From Capnocytophaga sp. ARDL2 (GTDB taxonomy: Bacteria > Bacteroidota > Bacteroidia > Flavobacteriales > Flavobacteriaceae), in assembly GCF_041530365.1 (NCBI RefSeq), contig NZ_CP168034.1:1116001-1180000 (forward strand): a DNA stretch of 64,000 nt, given 5' to 3'. Below the pieces are notes generated by a model. It ran no database searches and was not told where the DNA came from. It was given only the letters and a program-made list of their open reading frames with translations. A program made the position numbers and the translations under genes. Below are positions 1 to 64,000 of the stretch, one piece after another; the first letter of the stretch is position 1; each line of letters opens with the position of its first letter.

Positions 1-533
1 AAGCTGTAAATTACGGAGGAATTGGAGCGGTAATTGGACACGAAATTTCTCACGGATTTGACGATTCTGGAGCGAGATACAACGCCGAAGGAAACCTTAT
101 CGACTGGTGGACACCAACAGATTTACAACAATTTACAACACTTGGAAAATCGTTGGCAACACAATACAGTGCATTACAACCTTTCAACGGAATCTATGTG
201 GACGGTGATTTTACATTGGGTGAAAACATCGGAGATTTAGGGGGAATTACAGCCGCTTACGACGGATTGAAAATCTATTTAGAGAAAAATCCTCAAGGAA
301 AAATTGACGGATACACACCAGAGCAAAGATTCTTTATTTCTTGGGCAACCGTTTGGCGTACAAAATCGAGAGATGAGTACATCAAAAATCAAGTGAAAAC
401 TGACCCACATGCACCAGGAATGTATAGAGCGTATGTGCCGTTGCAAAACTTAGACGCTTGGTACGATGCGTTTGATGTGCAACCTACCAACAAATTGTAC
501 ATTGCACCTGAAAAGCGTGTAAGAATATGGTAA
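1..533 (+). CDS. M13 family (neprilysin-like) zinc metallopeptidase, C-terminal part
   Basis: The gene enters from the left edge; the open frame starts at base 3 and ends at a TAA at 531-533. The visible part shows the two signatures of the M13 family: an HEISH motif (HExxH, two zinc histidines and the catalytic glutamate) followed by GFDD, and further on GENIGDLGG, which carries the third zinc ligand. The protein ends in RVRIW, close to the usual C-terminus of this family. M13 enzymes are secreted or surface oligopeptidases; in this phylum they are usually exported lipoproteins or periplasmic proteins, but the N-terminus is outside the window so the signal cannot be checked. A strong terminator follows directly. 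The family call is firm; the substrate is unknown. Confidence 0.93.
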   Translation, partial: AVNYGGIGAVIGHEISHGFDDSGARYNAEGNLIDWWTPTDLQQFTTLGKSLATQYSALQPFNGIYVDGDFTLGENIGDLGGITAAYDGLKIYLEKNPQGKIDGYTPEQRFFISWATVWRTKSRDEYIKNQVKTDPHAPGMYRAYVPLQNLDAWYDAFDVQPTNKLYIAPEKRVRIW

Positions 534-536
534 TAA

Positions 537-562
537 AAAAAGAGGCAAACGCCTCTTTTTTT
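537..562. terminator. Bidirectional rho-independent terminator
   Basis: Stem AGAGGC / GCCTCT around an AAAC loop, flanked by A-rich sequence on the left and seven T on the right. It sits between two convergent genes (the M13 peptidase and the minus-strand barrel protein), so it can serve both. Confidence 0.85.
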
Positions 563-579
563 ATAATTTCAAAATGGGA

Positions 580-1284
580 TTATTTTCCCACTGGAATATT
601 AAAGATAAAACTTGTTGTAAACAAGTGTTGTGGAGCAAATGATTCTTTAAAGATAGGGTTGAAGTTGTAGTTGAATTTCAATATAAAAATATCATAACCC
701 ACATACGCTCCTGCTCCATAAATAAAAGGCGATTTGTTGTAGTTCCCCATCGTAGTGTTTTTATAGGTATGACCATTGTGTTCGTATTTTTGGAAAGTAC
801 CCAAATAGTTGATACCTACATGCCCACCGATACCTGCATACCATCTATCTTTAATCGAATATTTACGTTCTGGCGATTCTCCAAATCTCTTTTCGATATA
901 TGCAGATAAAGAAATTTCATACGAAAGCAATCTAGATTTTTTAATGTCCGTATAACCACTATTTACCAATTCTGTTTTACCATTGATATCTGTAATGGTC
1001 TTCTCATTATTGAAACGAACTTGGTGGAAATTGAAATTCAATCCAGTATTTACCAACCATTTGTCAGAACTTTTATCCAACGTATAATATTTACCAAAAG
1101 AAAAGTTGGATGTGAGTCCTTTTAGAAATCCACCTGCATAAGTGTCTTTGTAGTTTGTATCCTTTACATCTACAAATGCTTGTCCAATTCCAAACTGAAT
1201 GTACGACGGAGCAGGTTTAATGTCTTCTTGTGCATGGGCTGTTATTCCTGCTAAAATGCAAAGAGGAAGTACTAATTTTTTCAT
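580..1284 (-). CDS. Outer-membrane beta-barrel protein (porin-like)
   Basis: A protein of 234 residues with a clear signal peptide (MKK, hydrophobic stretch, cleavage likely after AHA-Q). The mature part alternates aromatic and polar residues in strand-length blocks (for example FSFGKYYTL, LNFNFHQVRFN, FILKFNYNFNPIF) and ends in a strand (FTTSFIFNIP) near the C-terminus, typical of a small outer-membrane barrel. It has no recognisable enzymatic motif. It ends beside the bidirectional terminator. Its upstream neighbour on the same strand is a broken lipoprotein gene, with only 23 bases between them, so the two may once have shared a transcript. The role could be adhesion or transport; nothing in the sequence decides this. 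Confidence 0.7.
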   Translation of the reverse strand: MKKLVLPLCILAGITAHAQEDIKPAPSYIQFGIGQAFVDVKDTNYKDTYAGGFLKGLTSNFSFGKYYTLDKSSDKWLVNTGLNFNFHQVRFNNEKTITDINGKTELVNSGYTDIKKSRLLSYEISLSAYIEKRFGESPERKYSIKDRWYAGIGGHVGINYLGTFQKYEHNGHTYKNTTMGNYNKSPFIYGAGAYVGYDIFILKFNYNFNPIFKESFAPQHLFTTSFIFNIPVGK

Positions 1285-1307
1285 TTATATTTTTGTTTGC
1301 GTTTAAA

Positions 1308-1700
1308 TTATTTTTTAGTTCCAACCCAAGTTCCACTTAGTTGATAGGTAGGATTTTCCCATATACCATTTCCTTCTTTTTCATTCATAGGACCTCTCAT
1401 TTTTCCTACTTCTTGACCTTGGTATGTGTAATTTGCATAGACTTCGCTATCCCTTGTCAACGTGCCAGATATCGTTAGCGTTTGTGAGTTAAAATTTAAT
1501 TCACTATCCAAAAAACCATTTTTGTCAACGGTTGCTTTCCATCTACTTTGTTGATTTGTTTGAGTGATGGTTTAAGTTCCTTCCCATTCTCCTTGAAATT
1601 TGCCAAAAATATTCTCAACAAGTGGGGTATTATCTTTTGTACAGTTGCTGAAAGTCATACAACCAATGATAACACCTATTAATAATGTTGGACTTTTCAT
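1308..1700 (-). pseudogene. Small lipoprotein gene interrupted by an in-frame TAA
   Basis: Reading from the ATG at 1700 gives a lipoprotein start (MKSPTLLIGVIIGC, then FSNC) and runs to WEGT, where a TAA stop lies at 1572-1574. After the stop the same frame continues without a break to TAA at 1308 with sensible sequence (TITQTNQQSRWK, then a beta-rich region ending LSGTWVGTKK). The whole frame would encode about 130 residues. A single substitution (for example CAA to TAA) explains the break. The C-terminal part could only be made from an internal TTG at 1511. No family is recognised; the repeated short strands suggest a small beta-barrel or lipocalin-like fold. This could be a true nonsense mutation or a sequence error. 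Confidence 0.75.
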
Positions 1701-1782
1701 TTTAAATGTTTCTGATTTAATTGTTTGTTAAACAACAAATACGTAAAATTAATAAAAAATTATGGGAAGGGGTAAAATCTTT

Positions 1783-2463
1783 TTATACTTTTTTCTCTTT
1801 GATTATTTTTTTTATGATTTTTATTTGAGTCAAACAATAAAGTATCGAAGTGGTAAAAAGTACACAAAAAAGAATAGTTCCTACTGTACTCAGTTGATCA
1901 TTTTCTCTTGTCAATCTGGCTGATAAATTGAGGAATGATAGGTAATAATAAGATCCAAGTAGCTTGAAACAATTGAGTAGCTGTCGTTTCGTATGAAAAT
2001 GTCTTTTGTGAAAGTTTTTGCTGTTTTTTTATTTTTCTATTGATAATGAAAGAGTAGATAATCATTGCAATGTAAAAAAGTATGATATACACCAATAAGG
2101 CAATTTTGAAAACATCGTGTTGCTCAATCAAAAAATAAGGGATGCTAAATGTAGCGATAGGAACGAGGGTTTTCGTCGTTGTAAAATAGCTCAATACTTC
2201 TTTCCAAATAGCTTTATTTACCTTCTGATAATTTTCTTCTAAAATTCGCTCATGTACTTTGGTAAATCCCAATGCATCATAGCTTTTGTATGCATTTTGC
2301 AATGCGTCATCAAACGGAAGAGTAGGGTTTTCTTTCCATTGATTTTCGATATGATTACTCACTTCTTTAAGCAATAGTTCTTGCACATCGTATAGTTCGA
2401 TGTGTTTTTGTTGAATAAACGCTTTAATTTGTTTTTTTGTATATCTGTGATGTATTGAGTCAT
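1783..2463 (-). pseudogene. Four-helix membrane protein gene with two frameshifts
   Basis: The longest open piece (1898-2386) starts at a GTG and looks truncated at both ends. Upstream, the same protein continues in another frame from an ATG at 2463 (MTQYITDIQ), joined across a run of seven A on the coding strand (2432-2438); eight A would give MTQYITDIQKKQIKAFIQQK. Downstream, near 1922-1945, a second shift leads into a frame ending at TAA 1783 that encodes another membrane helix (STVGTILFCVLFTTSILYC) and a lysine-rich tail. Repaired, the gene is 227 codons, and the two shifts cancel. The architecture (N-terminal helical domain beginning 'xxQIxxFIxxxxI', then membrane helices) matches a family of hypothetical proteins common in Flavobacteriia. 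Function unknown. Confidence 0.72.
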
Positions 2464-2722
2464 AAGAGAAGTGTTTTTTACAAAAATAAGTTTATTTAGG
2501 AAAAATTCAAATATATACTAAAAGGATTCATTATATTATGTGGGTATGTTCAATGGTTATTATTATGATTGAAAAAGAGATAGAATAAAAAAAACGACAA
2601 AATGTCTTAAAATTTCACCTTTTTTAGTTAAAAACGAATAAAAATCAGTCAATTTGTCTTGGTTTTTGGTTAGGAATGTAATTTGAAATAGGATAGGCAA
2701 AACCAATAAGAAAAAATAGAAA

Positions 2723-5308
2723 ATGAATATCAATCAATTTACAATCAAATCACAAGAAGCCTTACAACAGGCTCAAATTATTACCCAATCGTTGGGACAA
2801 CAACAAGTAGAAAATGAACACATCCTAAAAGCTCTTTTAGAAGTGGACGAAAATGTTACACCGTTTATTTTGAAAAAGGTAAATGTATCGGTAGACAATT
2901 TCAAACAAGCTTTAGACGGTATGATTCAATCGTTTGCAAAAGTAAGTGGGGGAGAGGTGAGTTTCTCTCGTACGGCTTATACTATGCTAAACGAAGCTCA
3001 AATTTTGGCTAAAAACCTAAAAGATGAATTTGTATCGGTAGAGCATTTGCTATTGGCGATTTTCAAATCTTCGGGCAAAGCTGTTCAATGGCTAAAAGAC
3101 CAAGGCGTAACCGAACAAGCCATCAATCAGGCGATAAGCGAACTCAGAAAAGGTTCACGCGTTACTTCGGCTTCGGCAGAGGATACTTACAATTCGTTGA
3201 ACAAGTTTGCGAAAAACCTAAACCAATTGGCAAACGACGGCAAACTCGACCCAGTGATTGGTCGTGATGAAGAAATTCGTCGTGTGCTGCAAATCCTTAC
3301 GCGTCGTAGCAAAAACAATCCGATGTTGATTGGAGAGCCTGGAGTAGGAAAAACCGCTATTGCCGAGGGATTGGCTCATCGAATTGTACAAGGCGATGTG
3401 CCAGAAAACTTGAAAGACAAACTCTTGTTTTCGTTGGATATGGGTGCGTTGATTGCTGGTGCAAAATACAAAGGTGAATTTGAAGAACGCTTGAAATCTG
3501 TGATAAAAGAAGTTACAGAATCAGACGGACAAATCATCTTGTTTATCGACGAAATCCACACTTTGGTAGGTGCTGGAGGTGGCGAAGGTGCTATGGATGC
3601 AGCCAATATTCTAAAACCTGCCTTGGCTCGTGGAGAGTTGAGAGCGATTGGTGCTACTACTTTGGACGAATACCAAAAATACTTTGAAAAAGACAAAGCA
3701 TTGGAGCGTCGTTTTCAGAAAGTTACCATAGACGAACCTGATACAGAAAGTGCGATTTCGATTTTGCGTGGTATCAAAGAAAAGTATGAAACACACCACA
3801 AAGTTCGCATAAAAGATGAGGCAATTATCGGAGCGGTAGAATTGTCGCAACGCTATATAACCAATCGATTTTTACCAGATAAAGCTATCGATTTGATGGA
3901 CGAGGCTGCCTCTAAATTGCGTATGGAAATCAATTCAAAACCCGAAGAACTGGATGTGTTGGATAGAAAAATTATGCAATTGGAAATCGAAATTGAGGCA
4001 ATAAAAAGAGAGAATGACGAAACAAAACTCAAAGCTTTGAGTGCCGATTTGGCAAACTTGAAAGAAGATCGCAACCAGATATTTACGCAATGGAAATCGG
4101 AAAAAGACATTGTAGATACTATACAAAATATCAAGGTAGACATTGAAAACTACAAACTCGAAGCCGACCGTGCCGAACGAAACGGCGATTACGGAAAAGT
4201 AGCCGAATTACGCTATGGAAAAATTCAAGAAGCCACAGCCCAACTCAACCGTTTGCAGGATGAATTGGAGCAAAACCAAAAGGGAACTTCACTCATCAAG
4301 GAGGAAGTTACTTACGAAGATATAGCCGATGTAGTAGCCAAATGGACAGGTGTGCCTGTTACCAAAATGGTACAATCGGAAAGAGAGAAGTTGCTCAAAT
4401 TGGAAGCCGAATTGCACCGCAGAGTGGTAGGACAAGAAGAGGCTATCGTAGCGATTTCCGATGCCGTGCGTAGAAGCCGTTCGGGCTTACAAGATCCTAA
4501 TAAACCAATAGGTTCGTTCCTGTTTTTGGGTACAACGGGTGTTGGAAAAACCGAGTTGGCAAAAGCCTTGGCAGAATACCTGTTTGACGACGAAAACGCC
4601 ATGACGCGTATCGATATGAGTGAATATTCAGAACGCCATTCGGTGAGTAGATTGGTGGGAGCTCCTCCTGGATATGTAGGGTATGACGAAGGTGGACAGT
4701 TGACCGAGGCAGTGCGTCGTCGTCCGTATTCGGTGATTTTGTTAGACGAAATCGAAAAAGCCCACCCAGATACTTTCAATATTTTGTTGCAGGTATTGGA
4801 CGAAGGACGATTGACCGACAACAAAGGTCGATTGGCAGATTTCAAAAACACCATTATTATCATGACCTCGAATATGGGAAGTCATATCATTCAAGAAGAA
4901 TTTGATAGTCAGTCAGTGGAAATGGCTATAGAAACAGCCAAAGCCAAAGTGTTGGAACAATTGAAAACCATGGTGCGTCCAGAGTTTTTGAACCGTATCG
5001 ATGAGGTGGTAATGTTTACCCCATTGACGAAAGAAAATATCGAACAAATCGTAAAAATACAGTTGAAATCTGTGTATAAAATGTTGGCAAATCAGCATAT
5101 TACGATGGATGCCACACCAGCGGCAATTTCGCTATTGGCAGAAAGAGGATTTGACCCACACTTTGGGGCAAGACCTGTAAAACGAGTAGTGCAAAAAATG
5201 GTGCTGAACGAATTGTCGAAACAAATCTTGTCGGGAGCTGTACAAACCGACGCCATCATATTGCTCGACGCTATCGACGGAAACATTGTCTTTAGCAATC
5301 AAGGGTAA
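2723..5308 (+). CDS. clpB: ClpB ATP-dependent protein disaggregase
   Basis: Full-length ClpB of 861 residues. The N-terminal Clp_N repeat domain covers about residues 1-145, followed by nucleotide-binding domain 1 with Walker A GEPGVGKT (about 205) and Walker B LFIDEIH, the coiled-coil M-domain (about 400-530, rich in E, K, L and N), then nucleotide-binding domain 2 with GTTGVGKT (about 602) and [11 protein letters not shown]. The GYVGYDEGG pore loop is present. ClpB is a cytoplasmic hexamer that, with DnaK, pulls polypeptides out of aggregates after heat stress. It stands alone between a 259-base upstream gap and a terminator. No inverted repeat of the CIRCE type was seen upstream. Several long antisense frames inside it are shadows. 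Confidence 0.98.
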
Positions 5309-5314
5309 AGAGTT

Positions 5315-5346
5315 AAAAAAAGGAGTTTCAAGACTCCTTTTTTTTA
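5315..5346. terminator. Bidirectional terminator after clpB
   Basis: Stem AAAGGAGT / ACTCCTTT with a TTCAAG loop, A-run before and T-run after. The T-run overlaps the stop codon region of the convergent methyltransferase gene, so one hairpin ends both transcripts. Confidence 0.85.
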
Positions 5347-6048
5347 TTTATAAATACGAGCAAGGTAATCAAAATGTTCGCCTTCGTGTAGCAATTCGCA
5401 TTGCAATCCATTGAAATGGCATGCGTTTTGCAAAGTGTTGTAATCCAGATACAACCAGTCAAAAGGTGCTTCGTTTTCTCCTTTATAACTGATGAAAAAT
5501 GTAGTTTCTCCGTAATAATCACGGTCATTAGGAATCCATTTTCCACCATCTTCGTCTTCGTCAAAAAGATAAATCAAATCGCTACTGTCTATGAGGATTT
5601 GCCCATTGTCATTCAAAAGAGATTTTAAATGATTTAAATAGAAGGCAACTGATTTTATATTTTTAAAGATTCCTGTACCATTCATTAAGAGTAAAATGGT
5701 ATCAAATTTTTGGTTGTTTAGCTGTAAAATATCGATGGTTTGTGTATTTTTTATACCGCGTAATTGACAGGTTTCTATAGCTTTGGGAGAAACATCAATA
5801 GCGGTAACATTCATGCCTTTTTCTTGTAAATACAGACTATGACTCCCTGCACCACAGCCTATATCCAATATTTTTCCTTTGCATAGAGTCAATGCTAATT
5901 GCTCGATTTTGGGCATATCTTTATAAGAGCGAAACAGATAGGAAACATCCATTTCGTCAGCTTCGGTAAAATTGGTTTCAGTAATAATCGGAGTAAGGTC
6001 GTTTTGAGTATAAAAATTGAAAATTGCTTTTCCGAATAGGTCTTTCAT
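5344..6048 (-). CDS. Class I SAM-dependent methyltransferase
   Basis: A protein of 234 residues with the SAM-binding motif I ILDIGCGAGSHSLYLQ (about residues 61-76), followed by motif II NVTAIDVSPKAIE and a motif IV-like region (FDTILLLMNGTG). It is a soluble cytoplasmic enzyme; the sequence does not show whether it acts on a small molecule, protein or nucleic acid. I place the start at the ATG at 6048. The longer frame to 6066 begins at a TTG that overlaps a good -7 promoter element (TAACTTTG at 6064-6071), so it is unlikely to be translated. The gene is divergent from the cysteine-cluster protein at 6113. Confidence 0.88.
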   Translation of the reverse strand: MKDLFGKAIFNFYTQNDLTPIITETNFTEADEMDVSYLFRSYKDMPKIEQLALTLCKGKILDIGCGAGSHSLYLQEKGMNVTAIDVSPKAIETCQLRGIKNTQTIDILQLNNQKFDTILLLMNGTGIFKNIKSVAFYLNHLKSLLNDNGQILIDSSDLIYLFDEDEDGGKWIPNDRDYYGETTFFISYKGENEAPFDWLYLDYNTLQNACHFNGLQCELLHEGEHFDYLARIYK

Positions 6049-6063
6049 TTGTAAAAATTTCTT

Positions 6064-6071
6064 CAAAGTTA
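6064..6071 (-). promoter_or_regulatory. -7 promoter element of the methyltransferase gene
   Basis: TAACTTTG on the minus strand fits the Bacteroidota -7 consensus TAnnTTTG and lies 16 bases before the ATG at 6048. No TTTG was found 20 bases upstream, so only the -7 half is supported. Confidence 0.5.
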
Positions 6072-6085
6072 GTCAGAAATCTTTG

Positions 6086-6093
6086 TAATTTTG
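6086..6093 (+). promoter_or_regulatory. -7 promoter element of the cysteine-cluster gene
   Basis: TAATTTTG matches TAnnTTTG and lies 19 bases before the ATG at 6113. It is divergent from the methyltransferase element 15 bases away, so the two promoters share their upstream DNA. Confidence 0.5.
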
Positions 6094-6112
6094 CAGTGTA
6101 GAACAGTTTTTT

Positions 6113-6607
6113 ATGGAACAACAACTCAAACAATTGCCTAAACAAGCAAAAGAAAAGCAATCAGAAAACAAAAAATACTTTGAAAAATTGAAGAAAAAAC
6201 CACCGAAAAATTTAGATTATCAGGTGGAAATGATTCATGAACAAGTGTTTAAGAAAATCGATTGTTTGTCATGTGCCAATTGTTGTAAAACTACAGGTCC
6301 ATTGTTTACTACGGCAGATATTGAGCGTATTTCTAAATATCTGCGAATGAAACCACAAAAGTTTACCGAGCAATATTTGCGAATAGACGAGGACAAGGAC
6401 TATGTGTTGCAATCGGTGCCTTGTACATTTTTAGATGAGGAAAACTATTGTATAATTTATGATGTACGCCCCAAAGCATGTAGAGAATATCCACACACCG
6501 ACCGACAAAAAATCTATCAAATAGCACAATTAACGATAAAAAATACTGAAATTTGTCCCGCAGCTTTTCAAGTGGTAGAGGAAATGAAGAGAAAAATACC
6601 TTTCTAA
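6113..6607 (+). CDS. YkgJ-family cysteine cluster protein
   Basis: A protein of 164 residues. After a lysine- and glutamine-rich N-terminus comes the family signature DCLSCANCCKTTGP (CxxCxxCC), then single cysteines in QSVPCTFLDEENYCIIYDVRPKACREYP. The pattern is that of the UPF0153/YkgJ family, thought to bind a zinc ion or an iron-sulfur cluster; the biochemical role is not established. It is cytoplasmic, with no signal or membrane segment. It is transcribed alone, divergent from the methyltransferase, and is followed by a bidirectional hairpin. Confidence 0.92.
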   Translation: MEQQLKQLPKQAKEKQSENKKYFEKLKKKPPKNLDYQVEMIHEQVFKKIDCLSCANCCKTTGPLFTTADIERISKYLRMKPQKFTEQYLRIDEDKDYVLQSVPCTFLDEENYCIIYDVRPKACREYPHTDRQKIYQIAQLTIKNTEICPAAFQVVEEMKRKIPF

Positions 6608-6638
6608 ATTGAAAGGTATTTTAAAAACAATTAAAAAC

Positions 6639-6666
6639 AAAAAATCGATAAAATGCGATTTTTTTA
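6639..6666. terminator. Bidirectional terminator
   Basis: Stem AAAAAATCG / CGATTTTTT with a short A/T loop, between the convergent YkgJ-type gene and the DUF2007 gene; the right arm runs into the stop region of the latter. Confidence 0.7.
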
Positions 6667-6876
6667 TTCCATTTCCTTCAAATTTTCAATCAGTTGCAAT
6701 GCACGTTCTTCGTTTTCTGGTTCTACAAAAATGTGTACCGCTTTACCAAGCGTTCCAAAACCAGCTACAATTCCCGAGTTGATGTCATCACGTACTGCAT
6801 AACCAATCTGATGTTGGTCTAAAATTTCTTTTACTGCTATCGCCAATACTTGGCTTCCTGAAAATATTTTTTCCAT
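6664..6876 (-). CDS. Small DUF2007-type 'putative signal transducing' protein
   Basis: A 70-residue soluble protein with the pattern of the DUF2007 family: an N-terminal segment (SGSQVLAIAVKEILDQHQI), a central GYAVRDD, and a C-terminal helix (ENEERALQLIENLKE). The fold is related to ACT/PII-like small domains that may sense a ligand, but no function is proven. It is the last gene of a minus-strand run with a 32-base gap to the GIN-domain gene upstream. The family call is moderately sure. Confidence 0.75.
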   Translation of the reverse strand: MEKIFSGSQVLAIAVKEILDQHQIGYAVRDDINSGIVAGFGTLGKAVHIFVEPENEERALQLIENLKEME

Positions 6877-6908
6877 AATCTTTGATTTTTTCTCAAAGCT
6901 ACAAATTA

Positions 6909-7634
6909 TTATTCAAAAATCAAAGAACCTTTATATAATTCTTGCACATCAATTTGAGCAGGTCGATATGAAGCATACACATTTCCTGTAGAAGCAATAG
7001 TACCCACAATTTTATGCAGTGGATGTACGTACAAATGTTGATTGCTCCTTTGGTACATTTGCACGGTATCTGCTTTCAACTGTTGAGCATGTACACTGCA
7101 ATTTCCTCCGTATAAAGCAATGCTTAATTTTTTTGTTTTTCCTTTAAGTTCAAACTTTGCTACTTGATTGTCTTCTAAATAGATATAATCACTGTTTACA
7201 AGCAAATCGAAATGGGTACTTCCTACTTTTGAATAGGAATTATTGATAATTTTTATAGTGGGAAAATGTAAGGTGTCGAGTGAAAAAACTTTATGTTGTG
7301 TTTTAGAATAAATTTTTTCAATAGTAGGTGTATGCAATTGAATTAAAGCATTTTCCGAAGATTGAAAACTTTGACAAATTGCCGAGTTTGAAATAATCAA
7401 CCGTTGATAGTTTTGTTGATGTTTTATATGAGGTAAAATATCTTCTTTCGCATAAATTTTCACCTTATAAATTGTATCTGGTACAATTTGAACGGTAACA
7501 TTTTTTGGAATTTCCACTTCATTAAAAGCGGAAAGTTGGTATTCAACAATGGAGTTTTTACCCGAAAATATACAATTTGCATGATCGGCACAATTGAGAA
7601 AAATCACGCTAATTAGTAACCATATTTTTTTCAT
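6909..7634 (-). CDS. Secreted GIN-domain (DUF2807) adhesin-head-like protein
   Basis: The protein has 241 residues from the ATG at 7634, which follows the stop of the upstream gene by one base (TGA-T-ATG). It has a signal peptide with a cysteine near the end (LISVIFLNCADHANC), so it may be a lipoprotein. The rest has the regular short strands of the head GIN domain: AFNEVEIPKNVTVQIV near the start, and later ladders such as KLSIALYGGNCSVHAQQLKAD and GTIASTGNVYAS. These domains form right-handed beta-helices on the envelope and their role is unknown. The longer frame to 7679 overlaps the upstream gene and is rejected. Confidence 0.75.
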   Translation of the reverse strand: MKKIWLLISVIFLNCADHANCIFSGKNSIVEYQLSAFNEVEIPKNVTVQIVPDTIYKVKIYAKEDILPHIKHQQNYQRLIISNSAICQSFQSSENALIQLHTPTIEKIYSKTQHKVFSLDTLHFPTIKIINNSYSKVGSTHFDLLVNSDYIYLEDNQVAKFELKGKTKKLSIALYGGNCSVHAQQLKADTVQMYQRSNQHLYVHPLHKIVGTIASTGNVYASYRPAQIDVQELYKGSLIFE

Positions 7635-7635
7635 A

Positions 7636-8706
7636 TCAAAAGAGTTTGTATCCCACGCCAAATTCCAAGGCTTCAGCATTGGCTGTGTGAGTTTTTAGCG
7701 AAAACAATCCTTGTAATCGTTGCGTAAAATAATATTTCAATCCCAATCGTTGGTAGGCTTTGGCACCTTCGCGATAGGGATTATAGACATAGTAGCCTAT
7801 TTGTCCTTCGACAGAAAGGCGGTTGAGGTACCATTCATAGCCGATGAAAACGCCCATTCGCTTCCAATCGTCATTGGGTTGTACTTTGGATTTGGGAAAA
7901 CTTACAGCTAAAAATTTTGTCAATTCTTTTAAAGAATATGACCAAAAAAACTCGGTTCCCAATTGCCAACTTCCATAATCGTCCCATTTTTTTGCACCCA
8001 ATAAACTCAGATGAAAAAACGGTTTTTGTCCCATGCCCACTATATGGCTTTCGTTGATTCCGGTTCTGAAATTCCCGATAAATTGAATCGATGGATGACG
8101 ATGAGAAAAATCGCTGTCTGATATAGTATGTTGGCTATTAAATGTATAATTGATTCCAGTGGAAAACGAAAAAGTATTCGTTCCTGTGTTAGGAGCCTTG
8201 ATAGAACCATTGGAATGATGGATAAAAAGCAATCCCGCTTGCAGACCCCAATTGTAGATGAGTTTGCGTTTTTGGTAGTTGAGCATAAAAAAAGTAGAAG
8301 GCATCCAATGACTACCGTAGGCAGTATTTCGGTAATTTGTAAACGCATCAAAAGGGTGTGTTGCATACGAAATGCCTTGAGCTACTTTTAGTTGAAGGTC
8401 TCTTTTGTAAAGATAAAACGAATAGTGAGCATACAAGCCTAAGGTGTTGCCCAAAATTTCGTTTTTATTGAATTGACCATGGATAGAAAGTCCCAATTCA
8501 GGTTGATTGTATCGCTGATTCCAAGAGTTTTTTTGGAGTTGATGTTGGTCAATCGAAAGTAAAAAACCATTGGAAGGATTGGCAATCAGATGTTGGATGT
8601 TTTCGCTGTGAGGTAAGACGGTTCCGTGTAGAAAATGGGTACTTGCAGACCACTGATTTTGCGACCAACACAAGGTAGATACCAACAAAAAAAGCCATGA
8701 GTACAT
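7636..8706 (-). CDS. Acyloxyacyl hydrolase / PagL-like lipid A 3-O-deacylase
   Basis: An outer-membrane barrel of 356 residues with a signal peptide (MYSWLFLLVSTLCWSQ). It carries the PagL-type catalytic signature HHSNG followed by PNTGTN, where the His and Ser of HxSN form the active site together with a downstream acidic residue. PagL enzymes remove the 3-O acyl chain of lipid A in the outer leaflet; Bacteroidota homologues are longer than the enterobacterial ones, as here. The start at 8706 gives a proper signal peptide; the longer frame to 8787 runs into the kinase gene. It is translationally coupled to the downstream GIN-domain gene, suggesting a joint envelope role. Confidence 0.82.
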   Translation of the reverse strand: MYSWLFLLVSTLCWSQNQWSASTHFLHGTVLPHSENIQHLIANPSNGFLLSIDQHQLQKNSWNQRYNQPELGLSIHGQFNKNEILGNTLGLYAHYSFYLYKRDLQLKVAQGISYATHPFDAFTNYRNTAYGSHWMPSTFFMLNYQKRKLIYNWGLQAGLLFIHHSNGSIKAPNTGTNTFSFSTGINYTFNSQHTISDSDFSHRHPSIQFIGNFRTGINESHIVGMGQKPFFHLSLLGAKKWDDYGSWQLGTEFFWSYSLKELTKFLAVSFPKSKVQPNDDWKRMGVFIGYEWYLNRLSVEGQIGYYVYNPYREGAKAYQRLGLKYYFTQRLQGLFSLKTHTANAEALEFGVGYKLF

Positions 8707-8740
8707 TATGGATTTTTTGTGGTATATATAAGTTATAATT

Positions 8741-9355
8741 TTAAAACAAACCATTGATTTCGGCATCAATACGGTTGATAATTTCACCTAAATCTTCGGG
8801 ATTTTCAACAAAATCTATTTTGTCTACATTGATAATGAGTAGTTTACCTTTGTCATACGTACGAATCCATTCATCATAGCGTTCGTTGAGTTTGTTAAGG
8901 TAGTCTATCGAAATATTGTTTTCGTATTCTCTGCCTCTTTTTTGGATTTGACCTACGAGATTGGGAACGGAACTTTTTAGATAAATCAACAAGTCGGGAG
9001 CACCTACAAAACCTTCCATTAGGTCGAAAAGTTGTCTATAATTTTGATAATCTCTATTGGTCATTAATCCCATACTGTGAAGGTTGGCTGCAAAAATATA
9101 GGCGTCTTCATAAATCGTACGGTCTTGAATCGTCGTTTTTCCGCTGTTTTTCATATCGAGGATTTGGCGAAAGCGACTGTTTAGGAAATAAATTTGTAGA
9201 TTGAAAGACCAACGATCCATCGAATGATAAAAATCATCGAGGTAGGGGTTGTCCACCACATCTTCGTAGTGAGCTTCCCATTTATAATGTTTTGCTAGTA
9301 AGCCTGTTAGAGTAGTTTTACCAGCACCAATATTTCCAGCGATTGCAATTTGCAT
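8741..9355 (-). CDS. Deoxynucleoside kinase (dAdo/dGuo kinase type)
   Basis: A protein of 204 residues with a P-loop GNIGAGKTT at residues 7-15, the DRWSFNLQIYFLNSRF motif of the dNK family after residue 45, and the DRTIYED motif near 80 (ERS/DRS-type). A lid arginine region (QIQKRGREYE) follows. The enzyme phosphorylates deoxynucleosides in the salvage pathway in the cytoplasm; sequence alone does not fix whether dA/dG or pyrimidines are preferred. It lies 34 bases upstream of the PagL-like gene on the same strand. Confidence 0.92.
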   Translation of the reverse strand: MQIAIAGNIGAGKTTLTGLLAKHYKWEAHYEDVVDNPYLDDFYHSMDRWSFNLQIYFLNSRFRQILDMKNSGKTTIQDRTIYEDAYIFAANLHSMGLMTNRDYQNYRQLFDLMEGFVGAPDLLIYLKSSVPNLVGQIQKRGREYENNISIDYLNKLNERYDEWIRTYDKGKLLIINVDKIDFVENPEDLGEIINRIDAEINGLF

Positions 9356-9458
9356 TATCCAATAGTTTTTTTGTCAAATAAAAAGATATTTTTCAGTTGG
9401 TAAAGTTAGGTATTTTTTAGGAGAAATAGAAATGGAGTAGAGGAAATGTAGATTGAAT

Positions 9459-10226
9459 TTAGATGCCATAACTCAACTTAAAAATCAAAACTTCTTTACC
9501 TTTTACAATGCTCAATTGATTATTGAAAATAGAAAAACGATTCATCGTACTATCAAAATCGGTAATAATCAATTTTTTATCTTGTTCGATATTCCAAGCG
9601 ATGATTTTACCCTTTACTTTTCCTATTACCCAATTATGGTCAAAACACAAAATTTCTTCAAAATCTTGTGTTATTTCTATTGTTACAATTCTTCCATAAA
9701 GGTCTATTTCGGTGATATCGTTGCTATTTTGAATGTAAAAGTTTGAAGCGTCGTTGTAAAATTTACTGTTTAGCACATCTATACCGCTGTACAATTTTTT
9801 CATCTCTTGATTGGTGGTTGTGTATAAAAACAATTGCCCTGAAATTTCATCAACTATCCAAAAGTCTTTCAAGCGATTGACACCGACAAATATAGGTTTT
9901 ATCTCTGGAAATAGTCGCTCGAAATCTATAGAATATTTTTCTGTCATACGATTGTCTAAAATCACTACAGTTGAAAACTCTTTGTAAAACAACAAGATAT
10001 CCAAATTGTTTTTCAAATCTATCGTTTCCAATTTTCCTAAAAAAGGATTGGCGTATTGATAATAAAAATGTTCGGATTTTACGGCTTCTACTTTGTTGTA
10101 ATAAATGATGTATTGCGTATCGAAATAATCGTGTTTTAGATCGAGTGCATCATTGGGCAACGACAAGATTTTTTCTTGAGCAAATAGCGAAAAATTGATC
10201 AATAAAAAGGCTAACAATCCTCTCAT
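9459..10226 (-). CDS. Exported hypothetical protein, propeller-like, coupled to folA
   Basis: A protein of 255 residues with a short signal peptide (MRGLLAFLLINFSLFAQ). The mature protein consists of repeated strands of the type 'LYTTTNQEMKKLY' and 'IWNIEQDKKLII', suggesting a six- or seven-bladed beta-propeller, with no catalytic motif. Proteins of this size and position, directly after folA, are common in Flavobacteriia. Its ATG overlaps the folA stop by four bases (ATGA type), so translation is probably coupled. Function unknown. Confidence 0.65.
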   Translation of the reverse strand: MRGLLAFLLINFSLFAQEKILSLPNDALDLKHDYFDTQYIIYYNKVEAVKSEHFYYQYANPFLGKLETIDLKNNLDILLFYKEFSTVVILDNRMTEKYSIDFERLFPEIKPIFVGVNRLKDFWIVDEISGQLFLYTTTNQEMKKLYSGIDVLNSKFYNDASNFYIQNSNDITEIDLYGRIVTIEITQDFEEILCFDHNWVIGKVKGKIIAWNIEQDKKLIITDFDSTMNRFSIFNNQLSIVKGKEVLIFKLSYGI

Positions 10227-10717
10227 TTTTTTGTGTATTCTATAATTTCAAACGAATACTTGTGTTTATCGTCTGTTTCTTTTTTTGTTAAATGGGTTTT
10301 GTGATAGTCATTTTCGTCAAATTGTGGAAAAAAGGCATCGCCATCCAACGAGGTGTTTACCCAAGTAATATACAATGTATCGGCAAAAGGAAATACCAAG
10401 CGATAAATTTCTGCTCCGCCTATGACGAATACTTTTTCTAAATTTTGTTCTTTGCAATACTCCAAGGCTTCATCTATCGAATGCACCAAAACGACACCCT
10501 CTGAAACTTGATAATTTTTATCACGACTGATCACCACATGCGTACGATTGGGCAATAGTTTAGGAAAACTCTCAAAAGTTTTTCGTCCCATAATGATATG
10601 ATGCCCTGTTGTAGTTTGTTTGAAAAATTTAAAATCTTCGGGTAAATGCCAAAGCAAATCGTTGTCTTTTCCAATTACATGGTTTTTTGCTACCGCTGCT
10701 ATTAATGCTACTTGCAT
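10223..10717 (-). CDS. folA: Dihydrofolate reductase
   Basis: A protein of 164 residues, the normal length. Recognisable elements are the N-terminal strand with VALIAAVAKNHVIG, the DLLWHLPEDFKFFKQTT substrate helix (acidic residue at the folate site), HHIIMGRKTFES (NADPH site), RTHVVISRD, and VFVIGGAEIYRL. It reduces dihydrofolate to tetrahydrofolate using NADPH in the cytoplasm. The gene is first in a two-gene unit with the exported protein at 9459. A hairpin upstream separates it from the preceding minus-strand gene. Confidence 0.97.
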   Translation of the reverse strand: MQVALIAAVAKNHVIGKDNDLLWHLPEDFKFFKQTTTGHHIIMGRKTFESFPKLLPNRTHVVISRDKNYQVSEGVVLVHSIDEALEYCKEQNLEKVFVIGGAEIYRLVFPFADTLYITWVNTSLDGDAFFPQFDENDYHKTHLTKKETDDKHKYSFEIIEYTKK

Positions 10718-10767
10718 TTGTTGTTTTTTTATATTTCCTTGTAAATGTACTAAAAAAAATACACAAA

Positions 10768-10798
10768 AAGATTGTCATATTGCTGACAATCTCATTTT
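10768..10798 (-). terminator. Terminator between the binding-protein gene and folA
   Basis: Read on the minus strand, stem AGATTGTCA / TGACAATCT with a six-base loop is followed by a T-run. It lies just after the stop of the gene at 10809 and before folA. Confidence 0.75.
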
Positions 10799-10808
10799 TT
10801 ATTGAATG

Positions 10809-11618
10809 TTATTTATCTTCTTTCAATCGGTTGTGTAGAGCTTTGAAATATTGAAAAGCCTTGAACAATCGAGTTCCGTACCATGAAAAGAATTCGTTTT
10901 CTACAAAAACGGTTTTGGCGTGGTGGGTGACTCTACCGATTTCAAAGGCGTGTTCTTCTTGAAAATCACAAGGTTCTTTGGCTAAAAATACAATCTCTGG
11001 ATCGCCTTGAATACGCATTTTTCGGATTTCTACTTCGGGATAAGCCTCGCTATGATTGTCGTAGATGTTTTGAAATTTGTTGAGTTGCAACATATCGTTG
11101 ATAAAACTGTTTTTTCCAGCTGCTATATAGGGTTCTCGCCACAATAAATAAGCAACTTTTTGCACAGGAATATCAGCTACAAAATGTTTGAAATCGTCTA
11201 AAGCAAATTGGATTTTGTCTTTCCATTTTTTTGCATCGGTTTTCTTCTTGAAGATTTCACCAAAAGCATCCAATGTTGATAAAACATTTTCTACTGTAAG
11301 AATATTTGTGATAAATACAGGGCAAATTCCCACCAATTGCTTGAGTTCTTCTACATTGTTTTCTAACGCATTTGCCAAAATCAAATCGGGTTTGAGTGCT
11401 TTTATTTTTTCGCTGTTAAATCCTTTGGTACTTCCCACTACCACTTTGGTTGAAAGTAGATGATAAGGGTGTTTGCAATGCTCGGTTATCCCAATAATAT
11501 GTTCTTCTAATCCCAAGTCGTACAAGGTTTCTGTAAGTGAAGGTACTAACGATACGATACGTTTGGGTACTTCTGAAAAATTATGAAAAGTACCGTTGCT
11601 GTCGAGTATTAGGTTCAT
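10809..11618 (-). CDS. Helical-backbone metal/cobalamin receptor (BtuF-like)
   Basis: A protein of 269 residues of the TroA/BtuF fold. The first lobe has RIVSLVPSLTETLYDLGLEEHIIGITEHCKHP, the second has VAYLLWREPYIAAGKNSFINDML and IRKMRIQGDPEIVFLAKEP, joined by the long backbone helix. BtuF-like proteins bind cobalamin or haem-type ligands for an ABC importer. Here no signal peptide is seen and no permease or ATPase gene lies nearby, so a cytoplasmic or corrinoid-salvage role is possible. Its neighbour upstream is yaaA. Confidence 0.8.
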   Translation of the reverse strand: MNLILDSNGTFHNFSEVPKRIVSLVPSLTETLYDLGLEEHIIGITEHCKHPYHLLSTKVVVGSTKGFNSEKIKALKPDLILANALENNVEELKQLVGICPVFITNILTVENVLSTLDAFGEIFKKKTDAKKWKDKIQFALDDFKHFVADIPVQKVAYLLWREPYIAAGKNSFINDMLQLNKFQNIYDNHSEAYPEVEIRKMRIQGDPEIVFLAKEPCDFQEEHAFEIGRVTHHAKTVFVENEFFSWYGTRLFKAFQYFKALHNRLKEDK

Positions 11619-11653
11619 GATTTTATTACTTTTTAAGTAAAGAATGTTGTTTT

Positions 11654-12412
11654 CTACCTCACAAACACCAATTTCTTGTCTGTAGAGCGATCTTCGTCTA
11701 TGAAATATCCTTCGTAATGAAAGGCTTTTACATCATCGAGGGTTTGAGCATTGGTTTCGGCACAATAGCGTACCATCAATCCTCTGGCGTGTTTGGTATA
11801 GACTACAATGGTTTTGGGTTTGCCTGATTTGATTTCTTGAAAATCAAAATCTATCACATGTGCGTGTAATTTCTTTTTATATGTGGCTTTGAAATATTCT
11901 GTACTTGCCAAATTGAGCAACAATTCGCCTTTTTTGGTTTCTTTGTTGATTTGAGTAGAAAGTTTTTCTTGCCAAAATTCATAAAGATTTTTGTAGGTTT
12001 CAAATGCAAAATTTCTTCCCATTTCTAAACGATAAGGCATAATGATATCAGATGGTTTTAGTAATCCATACAAACCTGATAACATACGATAATTTTCTTG
12101 CAAATAATCCAAGGCGTCGGTAGAAAGTGTATGTGCGTCCAATCCGCGATATACTTCTCCTGTAAACGAAAATAACGCTTGGTTTGATTCGTCTTCTTTT
12201 GGTTTGGCTTTCCACTGTTGGTTTCGTTGCCAATTTTCGTTTGCCAATTTATCCGAAATCTCCATCAATTCGCTGAGAAATGCTGGTGATTTTTCTTTTA
12301 GATAGGATTGTATTAATGTAGCTTCTTTGATGAACTTTGGTTGCGTCGGCTTATAATGGTCCGATTTTTTGTCTATAGACATCAATTTTGCTGGTGATGT
12401 GATGATTTTCAT
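11654..12412 (-). CDS. yaaA: Peroxide stress protein YaaA (UPF0246)
   Basis: A protein of 252 residues. It starts MKIITSPAKLM and contains the family markers ALFSFTGEVYRGLDA, YRMLSGLYGLLKPSD, YRLEMG, LLNLASTEYFKA and VIDFDFQE, and ends near GYFIDEDRSTDKKLVFVR. YaaA lowers free iron during hydrogen peroxide stress and binds DNA in Escherichia coli. It is the first of the minus-strand genes after the Fnr-like regulator. The intervening stretch is AT-rich with no clear promoter. Confidence 0.95.
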   Translation of the reverse strand: MKIITSPAKLMSIDKKSDHYKPTQPKFIKEATLIQSYLKEKSPAFLSELMEISDKLANENWQRNQQWKAKPKEDESNQALFSFTGEVYRGLDAHTLSTDALDYLQENYRMLSGLYGLLKPSDIIMPYRLEMGRNFAFETYKNLYEFWQEKLSTQINKETKKGELLLNLASTEYFKATYKKKLHAHVIDFDFQEIKSGKPKTIVVYTKHARGLMVRYCAETNAQTLDDVKAFHYEGYFIDEDRSTDKKLVFVR

Positions 12413-12550
12413 TAGTTTTAGAGATTTAGGAATTAGAGATTAGAAATTATAAGTGAGTAGTGATAAATTAGAAAAATGTTTAATCATCAAATTATCATAT
12501 TTTCAAGTTTTTAAATTTAGAAATCTTCAAATTTAAAATTAACACATTGG

Positions 12551-13240
12551 TTACTCCTCCGCTATTTGAATCAATTTTTTCTCGTCGATAATTTTGATTT
12601 TTTTTCCAGAGAGTTCGATTACACCTTCTTTTTTTAGTTCAGATAGCAATCGGATACAACTTTCGGTAGCGGTGCCTACATAACTGGCAATATCGTCGCG
12701 TGACAATTGTAATGAAATAAAACCTTCTCGGTCGTAACCTTTGATGTTTTTCATTTCGAGTAGTGTGTTTGCCAAGCGTTCTTTTACTGTTTTATGGGTA
12801 TGACTAATGGCAAAATCTTCGGCACTTTTCAATTGATTACACAATTCTTTGGTCATTTCCATCGAAAATCGAGGATTGCTTTCAAAAAATTTCAACAAAT
12901 CGGTTTTCGGAATAAAACAAACGCTCATATCCTCAATGGCAATAGCACTCAAATGCGAGTTTTCGTTGGAGAAAATTGCATTTTGTCCTAACAAATCTCC
13001 TCCTTTGGTCAGTTTTAAAATCACATTTTTCCCCTGTGCATTCATTTTCACCAATTTACAAACGCCGTTTTTGATGCAATAAATTCCTTTTAGTGCATGA
13101 CCTTCCTCGAAAATGGTTTCTCCTTTTCTGACTAAATAAGATTCTTTGCATTTCGATAATTGTAGTAAATCTTCTCTGGTAAGAGCTCTCAAACTACTCA
13201 ATTCTCGAATTAAGCAATGTTCACATTTGTTTGTATTCAT
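12551..13240 (-). CDS. Fnr/Crp-family transcriptional regulator
   Basis: A protein of 229 residues. An N-terminal cysteine pair (C6, C9) is followed by the cyclic-nucleotide-type beta-roll (about 20-130) and a C-terminal winged helix (about 150-225) with recognition helix TATESCIRLLSEL, in which E and R are in the positions that contact TGA in FNR; the residue equivalent to FNR Ser212 is Ile. Further cysteines at 31, 55 and 61 could supply cluster ligands, so oxygen sensing is likely but not proven. It lies head-to-head with ccoI, and matching TGA-N6-TCA sites precede ccoI and ccoS, so it is the probable regulator of the cbb3 oxidase. Confidence 0.88.
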   Translation of the reverse strand: MNTNKCEHCLIRELSSLRALTREDLLQLSKCKESYLVRKGETIFEEGHALKGIYCIKNGVCKLVKMNAQGKNVILKLTKGGDLLGQNAIFSNENSHLSAIAIEDMSVCFIPKTDLLKFFESNPRFSMEMTKELCNQLKSAEDFAISHTHKTVKERLANTLLEMKNIKGYDREGFISLQLSRDDIASYVGTATESCIRLLSELKKEGVIELSGKKIKIIDEKKLIQIAEE

Positions 13241-13259
13241 GAAAAATTCTATGTTTGTG

Positions 13260-13267
13260 CAAAGATA
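13260..13267 (-). promoter_or_regulatory. -7 promoter element of the Fnr-like gene
   Basis: TATCTTTG on the minus strand fits TAnnTTTG and lies 19 bases before the ATG at 13240. The palindrome at 13277-13288 covers the place where its -33 element would be, which suggests autoregulation. Confidence 0.55.
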
Positions 13268-13276
13268 GTAAATATA

Positions 13277-13288
13277 TGATAAATGTCA
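13277..13288. promoter_or_regulatory. Fnr-type operator upstream of ccoI
   Basis: TGATAAATGTCA, a TGA-N6-TCA palindrome extended by A and T to ATGA-N6-TCAT. Its centre (13282.5) lies 29.5 bases before a -7-like element GAATTTTG (13312-13319), the same spacing as at ccoS. The normal -33 TTTG is missing, as expected for an activator-dependent promoter. Confidence 0.7.
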
Positions 13289-13311
13289 TTTTTTTAGCTG
13301 TCTAACATTTG

Positions 13312-13319
13312 GAATTTTG
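13312..13319 (+). promoter_or_regulatory. -7 promoter element of ccoI
   Basis: GAATTTTG, one mismatch from TAnnTTTG, 22 bases before the ccoI ATG. It is supported mainly by its spacing from the palindrome at 13277-13288, which is identical to the ccoS promoter. Confidence 0.5.
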
Positions 13320-13341
13320 CATAATTTGATTTTTAAAGCGT

Positions 13342-15714
13342 ATGGAAACTTGCTATCATTGTGGAAATGAGGTTGTAGAGAAAGAAAGAATCGTAAAAGA
13401 TGATAAAGTATTTTGCTGTTTTGGTTGCGAAATCGTGTACGATATTCTCTCTGAAAACGATATGACGGATTATTATTCGTTTGAAAAAAATCCAGGTCTA
13501 AAACCTCAAACACAATTGGAAAAGTTTCAATATTTAGATAATGAAGATATTGTAAATCAGATTATTGACTTTAAGGAAGGAGAGGTTTGTATTGTGCATT
13601 TGTACATTCCTCAAATTCATTGTAGTTCATGTATTTGGGTGTTGGAACACTTACACAAATTGAATGCAAATATTGGTTTTTCACAAGTAGAATTTTCCAA
13701 AAAAACGGTAACAATCCACTTCAATCCTGATAAAATTTCACTAAAAGAAATTGTTTTACTTCTTTGTAAATTGGGATACGAACCATACATCAGTTTAGAT
13801 AAATCAGAGAAAAAAGTTCAATGGATCGACCGTAGTTTGATTTACAAAATCGGAGTTGCTTTTTTTGGTTTTGGGAATATTATGTTACTTTCCTTTCCTG
13901 AATATTTTGGCGTGGAAGATTTTTGGATGGACAAATACCGAAATTTTTTCCGCTATTTGAATGTAATTTTAGCAACCCCTGTATTTTTTTATTCCGCTTC
14001 TCCTTATTTTATTTCGGCATATCACAGCATCAAACGCAAAGAGTTGAATATTGATATTCCTATGGCATTGGGAATTTTGGTAATGTTTGTTCGCAGTTTG
14101 GTAGATATTTTTATCCTCGATGGTGCAGGATTTCTCGACAGTATGTGTGGATTGGTGTTTTTTATGCTTTCGGGGAAATTGATTCAACAAACCACATACA
14201 ATTTCTTGTCGTTTGAGCGAGACTATAAATCGTATTTTCCTTTGGCAGTGGTGAAATTGGAAAACGAAAAGGAAATTCCTGTACAAGTGTATGATGTAAA
14301 GGAAGGGGATCGATTACTCATCAGAAACGAAGAGTTGATTCCGGTAGATGCGGTTTTGATTTCGGAAAAAGCCTATATCGATTACAGTTTTGTAACAGGT
14401 GAAGCCGTACCCGTAGAAAAAAAGGCAGGTGAAAAAATATTTGCAGGAGGAAAACAAGTGGGAACTGCTATTGAAATTGTTGCCAAAAAGAGCGTTTCTC
14501 AGAGTTATTTGACCGAATTGTGGTCGAATGATATTTTTCAGAAGAAAACCCAGCAACAATATTTACACATTACCGATCGAGCAAGTAAAATTTTCACTCC
14601 TATATTGTTGGTAATTGCCCTATTAGGATTGATTTGTTGGACAGTAATGGGAACATGGGTAGATGCGTTTAATGTATTTACGGCAGTGTTGATTGTGGCT
14701 TGTCCGTGTGCCATTGCTTTGACAGCTCCTTATACTTGGGGAAATGTGATTCGCATCATGGGTCGAAAAAAAATGTATTTAAAAAATACTGTGGTTATTG
14801 AGCAATTGTCTAAAGTAAATACGCTTGTTTTCGACAAAACAGGTACACTGACTACCACTCAAAAAGAACAAATCCACTACAAAGGAAAGGCATTGACTAC
14901 TGCACAACAAGCTGATTTGAAAAGTGTAGTGAGAGCCTCGAATCATCCTCTGAGTCGTAGGTTGTACAATCATTTGCCTGAATCGGTCATTCAAGAATTG
15001 ACTATTTTTGAAGAATTGCCAGGAAAGGGGATTCGTGCCAAAGTTGGAGAAAAATTATATGAAATTGGCTCTGTAAAATGGTTGAAAAAAGACAATCAAC
15101 AGCAATTGAATACTTCGACGGTTTGTATAGTGATTGACGGACAATTTATAGGCGAATTTACCTTTGAAAGTCAATACCGTACAGGATTGAAATCTATGCT
15201 AAACGAATTGAAAGTAAAAGGATATGAATTGCATTTATTGTCGGGCGACAATGCAGGAGAATTGGCGTATTTGCAAAGAGAATATCCAGAAATCAGTCAT
15301 TGCAATTTTGACCAAAAACCAATGGACAAATTGGAATATGTAAAAAATCTACAAGTACAAGGGAAAAATGTGTGTATGATTGGCGACGGACTCAACGATG
15401 CAGGAGCATTGGCACAGAGCAATGTTGGGATTTCTATTTCTGAAAACATCAATGTATTTACCCCTGCAAGCGATGCAATTTTAGACGCAACGGTATTTGG
15501 AAAACTACCAAATTTCCTCGATTATTCTAAGAATGCGATGAAAATCATCGGTCGCAGTTATGTCTTAGCGATTATGTACAATATCGTTGGGATTAGCTTT
15601 GCCTTATCGGGTTATTTGTCGCCGTTGGTAGCTGCTATTATTATGCCGTTGAGCACAGCCACTGTAATTGGTTTTGTATCGTTTAGTTCGTGGATTTATG
15701 GGAGGAAGGTGTAA
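13342..15714 (+). CDS. ccoI: CcoI/FixI-type copper-transporting P-type ATPase
   Basis: A protein of 790 residues. It has an N-terminal cysteine-rich metal-binding domain (CYHCG, then FCCFGC), an HMA domain with HCSSC near residue 95, eight predicted membrane helices, the TGEAVP actuator motif, the ion-binding VACPCAIA helix (about 455), the phosphorylation site DKTGTLT (about 498), and GDGLNDAGAL. The extra N-terminal domain marks the group that loads copper into cbb3 oxidase rather than general copper export. It lies head-to-head with an Fnr-like gene and upstream of ccoS-N-O-Q-P, separated from it by a small cassette of two other genes. The Fnr-type site predicts induction at low oxygen. 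Confidence 0.95.
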   Translation: METCYHCGNEVVEKERIVKDDKVFCCFGCEIVYDILSENDMTDYYSFEKNPGLKPQTQLEKFQYLDNEDIVNQIIDFKEGEVCIVHLYIPQIHCSSCIWVLEHLHKLNANIGFSQVEFSKKTVTIHFNPDKISLKEIVLLLCKLGYEPYISLDKSEKKVQWIDRSLIYKIGVAFFGFGNIMLLSFPEYFGVEDFWMDKYRNFFRYLNVILATPVFFYSASPYFISAYHSIKRKELNIDIPMALGILVMFVRSLVDIFILDGAGFLDSMCGLVFFMLSGKLIQQTTYNFLSFERDYKSYFPLAVVKLENEKEIPVQVYDVKEGDRLLIRNEELIPVDAVLISEKAYIDYSFVTGEAVPVEKKAGEKIFAGGKQVGTAIEIVAKKSVSQSYLTELWSNDIFQKKTQQQYLHITDRASKIFTPILLVIALLGLICWTVMGTWVDAFNVFTAVLIVACPCAIALTAPYTWGNVIRIMGRKKMYLKNTVVIEQLSKVNTLVFDKTGTLTTTQKEQIHYKGKALTTAQQADLKSVVRASNHPLSRRLYNHLPESVIQELTIFEELPGKGIRAKVGEKLYEIGSVKWLKKDNQQQLNTSTVCIVIDGQFIGEFTFESQYRTGLKSMLNELKVKGYELHLLSGDNAGELAYLQREYPEISHCNFDQKPMDKLEYVKNLQVQGKNVCMIGDGLNDAGALAQSNVGISISENINVFTPASDAILDATVFGKLPNFLDYSKNAMKIIGRSYVLAIMYNIVGISFALSGYLSPLVAAIIMPLSTATVIGFVSFSSWIYGRKV

Positions 15715-15738
15715 GTTTGGAATAAAAGTGTTTTTTTA

Positions 15739-15770
15739 TTTGGAAGCAATAAAAATAAAATTTACTTTTG
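15739..15770 (+). promoter_or_regulatory. Promoter of the cysteine-rich lipoprotein gene
   Basis: TTTG (15739-15742), a 20-base spacer and TACTTTTG (15763-15770): a full match to the Bacteroidota consensus. It is followed by a hairpin, CCCTG / CAGGG with GTTTTGCAAAAC inside (15771-15794), and an 86-base leader before the ATG at 15857. Unlike the flanking oxidase promoters it has a -33 element and no palindrome. Confidence 0.75.
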
Positions 15771-15856
15771 CCCTGTTTTGCAAAACAATCAGGGAAAATA
15801 AGTCGAACAGATACTTTAAAAACGATAGTAGGCATAAATTATAAAAAATACAAAAC

Positions 15857-16492
15857 ATGAAAATTAACATTTTACTTTTAATGTTAGTAGTATTATTTTC
15901 AGCTTGTAAAAATGATGATAATAAAAATTACAGTGAAGACCCAGTAATTAATAGTTGGGTAAAAGAAAATAAAAGCAAATTTAAAGGAATTTCACTTGAT
16001 GAAATTGCGAGTTACAAGGGGGAAGAACAAAGAGCAATATTTCGCTCTCTTACTCCAGAAAACCAAAAACAACTTTGGTTAGAAAAATCAAACAAGTTGC
16101 TTGTAATGTATCCTGAACAAAAAGAAATTTTTCAAGATTTTGATAAGTTTTTAAAACAGAAAGATTTTAAAACAGGTTTAGAAAATAATGAAATAGTGTT
16201 CTTATTCCAATTAATAGAAAAAGGGAAAAAAGATTATAATTGGGATGAGGAGTTCATAGGCATTACTTTTTGTACTTTTGAATTTGTTAATGATACCCAT
16301 GAGTATAATATTTTTAAATTTTTAGATGATTCTTTTCATCAAGGAGGAACTAGAAAACCAATTTGTAATTGTAAATGGGGAGGAATGTTTGCATGTGGTG
16401 CATTCGAATGTAGAGGTATTGAATGTAGAGATGATGGTAAGAAAGGCTGTGGTTTTCTATTATTAGAACATTGTACGGCTGTGTGTAGATAA
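15857..16492 (+). CDS. Lipoprotein with C-terminal cysteine-rich domain, fulvocin C-related type
   Basis: A protein of 211 residues with a lipoprotein signal (LVVLFSAC). The middle is helical and charged (about 25-160). The last 45 residues are glycine-rich with eight cysteines: PICNCKWGG, FACG, FECRG, IECRDD, KKGCGF, EHC and AVCR. Flavobacterial proteins of this layout are annotated as bacteriocin fulvocin C-related; fulvocin C of Myxococcus fulvus is a peptide of about 45 residues with eight cysteines in four disulfides. That name comes from memory and no alignment was run. The next gene encodes a membrane thioredoxin that could form or shuffle the disulfides. A toxic role is inference; it could also be a structural or binding protein. 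Confidence 0.65.
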   Translation: MKINILLLMLVVLFSACKNDDNKNYSEDPVINSWVKENKSKFKGISLDEIASYKGEEQRAIFRSLTPENQKQLWLEKSNKLLVMYPEQKEIFQDFDKFLKQKDFKTGLENNEIVFLFQLIEKGKKDYNWDEEFIGITFCTFEFVNDTHEYNIFKFLDDSFHQGGTRKPICNCKWGGMFACGAFECRGIECRDDGKKGCGFLLLEHCTAVCR

Positions 16493-16567
16493 ATAGATGA
16501 TTATACAAAGGTTGTAGGATGTTCTCATAACCTTGTATATTTTAATGAAAAATAATATCTTATATAG

Positions 16568-17389
16568 ATGAAATACATTTTATACCTTTTAATATTAATT
16601 TGTTTACAATTGGGAGTTGGAATCATCGACACAACATTTTTATTTTATATTCCAGTATTTCAATTGGTTGTTCTTTTTTATTCTTTGATTTGGTTGAAAA
16701 AGGATTGGAAACTCAATAAGTATTTTAAATATTTTTCATATTCAATATTTTTGTTGATATTTAGTTTTTTTATAGATTTTGCCTTTGTAATTTATTGGTT
16801 AATCATTTTTACTCCAATTACTATTTATTTAGCTCATATATTTTATTATAAAAAGAATGGGTTGCTAAGGATATTGATTATTTTAGCTATTCCTATGACT
16901 AATTATTTTGGAATAAAATACATAGTAGAAAATGTTGAAGCATATTTTCATTATGAATCTGATTTTCAAAAAGACTTGATAATCCCTTTTTCGAATATAG
17001 ATGGGCAACCTTATCAATTTGAGGAAGATAAAATTTATGTGTTGGATTTTTGGAATACGAGTTGTGGTATTTGTATTCAAAAATTTCCTTTCTTTAGTGA
17101 TATGAGCAATAAATATGCAGATAATGATAAAATAGAATTTTATGCTGTAAATATCCAACAAAAAGGTGATACAAAGGAAAAGGTGTTGAAATATGTAACT
17201 AATAAAGGTTATCATTTCAATAACTTAATGGTTGAAAATAAAGAAGAGGCGAAGAAGATAGATGTTGTTGCTGTTCCTACGGTTCTCATTGTGAAAAACA
17301 ATAAAATTGTTTATAATGGCTTTCCGAGTTATGAAGACCATCTCAAGTTTAATCGCTTAGATGATTTGATAGAGAAATTTTTAGAATAG
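16568..17389 (+). CDS. Membrane-anchored TlpA/ResA-like thioredoxin
   Basis: A protein of 273 residues. The first 120 or so form about four to five hydrophobic segments, and the rest is a thioredoxin domain facing the periplasm: VLDFWNTSCGICIQKFP (CxxC active site about residue 165), a central FYAVNIQQKGD strand, and the cis-proline loop VVAVPTVLIV. Such proteins reduce or shuffle disulfides outside the cell membrane, often for cytochrome c maturation or for a partner encoded next door. Here the partner is probably the eight-cysteine lipoprotein 75 bases upstream. The gene sits between ccoI and ccoS, so cytochrome c maturation for CcoO/CcoP is an alternative. A terminator follows. Confidence 0.8.
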   Translation: MKYILYLLILICLQLGVGIIDTTFLFYIPVFQLVVLFYSLIWLKKDWKLNKYFKYFSYSIFLLIFSFFIDFAFVIYWLIIFTPITIYLAHIFYYKKNGLLRILIILAIPMTNYFGIKYIVENVEAYFHYESDFQKDLIIPFSNIDGQPYQFEEDKIYVLDFWNTSCGICIQKFPFFSDMSNKYADNDKIEFYAVNIQQKGDTKEKVLKYVTNKGYHFNNLMVENKEEAKKIDVVAVPTVLIVKNNKIVYNGFPSYEDHLKFNRLDDLIEKFLE

Positions 17390-17403
17390 TAAAAATACAT
17401 ACA

Positions 17404-17434
17404 AAAGACTCCACAATAAAGTGGAGTTTTTTTA
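17404..17434 (+). terminator. Terminator of the cysteine-rich lipoprotein/TlpA-like unit
   Basis: Stem ACTCCAC / GTGGAGT with an AATAAA loop and a run of seven T. It closes the two-gene cassette before the ccoS promoter. Confidence 0.85.
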
Positions 17435-17461
17435 TTAGAACATTTCTAAATAACATTTAAC

Positions 17462-17504
17462 TGACAATTGTCATATTTTAAGATAGCGTATAGAAGTACT
17501 TTTG
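17462..17504 (+). promoter_or_regulatory. Fnr-type operator and promoter of the ccoS-NO-Q-P operon
   Basis: The perfect 12-base palindrome TGACAATTGTCA (17462-17473) is centred 29.5 bases before TACTTTTG (17497-17504), a full match to the -7 consensus. There is no TTTG at -33. If transcription starts about five bases after the -7 element, the operator centre falls near -41.5, the classical position of a class II activator site. The divergently encoded Fnr-like protein at 12551 is the likely binder. Confidence 0.8.
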
Positions 17505-17519
17505 GTCAAAATTTCAGAA

Positions 17520-17702
17520 ATGAGTGTCATTTATATCCTAATAACAATAAGTATCGTGGTAGCAGTAGTATTTTTAATACTATTTATCAAAGCGGTAAAA
17601 AATGGTCAGTTTGATGACGATTATACGCCGTCGGTTCGCATATTGTTTGAAGATGAAATTAAAACTAACTCTAATAATAAACAATCCAATTCAATTAATT
17701 AG
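17520..17702 (+). CDS. ccoS: CcoS, cbb3 oxidase maturation protein
   Basis: A protein of 60 residues from the ATG at 17520, with one membrane helix (IYILITISIVVAVVFLILFI) followed by the conserved pattern KAVKNGQFDD near the cytoplasmic face. CcoS is needed for insertion of haem and copper into cbb3 oxidase. The longer frame from 17502 would start inside the -7 promoter element and is rejected. Two bases separate it from ccoN. Confidence 0.92.
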   Translation: MSVIYILITISIVVAVVFLILFIKAVKNGQFDDDYTPSVRILFEDEIKTNSNNKQSNSIN

Positions 17703-17704
17703 CT

Positions 17705-19892
17705 ATGGAATTACAACAATTTCACTATGACAACAAAATAGTAAAGAAATTCCTCTATGCATCTATCCTCTTTGGGGTAGTGGGTATGGTAGTAGGTTTG
17801 CTACTGGCTTTGCTATTTATTTTTCCAAATATGACAGATGGAATCTCATGGTTGAGCTTCGGAAGATTACGTCCGTTGCACACCAATGCTGTGATTTTTG
17901 CGTTTGTGGGTAATGCAATTTTTGCGGGGGTATATTACTCTTTGCAACGCTTACTTAAAACGAGAATGTACAGCGACCTTTTGTCAAACATTAACTTCTG
18001 GGGATGGCAATTGATCATCGTTGCCGCAGCGGTTACGCTTCCTTTGGGTTATACAACTTCTAAAGAATATGCCGAACTCGAATGGCCAATCGATATTGCC
18101 ATTGCCGTAGTGTGGGTGGTATTTGGTTTGAATATGATTATGACAATACTAAACCGTAGAGTACGCCACATTTATGTTGCAATTTGGTTCTACTTGGCTA
18201 CTTTCGTTACAGTAGCGGTATTGCATATTTTCAACTCATTGGCATTACCAGTTACCTTCTTGAAATCATATTCTGCGTACGCAGGGGTACAAGATGCCTT
18301 GGTACAATGGTGGTACGGACACAATGCGGTGGCATTCTTCTTGACTACGCCGTTCTTGGGATTGATGTACTACTACTTGCCAAAAATCGCCAACAGACCG
18401 GTTTACTCATATAGATTGTCTATCATTCACTTTTGGTCGTTGATTTTCTTATATATTTGGGCTGGTCCATCACCACTTATTATATACATCATTGCCAGAT
18501 TGGGCTCAAAACTTAGGGGTAGTATTCTCTGTAATGTTGGTAGCTCCGTCTTGGGGAGGTATGATCAACGGTTTGTTGACATTGAGAGGTGCTTGGGACA
18601 AAGTAAGAATTGACCCTATTTTGAAATTCTTCGTAGTAGCAATTACTTGTTATGGTATGGCTACATTCGAAGGTCCAATGTTATCATTGAAAAATGTAAA
18701 TGCAATTGCTCACTATACTGACTGGATCGTAGCTCACGTACACGTTGGAGCACTTGGTTGGAACGGATTTATGACCTTTGCTTTGGTATATTGGTTAGTA
18801 CCAAGATTGACTAAAACAGAATTGTTTTCTGTAAAATTGGCAAACTTCCATTTCTGGATTGGTACATTAGGTATTATTTTGTATGCTATTCCATTGTATG
18901 TAGCGGGAGTAAACCAACACTTGATGTGGAAAGAGTTCAACCCAGATGGAACATTGCGTTATGGTAACTTCTTGGATACAGTAACTGCGATTATGCCTAT
19001 GTATTGGTTGCGTGCAATCGGAGGTACTTTGTATGTAATCGGAATGATTGTTTTAGTGTACAATGTAATCAAAACAGTAAAAGCAGGTCAATCAGTAGAG
19101 GACGAGTATGCAGAAGCCCCAGCATTAGCACCAATAGCTTCTCATCGTTTGAAAGGAGAAGGATTCCACCACTGGTTAGAAAGAAGACCAATCCAAATGA
19201 CAGTATTGGCTACCATTACGATTTTGATTGGTGGGGTTATTCAGATTGTGCCTACATTGGTAGTAGAATCAAATATACCAACAATCGAAAGTGTAAAACC
19301 ATATACACCACTTGAATTGGCAGGTAGAGATATCTACATCAGAGAGGGATGTGTGGGATGTCACTCACAAATGATTCGTCCATTCCGTTCAGAGGTAGAA
19401 AGATATGGAGAATATTCAAAATCAGGAGAGTTTGTTTACGACCGTCCATTCTTATGGGGTTCTAAGCGTACAGGTCCAGATTTGCATAGATTGGGAGGAA
19501 AATATTCAGACAACTGGCATTACAACCACATGTTAGACCCTCAATCAACATCACCAGGATCTATTATGCCAGCATACCAATGGTTGTTTGACAATAAAGC
19601 GATGGATTTCTCAGATATTCAAGATAAAATGGCTGTGTTGGTAAAATTGGGGGTACCTTATACAGACGAAGATATTGCTAACGCAGGTGTAAGTATTGCT
19701 ACTCAAGCAAAACAAATTGAGGAAAACTTGAAAAACGATCCTGACTTTGTAAGATCTTACGAAGGTTCTAAAAAAGCAGCAGCGGCTCAAGGAAAAGAAT
19801 TTGTTCCGATGAGTGATAGAGAAATTACAGCTTTGATTGCTTATTTACAAAGATTAGGTACAGATATTAAAGTAAAAACAGAGGTAAAGTAA
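17705..19892 (+). CDS. ccoN: Fused CcoN-CcoO cbb3 oxidase subunit, with an apparent one-base frameshift
   Basis: The first part has the CcoN haem and copper ligands: RPLHTNAV (low-spin haem), WWYGHNAVAFF (CuB), and after the break IVAHVHVGALGWNGF. The second part is CcoO with a c-type haem site CVGCHSQMIRPF and the late methionine ligand region. Such fusions are usual in Bacteroidota. At 18470 an extra T splits the frame: removing it turns GPSPLIIYIIARLG into GPHHLLYTSLPDWAQ, restoring the two CuB histidines and a 728-residue protein. As it stands the frame ends at 18613 and a second starts at 18492. This is probably a sequence error or a recent mutation. The enzyme is the inner-membrane high-affinity terminal oxidase. 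Confidence 0.92.
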
Positions 19893-19893
19893 T

Positions 19894-20085
19894 ATGCTCA
19901 AGTTTATAAAACACAATATGGAAACAATTGCTGGGATAGAAATTTTCCCAGTAATTGCTCTCTTGATCTTTTTCTTGTTTTTCGTAGGACTTACCATTTG
20001 GGTAATGACTTATAAAAAACAAACGATAGATGAATTGAGCAACATTCCATTAGAAAAAGAAAACGAAACTGAATTAAACGCATAA
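19894..20085 (+). CDS. ccoQ: CcoQ, small cbb3 oxidase subunit
   Basis: A protein of 63 residues with one membrane helix (IFPVIALLIFFLFFVGLTIW) preceded by a short amphipathic start and followed by a charged tail. CcoQ stabilises the cbb3 complex. It starts one base after the CcoNO stop and ends six bases before ccoP. Identification rests on position, size and topology more than on sequence. Confidence 0.85.
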   Translation: MLKFIKHNMETIAGIEIFPVIALLIFFLFFVGLTIWVMTYKKQTIDELSNIPLEKENETELNA

Positions 20086-20090
20086 TATAT

Positions 20091-21035
20091 ATGAAAAAGT
20101 ATTTTCCAGTATATGTAAGAGTACCCTTGTTGATAGCTTTGTTCTATGGACTAGTGGAATACTTTGTAGATTCGGGAGATCAACCTGCGATAGTAAAATT
20201 TCCTGAGTTATTGATTCTTATTGCCTTGTTTGTATTCGTGTTGATTGCAATCGAGATTACAGCATCGGCAAGTAAAAGCATTATGAACCAATTGATGTCT
20301 CCAGAGGAAAGAGCTGAAAGAGAGCGTTTGGAAAACTTGCCATTGTCTGAGCAAGTATGGTTCAAAAAAATGATGGCAAAATTGACGAAATCAAAATCTA
20401 TTGAGGATGAAAAATCAATTGAGCTTGACCACGATTATGATGGAATCAAAGAATTAGACAACGACTTACCGCCTTGGTGGGTATATTTGTTCTATGTAAC
20501 GATTATCTTTGGTGTGATTTACTTAGGTAAGTACCACTTGTTTGGAGGAGATAACCAATTGGTAGAGCTTGAAAAAGACATCGCAAAAGCTGAATTAGAA
20601 ATCGAAGAATACAAGAAGACAGCACCAGATTTGTTGACAGTAGAAAATGTGGTGTATTTGACAGAGGCAGCAGACTTAGCAGCTGGTAAAGCGATTTACG
20701 ACCAAAACTGTGTAGCGTGTCACGCGGTAGATGGTGGAGGAGGTATCGGTCCAAACTTGACAGATAACCATTGGATTTTGGGTGGAGATATCAAAGATAT
20801 TTTTACGACTATTTCAGAAGGAGGTAGAGACGGAAAAGGTATGGTGCCTTGGAAAGCTCAAATCAAACCTTCGGATATTCAAAAAGTTGCAAGTTATGTT
20901 AAAAGTTTAGTGGGAACTACTCCAGCCAATCCAAAAGCTGCAGAAGGAGATCTTCATGTAGAAGACACTTCGGTAACTGAGACAACTGAAGAAGCTCCAG
21001 CAACTGAACAACCAACAGAAGAAATAGCAAGCTAA
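20091..21035 (+). CDS. ccoP: CcoP, monohaem-type cytochrome c subunit of cbb3 oxidase
   Basis: A protein of 314 residues with two membrane segments (about 10-30 and 40-62), a linker, a third hydrophobic segment (WWVYLFYVTIIFGVIYLGKY, about 127-146), and one cytochrome c domain: CVACHAVDGGGGIGPNL and the distal methionine in KGMVPWK. Only one CxxCH is present, whereas proteobacterial CcoP has two. The C-terminus is rich in T, E, P and A (about 280-314) and probably disordered. It is the last gene of the operon; a terminator follows 44 bases later. Confidence 0.93.
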   Translation: MKKYFPVYVRVPLLIALFYGLVEYFVDSGDQPAIVKFPELLILIALFVFVLIAIEITASASKSIMNQLMSPEERAERERLENLPLSEQVWFKKMMAKLTKSKSIEDEKSIELDHDYDGIKELDNDLPPWWVYLFYVTIIFGVIYLGKYHLFGGDNQLVELEKDIAKAELEIEEYKKTAPDLLTVENVVYLTEAADLAAGKAIYDQNCVACHAVDGGGGIGPNLTDNHWILGGDIKDIFTTISEGGRDGKGMVPWKAQIKPSDIQKVASYVKSLVGTTPANPKAAEGDLHVEDTSVTETTEEAPATEQPTEEIAS

Positions 21036-21078
21036 AGATAAAAATTCCATATCCTATAAAGGGTTTTAGTTTTATTTC

Positions 21079-21111
21079 AAGCCGCAACCCATAAAGTTGT
21101 GGCTTTTTTTA
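21079..21111 (+). terminator. Terminator of the ccoS-NO-Q-P operon
   Basis: Stem AGCCGCAAC / GTTGTGGCT (one G-T pair) with a CCATAAA loop and a T7 run. Confidence 0.82.
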
Positions 21112-21426
21112 GTATAATAGATTAATTATTTTTTTTATAATTATTTTATTTTCTAACGCAGATGAAAAATGATTTTTTTCTTTGTACTGACTTAGTTATC
21201 GCATAAAATGTGTCCTAGAAATCAATTCTAAAGATTGTTTGTCATTTCGATAAACTGAAAATATTTTATGATAATGATTGGAAATTTTTATATTGTCAGT
21301 GGAACAAGAAAATTTTAAAGCTATCTTCTTTTTTTAAGTTAAAGTTGAATATTTTTTTGATAATGTTTTGTTATAAATATAGAAATTTGTATATTTGCTA
21401 ATAATAACTAATGAAATTATAAATCT
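21112..21426. other. AT-rich gap without a gene
   Basis: I see no open frame with coding character, no strong palindrome and no full TTTG/TAnnTTTG promoter. It precedes a decayed lipoprotein gene and may hold its weakened promoter. Confidence 0.4.
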
Positions 21427-21912
21427 ATGAAAGTATTAAAATTTATTTTAGGAATGGTAATTTCATTTGCATTAATCAATTCATGTAATGAAAATGAAGA
21501 AAAGTATGATTCATTGAATATTGAATAAACAGAGTCGACACTTTATTAGGTACAATCTTCAAGATTATGTTATGCTGATTGTATTTTTAATGATTGTGAG
21601 GTTTATTATTGTGATCCAGGTGACTCCCCTTATTGTCGATGTTCTTGGGGATTTGCAGAGTGTGGATGTACAAATAATAAAGGTGGTATTAAATCTCCGT
21701 CAATTATACAGCAATATAGATTGTCTAGTTATAAAACATTTTTAAGGGAGAATAATTTAAATACAATTAACGCTTCCGTAAATGAATTGCATGAGGCTAT
21801 GACTAACAATGGTGTTGATAAATATCATAGAGAACTAGAAGTCTATAAAAATAAAATAGAAAATTTATCTTACAGTGATAAGATGTTGATTATTAATTGG
21901 TTCTATAACTAA
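21427..21912 (+). pseudogene. Cysteine-rich lipoprotein gene with two in-frame stops
   Basis: From the ATG at 21427 the frame encodes a lipoprotein start (MKVLKFILGMVISFALINSC) and runs 33 codons to TAA at 21526-21528. Seven codons on, a TAG lies at 21547-21549. The same frame then continues to 21912 with a strongly patterned sequence: CYADCIFNDCEVYYCDPGD, YCRCSWGFAECGCTNN, and a helical C-terminus (LRENNLNTINASVNELHEAM). Nine cysteines in about 40 residues recall the eight-cysteine lipoprotein at 15857, though with the cysteine block before rather than after the helical part. Base composition is lower in GC than the oxidase genes. Both stops are TAA or TAG, so selenocysteine does not explain them. 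A decayed copy is the simplest view. Confidence 0.7.
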
Positions 21913-21920
21913 AAAAATAA

Positions 21921-22346
21921 ATGAAAAAAACATATTTTTTTCTTGTAGGGTTATTTATTTTACTATTTCTTTTTTTATGCACAGTTTCTATTTCTAATGT
22001 GACTGCAAATTCTATGTTTGGAACATTTTGCCAAGAATGTAAAATTTTTCAAACAGTATCAGGTGGTTCTTATTATGGTTTTGGATTTGGAAAGTGTAAT
22101 GACCAGGTAGGTAAAATGAACAATCAAATTGATTTTAAAATGATTGAAAATTACATAGATTTTTTAGATAAAAATAGTTTTTCTTCATTGAGTAAAATTA
22201 CGAATGATTTAATGATTCAACTTTTGTCTGAAAATTACGAATCTTATCATTTGTTGTTAAATGATTACAAACAACAAATTGATTTACTTACTATTGACGA
22301 ACAAAAAGTTATAGAAAGTTATTTTGTGAAATTTAAAAAAAAATAG
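21921..22346 (+). CDS. Exported hypothetical protein with N-terminal cysteine motif
   Basis: A protein of 141 residues with a hydrophobic N-terminus (about 4-24, containing a cysteine) that could be a signal anchor or signal peptide. A short region with CQECKIFQ, a glycine/tyrosine stretch GGSYYGFGFGKC and then a helical C-terminal half follow. The helical part ends with DEQKVIESYFVK, similar in style to the end of the broken gene just before it (SDKMLIINWF). It starts eight bases after that gene, so the two probably form one unit. Three mature cysteines are too few for a four-disulfide peptide. Function unknown; it may be a partner or a relative of the cysteine-rich protein. Confidence 0.6.
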   Translation: MKKTYFFLVGLFILLFLFLCTVSISNVTANSMFGTFCQECKIFQTVSGGSYYGFGFGKCNDQVGKMNNQIDFKMIENYIDFLDKNSFSSLSKITNDLMIQLLSENYESYHLLLNDYKQQIDLLTIDEQKVIESYFVKFKKK

Positions 22347-22375
22347 AGGCTGTATGATTTTACAGTCTCTATTTT
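22341..22375 (+). terminator. Terminator before ccoG
   Basis: Stem TAGAG-CTGTA / TACAG-CTCTA with an internal G/T mismatch, TGATTTT loop and T-rich end. It overlaps the stop of the preceding gene. Confidence 0.75.
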
Positions 22376-22461
22376 ATTAATTAATAGTTCTATAAAAGTT
22401 AACAAACTTCTAATGAACTCCTAATAAACTAACAAACAAAAACAACAAACAACAACAATTT

Positions 22462-23883
22462 ATGAGCAGTTTCGAAAACGAAAGCTTTAGAGATTCCATA
22501 GGAACGATTGACAAAGACGGTAAACGCGTATGGATGTTTCCCAAAAAGCCAGTAGGGAAATATTACGACAAAAGAAAATTGGTGAGTTATATACTTCTAG
22601 TAGTATTGGTAGCTTCGCCGTTTATCAAAATCAATGGAAATCAATTATTTCTATTCAATCTAATCGACCGAAAATTCAATATTTTTTCATTGCCTTTTTG
22701 GCCTCAAGATTTTTACTTGATGGTGATTTCGATGGTGATAGGTGTATTGTTTGTCGCCTTGTTTACAGTGGCATTTGGTCGTATATTTTGTGGATGGATC
22801 TGTCCGCAAACGATTTTTATGGAAATGGTTTTCCGTCGTATCGAATACTGGATTGATGGAGATCGTGGAGCTCAAATCAAATTGGCAAAACAACCATGGA
22901 ACGCCGAAAAAATCAGAAAAAGATTTTTGAAATGGGTTATTTTTTACTTGATTTCTTTTGGGATTGCTAATGTGTTTTTGGCTTATTTATTGGGAAGTGA
23001 TCGCATTTATCAATTGGTAACGCATAGTCCACTCGACAATCTTTCTACTTTTATTGCCTTGGTAATATTTTCATTCATTTTTTATTTTATCTTTACCTGG
23101 TTTAGAGAGCAGGTGTGTATTATAGCTTGTCCTTACGGAAGATTGCAAGGGGTATTGCTCGACAACAAATCGGTAATCGTGGCTTATGACTACAAGCGAG
23201 GTGAAAAAGAAAAGGGTAGAGCCAAGTTCAACAAAAAAGTGGATAGAGCCACTACAGGACAAGGAGATTGTATCGACTGTGCTCAATGTGTGCATGTCTG
23301 TCCTACGGGAATCGACATCCGAAACGGTACGCAGCTCGAGTGTGTAAACTGTACAGCTTGTATGGATGCCTGTGATGCGATGATGCGTGCAGTAAATTTA
23401 CCAGAGGGATTGATTCGCTATGCCTCTGAATCTGAAATCGCCGAAAACAAACCGTTTGAATTTACTGCTCGTATGAAAGGTTATGCAGCCGTTTTGTTTA
23501 TTTTGATAGGTGTTTTGATTGGAATGTTGTTTTTACGAAGCGAATTGGAAACAAAAATTCGTAAAATTCCAGGTCAAACATACGAAAGGGTAGAAGACAA
23601 GATTTCAAATGTATTTACCTATTCTATTACCAACAAAACCAATGGAGATTATCAAAATGTAACTTTCAAATTGGTTGAACCAGTAGGAGAATTGGAAGTA
23701 GTAGGAAATCCTAAAATTGCTGTAAAACCTGGAGATCAAGCAACAGGTACATTTTTCATCCGTATCAAAGAACAAGAATTGAAAGGAGAATATAAGGTGG
23801 AAGTGAAAATCGAAGTATATGATGGAGATAAATTGATCGACAAAACCTCGACTTCGTTTTTAGGGCCAAAATCATTAATTTAA
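22462..23883 (+). CDS. ccoG: CcoG, cbb3 oxidase copper-reductase assembly factor
   Basis: A protein of 473 residues with about five membrane helices, the conserved FGRIFCGWICPQTIFMEMVF region, CPYGRLQG, and a double 4Fe-4S ferredoxin block: CIDCAQCVHVCPTG and CVNCTACMDACD. The C-terminal 120 residues form a periplasmic Ig-like domain. CcoG (FixG/RdxA) is reported to reduce Cu(II) for insertion into cbb3 oxidase. It starts a three-gene unit with ccoH and a TauE/SafE-type gene. No Fnr-type palindrome was found in its upstream region. Confidence 0.95.
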   Translation: MSSFENESFRDSIGTIDKDGKRVWMFPKKPVGKYYDKRKLVSYILLVVLVASPFIKINGNQLFLFNLIDRKFNIFSLPFWPQDFYLMVISMVIGVLFVALFTVAFGRIFCGWICPQTIFMEMVFRRIEYWIDGDRGAQIKLAKQPWNAEKIRKRFLKWVIFYLISFGIANVFLAYLLGSDRIYQLVTHSPLDNLSTFIALVIFSFIFYFIFTWFREQVCIIACPYGRLQGVLLDNKSVIVAYDYKRGEKEKGRAKFNKKVDRATTGQGDCIDCAQCVHVCPTGIDIRNGTQLECVNCTACMDACDAMMRAVNLPEGLIRYASESEIAENKPFEFTARMKGYAAVLFILIGVLIGMLFLRSELETKIRKIPGQTYERVEDKISNVFTYSITNKTNGDYQNVTFKLVEPVGELEVVGNPKIAVKPGDQATGTFFIRIKEQELKGEYKVEVKIEVYDGDKLIDKTSTSFLGPKSLI

Positions 23884-23895
23884 TAAGTTGAAAAT

Positions 23896-24345
23896 ATGAA
23901 ATGGAATTGGGGAACGGGATTGGTAGTAGGAATGCTTGCCTTTATGATTTTTATTTTGCAATATGTCATCAGAGTACAAGTAAATCCCGATTATGATAAC
24001 GAATTGCAATTGAAAGATTATTATCAAGAAGAGGTAAATATTGATAAAAATCACCGAGCACAACAAAATGCCAACGAATTGGGAAGTGCTTTTTCGATAG
24101 CTAAGAATCAAGACGGAATTGTGATTTCTTTTCCAGAAACGATGGAAAAGTCTCAGGTTGTAGGTCAAGTGAAATTGTATCGTCCGTCCAATCAAAAGTT
24201 GGATACACAAGTAACGATTTCTCTCAAAGATTCGTATGAAATGTTGTTGCCAAAAGAGCAATTACAAAGTGGAAAATGGGAAATTTCGGTTTCGTTTTCA
24301 TACCAAGGAAAAGAGTATTTAAAGAAAATTGAAATTGTACTATGA
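23896..24345 (+). CDS. ccoH: CcoH (FixH-like) cbb3 oxidase assembly protein
   Basis: A protein of 149 residues with one N-terminal membrane helix (GTGLVVGMLAFMIFILQYVI) followed by a soluble periplasmic domain containing YQEEVNIDKN, QDGIVISFP and WEISVSFSYQGKEY, the FixH pattern. It stabilises the early cbb3 assembly. It begins 12 bases after ccoG, and its stop overlaps the ATG of the next gene by four bases. Confidence 0.9.
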   Translation: MKWNWGTGLVVGMLAFMIFILQYVIRVQVNPDYDNELQLKDYYQEEVNIDKNHRAQQNANELGSAFSIAKNQDGIVISFPETMEKSQVVGQVKLYRPSNQKLDTQVTISLKDSYEMLLPKEQLQSGKWEISVSFSYQGKEYLKKIEIVL

Positions 24346-25037
24346 TAGCACCCTTATTGTTGGGATTATTGAGTAGTTTACACTGTTTAGGTATGTGTGG
24401 GCCTATCGCTTTGGCGTTGCCCATACATACCTTTTCGTTTACTCGCAAGACCTCGTCGATTGTTTTGTATCACTTAGGACGAATCTCGGTTTATAGTCTG
24501 ATAGGGTTGCTTTTTGGAACCCTTGGTCGAACACTTTTTATTGCGGGATTTCAGCAGAAATTATCCATAATTTTAGGTGTGGTGTTGATATTTTCCGTAG
24601 TGTTTTTCAACAAAAAAATGTTTCAGTTGAGTTTGTTTACCAAAACTTTGCTGTTTACCAAAATCCGAGGAAATTTTACAAAATATTTTCAACAAAAAAC
24701 ACCCATTTCTTTTTTGGTAATCGGTATGCTCAACGGATTATTGCCTTGTGCGATGGTTTATATGGCATTGTTTGGAGCCTTGTCCACCCAAGGTGTGTGG
24801 GAAGGAGCGTTTTTTATGTTTTGCTTTGGCTTAGGAACCATTCCATTGATGACAACAATCGTTTGGGTAGGTCAGTGGGTGAGTCAATCCATGCGTCAAA
24901 AACTATTGAAATTTGTTCCCATATTGTTAGTTTTGATGGGGATTTTACTCATTTTACGCGGTATGGATTTAGACATTCCCTACATTTCACCAAGTACCTT
25001 ACAATTGTTTATCACTGCCAATCCGCAGTGTTATTAG
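24342..25037 (+). CDS. Sulfite exporter TauE/SafE-family membrane protein (cbb3-linked)
   Basis: A protein of 231 residues with about six membrane helices and the motif LHCLGMCGPIALA at the start of the first, with a mirrored GLLPCAMVYMAL in the middle, each holding a conserved cysteine. Members of this family sit next to ccoGHI in many Bacteroidota and are thought to help metal handling for the oxidase; transport of sulfite is not shown for them. It overlaps ccoH by four bases. A hairpin follows. Confidence 0.85.
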   Translation: MIAPLLLGLLSSLHCLGMCGPIALALPIHTFSFTRKTSSIVLYHLGRISVYSLIGLLFGTLGRTLFIAGFQQKLSIILGVVLIFSVVFFNKKMFQLSLFTKTLLFTKIRGNFTKYFQQKTPISFLVIGMLNGLLPCAMVYMALFGALSTQGVWEGAFFMFCFGLGTIPLMTTIVWVGQWVSQSMRQKLLKFVPILLVLMGILLILRGMDLDIPYISPSTLQLFITANPQCY

Positions 25038-25053
25038 ACCGAAGAAAAATAAA

Positions 25054-25085
25054 GCAGGCTGCCCGAAAGGACAGCCTGTATTTGT
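25054..25085. terminator. Bidirectional terminator
   Basis: Long stem AGGCTGCCC / GGACAGCCT with a GAAA loop between the convergent TauE/SafE-type gene and asnS. Confidence 0.8.
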
Positions 25086-25101
25086 ATAAGTTGTATAGAT
25101 G

Positions 25102-26538
25102 TTAAAACTCAGCGTTTTGTGGGTATCTTGGGAAAGGAATCACATCACGGATATTGGTCATACCAGTTACGAATAATACCAAGCGTTCAAATCCTAATCC
25201 AAAGCCTGAGTGTACACACGACCCAAATCTACGAGTGTCTAAATACCACCACATTTCTTCTTCAGGAATGTTTAGAGCTTTCATTTTTTCGACCAACACA
25301 TCGTAGCGTTCTTCTCTTTGTGAACCTCCAACGATTTCTCCAATTCCTGGGAATAAAATATCCATAGCACGAACCGTTTTTTCGTCTTTGTTTAAACGCA
25401 TATAAAACGCTTTGATTTTTGCTGGATAATCAAACAAAATTACAGGACATTTAAAGTGTTTTTCTACCAAATAACGCTCGTGTTCTGATTGCAAATCAGC
25501 TCCCCACTCATCGATAAGGTATTGGAATTTTTTGTTTTTGTTTGGTTTTGAATTTTTCAAAATATCAATCGCTTCTGTATAAGAAACGCGTTTGAAATTG
25601 TTGTCTAAAACAAAACGCAATTTATCTATCAACGACATTTCCGAACGCTCGGCTTGAGGTTTCGATTTTTCTTCATCCAACAAGCGTTGTTCGAGTAATT
25701 TCAAATCGTCTTCACATTTTTCCAATGTGTATTTGATGACAAATTTGATGAAGTCTTCTGCCAAATCCATGTTTCCGTCCAAATCCAAAAACGCAATCTC
25801 TGGCTCTATCATCCAAAACTCTGCTAAGTGACGAGAAGTATTAGAATTTTCCGCACGGAATGTAGGACCAAAAGTGTAAATAGAACCCAATCCCATAGCA
25901 TAAGTTTCGCCTTCCAATTGTCCAGAAACCGTCAAGTTGGTTGGTTTACCAAAGAAATCCTCTTTGTAATTGATGCTTCCGTCTTCGTTTCTTGGAGCCG
26001 AACCGTCGATTGGCAACGAAGTTACTTGAAACATTTCACCCGCACCTTCGGCATCCGAACCTGTGATAATTGGCGTGTTTACATAAAAGAAACCATTGTC
26101 TTGGAAATATTTATGTACGGCATACGCCAATGTACTTCTTATACGCATAATCGCTCCAAACATATTGGTACGAATACGCAAATGAGCATTTTCTCTCAAA
26201 AACTCTAATGAATGTTTTTTCGGTTGAATAGGATATTTCTCAGGGTCAGAATCTCCTAAGATTTCTAAGTTAAAAACTTGAATTTCGTATTTTTGACCTT
26301 TACCTTGACTTTCAACTAAAACACCTTGCACCATAATGGCAGCTCCCGTGGTTACTCTTTTGATTGTTTCTTCAGGAAAAGCGTCCAACTCCAATACACA
26401 TTGAATATTCTGCAAAGTAGAACCGTCGTTTAATGCGATAAATTGGTTGTTTCTAAAAGTGCGAACCCAACCTTTGGCAGTTACTTCTTGCAAAAGTAAA
26501 TTGCCAGAAAGTAAATCAATTATTTTTGTATGTTTCAT
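25102..26538 (-). CDS. asnS: Asparaginyl-tRNA synthetase
   Basis: A protein of 478 residues, full length. The N-terminal OB-fold (about 15-105) has [10 protein letters not shown]. The class II catalytic core follows, with [21 protein letters not shown], the motif 2 region [26 protein letters not shown], and motif 3 [16 protein letters not shown] near the C-terminus. It charges tRNA-Asn in the cytoplasm. It is transcribed alone on the minus strand, with a promoter element 31 bases before the ATG. Confidence 0.98.
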
Positions 26539-26568
26539 ATACTAACTATTCATAAAAATAAAGAATTG

Positions 26569-26576
26569 CAAAAGTA
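26569..26576 (-). promoter_or_regulatory. -7 promoter element of asnS
   Basis: TACTTTTG on the minus strand is a full match to TAnnTTTG. The expected -33 position holds a T-run instead of TTTG. Confidence 0.55.
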
Positions 26577-26608
26577 CAATTTTATTTAATAAAGAAAAAA
26601 AATATTCA

Positions 26609-27808
26609 TTAATTCAACTTCCATTTTTTTAATATTTTCCAAAATCCAATAATGGTAATTAGACATACCATACTATTGACAATCCACAAGGTAGAATAAT
26701 TAAATTTTTCGATAATCCAAGTACCAACAATAGGAGAAAAAATCAATGCACTTGCGTATGATATTCCATTGATTCCCATGTATCTACCCCTGTTTTTAGG
26801 CGTAGAACGATGTACTGCTACAGTTGATGTCAAAGGCATCACGAGAATTTCGGAAATAGATAATAAAAAGAGTGAAAAATATAAGATGTATATATCGCTT
26901 GAAATGAGTAAAGTAGCATAAGCTAAAGCACAAAACACCATTCCGATAATAAGGTTGCTCAAAATACTAAATTTTTTCTCGGCAATATGTATGATAAACA
27001 TTTCTAATGAAAATACAATCAACCCGTTAAATCCCATTAATACACCAATTTGGTTTTCTTTCAGTAATGCAACATTTTTATAAAACATAGGTAGGGTGTT
27101 GAGAATTTGAAAGAAACAAAATCCAAACAGTCCAACAAAAAGACTAAACACTAAAAACTCGTAATCTTTAAATTTCACAGGTTCTTTAGCAGTTTCCATT
27201 TCGTTTTTATGCAAAGCATTTGTCGTACGATTATTGAAATACCACCAAAACAAAACTCCTGCAATCAATGACATAAAAGCATTGGTAAAAAACAATAATT
27301 GATACGAAATCATCGCTAAAAATCCACCTAAGGCAGGACCAACGGAATAACCTAAATTGAGGGCCATTCTGTTGAGAGAAAAGGCTTTGGTAAGGTTTTC
27401 AGGTTTTGCATATTTTGCAACCGATACACTGTTAGCGGGTCGAAATAGTTCTTTGGTTGTACTTGTTACTAAAACTCCCAAACACAATAATTCAAAATTT
27501 TTGATAAAAGCCAAAGAAACATAAAATGGTATTACACAGAAAAGACTGAAAACTTGAACTTTATATGACCCCAATTTGTCAGTGAGTTTTCCTCCATATA
27601 ATCCACCGATGATACCACCTAATCCAAATAAACCTAAAACGATTCCTTTTCTCACATCGTTAAAAGCCAATTCTTCTTCCATGTAAATAGCCATAAAAGG
27701 TAAAATCATCGCACCACTTTGATTTATAAACATGACCAATGCGAGCATCCAAGTATTAGTTGAAAGACCTTTGTACGAAGCGATGTAATTTTGCCAAAAT
27801 TGTCTCAT
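26609..27808 (-). CDS. MFS transporter (drug-efflux type)
   Basis: A protein of 399 residues with 12 predicted membrane helices. The A-type loop GGLYGGKLTDKLGSYKVQ between helices 2 and 3 carries the GxLaDrxG motif of the family, and LNLGYSVGPALGGFLA in helix 5 resembles the antiporter motif C. This places it with multidrug or small-molecule exporters of the inner membrane. The substrate is unknown. A -7-like element TAATTTTG lies at 27837-27844. Confidence 0.88.
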   Translation of the reverse strand: MRQFWQNYIASYKGLSTNTWMLALVMFINQSGAMILPFMAIYMEEELAFNDVRKGIVLGLFGLGGIIGGLYGGKLTDKLGSYKVQVFSLFCVIPFYVSLAFIKNFELLCLGVLVTSTTKELFRPANSVSVAKYAKPENLTKAFSLNRMALNLGYSVGPALGGFLAMISYQLLFFTNAFMSLIAGVLFWWYFNNRTTNALHKNEMETAKEPVKFKDYEFLVFSLFVGLFGFCFFQILNTLPMFYKNVALLKENQIGVLMGFNGLIVFSLEMFIIHIAEKKFSILSNLIIGMVFCALAYATLLISSDIYILYFSLFLLSISEILVMPLTSTVAVHRSTPKNRGRYMGINGISYASALIFSPIVGTWIIEKFNYSTLWIVNSMVCLITIIGFWKILKKWKLN

Positions 27809-28151
27809 TTCAGTTCGATTTACAAAAATTGAAACGCAAAATTAGTAAGAATGATTAGCAAACGTAGCATTTTGTTGATGTTTTAACGATACATTTGATA
27901 AATAATAAAATGAATGTAAGATTTAGATGAAAGTTGAAAAGAATATAATTTTAACATTTTAAGAAAAAATAAAAGATAAAAAGGGAATTGAAGTTGTAAC
28001 TGATATAAAATCAATTTGATAAGAGTTTTAGCAAAGAGTTTAAACGAAAAAAAAATAATTTTCAACATTTATTTGGGTAAAAAAAATGACAAAAAAAAAC
28101 TTAATACTCGCAAAAAAGATGTAAATTTCGCACTTAAAAATATTTTTAAAG
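27809..28151. other. AT-rich intergenic region
   Basis: It separates divergent genes. On the minus strand TAATTTTG (27837-27844) can serve the MFS gene. Before the plus-strand gene, TAAATTTC (about 28122) is one mismatch from a -7 element without a matching -33. No RNA gene or repeat was seen. Confidence 0.4.
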
Positions 28152-28574
28152 ATGAATAGATTACTAAGTATTGCAGCGACAGTGTTTTTTACTGTTCAAG
28201 TTTATTCTCAGCAATCATCAAGTGAAGTAACGCCAAATGTAGATCCAAGGATTGTAGAAGTTTTTGGAGATCAGTTGGAAAATTTGGTATTAAACAACAA
28301 AGATCGATTAGAATCTTTGACATTTTTGCTTAATGAACGAGTGAAAATTGTTGAGATTCCGTACTGGGAAGGAGAAGGATATACAAAATTGTCAGAAGTG
28401 CCTTTGTTTAATCCTTACAATAAAGATTTAAAACGAGATGAGGATTTCAATCCTTATACTTTTAATGTATTGAAGTATAATATGAATTTTCATTCTCGAG
28501 GGACACAATATTATAGAGTAGATAATTCTATCTATGTAATAAAAATATTGAACAGAAATTTAAAAGATAAATAG
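28152..28574 (+). CDS. Secreted hypothetical protein paired with the giant T9SS protein
   Basis: A protein of 140 residues with a signal peptide (LLSIAATVFFTVQVYSQ). The mature part is helical at first (LENLVLNNKDRLESLTFLLNER) and then rich in aromatic and charged residues. No family is recognised. It ends seven bases before the 1924-residue type IX protein, so the two are almost certainly co-transcribed, and it may act as a chaperone, anchor or modulator for its large partner; this is inference from position only. Confidence 0.65.
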   Translation: MNRLLSIAATVFFTVQVYSQQSSSEVTPNVDPRIVEVFGDQLENLVLNNKDRLESLTFLLNERVKIVEIPYWEGEGYTKLSEVPLFNPYNKDLKRDEDFNPYTFNVLKYNMNFHSRGTQYYRVDNSIYVIKILNRNLKDK

Positions 28575-28581
28575 TAAACAA

Positions 28582-31500
28582 ATGAAACAAAGATTATTTA
28601 TTTCATTGCTCGCATTATTTACTTGTGTATTTGGTGCAGTAGCACAGACAATTTATCCGATGCCTATCAATGGTACTATTAACGCCTGTTCGGGTGTTTT
28701 TACCGATTTTGGTGGTGTTGACGGTAATTATGGAAATCACGAGGTACGTGAGGTAACCATTTGTCCAGATACAAATATTGTTGGAGATGTAATTCAATTA
28801 GATTTTACATCTTTTAGTACGCAACAAAATCAAGATATTTTGTATATCTATGATGGGATGAATGTTGGAGCTCCATTAATTGGAGAGTATTCAGGTACTG
28901 AATCTCCAGGGATAGTTATGCCTTCTGGAGAAAATCCAACAGGATGTCTTACTGTTCGCTTTATTTCTGATGGAACGGGGACAAATTCTGGATGGGCTGC
29001 AAATATAGCTTGTGTGCCTCCTTGTCAATCAATTAATGCATTTTTGCAAAGTTCATCTCCTACTGCAAATGCAAATGGAATTATTCGTGCTTGTGTCGGA
29101 CAACCAATCACTCTAAATGGTAGAGGAGAATTTGGGTTGTCTGGAGTAAATGCTTCGTATAAATGGGTGATGGATGATGGAACTGTTTTACATGGTCAGA
29201 ATGTTGAACATTCGTATTCTCAGCCTGGAATATATCGTGTAAATTTATTTATTACAGATCCTAATGGTTGTAGAAATGCTAATTATATCAACCAAACGAT
29301 TCACATTGCACCAGAACCTACAATTACAGCTACTCTGCCAGAGGAGGTGTGTTTTGGTTCTACTACTACCTTTGATGTAAATGTTACATACCCAACTATT
29401 ACAAAAGATTGTGTGGTTCCTCAAACAGGAACTACATTCTTGCCGGATGGAGATGACAACTATTATAGTTCATATTTAGTGGTAGATTGTTATGAACCAA
29501 CTCAATTGATTGAGAATGTAAATCAAATTAGTAGAATTTGTGTAAATATGGAGCATTCTTATTCAGGGGATTTTACAATTAGAGTTTTTGCTCCAAATGG
29601 TCAACCAGTAATTTTGCATAATCAAGGAGGAGGAGGTACATTTTGGGGGCATCCTGTCGATGTAGACGATGATTTAACACCAGGGATTGGTGAAACATAT
29701 TGTTTTACTATGAATGCTCAAACGACAGTTATTAATGGACAGACTATGCCAGGAGGTGTTATTCCAACTAATGGACAAATGTTTGTACCAGGAGATTATT
29801 TACCTGTTGGAAATTTTGCTCCCTTTGTAGGCTCAAATGTAAACGGAGAATGGCGTTTAGAAATTCATGATCAATTACATTCGGATAATGGATATGTATT
29901 TGCATGGTGGATAGAATATGACGATTCGATTTTACCAGCTCAGTTTTCATTTACTCCTACAGTAGCAAATATTTCAACTCCTTTGATCAATGGAGTAACT
30001 GCTGTAAATGGTAATCAAATTACGATTGAACCAACAACTGAGGGAGAATTGTGTATTCCAGTTACAATATTAAATGATTTTGGATGTGAAGTTCAAACCA
30101 CATTCTGTACGGATATTTTTGCAAGAATTATTGCGGGTAATCCAAATAATTTAAGTGACTGTGTTAATATTTCTGGAATAGGAGAGTTTGATTTAAGTGA
30201 AGTATTGCCAGAAATTACGGTTGATCCTTTGTATGTAGTTACTTTCCATGATTCTCAAGAAGATGCAGTTGAAGGAACTGGTGTTTTACCTTATGCTCAA
30301 ACACAAAATATTGACGATGGTGCTCGTACAATTTATGTTCGTATTAAAAATATAAATACTGGGTGTTTGGCATATAGAACATTCCAAATCATTCCAGTAC
30401 AATGTATACTTGCATTGAACCACTTACCTGATTTGTCTGTTTGTGGTGTGGCTCCTCAGACGTTTGATTTGTCTGTTTATACTCCAATAGTATATAACAA
30501 TGATGCGTCTTTTAATGTGACTTATCATTTAACTGAAGAGGCAGCACTTGCAGGTACCAATGCTATTCCTGATGCTCAATTGGATAACTTTAACGGTACA
30601 AACGGTCAAGAGATTTTTGTGAGAGTAGCTCATATATCAGATCCAGATGTATTTGATACCACATCTTTCCAATTGTGGATTCACCCACTTCCAAACATCC
30701 CAGCAACATTGCCAGTAGCGATTGCATGTGATAATGGAAATGGAGCAGGAACATTTGATTTGAATTTGTCAACCAATCAAATCACTTTGTCTCCAATGTT
30801 GACAGTTTCTTACTATGCAAATGAAGCGGATGCTGAATTGGGATATGTAGAATTGCAATTGCCTTTGAGTTATACATCTACACCTGGAACAATTTACGTT
30901 CGAGTACAAAATGCAACAACAGGATGTTATGTAGTACGTCCGTTGCAATTGAGCTTGCGTGCATTGCCTACGGCTATCGAAATTCCAGGATTGACATTGT
31001 GTGATCAAGGAAACGACGGTAGATCGGTGTTTAATTTGCAAGCGACAGCAATTCAAATTGCAGGTAATCCAATTCCAGAGGGAGTTCAAGTTACGTATCA
31101 CGAAACATTGACAGATGCGAATTTGAACCAAAATGCGATTGCTACACCAACAGCATACGAAAACATCGTGTTGAACAATCAAACGGTTTACGTAAGAGTT
31201 GGATATCAAAACTCAAACTGTGCGAGTGTAGTTCCATTGGAATTGAATGTAACACCAACACCAGAATTAGGAGCTTTATCACATTCATTATATGCATGTG
31301 ATACAGATAATGATTTGATTGAGGTGTTTGATTTGACAGAAGCGACTTCTGTATTCTTAGGATCATTAGATGCAGGTCAATATACAGTAACCTATCACAC
31401 AACACAAGAGTTGGCATTGACAGGATCAAATTCTATTGTAAATCCAACTGCTTTTTCAAATGCTACAGCAAGTACCATATATGTACGAGTGGCAAATAAT

Positions 31501-34356
31501 GCTACAGGATGTACTTCAGTAGGAATCTTGAATTTGCGTATCAACAGAACGCCAGTAGTTCCAGCCGTAGTACCATCTTACACATTGTGTGATGAAAACG
31601 GAAACGGATTTGAAACCTTTGATTTATTGTCGAGAATTCCGTTGATTATCGGAGAGCAACAAGGATTAGGAGTTACTTTCCACTATACAGCAAACGATGC
31701 GTTGACAGGAGTTAATCCATTGCCAACGACGTATCAAAACGTAGTAGCAAATGTACAAACGTTGTACATTAGAGTAGTAAACCAATCTACAGGATGTTTC
31801 TCTACAACTACTATGGATATCAGAGTAGAGCCCAATCCACAGATTACATTGCCAACAGAGCCATTCTCAATCTGTAACATCGGAGGAACCGGCGGATTTG
31901 GAACGATTGATTTGGTAGAACATATTTTGCCATTGGTTCAAGGGACAGGATTTGCAGTTTCATATTTCGAAACACAAAACAATGCCATCAACAACATCCA
32001 ACCAATTGCAGTACCGCAAGCATACAACAACTTGCAAACGACCACCCCAGTGGTTTGGATTAGAGTAACGAATGCATATGGATGTTTTACAGTGTATCCA
32101 ATCACATTCCATTTAGAAACAGCACCGGCAATGCCAGTAACCTTGCCAGAAGTAAATGTATGTGATACCTTTGGAGAAACAAATGATGGAATTTCGATTT
32201 TTGATTTGACAGTTCAAAACGCATTGATTTATGCAACGAACGCATCAGTAGATCCATCAGAATTAGAGATTAAATATTATACTTCATTGGCAAATGCTGA
32301 GCAGGGAATCAACTGGATTGGAAATCCAACACAGTATGAAAATACAGAAAATCCACAAACGATTTGGGTGACAGTAAATAGAGTAGGGTCAAAATGTTTG
32401 CGTTTGCGTAGTTTTACCATCCAAACAAGAATGCCACTTGCATTGACTACACCAACGACTATCAGTAAGTGTGAAACTACCTTGCCAAACGTAGGTCAAG
32501 AACAAGTGGATTTGACCATCAGAGAAGTTCAAATACAAGGAGGTGTACAAGTATTCGGAGTAACATTTGCTTACTATACATCGGCAGTAGACAGAGCAAA
32601 CGAAGTAAATGCAATCGCAGACCCCACAACGTTTGTAACAAGTACAGCGAATCAAACGATTTACATAGCAGTAACCAACCAATACGGATGTGTGAGCTAT
32701 ACAGAATTGGAAGTACGCATCTTGCCATTGCCAGAGATAAATGAATCACCAACACCTTTGAAAGCGTGTGTATCGCCAGACAATGCACCGTTAGGTATCT
32801 TTGATTTGACATCAAAACAGTTTGAGATTTCAAATGATATAGCCAACTTGACGTTTAGATACTATACAAATTCAGACGGAGCTTATACGGCAGATCCAAA
32901 CTCGTTGATTATGAACCCAACGCAGTATCTTGCACAAACAGGAATTGTTTACGTACGAGTTTCAAACAACCCAACGATAGAAAGTAACTCTTGTTTTGTA
33001 GTAGTGCCGTTGCAATTGGTAGTACTACCTACGGTAAACGTACCACAGTTGTCGCCAATGTATGTATGTATCGAAAACACGAACGGATACCATACTTTCA
33101 ATTTAGAAGATAAAAAATCTGAGATATTGGGCAACTTGCCAGCAGGAGATTACATGGTGAAATATTATACGAGCGAAGAAAACGCAATCAATGATAATGC
33201 CCCAGTACCTTATATCTACACCAATATCGTACAGACAGTACAAGAGATTTGGGTGCGAGTATATCACAACGAGGTAGGATGTTTCGGAATAGGTTCGTTT
33301 GAATTGAGAGTAGAAGAAGAGGTGAAAGCCTTTATGCCGGTAAGCACTGCATTCTGTGAAGACGATGCACAAAACGATGGAAATACCGTTATGGATTTGA
33401 CACGTTTGAATGCTGAAATTATCGGAACACAGATATCAACACCATTGTCAGTACGTTATTTCGATGCACAAGGCAACTTGATTGCAGACCCAACCTCGTA
33501 CAATGGTACAGATGGAGATGAAATCACAGCAGTAGTATTCAACACAATTCCAGGAATGCAATGTAGAGCAACAGTGACATTTACAGTAACAACGATTCCA
33601 GGTCCAGAGGTGCCAAATATACCAAATGGCGTAGTGTGTTTTGATTTCCACAACCCATCAGAGTTGATCAAGGGATACACAATGGATACACGATTGCCAG
33701 AAGGAGGAGATTATACTTTCCAATGGATGGACGGGAATGGAGTAGTTGTAGGAACAGGAAGTAGCTATACAGCGGTAGCTCCAGGAGATTACACATTGAT
33801 AGTAACATACTTGCCAACAGGCTGTACATCTACACGAACGATAGTTGTAACAGAAGGTCCAAGAATTACTTTAGAAGAAATCCGATTTACGGAAGACTTT
33901 AGCGAATTGATGAGCATGGAAGTAATTGCCAATGCAGGAAATGGAGTTACATTAGAGTATCAATTAGATGAAGGCGAATGGCAAGAGAGCAATGTGTTTA
34001 TGAATGTAATACCAGGAGAACACATGCTGCGAATAAGAGTGAAAAACGGCGTTTACTGTCCGTTAGAGAAAGAGGTATTAGTGATGGGTCATCCGTTGTT
34101 CTTTACGCCAAACAATGATGGGCAAAATGATACATGGAACATCAGGGCGTTGAAAGATCAGCCAGATTCAAAAATCTATATCTTTGACAGATACGGAAAA
34201 TTATTGAAACAAATCAGTGGATCAGGACCAGGTTGGGACGGAACATACAATGGGCAACCAATGCCAGCAACTGATTACTGGTTCAAAGTAATCTACGTAG
34301 ATAAACGAACAGGATTAGAAAAAGAAGCAACAGGACACTTTAGTTTAATAAGATAG
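28582..34356 (+). CDS. Giant T9SS-secreted surface protein with about 12 tandem repeats (type B sorting domain)
   Basis: A protein of 1924 residues. Order: signal peptide (1-22); CUB-like domain (about 30-140, with DILYIYDG); PKD-like domain (about 150-240); a proprotein-convertase P-like domain (about 270-450, with EWRLEIHDQ); about 12 repeats of 85-95 residues (about 525-1675); an Ig-like segment; and a gliding-motility-type C-terminal domain (about 1835-1924, FFTPNNDGQNDTWNI, IYIFDRYGKLLKQI, PATDYWFKVIY), which directs export by T9SS and surface attachment. The repeats end in strand patterns like YVRVxNxxTGC. The likely role is adhesion, gliding or binding of host or food polymers; no catalytic motif was seen. 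It is close to SprB-like adhesins in style but shorter. Confidence 0.88.
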   Translation: MKQRLFISLLALFTCVFGAVAQTIYPMPINGTINACSGVFTDFGGVDGNYGNHEVREVTICPDTNIVGDVIQLDFTSFSTQQNQDILYIYDGMNVGAPLIGEYSGTESPGIVMPSGENPTGCLTVRFISDGTGTNSGWAANIACVPPCQSINAFLQSSSPTANANGIIRACVGQPITLNGRGEFGLSGVNASYKWVMDDGTVLHGQNVEHSYSQPGIYRVNLFITDPNGCRNANYINQTIHIAPEPTITATLPEEVCFGSTTTFDVNVTYPTITKDCVVPQTGTTFLPDGDDNYYSSYLVVDCYEPTQLIENVNQISRICVNMEHSYSGDFTIRVFAPNGQPVILHNQGGGGTFWGHPVDVDDDLTPGIGETYCFTMNAQTTVINGQTMPGGVIPTNGQMFVPGDYLPVGNFAPFVGSNVNGEWRLEIHDQLHSDNGYVFAWWIEYDDSILPAQFSFTPTVANISTPLINGVTAVNGNQITIEPTTEGELCIPVTILNDFGCEVQTTFCTDIFARIIAGNPNNLSDCVNISGIGEFDLSEVLPEITVDPLYVVTFHDSQEDAVEGTGVLPYAQTQNIDDGARTIYVRIKNINTGCLAYRTFQIIPVQCILALNHLPDLSVCGVAPQTFDLSVYTPIVYNNDASFNVTYHLTEEAALAGTNAIPDAQLDNFNGTNGQEIFVRVAHISDPDVFDTTSFQLWIHPLPNIPATLPVAIACDNGNGAGTFDLNLSTNQITLSPMLTVSYYANEADAELGYVELQLPLSYTSTPGTIYVRVQNATTGCYVVRPLQLSLRALPTAIEIPGLTLCDQGNDGRSVFNLQATAIQIAGNPIPEGVQVTYHETLTDANLNQNAIATPTAYENIVLNNQTVYVRVGYQNSNCASVVPLELNVTPTPELGALSHSLYACDTDNDLIEVFDLTEATSVFLGSLDAGQYTVTYHTTQELALTGSNSIVNPTAFSNATASTIYVRVANNATGCTSVGILNLRINRTPVVPAVVPSYTLCDENGNGFETFDLLSRIPLIIGEQQGLGVTFHYTANDALTGVNPLPTTYQNVVANVQTLYIRVVNQSTGCFSTTTMDIRVEPNPQITLPTEPFSICNIGGTGGFGTIDLVEHILPLVQGTGFAVSYFETQNNAINNIQPIAVPQAYNNLQTTTPVVWIRVTNAYGCFTVYPITFHLETAPAMPVTLPEVNVCDTFGETNDGISIFDLTVQNALIYATNASVDPSELEIKYYTSLANAEQGINWIGNPTQYENTENPQTIWVTVNRVGSKCLRLRSFTIQTRMPLALTTPTTISKCETTLPNVGQEQVDLTIREVQIQGGVQVFGVTFAYYTSAVDRANEVNAIADPTTFVTSTANQTIYIAVTNQYGCVSYTELEVRILPLPEINESPTPLKACVSPDNAPLGIFDLTSKQFEISNDIANLTFRYYTNSDGAYTADPNSLIMNPTQYLAQTGIVYVRVSNNPTIESNSCFVVVPLQLVVLPTVNVPQLSPMYVCIENTNGYHTFNLEDKKSEILGNLPAGDYMVKYYTSEENAINDNAPVPYIYTNIVQTVQEIWVRVYHNEVGCFGIGSFELRVEEEVKAFMPVSTAFCEDDAQNDGNTVMDLTRLNAEIIGTQISTPLSVRYFDAQGNLIADPTSYNGTDGDEITAVVFNTIPGMQCRATVTFTVTTIPGPEVPNIPNGVVCFDFHNPSELIKGYTMDTRLPEGGDYTFQWMDGNGVVVGTGSSYTAVAPGDYTLIVTYLPTGCTSTRTIVVTEGPRITLEEIRFTEDFSELMSMEVIANAGNGVTLEYQLDEGEWQESNVFMNVIPGEHMLRIRVKNGVYCPLEKEVLVMGHPLFFTPNNDGQNDTWNIRALKDQPDSKIYIFDRYGKLLKQISGSGPGWDGTYNGQPMPATDYWFKVIYVDKRTGLEKEATGHFSLIR
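30160..33610 (+). repeat. Array of about 12 protein-level repeats with paired cysteines
   Basis: Each unit starts with a cysteine-led motif (CDxxGNGxxxFDL-like), has a central YYxTxxDA segment and closes with IYVRVxNxxTGC. Eleven of twelve units hold one cysteine at the start and one near the end; the second unit (about 30440-30690) lacks the closing cysteine. DNA identity between units is low, so the array is old. Confidence 0.75.
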
Positions 34357-34378
34357 TTCGTTATTCTATATTAATTTA

Positions 34379-34417
34379 AAAAAAACTCGCAAACTTTAGT
34401 TTGCGAGTTTTTTTTTT
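34379..34417 (+). terminator. Terminator of the T9SS protein operon
   Basis: A 14-base stem AAAAACTCGCAAAC / GTTTGCGAGTTTTT with a TTTA loop and long T-run, one of the strongest hairpins in the window. Confidence 0.92.
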
Positions 34418-34421
34418 GCTA

Positions 34422-34466
34422 TGTAACATTAGTTACACAACTATAGAAATGTACTAGTTACTTTTG
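34422..34466 (+). promoter_or_regulatory. Crp/Fnr-type operator and promoter of the YeeE/YedE pair
   Basis: The perfect palindrome TGTAACATTAGTTACA (34422-34437) is centred 29.5 bases before TACTTTTG (34459-34466), a full -7 match. The spacing equals that of the ccoS promoter, but the half-site is TGTAAC instead of TGAC. No TTTG lies at -33. Confidence 0.75.
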
Positions 34467-34481
34467 TAAAAAATAATTACA

Positions 34482-35051
34482 ATGAGTATAATAGAGATTA
34501 TAAAACAACCTTGGCCTTGGTATATTGCAGGTCCTTTGATAGGTCTGACAGTACCTACATTATTGATTTTAGGAAATAAAAGTTTTGGAATTAGCTCATC
34601 TTTGCGACATATTTGTGCGATGTGTATGCCAGCAAAAATTCCCTTTTTCAACTATAATTGGCGAAAAGAATTGTGGAATATATTGTTTGTAGTTGGTGTT
34701 TTTATAGGAGGAATTATTGCTTCTCAATTTCTTTCAAATCCCGATGAAATTATCGTAAATGAGCATTTAAAATCCGAATTAGCGACTTATGGTATCCACG
34801 ATTATAGTCAAATCGTGCCTATGGATTTGTTTACATGGGACAATTTGTTTACCCTCAAAGGATTTGTATTAATGGTAGTCGGTGGTTTTTTGGTAGGATT
34901 TGGAACGCGATATGCAGGTGGATGCACGAGTGGGCATGCCATTATGGGATTGTCAAATTTGCAACTAACATCGTTGATAGCTACTATTTGTTTTATGATG
35001 GGAGGGTTTTTTATGGCAAATGTACTCTTGCCTTATATTTTATCACTTTAA
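34482..35051 (+). CDS. YeeE/YedE family transporter, first half
   Basis: A protein of 189 residues with about four to five membrane helices. It has the family motif GFGTRYAGGCTSGHAIMGLSNLQ near residue 140, holding the conserved cysteine, and PWPWYIAGPLIGL at the start. YeeE/YedE proteins import thiosulfate or related sulfur compounds; the two-part form with the next gene is usual in Bacteroidota. The two conserved cysteines of the full pore are split between the two proteins (GCTSGH here, GACPGP in the next), so they probably work as one complex. Confidence 0.9.
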   Translation: MSIIEIIKQPWPWYIAGPLIGLTVPTLLILGNKSFGISSSLRHICAMCMPAKIPFFNYNWRKELWNILFVVGVFIGGIIASQFLSNPDEIIVNEHLKSELATYGIHDYSQIVPMDLFTWDNLFTLKGFVLMVVGGFLVGFGTRYAGGCTSGHAIMGLSNLQLTSLIATICFMMGGFFMANVLLPYILSL

Positions 35052-35063
35052 AAAAATAAAAAG

Positions 35064-35546
35064 ATGAATCAAGAAAAAAATATACGTACTCAAGATGCAA
35101 TGTGTATCAATGAAAGCAAATTAAAACACAATAGTTTTCACTTGATAAAATATTTAATCGTAGGAATTATTTTCGGAATATTGTTTGTCAAAGCGGAAGT
35201 GGTAAGTTGGTTTCGAATTCAAGAAATGTTTCGAATGCAATCCTTTCACATGTATGGAATCATAGGGAGTGCAGTGCTTACAGCTATGATTTCTGTGTTT
35301 ATAATCAAGAAATTCAACATAAAGACCATTTATGGTGAAAAAATAACCATTGCAACTAAAACATTTAACAAAGGACAAATCTATGGTGGTTTGCTCTTTG
35401 GTTTTGGTTGGGCACTTACAGGAGCATGTCCAGGTCCATTGTTTGCTCAAATAGGATTGGGAGCAACTGTAATTTCAATCACATTATTAAGTGCAATCTT
35501 TGGTACTTGGGTATATGGATATTTTAGAGAAAAACTGCCACATTAA
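35064..35546 (+). CDS. YeeE/YedE family transporter, second half (DUF6691 type)
   Basis: A protein of 160 residues with about four membrane helices and the motif FGFGWALTGACPGPLFAQIG near residue 115, matching the second half of a full-length YeeE. The cysteine in GACPGP is the counterpart of GCTSGH in the upstream protein. It starts 12 bases after the first half. A terminator follows. Confidence 0.9.
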   Translation: MNQEKNIRTQDAMCINESKLKHNSFHLIKYLIVGIIFGILFVKAEVVSWFRIQEMFRMQSFHMYGIIGSAVLTAMISVFIIKKFNIKTIYGEKITIATKTFNKGQIYGGLLFGFGWALTGACPGPLFAQIGLGATVISITLLSAIFGTWVYGYFREKLPH

Positions 35547-35574
35547 TTCCTTCACTATATAGTATATATGTAAG

Positions 35575-35613
35575 TAGAGGTTGTCTGTAAATTAACGGAC
35601 AGCCTCTTTTTGC
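35575..35613. terminator. Terminator after the YeeE/YedE pair
   Basis: Stem AGAGGTTGTCTGT / ACGGACAGCCTCT (with two G-T pairs), AAATTA loop, T5 run. It lies between the pair and a convergent gene remnant. Confidence 0.8.
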
Positions 35614-35614
35614 C

Positions 35615-37165
35615 TTAAAAATCAATTTTATCTTTTAGCTCTTTCCATTTTTGAGGGGAAAGTTTTATGACGATGTCGTTGGGTAAGAAGATGTATAGAT
35701 TTTGTGTTTTTTCAATATGTGCGGTATTTACCAAACTCTTTCTCTGGAATGTAACCCAATAGTCTATCGAATAGGTTTTGCAAAACTCATAACATTCTTC
35801 CCAGTTTTTCTTTATCAAAACAGCTTCTCCATTTTTTTAAAGCATGCGTTTGCAACGAGCGTGCATATCGTCTAGAACGATTGCTATGTAATCTTTTGAG
35901 AAAATTCGTTTCTGAATTTTTAAATAATCCTCTATCCATATTGCTTCGGATAAATGATGTTTTTTATAGTTTTGTTCGCCTTCTGCTATGTATTCATGAA
36001 GATGATTGGTCAATTTTTCATAAATAGGTTTGGTTATATCTCTCCGTACAAAACGGTAATCATTATGTTATATAGATTCAAACTTTGTTCTTTTCTCGCA
36101 AATTTTTATTCTACCGCTGAGTTTTCAAGGTCTTTTACCGCTTTGTACATCAGTCTTTTATATGTATTTGTCCCTACATACAAAATATTATCACTACTGA
36201 TAAAATTGTAAAATCCTGCTACATCCGTTGCAAGTGTTTTTTGTTTAAAATCAGAGTTGAATAATGATATACAAAGACCGTTTTCGTTGTTGACAATCAG
36301 TTGATTGCCATAGTTGCGACATCCTAGTAGAAATCTGATGTCATTTGCCTTGCTTTGTGTGATTTTTTCGCCATCAATGATACTCAAATAGCCATTGTAC
36401 GAACCCACCCATACTTTGCCATCATCCGTTTGACCTATACAAAAAATAGTATCAGAATTGAAATCGTTGAACAATCGAGGGTATTTTTTTTAGATGAAAT
36501 TTTTCCGTTTTTATTGCGTAAAATTCCTTTGTCTATATCTATGCGATTTGTAAAATAGAAATCGTCTAATGAAAAAAAATGAAATTGTCCAATGTAAAAT
36601 CTAAGGTTTTTACAAGAGTGAAATGCTCGTTTTTTAGGGAATAAATTTCTGTTTTGTTTTCCGAAGGATAAACTCTACCCACATACGATTGATTTTTGTC
36701 TGAAAATATATAAAACCAATATCCTTTTTATTGAAAATAGGTACAATTTGGTCGTTTTCTATGCGATAAACGATGGTTTGATTATTGACACCGTCGTTTG
36801 CTATACAATAAATGGTCTTGTTATTTACAAAGATATTTGAAAAGAAATACCCATCGGGCGTATTGTCCAATTCTTTGTATTTACTGATATTGTTAAACAA
36901 AAATGATTCGATACGCGTAAGGGATTTGCTTCGTAATATATAAATTTTACCGTCAACAACGATAGAATGTTCCAGATTGACGTTTTTAGGTTGGTTAGGA
37001 AAGAAAAAATCATGAGAATAATTACTTCCCAATTTGCTTATTGTACGAGAAGCGTATTCATTTACAAAAACACTACCGTCGGGTAGGATTTGTAGATAGC
37101 TCCATGAGTTGTGAAGAGTTTTTATAATAGAATGTTTGTTGTATTTATAGACATTACTTTCTCAG
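35615..37165 (-). pseudogene. Decayed beta-propeller sensor gene with C-terminal regulatory-type domain
   Basis: Three open fragments and the frames between them translate as one protein. The N-terminal part (37165 to about 36110) has propeller repeats such as WSYLQILPDGSVFVNE, DGKIYILRSKSLTRIE and TDDGKVWVGSYNGYLSI, the style of two-component-regulator propeller blades. The C-terminal part (36000-35615) has a helical run (LTNHLHEYIAEGEQNYKK) and ends FLPNDIVIKLSPQKWKELKDKIDF. Frame breaks occur near 36660-36730, in an eight-T run near 36570 (as read on the coding strand), in an eight-A run near 36485, a stop near 36060, and a TAA at 35837-35839. The gene appears dead. The effector domain is not identified with confidence. 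Confidence 0.7.
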
Positions 37166-37371
37166 ACGAGGAGTTGATAATGTGCTCATCCAGTGCTAAA
37201 TAAAACCAAAAGGAATGTTAAAAATATTTTTTTTTTATAGGGCAAAAGTACTGTTTACTTCTGAAATGAACCAATCGTACATGTACGATTTTCGACAGTT
37301 CAAGCACGATTTTACACCATTGATGCATGAAATTGAGGGGTTGTATAAAAATGATACAACCTCAAATTTAT

Positions 37372-37403
37372 TTTGCCAATCCTAAACAAAAACCGTATTT
37401 TTG
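37372..37403 (+). promoter_or_regulatory. Promoter of dnaX
   Basis: TTTG (37372-37375), a 20-base spacer and TATTTTTG (37396-37403): a full match to the Bacteroidota consensus, ending 19 bases before the ATG at 37423. It supports that start over the earlier in-frame start at 37327. Confidence 0.8.
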
Positions 37404-37422
37404 CCATTCGAATACAGAATTT

Positions 37423-39092
37423 ATGGAACAATTTGTAGTATCTGCTAGAAAATACCGTCCGCAAACTTTTAAAGATGTGGTAGGACAACAGGCGATTACC
37501 AATACTTTGGTAAACGCTATCGAAAACAATCACTTGGCTCAGGCCTTGTTGTTTACCGGTCCTCGTGGTGTCGGTAAAACGACCTGTGCGAGAATTTTAG
37601 CTCGTAAAATCAACCAAGTGGGCTACGACGACCCTACAGAGGATTTTGCGTTTAATGTATTCGAACTCGATGCGGCGTCTAATAATAGTGTGGAAGATAT
37701 CCGTAATTTGATAGACCAAGTGCGTATCCCACCACAAACGGGGCAGTACAAGGTATATATCATCGATGAGGTACACATGTTGTCGAGTGCAGCTTTCAAT
37801 GCCTTTTTGAAAACCTTAGAAGAACCGCCAAAACATGCTATTTTTATCTTAGCTACTACTGAAAAACACAAGATTATTCCTACGATATTGTCTCGTTGTC
37901 AAATTTTTGATTTTAAACGAATCACAGTTCAGGATGCCAAAGAGCATTTGATGGAAGTAGCAAAATCTCAAAATATTACATTTGAGGAAGATGCTCTACA
38001 AATCATTGCACAAAAGGCAGATGGAGCGATGCGTGATGCCTTGTCTATTTTTGACCGTGTGGTCTCGTATTGTGGAAATCATTTGACGTATAAGGATGTA
38101 GCAGAAAATCTCAATGTATTGGATTATGATACTTATCTAAAAGTAACTGATAGTATGATTGTCAATGATTTACCTCAGTTGTTGTTGGGATTTGACGATA
38201 TATTGGCAAGAGGATTTGACCCACATCATTTCGTAATGGGCTTGAGTTCACATTTCCGTAATTTGATGGTTTGTAGAAATCCCCAGACATTGGAGTTGTT
38301 GCAAGTATCTGACGAGGTAAAAGAGCAATTTAAAATTCAGGCACAAAAACTTTCGCAAGCTCAGTTGATAGAAGCGATAGAAATTGCCAATACATGTGAT
38401 TTGAATTATCGTACCAGTCAGAACCAGCGATTGTTGATTGAGTTGTGTTTGATGCAATTGGGATCAATTACACATCCAGAGACTGAAAAAAAAAAAGTAA
38501 ATTTTTCATAATTCCCACTTCGTATTTCGCTACTCAATCCGTAGAATCGCAAACTTCGGTGCAAAATGTAGTAAAACAAATAGTAAATTCAACTCAAGAA
38601 GAGAAAGTAGCCGAATCACAAGGAGAAGTTTATTCGAGTTTGTCGTTGAAGAGCATAGAAAACAAACGCAAATTAGAATCGAGCATTCACCCCATGGATA
38701 TGAGTGACGAAAACAAACCACAGGATAGTTTTTCCGAAGCACAATTGTATGATTTGTGGGAGCAATGTGAGAAAAATTATTATACTACTGGTCGTATGGT
38801 GATGGCGTCTAATATGCAAATAGCTGAAAAGCGATTGAATGAAAATATTTTACAATTGGAATTTCCATCAGAAGGAACCAAATTGAGTTTTGAAGAAAAT
38901 ATGTATGATTTGGTTTCGTTTTTAAGGCGAAAGTTAAACAATTATAATTTTCAAATTGAAACAATCGTTAATGAAAAGATGCCTACAAAGAAAATGATTT
39001 TTACGACGGAAGAAAAAGTAAATCATTTGAAAGAGAAATATATAGCGTTTCAGGAGTTGATAAAAGTATTTGAATTATCATCGAAAGATTAG
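37423..39092 (+). CDS. dnaX: DNA polymerase III gamma/tau subunit, with A11 tract frame break
   Basis: The clamp-loader ATPase has FTGPRGVGKTTCARI (Walker A, about residue 46), YIIDEVHMLS (Walker B), EEPP and the sensor SRC. At 38486-38496 a run of eleven A lies in GAC-TG-A11-GTAA. The zero frame ends at 38511 (362 residues, gamma-like). A -1 shift in the A-run, or a twelfth A, continues without a stop to 39092 (556 residues, tau-like) through KSKFFIIPTSYF into a C-terminal domain with the typical tau end. The reading frame before the tract in the second frame is closed by TGA at 38484, so the tract is the only joining point. This is either slippage making two products, as known for dnaX elsewhere, or a homopolymer error. 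Confidence 0.93.
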
Positions 39093-39141
39093 GTGTTGAT
39101 AGAAAAGAGAAAGATAAAAAAATAAAATATTTTCAAAAAAG

Positions 39142-39173
39142 TTTGCTTGTTGTAGAAAAAAGTTCTACTTTTG
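39142..39173 (+). promoter_or_regulatory. Promoter of the tRNA cluster
   Basis: TTTG (39142-39145), a 20-base spacer and TACTTTTG (39166-39173), both full matches, 46 bases before the first tRNA. Confidence 0.82.
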
Positions 39174-39219
39174 CAACACTTTTAAAAAAGAAAAGTTCTT
39201 ATCATTGTAAGAAAAAATA

Positions 39220-39303
39220 GGAGAGGTGCCGGAGTGGTAACGGAGCAGATTGCTAATCTGTCATCGGGTAACCGATGCCAGGGTTCGAATCCCTGTCTCT
39301 CCG
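39220..39303 (+). tRNA. tRNA-Ser (GCU), copy 1
   Basis: Acceptor GGAGAGG pairs with TCTCTCC; anticodon GCT at 39252-39254 in loop TTGCTAA; a long variable arm (CATCGGGTAACCGATG) as expected for serine; T-loop TTCGAAT. CCA is not encoded. Confidence 0.96.
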
Positions 39304-39317
39304 CACAGAAAATATTT

Positions 39318-39392
39318 CGGGGTGTAGCGTAGCCCGGTTATCGCGCTTGGTTTGGGACCAAGAGGTCGCAGGTTCGAATCCTGCCACCCCGA
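39318..39392 (+). tRNA. tRNA-Pro (UGG), copy 1
   Basis: Acceptor CGGGGTG / CACCCCG, anticodon TGG at 39353-39355 in loop TTTGGGA, T-arm GCAGG-TTCGAAT-CCTGC. Confidence 0.96.
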
Positions 39393-39437
39393 CAAAGTAT
39401 TTTTCATAATTTTTGGGTTTTAAGTATTATAATGGTA

Positions 39438-39511
39438 GGTCCAGTAGCTCAGCTGGATAGAGCAACTGCCTTCTAAGCAGTAGGTCTTAGGTTCGAATCC
39501 TAACTGGATCA
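39438..39511 (+). tRNA. tRNA-Arg (UCU), copy 1
   Basis: Acceptor GGTCCAG / CTGGATC, anticodon TCT at 39472-39474 in loop CTTCTAA, T-arm TTAGG / CCTAA. It differs from copy 2 by a T-A versus C-G pair in the T-stem. Confidence 0.95.
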
Positions 39512-39540
39512 CGAGAAAAGTTCATTCATTTATATGAATA

Positions 39541-39624
39541 GGAGAGGTGCCGGAGTGGTAACGGAGCAGATTGCTAATCTGTCATCGGGTAACCGATGCC
39601 AGGGTTCGAATCCCTGTCTCTCCG
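39541..39624 (+). tRNA. tRNA-Ser (GCU), copy 2
   Basis: Identical to copy 1 across the whole 84 bases, including the variable arm. Confidence 0.96.
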
Positions 39625-39638
39625 CACAGAAAATATTT

Positions 39639-39713
39639 CGGGGTGTAGCGTAGCCCGGTTATCGCGCTTGGTTTGGGACCAAGAGGTCGCAGGTTCGAAT
39701 CCTGCCACCCCGA
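39639..39713 (+). tRNA. tRNA-Pro (UGG), copy 2
   Basis: Identical to copy 1, with the same 14-base spacer after the serine tRNA. Confidence 0.96.
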
Positions 39714-39759
39714 CAAAGATTTTCATAATTTTTGATTTTTAAATTGTTATTCATGGTGG

Positions 39760-39833
39760 GGTCCAGTAGCTCAGCTGGATAGAGCAACTGCCTTCTAAGC
39801 AGTAGGTCCTAGGTTCGAATCCTAGCTGGATCA
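39760..39833 (+). tRNA. tRNA-Arg (UCU), copy 2
   Basis: Anticodon TCT; T-arm CTAGG / CCTAG, a compensated change relative to copy 1 (TTAGG / CCTAA). Confidence 0.95.
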
Positions 39834-39841
39834 CTTCATCA

Positions 39842-39914
39842 GACTCGATAGCTCAGTTGGTAGAGCACAACACTTTTAATGTTGGGGTCCTGGGTTCGAG
39901 CCCCAGTCGGGTCA
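39842..39914 (+). tRNA. tRNA-Lys (UUU)
   Basis: Acceptor GACTCGA / TCGGGTC, anticodon TTT in loop CTTTTAA between CAACA / TGTTG, T-arm CTGGG / CCCAG. It is the last gene of the cluster and is not duplicated. Confidence 0.95.
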
Positions 39915-39918
39915 CGAA

Positions 39919-39946
39919 AGCCTTCTTGCTAAAGAAGGTTTTTTTA
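39919..39946 (+). terminator. Terminator of the tRNA cluster
   Basis: Stem CCTTCTT / AAGAAGG with a GCTA loop and T7 run, directly after the lysine tRNA. Confidence 0.88.
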
Positions 39947-40036
39947 TGTCTTTAACCTTCATTAATGGTATTTTGTGAATTTTTTTCCGAACTTTTTATT
40001 TATTTTGTAGCAATTTTATAAAAACGAATATTTTTT

Positions 40037-41902
40037 ATGCTAAAACATATAGTTTCTTGTTTATTGCTGTTTTTTATCTCCACAACTTCTTTTGCCCAAG
40101 TGGTGTTTGAAGTCAAGGTAAATCGCTCAAAAATAGCTCCCGACGATGTGATAGAAATTTATTTTGTTTCTAATGTAAATGGTAGTATCTCTTTGCCAAA
40201 TTTTGATGGATTTCAAATTTATGGTGGTCCCAATCGTTTTCATAATTCATCTAATATTAATGGTAAAGTAACTACCGAGTCAGGAATCTCTTTTGTACTT
40301 TCTCCTAAAAAAAATGGAACCATAACCATCGAAAGTGCTCAACTGGAATACCAAGGAAAAAAATACCAAACCCAACCCATCCGCATAGAGGTGAGCGAAA
40401 AATATCAAAATCAACAGCCCCGTCAGCAATCTCCGCAAAACAGACATCAGCAATTGTATCAACAGATGCAACAGCAAATGCAACAACAGATGCAACGTCA
40501 TCAGCAAATGATGCAACAGTTTGACGAACTATTTGAACAAAGACAGCGTCCTCAATTTCGCATTCCTCAAGATGCGGGAAGAGGGGTTCATATCGAAACA
40601 AAAGTGAGCAAAAACTCGGCTTATGTAAACGAACCAATCTATATCGAGTACATCTTGCATGTGAGTTATTTTTCGAGTGCAAATGATATCGAATTTGAAC
40701 AAGCTCCTGTGTTTAAAGATTTTTGGAACTATACAGAAGATAATAGAAATCCGCCGATTGAAGAGCGAACTTACAATGGTAAGAAATATCGCTCAATCGT
40801 GTTGAAAAAAGCGGTGTTGATGCCTCAAAAAGAAGGTACATTGGAAATTCAGCCTGTAAAAATGCGAATGATTCAAGAAGATTTTACCGATAGTTTTGAT
40901 GCTTTTGGTCGTCCGCAAATGGATAGAAAGCGTGTTACTATTGCTTCCCAACCTGTGAAAATTCAATCAAAAGCTTTGCCTGTAGCCAATCAACCAGTCA
41001 ATTTTTCGGGAGCGGTTGGTAGTTTTGATCTGTCGCAAACAATTGATAAAACCATTCACAAAGCTGGGGAAGCGATGACGTTCAGCATCACTCTCAAAGG
41101 AAAAGGGAATCTCGATTTGATTCAATTGCCTACTTTGAAATCGGTAGAACATTTAGAAATCTATGAACCGACCATCAAAGACAATTTTTCTAAAAATATT
41201 CAAAACGGATTGGAAGGTTCGCGTACCTATACCTACACGATTGTTCCTGCATATAAGGGTGATTATACCATCGAACCGATTGAGTTTTCGTATTTTGATT
41301 TGGCTTCGCAATCTTATAAAATATTGAAAACAAATGAAATAAATCTTAAAATAACTGAGGGAGATACACCACCAATAGAAAGTGATTTGGACGAAAAAGA
41401 ATTAGATACTACGGTTGTTCAATCTATAAAAAAACAATTTGATACAAACAAAGGACGTTTAGGATGGGCAAAATCTAAGAGTTTTGATTGGTTGTTTTTT
41501 ATCCCATTGGTTGCTATTCCTATGCTTTTTATTGGAAAAAAATATTCAAAAAAAATAGATTTTTTACCTAAGGAAAATCAAAGTAAATTGGCAAAAAAAT
41601 ATTTATTTCAGGCAAAAGCTCAAATAGAAAATCCTACTGAATTTTATTTTACCTTAGAAAAATGTTTACATAATTATTTAAAAGGAAAATATCAGTTGGA
41701 AATCAAAGATTTGACTTCGGAAAAAATTGCTCTTTTGTTACAGGAAAAAAATGTTTCGGAGGAAATAATCAGCCAATTTATACAGTTGAAAGAAACTTGC
41801 GAAATGGCAAGATATGCCTTGGTTGATCATCAAAATACAGAAAATGATTATCAACTGGCAGTAGAAACGATTCAAAATTTAGATAAACAATTGAAAAAAT
41901 AA
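40037..41902 (+). CDS. batD: BatD family protein
   Basis: A protein of 621 residues with a signal peptide (SCLLLFFISTTSFAQ), tandem Ig-like beta domains (about 20-130 and 190-460), and one membrane helix near residue 490 (DWLFFIPLVAIPMLFIG), followed by a cytoplasmic helical tail. Early residues VNRSKIAPDDVIEIYFV and the later IHKAGEAMTFSITLKGKGNLDLI are BatD hallmarks. A glutamine/methionine-rich linker lies at about 122-180. Bat proteins are linked to aerotolerance and stress in Bacteroidota. batA, batB and batC are absent upstream, where the tRNA cluster lies, so the operon is split or partial here. Confidence 0.9.
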   Translation: MLKHIVSCLLLFFISTTSFAQVVFEVKVNRSKIAPDDVIEIYFVSNVNGSISLPNFDGFQIYGGPNRFHNSSNINGKVTTESGISFVLSPKKNGTITIESAQLEYQGKKYQTQPIRIEVSEKYQNQQPRQQSPQNRHQQLYQQMQQQMQQQMQRHQQMMQQFDELFEQRQRPQFRIPQDAGRGVHIETKVSKNSAYVNEPIYIEYILHVSYFSSANDIEFEQAPVFKDFWNYTEDNRNPPIEERTYNGKKYRSIVLKKAVLMPQKEGTLEIQPVKMRMIQEDFTDSFDAFGRPQMDRKRVTIASQPVKIQSKALPVANQPVNFSGAVGSFDLSQTIDKTIHKAGEAMTFSITLKGKGNLDLIQLPTLKSVEHLEIYEPTIKDNFSKNIQNGLEGSRTYTYTIVPAYKGDYTIEPIEFSYFDLASQSYKILKTNEINLKITEGDTPPIESDLDEKELDTTVVQSIKKQFDTNKGRLGWAKSKSFDWLFFIPLVAIPMLFIGKKYSKKIDFLPKENQSKLAKKYLFQAKAQIENPTEFYFTLEKCLHNYLKGKYQLEIKDLTSEKIALLLQEKNVSEEIISQFIQLKETCEMARYALVDHQNTENDYQLAVETIQNLDKQLKK

Positions 41903-41903
41903 T

Positions 41904-42641
41904 ATGAGAAAGTTACTGATAGTGTGTGAACTGTTTTTTTCAATTTCGTTGTTTGCACAGGATGCTCAATCGTTGTTTTCAAAAGCAACTACGGCTTATG
42001 AAAAAAATGATTTTCCTACAGCAATTACATCCTACAAAACTTTGTTGAAAGACTATCCTTACAACGTAGATATTCATTACAATCTGGCAAATGCCTATCA
42101 AAAACAGCAAGATACAGTTTGGGCAGTGTATCACTACGAACAAGTGTTGAAAGTGCAACCTGACTTTAAAGCTGCGAGGGTAAATTTACAGTTTTTACGT
42201 CCAATAGAATCACCTGATCGTCATTTTCAAATGGAAACAAGCGAAGTCTTTTATAGTTTGTTTTCAATGTTTTCTATTGGAACTTGGTCGATGATTGCCT
42301 TGTTGTTCAGTGTTTTGACATTGGTAGGATTTGCTGTAAAATTGTATGTTGCAAATAATACCAAAATCGGAAATTACGCGTTTTGGATTGCCCTTCCGTT
42401 GGCATTGTTTAGCTATGGAATAGTAAAATTTCAGCAAAATTATTTAACCACACCTCATTATGTTTTGACTTTGAAATCTGCTTCATTGAAAAATGAACAA
42501 AGAGAGTTTTCTAGAGAAATTATGACTTTACCACAAGCAACCAAATGTAGACTTTTGTCAAAAGAAAATAATTGGTATCAAGTGCAATTGGTAGATGAAA
42601 CCGTTGGTTGGGTAGAGAAAAATTTGGTGATTGGTTTGTAA
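41904..42641 (+). CDS. batE: BatE-like TPR and SH3-domain protein
   Basis: A protein of 245 residues with a signal peptide (LFFSISLFAQ), tetratricopeptide repeats (about 20-100, with YNLANAYQKQQDTVWAVYHYEQVL), two membrane helices (about 120-165), and a C-terminal bacterial SH3-like domain (TKCRLLSKENNWYQVQL, GWVEKNLV). This order is that of BatE. It begins one base after batD and probably forms a complex with it at the inner membrane. Confidence 0.85.
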   Translation: MRKLLIVCELFFSISLFAQDAQSLFSKATTAYEKNDFPTAITSYKTLLKDYPYNVDIHYNLANAYQKQQDTVWAVYHYEQVLKVQPDFKAARVNLQFLRPIESPDRHFQMETSEVFYSLFSMFSIGTWSMIALLFSVLTLVGFAVKLYVANNTKIGNYAFWIALPLALFSYGIVKFQQNYLTTPHYVLTLKSASLKNEQREFSREIMTLPQATKCRLLSKENNWYQVQLVDETVGWVEKNLVIGL

Positions 42642-42643
42642 TA

Positions 42644-43567
42644 TTACATTATACTCCATTCTATTAGAAAATACCAAAATCCGATAGTGAGAAATGATAT
42701 TGGAATACCAAAACCGACCATCATATTGCTCAATTCGGGTTTTAGACCGTATGAATTGGCTAAAATGGCTCCTGTAATCATAGGAGCCATTGCTGCTTCT
42801 ATGATACATATTTTTGTTTCTAAAGTGTTGAATCCTAAAATGTAATAATATAAAGTGAAAATCACAAAGGGGAATAAGAGTAATTTATATGCAAGTCCCA
42901 ATCCCAAAAAGCCAAAGTGTTTGCTATAGGTTTTGAATTTGAGTTGAAAACCTACCGAAATCAACGCAATAGGGGATATGGTAGCAGCTAATCTTTTGAA
43001 AACTTCTTTCAACTCGAAAGGAAAATCTATACCGAGGATTAGTAAAAGTATAGCAAAACAAAATGCAATAAAAGGAGGAAAAGAAATGATTTTTTGAATG
43101 AGACTTTCGCTTTCATTTTTAGCAGATTTTTTTGCATAATAGGTAGCAGTCAAAATTCCCAAAGTAGATAAAACGACAAAAGTACCAGGTAAATCTACGA
43201 TAATTAGTGTTTTCATTCCCTCGTCACCATATAGTCCAGTAATAATCGGAATGCCAACGAATGAGGTGTTTCCCAAACCTGCAGTGAGTGTCAAACAGCC
43301 GATCAGTTTTTTTGACCAATGAAAGATTTTTCCCAACAAAGCAAACAACAAAAATGAAAGGGTAAAACAAATCCAAGCTACGCCAATTGGTAATAACAAC
43401 GACCATTGCAATTGCAAATCGGGGATGTAATATAGTGCCATTGCCGGAAGTGCTACATATAGTATATAGCCGTTGAGAACGGCAGGTGTGTTTTTGGGAA
43501 AAGTTTTGCTGTATCTCAATCCGATACCGATTGCCAAACAAATAAATATGAGTAGTATCTGTGTCAT
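42644..43567 (-). CDS. AEC family transporter (auxin-efflux-carrier type)
   Basis: A protein of 307 residues with about ten membrane helices in two halves, beginning FICLAIGIGLRYSKTFPKNTPAVLNGYILYVALPAMAL, the typical AEC start. The conserved central region GNTSFVGIPIITGLYGDEG and the late MAPMITGAILANSYGLKPEL match the family. Members export or import organic acids such as malate in bacteria; the substrate is unknown. It is convergent with batE, two bases apart, with no hairpin between them. Confidence 0.9.
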   Translation of the reverse strand: MTQILLIFICLAIGIGLRYSKTFPKNTPAVLNGYILYVALPAMALYYIPDLQLQWSLLLPIGVAWICFTLSFLLFALLGKIFHWSKKLIGCLTLTAGLGNTSFVGIPIITGLYGDEGMKTLIIVDLPGTFVVLSTLGILTATYYAKKSAKNESESLIQKIISFPPFIAFCFAILLLILGIDFPFELKEVFKRLAATISPIALISVGFQLKFKTYSKHFGFLGLGLAYKLLLFPFVIFTLYYYILGFNTLETKICIIEAAMAPMITGAILANSYGLKPELSNMMVGFGIPISFLTIGFWYFLIEWSIM

Positions 43568-43649
43568 AGTCTAAATGTTTTGATGTCGTAAAGATACTAT
43601 AATTCTATTGTTTTTAGAATGAATTTAAAGAAAAAGATTTTTTTATGTC

Positions 43650-43684
43650 AAAAAAAAAAGAGGCTGAAATGTCGCCTCTTTTTC
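43650..43684 (-). terminator. Terminator of the small secreted-protein gene
   Basis: Stem AAGAGGC / GCCTCTT with a nine-base loop; on the minus strand it is followed by a run of nine T. Confidence 0.82.
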
Positions 43685-43688
43685 ATTA

Positions 43689-44042
43689 TTATTCTTCAAT
43701 AGGTAAATAACCTCTTGTTTTTAAATTTTGTTCTGTTGTTTCGTACATTTTTCTATACAAAGTAATGGCTTCTTCAACAGATGTAAATTTGGTTTTGTCT
43801 AAATTATCTTCAAACCATTTTTCAACCTTCTCCAAATGTGGATAAAGGTTAGAGGTTTCTTTTAGGAATTGTTCAATACTTACCTTTGAGTTGAATCGTC
43901 TAATCAAACCAATTTCCGTATCATATTCCATGCTCTTGTTGTAGTTTTCACGAAGAATATTCATTCTATCTGTTTCAGTTTCTTGAGCAGAAACATTGAA
44001 TAATGTGAGTAAAAAAGCTGATAATATTATTATTTTTTTCAT
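43689..44042 (-). CDS. Small secreted hypothetical protein
   Basis: A protein of 117 residues with a signal peptide (IILSAFLLTLFNVSAQ). The rest is mostly helical and acidic (KVSIEQFLKETSNLYPHLEKVEKWFEDNL). No family is recognised and there is no cysteine. It stands alone between two terminators. Confidence 0.6.
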   Translation of the reverse strand: MKKIIILSAFLLTLFNVSAQETETDRMNILRENYNKSMEYDTEIGLIRRFNSKVSIEQFLKETSNLYPHLEKVEKWFEDNLDKTKFTSVEEAITLYRKMYETTEQNLKTRGYLPIEE

Positions 44043-44191
44043 TGTTAATGAATATTATTAATTAATTATTTATGATTCGAGAAAATGAGTTCCAAGGTTA
44101 TTATATTTTTTATAAATGCAAAAGTTTTTTAATTTTTTAAGGAGGAATAATTAAATTTCTAAATTTATTATATGGTAAATTTAAATGTTAT

Positions 44192-44227
44192 AAAAAAAGA
44201 GGCTGTTTTTTACAGTCTCTTTTTTTA
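44192..44227 (-). terminator. Terminator of rimO
   Basis: Stem AAAGAGGCTGT / ACAGTCTCTTT with a TTTT loop and T-run on both sides, directly after the rimO stop. Confidence 0.85.
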
Positions 44228-44228
44228 T

Positions 44229-45542
44229 TTACTTTACTGGTGTTCCGTACAAATCAAATTCTGTAGCATTGTGAATCTCTACATTGACAAATTCACCTAC
44301 TTTTACATAGTGTTGAGTAGCATCGATGAGTACTTCGTTGTCCACATCTGGCGAATCGAACTCGGTGCGTCCGATGAAGTGATTGCCTTCTTTGCGGTCG
44401 ATGATACAACGGAACGATTTTCCGATTTTTTCTTGGTTCAACTCCCACGATATCTGTGCTTGTATCTCCATGATTTCATTGGCACGGACTTGTTTTATCT
44501 CTTCTGGCACATCGTCTTCCAATGTATAGGCGTGGGTATTTTCTTCGTGTGAATAGGTAAAACAACCCAATCTTTCGAAACGCATTTCTTTTACCCAATC
44601 TTTCAAAATTTGGAAATCTTCTTCTGTTTCACCAGGATAGCCTACAATCAAAGTAGTACGAATAGCCATTTCGGGTACGCGATTTCTAAATTCTTTTAAC
44701 AAATCGGTTGTTTTTTGATAAGTGGTACCTCTACGCATAGATTTCAACACATTATCAGCGATATGTTGCAATGGAATGTCAATATAATTACAGATTTTTG
44801 GTTCTTTTTTCATCAAGTCCAATACCTCCATCGGAAAGCCTGTTGGGAAGGCATAATGCAAACGAATCCACTCAATACCTTCTACTTGGGCAAGGTTTTC
44901 CAGCAATTCGGCAAGGTTGCGTTTTTTGTATAAATCCAATCCGTAGTAGGTCAAATCTTGTGCAATCAAAATCAATTCTTTTACGCCGTTTTTTGCCAAA
45001 TTTTCCGCTTCTTTTACCAATTTTTCAATAGGTTGAGAAATGTGTTTTCCTCTCATAATCGGAATCGCACAAAACGAACACGGACGGTCGCATCCCTCAG
45101 AAATTTTGAGATATGCATAGTTTTTTGGAGTAGTCGTCAATCGCTCACCCAACAATTCGTGTTTGTAATCCGCCCCTAACGCTTTGAGCAACAACGGTAA
45201 ATCTGTAGTACCAAAATATTTGTCCACATCTGGAATTTCGGCTTCCAAATCTGGTTTGTAACGCTCAGAAAGACAACCTGTAACAAATACTTTATCTACT
45301 AATCCTTGTTCTTTTTTGTTTACATATTCGAGGATGGTGTTAACTGATTCTTCTTTGGCGTTGTTGATAAATCCGCAAGTGTTGATCACCACAATATTGG
45401 CTTTGTCGTTTACTGCCTCATGGGTTACATCTTTACCACTTGCTTTTAGTTGCCCCATCAATACTTCACTATCGTAAAGGTTTTTTGAGCAACCAAGGGT
45501 TACTACATTGATTTTATTTTTTCTAATTGATTTTGTACGCAT
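44229..45542 (-). CDS. rimO: Ribosomal protein S12 methylthiotransferase RimO
   Basis: A protein of 437 residues. The N-terminal UPF0004 domain has VTLGCSKNLYDSE, NTCGFI and TGCLSERY, supplying three cluster cysteines. The radical-SAM domain has SEGCDRPCSFCAIPIMRG (CxxxCxxC), and a TRAM domain forms the end. RimO adds a methylthio group to an aspartate of ribosomal protein S12, using two 4Fe-4S clusters. The CSKN rather than CSQN start and the overall length favour RimO over MiaB. It lies seven bases upstream of nothing on its own strand except the broken barrel gene. Confidence 0.96.
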   Translation of the reverse strand: MRTKSIRKNKINVVTLGCSKNLYDSEVLMGQLKASGKDVTHEAVNDKANIVVINTCGFINNAKEESVNTILEYVNKKEQGLVDKVFVTGCLSERYKPDLEAEIPDVDKYFGTTDLPLLLKALGADYKHELLGERLTTTPKNYAYLKISEGCDRPCSFCAIPIMRGKHISQPIEKLVKEAENLAKNGVKELILIAQDLTYYGLDLYKKRNLAELLENLAQVEGIEWIRLHYAFPTGFPMEVLDLMKKEPKICNYIDIPLQHIADNVLKSMRRGTTYQKTTDLLKEFRNRVPEMAIRTTLIVGYPGETEEDFQILKDWVKEMRFERLGCFTYSHEENTHAYTLEDDVPEEIKQVRANEIMEIQAQISWELNQEKIGKSFRCIIDRKEGNHFIGRTEFDSPDVDNEVLIDATQHYVKVGEFVNVEIHNATEFDLYGTPVK

Positions 45543-45549
45543 GGTGTTG

Positions 45550-46391
45550 TTAGTTTATTTTGATAATTCCTCCAACGGCGATTATCGTTTGGAAGAAGGT
45601 AAAATCATGAGAGACAGAATCGTTTCCTGTGTCAGATGTTGGACTTTTTACGATGTCGATATATCCCACTTTTGATTCGTATTGAATAAAAAAGTGTTTA
45701 AACAAAGTAATATTTGCACCAATTTTGGCACCAGTACCCCAACCCGCTACATTAAAAGAGTCTTTTCTACCACGACCTAAAACAGTTGCATCTGTACGGG
45801 GATACAAAAATCCTACTCCTGCACCTGCTAACGCATTTATTTGGATTTTGTCTGTGTTTCTGATACCTAAATATTTTGATATATCTCTGTATAGGTAAAT
45901 TCTGTGTTTACATAATTGAGTCCGTCTGTATGCTCAAATTGTAAAAAATGAGGTGTGAGTTTGGTCATTCCATCAGGCATTACCTCATTGTAGCTACCTA
46001 CATTTGGGTAGTGTCCCGTAACTCTTGCTACTTGATTTTGAGTCATTACGTATTTCATGTGGTCAAATCCCAATGACACATTCCACTTGTCAGAAAAGAA
46101 ATACCCCATACGGAAATTGGTTTGAGGAATCGTCAATCTCAATGGATTGATGTAGTCGATGTGCCAACCTTTAGGTCTATCATGAGCCGATGCATCATGA
46201 ACAACAAAATCATAATCAGCTCCTTTGAAATGCAAATCAGAGTTGGAAAAATAACCTCTGTTTCCACCCCAATAGGCAAAGAACTTTCCTTTGTTTCCGT
46301 CTGTAAACTTTTTAGATTCAAAATCTTGTGCTGTAGTTTGTACGCTACTTATCAGAGCAATTGCTCCTATGATATATTGTAATTTTTTCAT
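45550..46391 (-). pseudogene. Outer-membrane barrel gene with a two-base frameshift
   Basis: The ATG at 46391 starts a signal peptide (IIGAIALISSVQTTAQ) and a barrel-like protein up to TYTEIYQNI, where the frame closes at 45867. The continuation lies in another frame to 45550 (LAGAGVGFLYPRTDA, FNVAGWGTGAKIGAN). Removing one AT from GATATATC (45879-45886) gives TEISKYLGIRNTDKIQ and a single 279-residue protein. The end has strands (FFQTIIAVGGIIKIN) typical of a barrel. It is a porin-like outer-membrane protein of unknown function. The break could be a real dinucleotide slippage or an error. Confidence 0.78.
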
Positions 46392-46563
46392 GTGGGAAAA
46401 TTTTTGCAAAGATAAGGTATTAAATTTACATTTTTACATTGAATTCCTCTTAACTTCTTGTTTTTACATATCAGATGATATACGGATTCGAGTTTAAATT
46501 GATAAAACAATTACAAAATAATTTTTATTGTCCAAAGTTCTTTTATAAAATATTACTTACGCT

Positions 46564-49314
46564 TTAATTCTTAAGATTATACAAATACTCTTTGATTATA
46601 ATACCTTTGTGGTCGATTACTTGATACAAACGGTTGAAACTATCGTATCGATAGGATTCTTTTCTACCGTTGGGGTCGGTTATACTACTCACACCTACCA
46701 AAGGTTGATGTAAATAGGTTGTAACAAATCCTTGAGGAAAATGATTTCTCAATTGATTCAAAGCGGTAATTAACAAATTTTCATTGTATTGCAATGGATT
46801 GGAATATTGTGTAATTTGGTTAATTATCGATGTAGGAATCGTCGAATAACGCACATTTTCCAATTTTGCAACCAATTCTGTTTGGTTATATCCCCATATT
46901 TGTGAAACCCATACACCTTTGGCTGTTTTATATTCGAGTATATTTTCGTTTTTGTCATAACGAGTTATTTCTTGCTCCATCTCAAATGGTAATTCTGCCT
47001 TGGCGATATGAGTTTTCGTTAAATTATACCCTTGTTGAAAATTACTCAATCCATATTTTTGATAATCCCATTTCGTACGATTGAGTGGTTGATTGTTTTT
47101 GGTATTGACTACTTGAGTTTTGTAATACGCATTTCCCAATTTTGAATAACTGATTTGTTTGTCTAATGTTTCATTCAATCCTACTAAATGTATTTTTTGT
47201 CGAGTCATATTTTGGGTAATACTATCATACGAACTCTCAATAATAGTTTTATTAGGAATGTTTGAATTGCTTTCATACAATGAAATGGTCGATTTTTCAG
47301 ACAACATTTTAGGGTGAATAGAAACGCTATTCCCATTTATACTCAAATTATATGGAGCAGGTGAAAATGTTTGCTCTATCTCGATAGTTTCAATTAATTG
47401 ATTCAGAGTGTTGTATTTTTTTATGCCGAAAGGATATTTACTTTTAAATACACTATTAGATTCTGATAAATCAAATTCGTTGATAACTTTACCTTTACTA
47501 GGCGTTTCTACCGTTATAAATTTATACATAATCAAAGAATGAAAATCGATGATGTTTCTGGTTTTATACCAATTATCTGTATAATAAGTGGTAAAATAGT
47601 GCGAATATCCACTACTTGTACGCGGATGATTGGGAATTTCGTAAGAAAACAATTGCTCATTGACCACATTTTGATTGGAATTGATATTAGTGGTGTTTTT
47701 TGAGAAACTTTTTATTCGTTTGATACGACTTCCCAAAGTATAATTGTAAAATTTCAATTGGTTAAACGGTTTAGCCTTTTTATAATAGGCTCTTACATAT
47801 TCATAGTACTGCTTGTATTCAGGTTCTATTTTTATAAAATAAATTTCATCATCTAATACCCTATTCAATGTTGCTTTAGGAAAGCAATTGGTGTTGTTTT
47901 TTAGTTGATTATATGATGAAACAGCCGTTTGAGGATTGTTTTTCTTAGAATTCACAGCGTATATTTTAGGGTAATAAAAAGAGTGCTGTGGAAAATTAGT
48001 AAAAATAGGATTTAACTTAAAATCAATAAATAACTGCCTATAAATATCTGTATCATAAGGTTCGTATAATGTCAAATCAACCCAATAGCCACCATTTTGA
48101 GCATCGTAAGTTAGAGGAATTTCTTCAAAAGTATAATTTTCAGCAACACGAGTTTTAAATTCATTTAGAATCATATTATAAACAGGTCTTCCAGGAGTAG
48201 CTCTTGTGAGGTTTGTATATTCTTTGTACCCAACAGTATTAGGTTCGTATTCATAAAAAGTTACACCGCCCTCTGGAGTGATGATCTTTGAAACAGCTCC
48301 TAAAGAAAAATAGAGGTTTGCAGGAATAAAACCATTATCAGGACATTCTATTTTGTGATAAAAACCATTATAATTTTTATCAGGAGAACCACCTATCAAA
48401 TCATAGAATATTTGATAGGTTCTTTTAGCTGTTCTTTGCTTGTTGTGAAAAACTACTTTGCCTAATGCTACTTTGAAAAAACTAGAGGTCATTTCAAAAT
48501 CTATATCCGCTATCACATGACCGCTTAAATTTTTATACTTCAAATTTCTTTTTGGAGACTGTTTAGGAGAAAGCTCAATTGTGCCTTTATTAATAATATC
48601 AACAGATTTGAAGTTACAACTGTATTTTTTTCTAAATGTTACAGTTTTTGTATTTTCCTCGTCGTAATTGTATTTCAATAATTCGTTATTGTGTTTGTCT
48701 TGTATCCAACTTACATAAAAAGTTCGTTTTTCTGCAAACAGTGTATTTGTAAAAGCCCCTTCGGAAACTCCTTCTTTGGCACTATTTGCAAAATGATATT
48801 TAGTACCATGCTTGTCAGTAATAGTAAATGTATGCAATCGAAACTTTTCATTTGAATATGTATAATGAAATTGAATATCAGCATAATCATTTTGTTCTAA
48901 CACTTTGATTGTAAAATTCGTATTTTTTTTAACGATTACAAATTTTCCAGTCAATCCCATTATGCTATAATGATAAACAGCATTTCCGTTTTTAGAATGA
49001 AAATCGGAATAATAAGATTCGTCATACCCCGAAGTAATTGCAATACTACCTATTAGGTTCAACGACCAACAGTCTCCTATATCATTGGTAGAAAAATATT
49101 TATTGATCGATGCATAGTGATTGTTTTCTACTTTTAGTGAAAAAGAGAAGTTAGGATTTTGCGTTTTTACATCAAACAGTGGAATTTCAATTTGCGGAAT
49201 ACCTGTATGCAAAGCCACTGGAAACACGGCATTGTTTACCGTTTGTACATTAGATTCTTGTGCAAAATTGAAATAACTGATACAACAAAATATCATTGTG
49301 TAGATTTTTTTCAT
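46564..49314 (-). CDS. RHS-like/YD-repeat surface protein, last gene of the toxin operon
   Basis: A protein of 916 residues with a signal peptide (MIFCCISYFNFAQ). The first half resembles the N-terminal shell of large Bacteroidota RHS proteins: VALHTGIPQIEIPLFDV, then NDIGDCWSLNLIGSIA. The C-terminus has YD-repeat elements (DPNGRKESYRYDSFNRLYQVIDHKG). It has no conserved RHS-core end or toxin tip, so it may be the shell-type partner of the main RHS protein rather than a toxin; this is inference. It begins nine bases after a lipoprotein gene and is the downstream end of a long minus-strand unit. Confidence 0.72.
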   Translation of the reverse strand: MKKIYTMIFCCISYFNFAQESNVQTVNNAVFPVALHTGIPQIEIPLFDVKTQNPNFSFSLKVENNHYASINKYFSTNDIGDCWSLNLIGSIAITSGYDESYYSDFHSKNGNAVYHYSIMGLTGKFVIVKKNTNFTIKVLEQNDYADIQFHYTYSNEKFRLHTFTITDKHGTKYHFANSAKEGVSEGAFTNTLFAEKRTFYVSWIQDKHNNELLKYNYDEENTKTVTFRKKYSCNFKSVDIINKGTIELSPKQSPKRNLKYKNLSGHVIADIDFEMTSSFFKVALGKVVFHNKQRTAKRTYQIFYDLIGGSPDKNYNGFYHKIECPDNGFIPANLYFSLGAVSKIITPEGGVTFYEYEPNTVGYKEYTNLTRATPGRPVYNMILNEFKTRVAENYTFEEIPLTYDAQNGGYWVDLTLYEPYDTDIYRQLFIDFKLNPIFTNFPQHSFYYPKIYAVNSKKNNPQTAVSSYNQLKNNTNCFPKATLNRVLDDEIYFIKIEPEYKQYYEYVRAYYKKAKPFNQLKFYNYTLGSRIKRIKSFSKNTTNINSNQNVVNEQLFSYEIPNHPRTSSGYSHYFTTYYTDNWYKTRNIIDFHSLIMYKFITVETPSKGKVINEFDLSESNSVFKSKYPFGIKKYNTLNQLIETIEIEQTFSPAPYNLSINGNSVSIHPKMLSEKSTISLYESNSNIPNKTIIESSYDSITQNMTRQKIHLVGLNETLDKQISYSKLGNAYYKTQVVNTKNNQPLNRTKWDYQKYGLSNFQQGYNLTKTHIAKAELPFEMEQEITRYDKNENILEYKTAKGVWVSQIWGYNQTELVAKLENVRYSTIPTSIINQITQYSNPLQYNENLLITALNQLRNHFPQGFVTTYLHQPLVGVSSITDPNGRKESYRYDSFNRLYQVIDHKGIIIKEYLYNLKN

Positions 49315-49323
49315 CGTGTATTT

Positions 49324-49878
49324 TTATTTATTTAATAACATCTGATTTTCAATCAACAATATATTTTTTTTTCTATTTTCCAATAAAAAATAAAACGTTT
49401 CACAATCCAAATCACGAAAATTATATTCAATATAAGGGATTTGCCAACCATCCTCCAAAACGAAATTTTCAACATTCAGCAAATCAAAAATTCTATTTTT
49501 TATTTTTTCATTTTCGCTAAAAGCACTAATTTCATTAACAAATTGGTGGGAAATTTCAATAAATTCTTTTCCTTCTTTGGTCATTTTTGTTCGCTTTCCC
49601 TTTTCAAAAAAAGGATTGTATTCTCCTGTACACAAACGCTGATAATATTCGAGCTTTTCCAAATAATTATCTATCAAAAAAGAAAGTTTTGCTTCTCCTT
49701 TTCTTAATTCCTCATTTGAATTTTTAAGATAAACAATGTCTTCTGTAAACGAATGTTGTACATTCATCACAGACCTATCCAATACCAAGGGTTCTTTAGG
49801 TAAATTGGGTACATTTGTCGGTTTTTCTTTACACGAAACAAAAATCAATGTGAGTAATAAAATAGTTGTTGTTTTCAT
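49324..49878 (-). CDS. Lipoprotein, candidate immunity protein (paralogue of 51595)
   Basis: A protein of 184 residues starting MKTTTILLLTLIFVSC, almost the same as the signal of the lipoprotein at 51595-52143. The two also share the end (YFLLENRKKNILLIENQMLLNK here). The mature protein is helical and charged. Its place among RHS tips suggests a surface or periplasmic immunity lipoprotein; there is no direct proof. It follows a small membrane protein by 14 bases. Confidence 0.65.
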   Translation of the reverse strand: MKTTTILLLTLIFVSCKEKPTNVPNLPKEPLVLDRSVMNVQHSFTEDIVYLKNSNEELRKGEAKLSFLIDNYLEKLEYYQRLCTGEYNPFFEKGKRTKMTKEGKEFIEISHQFVNEISAFSENEKIKNRIFDLLNVENFVLEDGWQIPYIEYNFRDLDCETFYFLLENRKKNILLIENQMLLNK

Positions 49879-49892
49879 TTTTTATTATAAAT

Positions 49893-50243
49893 TTACCTCG
49901 ACAAGAAATACACTGTTGGAAAAATAAAAGCAACAAACCAAAATATAGCATTGAGAATACCATCTTTCATTAACGATAAATCGTTACTCCAAAATGTATC
50001 TTTCGGTTCTCGACCATAAAATTTCACAATTATCCAAACAAGAATTTTATACGAAACCCATTGAATAATAGGGATTTTTAAAAACTCAATTCCTTTTATA
50101 TCTTTAAACAAAACAGCTAATAGAAAAAATAAAGTTCCTAATACAATGAAGTATTTGTTGTATTTTGGATTACTCAATATAGTTCTATCAAATAAGAAAA
50201 TAGCTACTATTATTAAACTTATTATCAAAAATAAAGGTGCCAT
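49893..50243 (-). CDS. Small polytopic membrane protein of the RHS operon
   Basis: A protein of 116 residues from the ATG at 50243, with four hydrophobic segments (APLFLIISLIIVAIFL, FIVLGTLFFLLAVLF, IIQWVSYKILVWIIV, GILNAIFWFVAFIFPTVYFL). No family is recognised. It could be an immunity protein for a membrane-acting tip that is no longer next to it, or a leftover of an older cassette. The longer frame to 50279 starts at TTG and is not preferred. Confidence 0.6.
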   Translation of the reverse strand: MAPLFLIISLIIVAIFLFDRTILSNPKYNKYFIVLGTLFFLLAVLFKDIKGIEFLKIPIIQWVSYKILVWIIVKFYGREPKDTFWSNDLSLMKDGILNAIFWFVAFIFPTVYFLSR

Positions 50244-50318
50244 AAATATATTAATTAAAAGAATTGTACAATGAATCAAATGCTCCTAAACTATCTGCAA
50301 CACCAAGAGTAATTGAAA

Positions 50319-50717
50319 TTACCTTAATAGCATAGGTTGTTGTTTTACAATTTGTTTAAACCCAGAAGCACTAAATTTGATAACCCCTTTATCTAATAAT
50401 ATTTCATAATCATATAAAAACACTTTGCCATTGACAGATTTTCTTTTGTTTTTCATAATAATTTCTGAAATATACAATGACATTGAATCTTTATAATCTA
50501 TAGAAATTTCTAAATTAGAAACATCATTAAAAATCAAAGTACAAGGCGAAATCCATAAATCATAAACATTTTGCTTATTTAAATCCCATTTAAATATATA
50601 TTCAAGTTCAATTTTAAACTCGAAATTGTTATCTGGAAAAGATATTGAATGAATTAAAGAGTCATGCCAACTCATATCAATAAAATCTGTTTCTGTCCAA
50701 ACATTTTTTTCTATCAT
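50319..50717 (-). CDS. Candidate immunity protein for RHS tip 1
   Basis: A soluble protein of 132 residues without signal or membrane segment. It opens with WTETDFIDMSWHDSLIHSISF; the W-HDS-I pattern resembles small immunity families of polymorphic toxins. Its ATG overlaps the stop of the tip-1 toxin gene by four bases, the classical toxin-immunity order. Cytoplasmic location fits a toxin with an intracellular target. Confidence 0.65.
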   Translation of the reverse strand: MIEKNVWTETDFIDMSWHDSLIHSISFPDNNFEFKIELEYIFKWDLNKQNVYDLWISPCTLIFNDVSNLEISIDYKDSMSLYISEIIMKNKRKSVNGKVFLYDYEILLDKGVIKFSASGFKQIVKQQPMLLR

Positions 50718-51603
50718 TTTTTTCTATTTATGTGATTATAGATAGTTCTAATATCTTGTTGTGTCATAGGACGTACCCAATGCCTATCTTTATTCCAAAA
50801 AATTTCACCTGTATTTGGATTAAAATTTTTATATGAATGTTGTACATGAGGGGTTGGAACCCCTTTATGAGTTGCTCCAACTAAGTCATAATGAATAATC
50901 TTATTTGGTGTCCTTAATGAAATAGAGTTTTTTCCAATTTCTTTACTTACTTTAGTCGCTTGTTCAGCAACAGAAGCGGCTTTGTATGCATATTTCCCTC
51001 CTTTTGCTAAATCTCCAAAAGGCAAAATTGATATTGCACTAATAGCAGCACTTCCATAATCTCCGTTAATTAAATATATTACAGCATTTATTCCATCAGA
51101 AATACCTGTTGGATCGAAAACTCCAATTACATCAAGAGTAGTTTGTAATGACGAAACTACACCGTTAGTACCATTATATAAATTTCCACTTCCTCCTATA
51201 TTTCCACCACCACTACCTGAACTACTTCCTGCACCGCCTCCGCCAGTAGTACCGTCGTATTTAAATAATTCGAAAATCATTTCTCCTTTTATGAGATAAG
51301 CAACTTGCAATTTTTGTCCTACGCGTACATAAGAAATCGAATTATGATCAACTCCCCAAAGTCCGTCGGTTCTTTTATACAATTCAAAACCAGACAGATT
51401 ATTCCTCAACGCAAACGATTTCGCCTCCATTTCACTTTCAAACAACCCTGTTCTATCTTGCCAATATATAGGATTATTAAACCCATAACGGTACGGAGTG
51501 ATGTTTGGGGCTAACTCACTTAGCAAATCTATTGAGCTAAATCGCTCAATTGCCGAGTTGTAGTGGCGGAAATCCGTTTCTACAACATGCAATCCTAATC
51601 GTT
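50714..51603 (-). CDS. Orphan RHS tip 1 with pretoxin and putative nuclease-type toxin domain
   Basis: It starts with a copy of the RHS-core end (VVETDFRHYNSAIERFSSID, then NNPIYWQDRTGLFE) without the core. A glycine/serine linker follows, then a hydrophobic pretoxin-like region (GVFDPTGISDGINAVIYLI, AISAISILPFGDLAKGGKYAYKAA), and a C-terminal domain with HYDLVGATHKGVPTPHVQ and HWVRPMTQQDIRTIYNHI. That end resembles the Ntox24-type family of polymorphic toxins, from memory and unverified. The open frame extends to 51697 only through the end of the upstream lipoprotein gene in another frame, so there is no real start: it is probably a silent cassette that can recombine into the main RHS gene. 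Confidence 0.68.
51245..51603 (-). repeat. RHS-core-end repeat, copy C
   Basis: Near-identical to copy B over about 350 bases (core end plus the next 60 codons, up to KYDGTTG); shares the first 180 bases with copy A in the main gene. Confidence 0.85.
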
Positions 51604-52143
51604 TAATAAAACATCTTTTTTTACTAACAACACATCTCTTTTTCTTTTTTCTAATTGAAAAACAACCATTTTTGGAGAATAACCATTGAAATACCAATAC
51701 ATATACAAAGCAAAACTATTTTCACCTATTGGAACATCATGCACCCCTAAAAGTTTTTCTATTCTTAGTTTAGAAGTTGATGAAAGTTCAAATTTCTCAA
51801 AACAAGAAAGATATTCTTTTGTTAGGTTCATAAAATTTTTACTCTCTGCGATTTCTTGGTCGTTTTGAAAAAATGGATTACTGTTTTCAACAGTAGTTTT
51901 TTCAATGATTTCATCTAAATATGTAATATAATCCTCAGTTTTTTGCTTGAAATTTTCATATCCTTCAGTTGTTCGTTTTGACTTTTCTATTTCTAAAATT
52001 TCTTGTTGCAAAAAATCAAAATCACTTTTTTCTTTTTTAGCATATTCAATAAAAAGGTTGTCGTGATTAATTTCATTTCCTTTTTGATTTTCACTACACG
52101 ACACACATATTAATGTGAGTATTAAAATTGTTGTTGTTTTCAT
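51595..52143 (-). CDS. Lipoprotein, candidate immunity protein for tip 2
   Basis: A protein of 182 residues from the ATG at 52143 (MKTTTILILTLICVSC). The mature part is helical and acidic (IEYAKKEKSDFDFLQQEILEIEKSKRTT) and ends VVFQLEKRKRDVLLVKKDVLLND, which is the paralogue of the end of 49324. The tip-2 stop (TAA) precedes its ATG by one base, so the pair is translationally coupled. The end of the gene reads straight into the copy C repeat. Confidence 0.65.
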   Translation of the reverse strand: MKTTTILILTLICVSCSENQKGNEINHDNLFIEYAKKEKSDFDFLQQEILEIEKSKRTTEGYENFKQKTEDYITYLDEIIEKTTVENSNPFFQNDQEIAESKNFMNLTKEYLSCFEKFELSSTSKLRIEKLLGVHDVPIGENSFALYMYWYFNGYSPKMVVFQLEKRKRDVLLVKKDVLLND

Positions 52144-52144
52144 T

Positions 52145-53011
52145 TTATCTAATTGTATCTCCGTTAATAATATATCCTCTTCCATTACTGATAATTACAT
52201 CATAAGCTCTACTTTTTGCACCTACAGGATTGAAAGAGTTAAACCAAATAGTGTCTGTTCTAATATAATTAAAAGACCTTATATCCACTTCGTTATTTGG
52301 AAAAAAACTATCTATTAAATCTTGTCCTATACTAATTCCATCCATTAAAGTTGAAATATGTTTCAAGAGGTTAACTCTTGTATTTAAATCAAGGCTTGGA
52401 CTGTAGATATTATTCATTGAACCGTATAACACTCCATTACTTCCTAAAGAAGAGCCTATAAAGCCAGAACTCATTCCTCCTCCGTATTGAATATAACCAC
52501 TAAAACTATTACCTAAAAAACTACTATTAGAACCATTAGGAATAGCAACATTATGGTGACAACAGGCAGTGGGTATTCCACTTATATTATTGGCTACACC
52601 TAAACTACCACCACTACCAGAATTACTTCCGCTACCGCTACCTCCACCACTACCTGTAGTACCGTCGTATTTAAATAATTCAAAAATCATTTCATCTTTT
52701 ATGAGATAAGCAACTTGCAATTTTTCTCCTACGCGTACATAAGAAATCGAATTATGATCAACTCCCCAAAGTCCGTCGGTTCTTTTATACAATTCAAAAC
52801 CAGACAGATTATTCCTCAATGCAAATGATTTCGCCTCCATCTCGCTTTCAAACAAACCTGTTCTATCTTGCCAATATATAGGATTATTAAACCCATAACG
52901 GTACGGAGTGATGTTTGGGGCTAACTCACTCAACAAATCTATTGAGCTAAATCGCTCAATTGCCGAGTTGTAATGACGGAAGTCGGTTTCTACGGCGTTT
53001 AATCCTAAATG
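52145..53011 (-). CDS. Orphan RHS tip 2, start-less cassette
   Basis: It begins with GLNAVETDFRHYNSAIERF, the RHS-core end, with a TGA in frame 12 bases before. It then carries the same 60-residue segment as tip 1 and a glycine/serine linker. The variable end has ACCHHNVAIPNGS, a glycine-rich stretch, DLNTRVNLLKHISTLMDGI and IISNGRGYIINGDTIR. No toxin family is recognised; the CCHH cluster might bind metal. No plausible start exists upstream of the repeat (the first usable codon is a TTG at 52936), so it is likely silent. Confidence 0.62.
   Translation of the reverse strand, partial: HLGLNAVETDFRHYNSAIERFSSIDLLSELAPNITPYRYGFNNPIYWQDRTGLFESEMEAKSFALRNNLSGFELYKRTDGLWGVDHNSISYVRVGEKLQVAYLIKDEMIFELFKYDGTTGSGGGSGSGSNSGSGGSLGVANNISGIPTACCHHNVAIPNGSNSSFLGNSFSGYIQYGGGMSSGFIGSSLGSNGVLYGSMNNIYSPSLDLNTRVNLLKHISTLMDGISIGQDLIDSFFPNNEVDIRSFNYIRTDTIWFNSFNPVGAKSRAYDVIISNGRGYIINGDTIR
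52655..53011 (-). repeat. RHS-core-end repeat, copy B
   Basis: Same unit as copy C (51245-51603). Differences are scattered single bases, so the two copies are recent or kept alike by recombination. Confidence 0.85.
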
Positions 53012-53035
53012 TCTTTTTCATTACATATTAAAATT

Positions 53036-53428
53036 TTACTTTTGAAAATGAACGATATAGACCAACATAGGATTGTCTTTACTAAAATTTATATGAACAC
53101 TTTCTCTATTAAAATTTTCATCATTTGTAATTGAATAATGATAACCTTTGTATACTAAACTATCTATTTTATTTTCATAATAAGTGAACTTTTTCAAATT
53201 AGCATATAAAATCGATTGTGCTTCTTCATTGGACAAAGGTATAATAAGAGTAGTAGTTTGCGAACTAAAATCTTGTTCTGTTTCAAAACCAATTCTATTT
53301 TCATTTACTTTAAATTCTGTTTGTAACAGTTTATTTAGTTGGTTTATGAAAATTTCTTTATCACTTCTATAGCTATTTGTACAGTTGAAGCATAAGACAT
53401 ACAGTAAAATCAAGATGTTTTTTTTCAT
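53036..53428 (-). CDS. Lipoprotein, candidate immunity protein for tip 3
   Basis: A protein of 130 residues with a lipoprotein signal (ILILLYVLCFNC). The body is helix and strand mixed, with no recognised family. Its ATG overlaps the tip-3 stop by four bases (ATGA). It is intact although its toxin partner is frame-broken, the pattern expected when the toxin is lost but immunity is kept. Confidence 0.62.
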   Translation of the reverse strand: MKKNILILLYVLCFNCTNSYRSDKEIFINQLNKLLQTEFKVNENRIGFETEQDFSSQTTTLIIPLSNEEAQSILYANLKKFTYYENKIDSLVYKGYHYSITNDENFNRESVHINFSKDNPMLVYIVHFQK

Positions 53429-54164
53429 CGTGTATTAATTTTTGTTGTACCATTAAAGTATATAGGATAAGCCGTACCGTGTCCATTAAACATCCCTCCC
53501 ATAAAAGTTAAAAAATTTCTCATTGTAAAAATTTTTCCATGGTGTATTTCAAAATTGTATGTATTGGGTAAAGCCATTATTCTATTATTTCCAATATATA
53601 CTAATGATATATTTCCGTAAATCAACCCTTGCTCTACTCTATTGTTTACAAAATCATTTCCTAAAAAATTAACAACTAACATTTTATGATCTTGATATTC
53701 TAATTTATATTTTAAAATCTTTCCACTGTAATTCCATCAAAATTTAAAGAACTTAAATTTACATAAACAGGTTCTCCTTTACCAAAATTATAATGATATA
53801 TAGCATCTTCAAAAGTAAAATTGTTTAAAAACTTTTGTTTCAAATGTTGTTGATAAAAATCGTTATAACTTTTATAATTTCTATTTCCTAGAAAACTATT
53901 TTTTTTATCACCTCCACTATTATTACTACTGCTTCCACTCCCTTCACCATCCTTATCAAACGAAGACAACTTCATAATATTTTGTACAGTTACTTCTAAT
54001 TCTTGTTTTGCAGTTTGTCCTGTCAATAGCATAAAAATATCTTTAGCGTCTTCGCCTGTAAATTGCCACCCCATCAACTCTCCATTGTGATAAATAGAGG
54101 TTGCATCTGCTCCGCTTGGGGCGCTCCAATATACAGGATTCCCACAAGTGTTATTTATTTTCAT
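53425..54164 (-). pseudogene. RHS-type tip 3 with one-base frameshift
   Basis: It starts at its own ATG (54164) with GNPVYWSAPSGADATS, a divergent version of the NNPIYWQDRTGL core end, then a serine/glycine linker and a toxin-like region. The frame closes at 53712 after ITVERF. Adding one A to the run at 53720-53722 gives ITVEKILKYKLEYQDHKMLVVN and continues to the stop at 53425 (246 residues in all). The domain ends FEIHHGKIFTMRNFLTFMGGMFNG. No family is recognised. The start overlaps the end of the membrane immunity gene. Confidence 0.65.
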
Positions 54165-54543
54165 TTATCCAAGTAATAAAAACAATACAAAAAACTAAAA
54201 ATAAAAGATATAAACCAAATGTCAAATTGTCTCTGAATTTATTTCTATTTTGGGAACTATATCTTTCGTTCAATTTATAAATCCATTTGTTTTTTAAAAA
54301 AAGAAAATAATTTAATCCTATTCCTAATGTTATAAAGAGAATTTTAAAAATAATGTCAGAATCTGAATTAATATTAATTTGAACATTTAAGAGTATTTCA
54401 ACAAAACCTAATGCAATGACGATATGAATCAATTCAAATATTGACATAAAGCAAGTGAAACCTATAACAATAGGTACTGTTTCGTTTTGTTTTAAAGCTA
54501 TTCTGTATATTTTGTAAATCATTAATTTGTAAATTTTTTTCAT
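54151..54543 (-). CDS. Polytopic membrane protein, candidate immunity for the main RHS toxin
   Basis: A protein of 130 residues with about four hydrophobic segments (IVIGFTCFMSIFELIHIVIALGF, IIFKILFITLGIGLNYFLFL, LTFGLYLLFLVFCIVFITW). It begins two bases after the stop of the main RHS gene. The main toxin's tip is hydrophobic and glycine-rich, so a membrane immunity protein is a natural partner. No family name is assigned. Confidence 0.65.
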   Translation of the reverse strand: MKKIYKLMIYKIYRIALKQNETVPIVIGFTCFMSIFELIHIVIALGFVEILLNVQININSDSDIIFKILFITLGIGLNYFLFLKNKWIYKLNERYSSQNRNKFRDNLTFGLYLLFLVFCIVFITWINENK

Positions 54544-54545
54544 TT

Positions 54546-57500
54546 TTAAGAATCTATATAATTATAAAGTTGTTCTCCATACTCATTTTCTAATGCATTT
54601 AGAGCTATTCCTACAACAACTCCAACTCCTGGTATCCATAAATTTAAACCATATTCAATAGTTATAATACCTATCTGAACTCCAACTCTTGTAGTATTTC
54701 CCCATGTCTTGTTGTTATTCCAAGAGTAAATAGCACTTCCTAATGTAGAAACATTACCAACAATAGAAATAGCTCCTGTAACTTTGACTATTTTTGAAAT
54801 AGCTTTTAAATCTTTTGGTGTTGCATTTTTCTTTGCTCTTAACGCACCTGTTTCAAAAATATTAGAAACATGGGTTGCAGTAAACATAACTCCATTATTG
54901 AAATCATTTAATTGATTTCCGAAACTACCTCCACTACTGTTATTTGATGAATTTCCTGTTGTGCCTAAACCAGAACCAACACCTCCCAATCCACCTCCTC
55001 CAGAAGAATCAGCACTCATTATTTCTGTGAAATTTATAACAAGAAGGTTACCAATATTATAAAAACTTTTAAGAGTAGTGCCAATTTTCATATATGTAGT
55101 TGCATCATACCTAACCATCCAAGTTCCTGCATCACTAAATATTTCTGCACAATACATTTTATTTCTCAATGCAAATGATTTCGCCTCCATCTCGCTTTCA
55201 AACAACCCTGTTCTATCTTGCCAATATATGGGATTATTAAATCCATAACGATACGGAGTAATGTTTGGTGCTAATTCACTTAACAAGTCTATTGAGCTAA
55301 ATCGCCCAATTGCCGAGTTGTAGTGGCGGAAATCCGTTTCTACAACATTCAATCTCAATCGTTCTTCGTACTCCTTGTTGAGATATTTGTAGCGATGATT
55401 GGTACTTGCTAACATATTATACCCCTCGTGTTGCAATCCAAATGGGTAATAATTCGCCTCGTCGATGATTTCGCTTACAGGTTCGATACTGCCGTTTTGA
55501 TTGAGGTCGGCATAGCTCAAACGGATATTCCCTAAATGGTCTTTGTACTGATATACATACAAATAACCACCGTTGTGTGGTTTTACATAGCCTTCGGGCT
55601 GGGCAAAAAACTGTAAATTGCCGTTTTCGTATTGAAAACCGTGCGTATAATCACTCGTAACTACTGCTCCTTGGTTGGGCTGTATGCGTTTTTGTAATTT
55701 CGTGCCTACGGCGTCGTAAAGATAATAGATTTTTCCTTGCGAAAGATGTACTTCCACCGGTTGGTTCAAATGATTGTATTTGATATGATAAATCCCCTTG
55801 TTGAGGTCTTCGGTCATATTGCCCAAATTGTCATAGACATAATCCATTCCTTGGGTGTTACCGTCTTTAAATCCTGCTGTGTGGTTGGTAGCATCGGCTA
55901 CATCAAGCAATTGATTGCCCCAATAGTTGTATTGCAAATCGTCTATCTGTACCGTTTGCCCATTGATGGTTGCCCCTGTGCGTTGTAGGGTTTGTATATT
56001 GCCGTTTTTGTCGTAAGTCAATTGCTCTCGGTAATCGTTTTGTAGCAAATAGCCATTCAATGCCGAGCGATACTGCAAACTATGGGCTTGTGTCAGTCGG
56101 TTCAATGGGTCGTACAAATAGCGGTAACCTCGAGTAATTCCGTCGGTTTGTGTTCGCCATATTGTACTGTTGATATTGCCATTATAGAGCGGTTTTGCTC
56201 CTGCCACATTGGGGTTTTGGTTGTAGTTGAGTTGCAAGCTAAACAACTGCTCTGCATCGGCTTGTTGTGGATTGGCATTGTTGATGTCGGTAAGCCAACC
56301 TCTTATGTTGCGTTTGTATTGTACGGTTTGCAAAGGTGTGGTTTTCCCACCTACTTTTTTGGTTGTAAGATTTCCTAAATCGTCGTAACTATGCTCTACA
56401 ATGGTTTCTATGGCTTGATTCCCTATTTGTTGTTGGTGTTTGTGCAACTGATTTTTATGCGTATAGCTATACAAATCTTTTACTACCAAGGGCGTAGATT
56501 GTGCATTTTTCTTATGTGTAGTAATACTTTGCGTTGCCAATCCTTGAAAATTGCGACTGTATTCGGTAGTTGTATCGCCTTGCAAATGATGGGTTGCATA
56601 GGTTTTAATGATGTGATACTTGTTGTTGTACAGCGTATAACTGTGCGAACCCTTCATTTCGTTGGGGTGAGTCAGTGTACGCGTAAAACTTCCTGTGGGC
56701 AATCCTTTTACTTTTTGCAAAGGTGTTTGTCCTTGCACAACAGCAAACTGTGTAGGTGCTTGTGGAAATTGATAATCGTCGTAATACTGCACCGTTAGCA
56801 ATTTGTATTGCGTAGGAAACTGCTCGTTGCTGTATCGCACCGCCAAACCGTCGATGGTTTGTGTAGTGGTGGTTTTTTGTTCGGCATAACTCGGATAGGA
56901 ATTTATCAAATCTTGTAAGGCTTTTCTATCGGCAGAAGAAACGCTATGTTGGTCGTAATATCCTGTGAGAATTGCTCTGCCCAGGGCATCGTATTTTGTC
57001 AATGTCCAACCTTGCGTTTCTGTACCAAAAGGATTATAGACCGGAGCGGTCAAAACTACTCGGTCGTTTTTGTCATAGACGATGTATTCCCAATCTTTTT
57101 GAGGGAGTTTTTTCTCTACCACACGGTTTTTGTGATCGTACAAATATTGATAGGCATACAATTCCAACGACATCACATCAATAGCACCGTTTGTCATTGG
57201 TGGGAGAATGTAGGACAGGTTGCCGTAAAAATCATAAATATGATAAGTGTCTAATACCTCATTGTTGAGGTAAGTTCTCCTCAAAATCAGTTTTTTATCC
57301 AAGGTAGAAAATTCCTCAACGGTATTATTTTTTCCGTCGTTGGGTTGCCAATTTTCGTTTTTGATAGTTTTCTTTTGCAAATTACTTTCTGCAAAAAATC
57401 CACCATTGCTCAGCTGATTGACAAACAGCCCACGAGTGGCATTCCACGAAGAATTTACCACAAATTTCTTTACTTCATTTGCAGTATTAAACCCATATTG

Positions 57501-58034
57501 TATGCGTTGCGTATGGCGATGATTTTCATTGGCAGACGAAGCCAAAGACCAAGTTGTACCTGCCGCAGTTTGTTCGATTACTCGAGCATTGGGCGAAGCC
57601 TCTACTCGTTGTTCGCTATACGGATGTTGCCCTTCATCAGGAAAGCGATTTTGATAATAGGTATGCGTTTCGCTTTTTGCATTGGATTCAAAATGAGTAG
57701 AATGTATATTATTCAAAAAAGAACTTCCTATACTACCACTGCTCCCTTTGTTTATTGCAGATTTTACATAAGGCAAATAGTTTTTTACTTGCCCTAAATT
57801 TTTCTCGTATTCGATATGCGTAATAGTATTGAGAATAAAATTTCCCGTATGACTATTAACCACTTGAATCGGTCGTTGAAAACCATCGAAATAAGTAGTA
57901 GTAACCTCTGCTTTAGGAAGCATTGTTGTTTTTCCATTAGGGTAAACAATCTCTGTTGTATGATTTTCTGTAGAGGATTGGGGGTAACTTTTCCAACTAA
58001 AAATCAATAGTAATATATAGAAAAAGTACTTCAT
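54546..58034 (-). CDS. Full-length RHS toxin protein (DUF6443, RHS core, membrane-type tip)
   Basis: A protein of 1162 residues with a signal peptide (YILLLIFSWKSYPQ). The DUF6443-type start (TTTYFDGFQRPIQVV), a YD-repeat shell (about 250-830, for example YDPLNRLTQAHSLQYRSALNG and YDKNGNIQTL), and the conserved RHS core end (DHLGNIRLSYAD, EVIDEANYYPFGLQHEGYN, NPIYWQDRTGLFE) follow. After FALRN comes a unique tip of about 210 residues with a glycine/serine linker and a strongly hydrophobic end (ITIEYGLNLWIPGVGVVVGIALNAL), suggesting a membrane-damaging toxin; this is inference. It starts one base after the T9SS propeller protein and is followed at once by a membrane immunity candidate. Confidence 0.85.
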   Translation of the reverse strand: MKYFFYILLLIFSWKSYPQSSTENHTTEIVYPNGKTTMLPKAEVTTTYFDGFQRPIQVVNSHTGNFILNTITHIEYEKNLGQVKNYLPYVKSAINKGSSGSIGSSFLNNIHSTHFESNAKSETHTYYQNRFPDEGQHPYSEQRVEASPNARVIEQTAAGTTWSLASSANENHRHTQRIQYGFNTANEVKKFVVNSSWNATRGLFVNQLSNGGFFAESNLQKKTIKNENWQPNDGKNNTVEEFSTLDKKLILRRTYLNNEVLDTYHIYDFYGNLSYILPPMTNGAIDVMSLELYAYQYLYDHKNRVVEKKLPQKDWEYIVYDKNDRVVLTAPVYNPFGTETQGWTLTKYDALGRAILTGYYDQHSVSSADRKALQDLINSYPSYAEQKTTTTQTIDGLAVRYSNEQFPTQYKLLTVQYYDDYQFPQAPTQFAVVQGQTPLQKVKGLPTGSFTRTLTHPNEMKGSHSYTLYNNKYHIIKTYATHHLQGDTTTEYSRNFQGLATQSITTHKKNAQSTPLVVKDLYSYTHKNQLHKHQQQIGNQAIETIVEHSYDDLGNLTTKKVGGKTTPLQTVQYKRNIRGWLTDINNANPQQADAEQLFSLQLNYNQNPNVAGAKPLYNGNINSTIWRTQTDGITRGYRYLYDPLNRLTQAHSLQYRSALNGYLLQNDYREQLTYDKNGNIQTLQRTGATINGQTVQIDDLQYNYWGNQLLDVADATNHTAGFKDGNTQGMDYVYDNLGNMTEDLNKGIYHIKYNHLNQPVEVHLSQGKIYYLYDAVGTKLQKRIQPNQGAVVTSDYTHGFQYENGNLQFFAQPEGYVKPHNGGYLYVYQYKDHLGNIRLSYADLNQNGSIEPVSEIIDEANYYPFGLQHEGYNMLASTNHRYKYLNKEYEERLRLNVVETDFRHYNSAIGRFSSIDLLSELAPNITPYRYGFNNPIYWQDRTGLFESEMEAKSFALRNKMYCAEIFSDAGTWMVRYDATTYMKIGTTLKSFYNIGNLLVINFTEIMSADSSGGGGLGGVGSGLGTTGNSSNNSSGGSFGNQLNDFNNGVMFTATHVSNIFETGALRAKKNATPKDLKAISKIVKVTGAISIVGNVSTLGSAIYSWNNNKTWGNTTRVGVQIGIITIEYGLNLWIPGVGVVVGIALNALENEYGEQLYNYIDS
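55161..55363 (-). repeat. RHS-core-end repeat, copy A (in the expressed gene)
   Basis: About 200 bases closely similar to the start of copies B and C. It ends at FALRN, where the expressed tip takes over. Confidence 0.85.
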
Positions 58035-58035
58035 A

Positions 58036-59532
58036 TTACTCTCTAATCACTTTTATTGAATTTTCAAACGAGTCTGTTTTTACAAAAACAATATAAACAC
58101 CTTGCGGAAACGAACTAAAATCTACGGGAATTATTCCGTGTTTTATTTTTTCGGAATGATACAATTTCCCACTCATATCATATATGCTCAATTCGCCTTG
58201 TTTGTACGATTGATGAATGACTATTTGTGAAAATTCGGCTGTAGGATTGGGAATGGCTTCCAATGGTGTTTGTTGAATAAATTCTTTTCCGTTGTCTTTC
58301 AATTTCAAAATCCAAAAATCCTCTTTTCCAATGCTTTGTTTCTTGTATTGTGGATTTTTTCCTGTAGAATTTCCTGCCAAAACTATTCCTTGGTCTCTGG
58401 TAAATACGGCTTTTCTCAGTAAATCATCGCCGTCGGTAGTTATGATTTTGTCCCAAATTTTATTTCCATTTCCATCTAATAGCAACGAAAAATATTGCTG
58501 TTTATTCGTGCGAATATCTTGTAAAATTCCTGCTAATAAATACTGATTGTCTTTTGTTTTTACAGTCGAACTCAACTGTACATCGCCCGAAAAGGAATGT
58601 GCTGTTTTATGAATGATTTGAAAATTTTTATCCAACTGCCAAAACACAATTTCTTGTATTCCGCTTTCTAAAGATGTTCCTGTTAGGGTATAATTTTCAG
58701 TGTTTTTATCCCAAAATAAATCGTTAGAAAAATCATTTTCTAAAGTTCCTATTGTTTTTTGTTGCAATAAATTTCCTTGTTTGTCTAATTTTAAAATTAC
58801 AATATCGTTTGAACCCGATGGATTTATCGATTTAGTAAACGAATTGCCCAAAATCACAAAACTGTCCTGCAATTCCACAACCGCTTGAGGAATATCGTTG
58901 TAATTTTTACCAAAACTTTTCTCCCAAACCAATTGTCCAAAAGCGTTGATTTTCAATAACCAAAAATCCAAACCTCCGAAGTTATCTTGCGATTTAAACG
59001 CATGTTTATCCGAATTGGAAGTAGCTAAAATCAAAAATCCTTTATCTTGAGTTTCAATGATTTTTATCAATTGTTCGTTGCCTAATCCACCATAGGATTG
59101 TTCCCAAACCAATTGCCCTTTTGCATTGATTTTTACCAACCAAAGGTCGTTTTTTCCAAAATTTTCACTCGATTTATCTGCACTAATTCCAGAATTGGAA
59201 TAACCGCCCAACAAATAGCCTACATCTGAAGTTTGCACTATACTTTGTAACACATCTTGCCCATCTCCACCAAAACTCAACTGCCATTCGGGATTGCCTT
59301 CACGATTCATTTTCCAAAGGAAATAATCCAAATCACCTTTGTTTTCTTCTTTTTTCAGTCCCGATTTGTCTGAAACCGAACTACCAGCCAACAAAAAGCC
59401 ATAATCTACTGTTGGAACCATGTCAAACAAATAATCGGCGTGCGAACCACCGACTGTTTTTTGCCATAAAACTTCTTGGGAATATATTGTGAAACAGACA
59501 ACTAATGATAAAAATGTAGTGAATTTTTTCAT
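58036..59532 (-). CDS. T9SS-secreted beta-propeller protein (type A sorting domain), first gene of the RHS operon
   Basis: A protein of 498 residues with a signal peptide (FLSLVVCFTIYSQ). About seven propeller blades of the type DLWLVKINAKGQLVWEQSYGG fill residues 25-420, and a type A sorting domain closes the protein (EAIPNPTAEFSQIVI, LSIYDMSGKLYHSEKI, FPQGVYIVFVKT). T9SS would export it to the surface. The next gene is the main RHS toxin, one base away. The tight pairing suggests that it presents, anchors or helps export the RHS protein, which lacks a sorting domain of its own. The promoter was not clearly resolved. Confidence 0.85.
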   Translation of the reverse strand: MKKFTTFLSLVVCFTIYSQEVLWQKTVGGSHADYLFDMVPTVDYGFLLAGSSVSDKSGLKKEENKGDLDYFLWKMNREGNPEWQLSFGGDGQDVLQSIVQTSDVGYLLGGYSNSGISADKSSENFGKNDLWLVKINAKGQLVWEQSYGGLGNEQLIKIIETQDKGFLILATSNSDKHAFKSQDNFGGLDFWLLKINAFGQLVWEKSFGKNYNDIPQAVVELQDSFVILGNSFTKSINPSGSNDIVILKLDKQGNLLQQKTIGTLENDFSNDLFWDKNTENYTLTGTSLESGIQEIVFWQLDKNFQIIHKTAHSFSGDVQLSSTVKTKDNQYLLAGILQDIRTNKQQYFSLLLDGNGNKIWDKIITTDGDDLLRKAVFTRDQGIVLAGNSTGKNPQYKKQSIGKEDFWILKLKDNGKEFIQQTPLEAIPNPTAEFSQIVIHQSYKQGELSIYDMSGKLYHSEKIKHGIIPVDFSSFPQGVYIVFVKTDSFENSIKVIRE

Positions 59533-59615
59533 TTTATAATTATGTAAAGATAAAGAAATAGTTAGAATACAAATCCTGAATTTCTTGGGACTTGGTATTA
59601 AGGCTAATGCTTACA

Positions 59616-59942
59616 CTAATTCGACACTGCTTTTAATCCTACAATCGAGGCGATGAGTGTGCTAATAAAAAACAATCGCCAAAAGCTAGCGGGTTCTTTG
59701 AAAACAAAAATTCCTACTAATACCGTTCCAACGGCTCCGATACCAGTCCAAACGGCGTAAGCAGTTCCTAAAGGTAAATTTTGAGATACTTTTACCAATA
59801 AACTCATGCTGATAAATGTGCAAACAGCAAATCCTAAATACCACAGATATACCATGTTTCCTGTGGCTTCTTTTGCCTTTCCTAAGCAAAAAGTAAAGGC
59901 TACTTCAAATATTCCTGCTATAATAAGTAATATCCAGTACAT
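59616..59942 (-). CDS. SMR-family small multidrug exporter
   Basis: A protein of 108 residues from the ATG at 59942, with four membrane helices. It has WILLIIAGIFEVAFTFCLGKA (the conserved glutamate of helix 1), YAVWTGIGAVGTVLVGIFVFKEP in helices 3-4 and WRLFFISTLIASIVGLK. The form is nearer to SugE/Gdx (guanidinium export) than EmrE, but this is not certain. It stands alone. Confidence 0.92.
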   Translation of the reverse strand: MYWILLIIAGIFEVAFTFCLGKAKEATGNMVYLWYLGFAVCTFISMSLLVKVSQNLPLGTAYAVWTGIGAVGTVLVGIFVFKEPASFWRLFFISTLIASIVGLKAVSN

Positions 59943-60058
59943 AGTGCTACGCAATTTAGTGCTTGACGATATTTAAACCTTCGGTATTAGAGTCTTCGAC
60001 ACTAGAGATTAGATCCTAACGGCATTAAAGCTTTCGGCATTTAGAAATTCTCAATCTC

Positions 60059-60910
60059 TTAATTAATCATATACCCCAACGCGATTCCCAATACAATTGC
60101 CAACATTTTGGCCGCATTGAATTTGTGTCCTTCGCTACTTTCAAAAATGATGGTTGAGGAAATGTGGAATAAGATACCAATTACAAAAGCTGAAATCTCA
60201 GTGTAATAGGTTTGTAAAAACGGCAATACATCAGAAATATAGGTTCCTGCAGGCGTCATTGCCGCAAATAAGATCATAAACAATGCGATAATTTTTTTGT
60301 TCAAACCTCCTTGGATGAAAAACAATGTCAAAATAATAGCAATGGGGAAGTGGTGAATGGCGATTCCCCAAGCCAAATGCGAATGCTGGCTAATAGGCAT
60401 ACCTTCAAACAAAGCGTGAATACACAAACTAATAAACAATGTCAGCGGAAATGCCTTTTGATGTTCGTGTGTGTGTGTATGTCCGTGTTCGGCACCACGA
60501 GAGAAATATTCCAAAACGATTTGAAAGATAATCCCCAACATAATAAACAAACCAATGTGTTTCATCATACCGTGATCGTGATGTATATGTGCATCTTCGC
60601 TTCCGTGAGAGCAATGTTCATCATGTACATGCTCTTCTTCGTTGTGAATATGTTTCGAAGGATTCTCGTGCGAATGCTCACAATTTTCATCGTGTATATG
60701 TTCATCGTGCTCGTGCGAATGTGAGTGTTCTACTTTTACAATTTCGTTGGCATAGACTTCGGGAAGTAAATGCGAAACCGTCATCGTCAACAAAAAAGCA
60801 CCACTAAATGCCAAAAGTAATTTTACAACCTGTTTGTTTTTCGGTTGCATCACTAACGCAATCAAGTATCCAAGGATTACGGCTATAAAAGGGACAATAT
60901 ATATTTCCAT
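60059..60910 (-). CDS. ZIP family metal transporter with His-rich loop
   Basis: A protein of 283 residues from the ATG at 60910, with about eight membrane helices. Helix 4 and 5 motifs are present (SLCIHALFEGMPI and AWGIAIHHFPIAIIL, the metal path). A long loop between helices 2 and 3 (about 67-125) is rich in histidine, aspartate and glutamate (HSHSHEHDEHIHDENCEHSH). ZIP proteins import zinc, iron or manganese; the loop may bind or sense zinc. The leader contains a hairpin at 60925-60955. Confidence 0.9.
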   Translation of the reverse strand: MEIYIVPFIAVILGYLIALVMQPKNKQVVKLLLAFSGAFLLTMTVSHLLPEVYANEIVKVEHSHSHEHDEHIHDENCEHSHENPSKHIHNEEEHVHDEHCSHGSEDAHIHHDHGMMKHIGLFIMLGIIFQIVLEYFSRGAEHGHTHTHEHQKAFPLTLFISLCIHALFEGMPISQHSHLAWGIAIHHFPIAIILTLFFIQGGLNKKIIALFMILFAAMTPAGTYISDVLPFLQTYYTEISAFVIGILFHISSTIIFESSEGHKFNAAKMLAIVLGIALGYMIN

Positions 60911-60924
60911 AACAATAATAAAAG

Positions 60925-60955
60925 AAAGAGGCAATCCTTTTGAATATACCTCTTT
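60925..60955. other. Hairpin in the leader of the ZIP gene
   Basis: AAAGAGG / CCTCTTT with a 17-base loop, between a -7-like element (TAATTTTG on the minus strand, 60973-60980) and the ATG at 60910. It could be an attenuator or a stray terminator; the evidence is weak. Confidence 0.35.
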
Positions 60956-61044
60956 TTGTAAATTTTAGTTTGCAAAATTAGAAAAAAATATGGTACAAAT
61001 GTGATATTTATTTATATCTTTTATTTCAATCATAAATATTAGGC

Positions 61045-61052
61045 TAACTTTG
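61045..61052 (+). promoter_or_regulatory. -7 promoter element of the RecD-like gene
   Basis: TAACTTTG, a full -7 match 25 bases before the ATG at 61078. A clear TTTG at -33 is missing. Confidence 0.5.
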
Positions 61053-61077
61053 TAGTTGAAATCACATTTAGCATATT

Positions 61078-62490
61078 ATGAATTCAAACGAATTTTATTA
61101 CCATTTAGTCAATCAATCGTCGGTAGCATTAACTGCCAAACAAGAGCAATTTTTACAGATGATTGCTCGTTTTTTGTTTCAAACTCAAGACGATCGTTTG
61201 TTTATTTTGAAAGGATATGCAGGTACAGGAAAGACTACAATGCTTTCTTTGGTAGTCAATTCATTGGCTATGATTGGCAAAAAATCTGTGATGTTGGCAC
61301 CTACGGGGCGAGCAGCAAAAGTAATTGCTGGATATTCCAACAAACCCGCATATACCATTCACAAATGGATTTATTTTTCGCAAAAAGACGGTGGATTTGT
61401 ATTGAAAAAAAACAAACACAAAGACACGGTTTTTATTGTAGATGAATCTTCGATGATTTCAGATTATGCAACAGAATACATCGGAAAAACGCAAAAATCC
61501 CTGTTGGAAGATTTGATTACTTATGTGTATTTGGGCACCAATTGTCAATTGATTTTTACAGGAGACACCGCCCAGTTGCCACCGATAGGCAGCGAGGAAA
61601 GTCCGGCGTTGAGCAGTTATTATTTGAGTAGTAATTTTCCCGTCGAAGTCGAAGAAATCGAATTAAACGAAGTGGTTCGTCAGGCGGAAGATTCAGGTAT
61701 TTTGTACAATGCCACCGAATTGCGTTCAATGATAGAAGAAGATTTTTTTGAGTTTTTCAATTTTCAAACCCAATATTTCAAAGACATTCGGCGATTGACC
61801 GACAGCTACGATATACTCGATGCGATTCACGATTCGTACAGTCGAAAAGGGGTAGAGGACACCATTTTTATTGTGCGTTCCAACAAGAGAGCCAATCAGT
61901 ACAATCAGCAGATACGATTCAAAATTTTGGATAGAGAAGGGGAGTTGTGTGCAGGAGATTTGGTAATGGTGGTAAAAAACAATTATTTTTGGTTGAAAGA
62001 AAGCAAAATCACCGATTTTATAGCCAATGGCGATGTGATGGAGATATTGCAAATCTACAAATTCATCGAATTGTATGGATTTAGATTTGCATCCGTACGC
62101 GTACAAATGATCGATTATCCCGATTTAGCCCCCTTTGATACCATTGTGCTTTTGGACACACTTAACGCCGATGCACCTGCTTTGACTTACGAACAAAATC
62201 AAATGTTGTATCAAGAAATAGCCAAAGATTACGAGGACATTTCACAAGCCTATTTGCGTATGCAAAAAATCAAAAACAACGAATATTTCAACGCTTTGCA
62301 GATAAAATTTGCCTATGCTGTTACCTGCCATAAAGCACAAGGTGGACAGTGGGATACGGTTTTTGTAGAGCAACCTTATTTACCAGAAGGACTGTCAAAA
62401 GACGCTGTTCGTTGGTTGTACACCGCCCTCACTCGTACCCAGAAAAAAGCCTATTTGATAGGTTTTGAGGATAAGTATTTTGATAATTAA
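61078..62490 (+). CDS. RecD-like ATP-dependent DNA helicase (AAA/UvrD-C type)
   Basis: A protein of 470 residues. Walker A GYAGTGKTTML (about residue 46), LAPTGRAAKVI (motif Ia), VDESSMISD (Walker B), LIFTGDTAQLPPIG (motif III) and the C-terminal KFAYAVTCHKAQGGQWDTVFVEQ with LYTALTRTQKKAYLIG are the superfamily 1B markers. It lacks the extra N-terminal domain of RecD2. Homologues of this size lie beside kdsB in many Flavobacteriia. The role is in DNA repair or recombination; no RecB/RecC partner is nearby. Confidence 0.92.
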   Translation: MNSNEFYYHLVNQSSVALTAKQEQFLQMIARFLFQTQDDRLFILKGYAGTGKTTMLSLVVNSLAMIGKKSVMLAPTGRAAKVIAGYSNKPAYTIHKWIYFSQKDGGFVLKKNKHKDTVFIVDESSMISDYATEYIGKTQKSLLEDLITYVYLGTNCQLIFTGDTAQLPPIGSEESPALSSYYLSSNFPVEVEEIELNEVVRQAEDSGILYNATELRSMIEEDFFEFFNFQTQYFKDIRRLTDSYDILDAIHDSYSRKGVEDTIFIVRSNKRANQYNQQIRFKILDREGELCAGDLVMVVKNNYFWLKESKITDFIANGDVMEILQIYKFIELYGFRFASVRVQMIDYPDLAPFDTIVLLDTLNADAPALTYEQNQMLYQEIAKDYEDISQAYLRMQKIKNNEYFNALQIKFAYAVTCHKAQGGQWDTVFVEQPYLPEGLSKDAVRWLYTALTRTQKKAYLIGFEDKYFDN

Positions 62491-62574
62491 TAATGTATAA
62501 TGTACAATTGAAATACGAGGTGAAGCCGACTGAGATAAAAATCGTATATTTACAAAAAAATAGAATAGCATGGG

Positions 62575-62780
62575 ATGTTAGTTCATGCAACAACAAATAG
62601 TCAAAATGAGGTTTTGATAGCTTTATTAAAAGAAATGAATATAGAATTTGAAATAACTACAGAATATGAGTATGATTATTTGCAGAAGAAGATTTACTAA
62701 AAATTGAAAAAGGAAAGGAACAAGTCAAATTAGGAAAAGCGGTACCAAGTTATGAAGTTATAAAAAATATGCGAAACTAG
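62575..62780 (+). pseudogene. Antitoxin gene remnant (small DNA-binding type)
   Basis: From the ATG at 62575 the frame encodes MLVHATTNSQNEVLIALLKEM and IEFEITTEYEYDYL, then shifts. One lost base near 62680-62682 restores AEEDLLKIEKGKEQVKLGKA and an end at TAG 62780, a total of 68 residues. The acidic, helical layout and the place just before a ParE-like toxin make it a type II antitoxin remnant. Confidence 0.6.
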
Positions 62781-62783
62781 GAT

Positions 62784-63076
62784 ATGGAGATAGAATGGGT
62801 TAAAGAAGCGAATGTTAGTGTTCAAAATACCTTAGATTATTGGGATGAAATAAATAAATTTATTTTTTATGCCGATAAAATTATTGATGCTGTAGAAAAG
62901 AAGAAGAAATATAGAAAAAAGATCCTTATTTTCTATCAAAATATGTAAAGAAAATAAACTTTTTTTTAAAAGTGTTTTTTGATGGAAAGTTTTCTTTGTT
63001 TTATGATATTGATGTAGAAAATGGTGTAATAAGAATAATACATTTTCGAAGCAATAGACAAAAAACTTTAAATTAA
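62784..63076 (+). pseudogene. RelE/ParE-like toxin gene with one-base deletion
   Basis: The ATG at 62784 (MEIEWVKEANVSVQNTLDYW) opens a frame that fails at a run of six A (62915-62920). With seven A it continues KDPYFLSKYVKKINLF and ends with FFDGKFSLFYDIDVENGVIRIIHFRSNRQ, the typical ParE C-terminus, at TAA 63076 (97 residues). The ATG is three bases after the antitoxin stop, the usual operon order. Both genes of the pair carry single-base losses, so the module is probably inactive. Confidence 0.7.
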
Positions 63077-63079
63077 TTT

Positions 63080-63814
63080 ATGAAAAAAATAGCTGTAATA
63101 CCTGCAAGGTATAATTCTACAAGATTTCCTGCCAAATTGGTGCAAGACCTAAACGGAAAACCAGTAATTGTGAGAACATATCTTGCAGTAAAAAATACCC
63201 AATTGTTTGACGATGTTATCGTTGCAACCGATTCAGAACAAATAAAACAACTCATCGAGAGCGAAGGTGGTCGTGTATTTATGAGCGTAAGATCTCACGA
63301 AAGCGGAAGCGACCGCATAGCTGAGGCTGTCGCATCTATTGATACCGATGTAGTGGTAAATATTCAAGGAGATGAACCCTTTGTATCGAAAGAAAATCTT
63401 CAAGCTATGCTCGATGCCTTGGAGGCTGATACCGAAAAGCAAATTTCTTTGGCATCGGTGATGACACCAATCACCGCATGGGAAGATATAGAAAATCCCA
63501 ACCATGTAAAAGTGGTATTGGATAAGGACGATAACGCTTTGTATTTTTCGCGTTCTGTAATTCCATATCCAAGAGAAAAACAGCAAAAGATGCCTTATTT
63601 CAAGCATATAGGATTGTATGCCTTTCGCAAAGAAGCCTTGAGGCAATTTACACAATGGGAAACAGGCGTGTTGGAAAACATCGAAAAACTCGAACAACTC
63701 CGCTATCTCGAAAACGGAAAGAAAATAAAGATGATACGCACCCAACACATAGGAATAGGTATCGATACTGAGGAAGATTTAACAAAAGCACGTTTACATT
63801 GGCATAAAGATTGA
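63080..63814 (+). CDS. kdsB: 3-deoxy-manno-octulosonate cytidylyltransferase
   Basis: A protein of 244 residues. It has the nucleotide-binding start [54 protein letters not shown] and [12 protein letters not shown], the family order. KdsB activates KDO as CMP-KDO for the inner core of lipopolysaccharide, consistent with an outer membrane. It follows the toxin remnant by three bases and may share its transcript or the helicase promoter. Confidence 0.97.
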
Positions 63815-63850
63815 TATGTATCTATACTCAAAGTAAATGAGTAAATGAAT

Positions 63851-64000
63851 ATGAAAAAATCGATAATAGCTTTACTACTTCTTGGGAGTTTCACCGCATG
63901 TAACAACAAGGTAAATCCAGAAATCGGAGGACAAAAAGACGAATATGGTTGTCTTTCTGCTGCTGGTGAAACGTGGAGCGAATTGAGGCAAAGTTGCATT
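63851..64000 (+). CDS. Lipoprotein, partial (runs off the right edge)
   Basis: The first 50 codons encode a lipoprotein signal (IIALLLLGSFTAC), then a polar linker and EYGCLSAAGETWSELRQSC. The GCLxAAGxTWSxL pattern is seen in a small conserved family of flavobacterial lipoproteins, recalled from memory; function unknown. The gene is cut by the window end. Two mature cysteines are visible. Confidence 0.7.
   Translation, partial: MKKSIIALLLLGSFTACNNKVNPEIGGQKDEYGCLSAAGETWSELRQSCI

What the first reader, a model, noticed from the sequence alone, without database searches (positions are those of the whole stretch)
46564..59532. T9SS-linked RHS toxin operon of about 13 kb
Eleven genes or cassettes on the minus strand are spaced by less than about 80 bases or overlap: a T9SS type A propeller protein, a full RHS protein, membrane and lipoprotein immunity candidates, three extra tips and a second RHS-like protein. 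The first gene carries a T9SS signal while the RHS protein has only a signal peptide. This suggests that surface delivery depends on T9SS through a partner, a route not typical of known RHS systems (type VI or Tc-like).
Basis: partly seen in the sequence, partly recalled or inferred. Interest (0 to 1): 0.75.

Follow-up and report, generated by a model that had tools for sequence, protein, structure and literature searches.

The report
T9SS-linked RHS toxin module with tips
A bacterial gene cluster pairs a predicted toxin-carrying shell protein with a separate surface propeller that bears the export tag the toxin itself lacks, and relatives suggest that the same shell can pair with other exit partners instead.

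Summary
In detail: a minus-strand run of 13 ORFs (46564-59532) with a seven-bladed propeller carrying a T9SS type A sorting domain, a DUF6443/RHS-core protein without one, candidate immunity genes and three displaced tips. The "second RHS-like protein" is better read as RHS-N, the third core gene: in relatives it sits beside the other two, usually propeller, RHS-N, RHS-C; in the window it lies behind the tips. The genome has SprA (T9SS) and no hit to two T6SS sheath models. In the genus sample 16 of 19 strong propeller loci are RHS-linked, and propeller and RHS-C distances agree beyond SprA (partial Mantel 0.88; 0.63 without the window genome). But the propeller is not universal: 23 of 26 RHS-C loci fetched from the wider family lack it, and 17 of 34 propeller-less loci have Gsp (type II-like) or tail-fibre-like genes in the fetched stretch, against 0 of 15 with it (not corrected for descent). 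A T9SS link for Rhs proteins was already proposed for Apibacter. Best reading: a new variant of T9SS-linked polymorphic toxin, with the propeller as in-trans carrier or surface anchor. Binding and export are untested.

The parts
58036..59532 (-). P0001: signal peptide (by eye), seven-bladed beta-propeller, T9SS type A sorting domain (residues 428-496)
   Evidence: AF2 model mean pLDDT 86.9, 28 strands in residues 21-412 that I read as seven four-stranded blades, and seven strands in 424-497; Foldseek best match CylK 6e-21; TIGR04183 in 17 of 17 aligned propellers
54546..58034 (-). P0002, RHS-C: signal peptide (by eye), DUF6443, RHS repeats, Rhs core, Gly/Ser-rich linker and toxin tip (about residues 1036-1162)
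   Evidence: profile of 16 RHS-C proteins matches YenC2 at 1.9e-10 and teneurin-like and Rhs chains
54151..54543 (-). P0003, membrane protein with three hydrophobic segments, candidate immunity protein for the P0002 tip
   Evidence: hydropathy; role inferred from position
53712..54164 (-). P0004, displaced tip 1 (first part); junction like that of the second locus of this genome
   Evidence: 95% over 21 aa to the L072 tip at 7556-8131
53425..53682 (-). P0005, probably the C-terminal part of the same tip in another frame (not joined or mended)
   Evidence: 37% over 59 aa to the C-terminal end of a tip in region 3
53036..53428 (-). P0006, lipoprotein-like (by eye) candidate immunity protein
   Evidence: Imm59 only at E 0.092, 13.7 bits against a cut-off of 26.9
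52145..52936 (-). P0007, displaced tip 2
51595..52185 (-). P0008, lipoprotein-like (by eye) candidate immunity protein
   Evidence: 27% over 96 aa to P0012
50714..51697 (-). P0009, displaced tip 3 with Ntox24 toxin domain
   Evidence: Ntox24 41.3 bits, cut-off 24
50319..50717 (-). P0010, candidate immunity protein for the Ntox24 tip
   Evidence: inferred from position, no Pfam match
49893..50279 (-). P0011, membrane protein with three hydrophobic segments, candidate orphan immunity protein
   Evidence: no Pfam match
49324..49878 (-). P0012, lipoprotein-like (by eye) protein related to P0008, candidate orphan immunity protein
46564..49314 (-). P0013, RHS-N: signal peptide (by eye), long N part, one RHS repeat near the C-terminus; in relatives beside propeller and RHS-C
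   Evidence: RHS_repeat 25.5 bits, cut-off 22; 21-28% identity to 27 other RHS-N proteins

Best explanation
This is a T9SS-linked Rhs polymorphic-toxin module of three core genes plus a tip store. RHS-N and RHS-C go to the periplasm by their signal peptides and (inferred) assemble a shell that holds the toxin tip. Because the variable toxin occupies the C-terminus of RHS-C, that protein cannot carry a C-terminal T9SS signal; the neighbouring propeller carries it instead, binds RHS-C (inferred from linkage and matched divergence) and is exported by the T9SS as carrier, or as the surface anchor on which the shell is displayed. Displaced tips with candidate immunity genes are a reservoir that recombination at the core junction can bring back on to RHS-C. 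Shown: gene content, domains, linkage, correlated divergence, SprA present, no sheath-model hit. Inferred: binding, shell assembly, T9SS-dependent export, killing of target cells.
For: 20 loci have a propeller with RHS-N or RHS-C beside it (19 fetched plus the window): 13 show P-N-C (L163, L164 and L169 with an end gene cut), 2 P-N cut by a contig end (L165, L166), 2 N-P-C (L191, L203), 1 N-P cut by a contig end (L223), 1 has RHS-N divergent (L154), 1, the window, is P-C-tips-N. In the 12 P-N-C loci measured, 20 of 24 gaps are under 50 bases. Sorting domain in 17 of 17 aligned propellers. Propeller against RHS-C distances: Mantel 0.94, partial given SprA 0.88 (p 0.0001), 11 loci; without the two own loci 0.85 and 0.63 (p 0.0011), 9 loci. 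SprA in the window genome; PF05943 in 0 of 61 and PF17541 in 6 of 61 genus genomes, not in this one. A second P-N-C locus in the same genome with nine tip ORFs that match the RHS-C profile.
Against: No binding or export data. Full RHS-N/RHS-C pairs without propeller: 10 loci in three genus genomes (G006 5, G060 3, G033 2); the best match to P0001 anywhere in G006 is 2.5e-4, confined to the sorting domain, and in G060 3.7e-4, its row not listed. 23 of 26 fetched family loci lack it. Without the own loci the propeller tracks SprA as closely (0.855) as it tracks RHS-C (0.847), so part of the agreement is common descent; some genomes give two loci (G000, G056) with SprA distance zero. RHS-N tracks its partners less (0.57, 0.58; 0.39 each without the own loci). 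The window's RHS-N is divergent (21-28%) and displaced. TcA was not searched for genome-wide.
Confidence: 0.55

Rival explanations
1. The propeller is a T9SS-exported surface protein (for example an adhesin that holds the target cell) that is co-inherited with the toxin but does not carry it; the RHS shell leaves by vesicles, lysis or another route.
For: RHS pairs without the propeller are common; 0 of 56 propeller relatives from named genomes lie near RHS-N or RHS-C, some on short contigs, so the fold has other jobs; without the own loci the propeller tracks SprA as well as RHS-C.
Against: Tight gaps; rearranged loci in which propeller and RHS-C stay next to each other (window, L154, L191, L203); partial Mantel 0.63-0.88 given SprA.
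Confidence: 0.25
2. A decaying island: tips and immunity genes kept for protection, RHS-N displaced and divergent, toxin delivery no longer working.
For: P0004 and P0005 look like one tip broken by a frame change; RHS-N out of its usual place and divergent; the core junction reads QDRTG where the consensus of 16 RHS-C proteins is DPDG.
Against: P0001, P0002 and P0013 are open frames with no stop inside, and P0001 keeps the sorting domain.
Confidence: 0.12
3. An RHS effector of a type VI system or a Tc toxin.
For: Rhs core, and match of the RHS-C profile to YenC2. Three of the six genus genomes with TssC (G004, G052, G056) do have propeller loci.
Against: No PAAR or VgrG domain in P0002 at E 0.1, no sheath-model hit in this genome, no SpvB or TcdB domain in P0002 or P0013. 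TcA was not searched for genome-wide.
Confidence: 0.03
4. The RHS pair is exported by a Gsp (type II-like) apparatus encoded elsewhere in the same genome, the propeller being incidental.
For: Gsp genes lie in the fetched stretch of 9 of 34 propeller-less RHS loci, or 12 if the peptidase and pilin genes at L202 and the parts at L206 and L209 are counted.
Against: No GspE-like match at E <= 1e-10 in the window genome; only one query was used.
Confidence: 0.05

Closest known systems
Apibacter Rhs proteins next to T9SS type A sorting-domain genes (PMC8125069, passages read)
   Same: Majority of Apibacter rhs genes adjacent to type A sorting-domain genes; the authors think T9SS association probable and T6SS not
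   Different: Many of those carry SpvB and TcdB domains; here DUF6443 RHS-C with a separate RHS-N, an identified seven-bladed propeller, matched divergence and alternative partners
TANFOR polymorphic toxins of Bacteroidetes (PMC7073777, passages read)
   Same: Mostly signal peptide, C-terminal toxin, downstream immunity gene, T9SS substrates enriched nearby
   Different: TANFOR domain instead of an RHS shell; no three-gene module in the passages read
Tc toxin B/C shell (YenC2 and kin)
   Same: RHS-C profile matches YenC2; a shell shared by two proteins is inferred here
   Different: No SpvB or TcdB domain in P0002 or P0013; propeller separate and T9SS-tagged
F. psychrophilum Gsp cluster with ABC-toxin-like proteins (PMC5808330, passages read)
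   Same: Gsp genes in one cluster with two genes that have ABC-toxin structural domains, as at propeller-less loci here
   Different: No T9SS propeller mentioned in the passages read
Rhs C-terminal displacement arrays, e.g. Ca. Ornithobacterium hominis (PMC6421346, passages read)
   Same: A full rhs gene with displaced tips and unique genes downstream
   Different: SpvB/TcdB type there, which is more like region 3 of this genome than the window

Membership tests
T9SS type A substrate (propeller P0001) | C-terminal sorting domain above the curated cut-off | tested here: met
T9SS type A substrate (propeller P0001) | T9SS in the genome | tested here: met
   SprA only was searched for
T9SS type A substrate (propeller P0001) | signal peptide | tested here: inconclusive
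   by eye; no predictor was run
T9SS substrate (RHS-C P0002) | own sorting domain | tested here: not met
Polymorphic toxin with C-terminal displacement | shared core junction and variable tips | tested here: met
Polymorphic toxin with C-terminal displacement | tips toxic, neighbours protective | not testable with these tools
   only P0009 has a toxin-family match (Ntox24)
T6SS Rhs effector | PAAR or VgrG N-terminus and a T6SS in the genome | tested here: not met
Tc toxin | SpvB and TcdB domains in the B part | tested here: not met
   SpvB in 1 of 28 RHS-N at E 0.0028
Tc toxin | TcA component in the genome | not tested
Rhs/TcC-like shell protein | Rhs-associated core and RHS repeats | tested here: met
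   core above cut-off; RHS_repeat in P0002 below cut-off, 19.4 against 22; profile match to YenC2
Partner-dependent T9SS export | RHS-C leaves only with T9SS and propeller | not testable with these tools
   needs mutants

The most novel reading that the evidence does not exclude
The RHS-N/RHS-C pair is a portable toxin shell that changes its outer-membrane exit partner: a T9SS-tagged propeller in the window's lineage, and a Gsp pseudopilus-type apparatus or arrays of tail-fibre-like proteins in other lineages, the propeller being an adaptor that lets a protein with a toxic C-terminus use a C-terminal-signal secretion system in trans.
Probability: 0.33. Interest if true: 0.82.

Novelty: new variant of a known kind. 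Interest (0 to 1): 0.6.

Why it matters
T9SS signals sit at the C-terminus, which is where polymorphic toxins carry their variable tip, so how such toxins could use T9SS is an open question; a tagged partner gene is a testable answer. The apparent exchange of the propeller for Gsp or fibre partners gives natural contrasts for that test, and this genome shows the same toxin tip in two different RHS classes.

Tried and rejected
AlphaFold of P0013 as a single sequence failed (mean pLDDT 29.6) and was not used. PDB sequence searches: P0013 alone no match, RHS-N profile only Tre23 at 0.099, P0002 alone nothing relevant; a shell role for RHS-N therefore rests on its RHS repeat, its place in the module and inference. 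PF05943 was 0 of 61 but may miss Bacteroidota T6SS, so PF17541 was run (6 of 61). The Apibacter mensalis locus L065 holds a propeller fragment and no RHS-N/C match, so it gave no support. Sigma-70-type promoter matches were 55 against a shuffled mean of 65.2. Rfam gave no match at 44000-62000. Passages of PMC5524665 added nothing. The careful tree did not finish; the quick one is used, and its labels were made before L174 and L182 were relabelled as Gsp-adjacent.

Weak points of the partner comparison. The 49 labelled loci leave out fetched loci whose RHS-C is cut or scored under 800 bits: L163, L165, L166, L169, L185, L186, L187, L223 (five of them propeller loci). Stretches differ in length (7.4 to 20 kb), labels count genes anywhere in the stretch, and several loci come from one genome. 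The chance of two given sets of 3 genomes in 61 agreeing (1 in 35,990) assumes independence, and the split of GspE matches into 69-70% and 56-58% classes was drawn after seeing the result; the 56-58% class occurs in propeller genomes too (G004, G056). In G060 the GspE match lies on another contig than its RHS loci.
Full report
What is there. The window is bases 1116001-1180000 of a 2.51 Mb single-contig genome. No call names the host; I take the genus to be Flavobacterium only by inference. Between a radical-SAM (rimO-like) gene with a broken-looking outer-membrane protein on one side and an SMR-like transporter, a ZIP transporter and a helicase on the other (some names by eye) lies a 13-kb run of 13 minus-strand ORFs. 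The first is a propeller with a T9SS type A sorting domain. Its AlphaFold model, made with 14 relatives, has mean pLDDT 86.9, strands that I read as seven four-stranded blades, and a seven-strand C-terminal domain; the best Foldseek match is CylK, and the profile of 17 propellers matches CylK at 1.6e-27. The second is RHS-C: DUF6443, Rhs core and tip, with a signal-peptide-like start (by eye) and no sorting domain.

Tips. P0007 and P0009 repeat the core junction of P0002 and differ from it and from each other after a Gly/Ser-rich stretch; P0009 has Ntox24. P0004 has a junction like that of the second locus instead (95% over 21 aa), and P0005 looks like the rest of the same toxin in another frame. 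A small gene follows each tip: P0003 and P0011 have three hydrophobic segments, P0006, P0008 and P0012 look like lipoproteins by eye, P0010 looks like neither. Calling them immunity genes is inference from position; the only family hint is Imm59 for P0006, far below its cut-off.

The module. P0013 has one RHS repeat match. Its homologues lie beside propeller and RHS-C in related genomes. Of 19 genus loci with a strong propeller (best segment E <= 2e-30, 61 genomes sampled), 16 have RHS-N or RHS-C beside them, 2 do not (G009:C2, G016:C104) and 1 ends at a contig end (G028). Among 13 other family genomes with E <= 1e-40 (299 sampled), 4 are linked (G283, G293, G344, G245), 8 are not in the fetched stretch and 1 (G322) cannot be told. 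Of 56 more distant relatives from named genomes, 0 have RHS-N or RHS-C nearby, some on short contigs. The order varies: P-N-C in 13 of 20 loci, N-P-C in two, and in the window P-C-tips-N. A second locus in this genome is P-N-C with nine tip ORFs that match the RHS-C profile.

Partnership. For 11 loci (9 genus, 2 own), propeller and RHS-C distance matrices correlate at 0.94, and at 0.88 given SprA (p 0.0001); without the two own loci 0.85 and 0.63 (p 0.0011). Against this, in that reduced set the propeller tracks SprA just as well (0.855). Propeller with RHS-N is 0.57 and RHS-N with RHS-C 0.58, and 0.39 each in the reduced set. The SprA of G011 is split in the assembly and only its longer ORF (1446 aa) was used. 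So RHS-C and propeller look like the steadier pair, and RHS-N more freely exchanged.

Other partners. Of 50 genomes of other genera with RHS-C at E <= 1e-60 (52 of 299, less the own genome and G060), I fetched one RHS-C locus each from 26, including the three already seen to have a propeller nearby: 3 of 26 have a propeller. With the genus loci, 49 loci were labelled (48 plus the window; those left out are named under Tried and rejected): 0 of 15 propeller loci and 17 of 34 propeller-less loci have Gsp genes or tail-fibre-like genes in the fetched stretch (Fisher p 6.6e-4; 19 of 34 and p 1.1e-4 if L206 and L209 are counted). The Gsp genes match T2SSE, secretin, GspF and, more weakly, pilin and leader peptidase models. 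A GspE-like ATPase occurs at E <= 1e-10 in 8 of 61 genus genomes; its 69-70% identical class only in G006, G033 and G060, the three genus genomes in which I found full N-C pairs without propeller. G033 also has a propeller locus. Three more genus genomes with RHS-C matches (G018, G054, G058) have no propeller and no RHS-N in the fetched stretch. None of these tests is corrected for shared descent. In the quick tree of 50 RHS-C cores the propeller label needs 3 changes against 13.0 in shuffles; all 15 propeller rows fall in a starred 21-row set, and six propeller-less rows (two of G060, three of G006, one of G054) nest inside it, other G006 and G060 rows outside. That fits a gain followed by losses or exchanges, on branches of mixed support.

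Secretion systems. SprA is matched in 61 of 61 genus genomes, over the cut-off in 60, this one included. PF05943 is in 0 of 61 and PF17541 in 6 of 61, not this one; three of those six (G004, G052, G056) have propeller loci.

Tip traffic. The last 150 residues of the second locus's RHS-C are 100% identical to those of an RHS protein with TcdB_toxin_midN in a third region (about 1.32-1.42 Mb), and the last 150 residues of the neighbouring small proteins are 99% identical, so the same tip occurs in two different RHS classes of this genome.

Literature. A T9SS link for Rhs proteins was proposed for Apibacter (PMC8125069, passages) and for TANFOR toxins (PMC7073777, passages); Gsp genes with ABC-toxin-like proteins were noted in F. 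psychrophilum (PMC5808330, passages); a signal peptide plus SpvB plus propeller class is in the 2012 survey of polymorphic toxins (PMC3482391, passages). In the listings I saw no title or abstract start that describes the three-gene module or the partner pattern; most listed papers were not opened, and most subscription papers and all bioRxiv preprints are outside that library.

Verdict. The finding is real and its central idea is reasonable but not new in kind; what is new here is the third gene, the matched divergence of propeller and RHS-C, and the alternative partners. Export through the partner remains an inference.

Noticed in passing
G000:C1:1235555-1260633 (L072, L073): Second propeller, RHS-N, RHS-C locus in the same genome with nine displaced tip ORFs, between uppS/bamA/skp-like genes and a NAD-kinase-like gene (names by eye).
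   Followed up: partly
G000:C1 about 1322909-1415000 (L224-L228, L243, L244): A third, larger RHS region: two giant RHS ORFs (not scanned), each preceded by a 342-aa secreted-looking protein with the same ends (the one scanned has no NCBIfam match), and three 1,595-1,734-aa ORFs with TcdB_toxin_midN.
   Followed up: partly
L174, L175, L182, L184, L188, L204, L208, L210, L213: Gsp (type II/pilus-like) genes near RHS-C genes that lack the propeller.
   Followed up: yes
L174, L180, L192, L193, L197, L202, L211, L212: Tail-fibre-like proteins, mostly about 300 aa and often in runs, upstream of RHS-N; the one scanned with Pfam matches phage T4 gp36 below its cut-off.
   Followed up: partly
window 45550-46409 (-): Two adjacent ORFs that look like one outer-membrane protein in pieces.
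   Followed up: no
window 39220-39834 (+): A tRNA-Ser, tRNA-Pro, tRNA-Arg block present twice in a row.
   Followed up: no
whole window: The pattern TTTG-N15-22-TAnnTTTG (Bacteroidota-type promoter, recalled) occurs 23 times against 7.6 in shuffles; no exact match lies directly before the propeller gene.
   Followed up: no
L194, L198, L200, L204: A secreted-looking protein of about 150 aa lies between RHS-N and RHS-C; no NCBIfam match for these four.
   Followed up: partly
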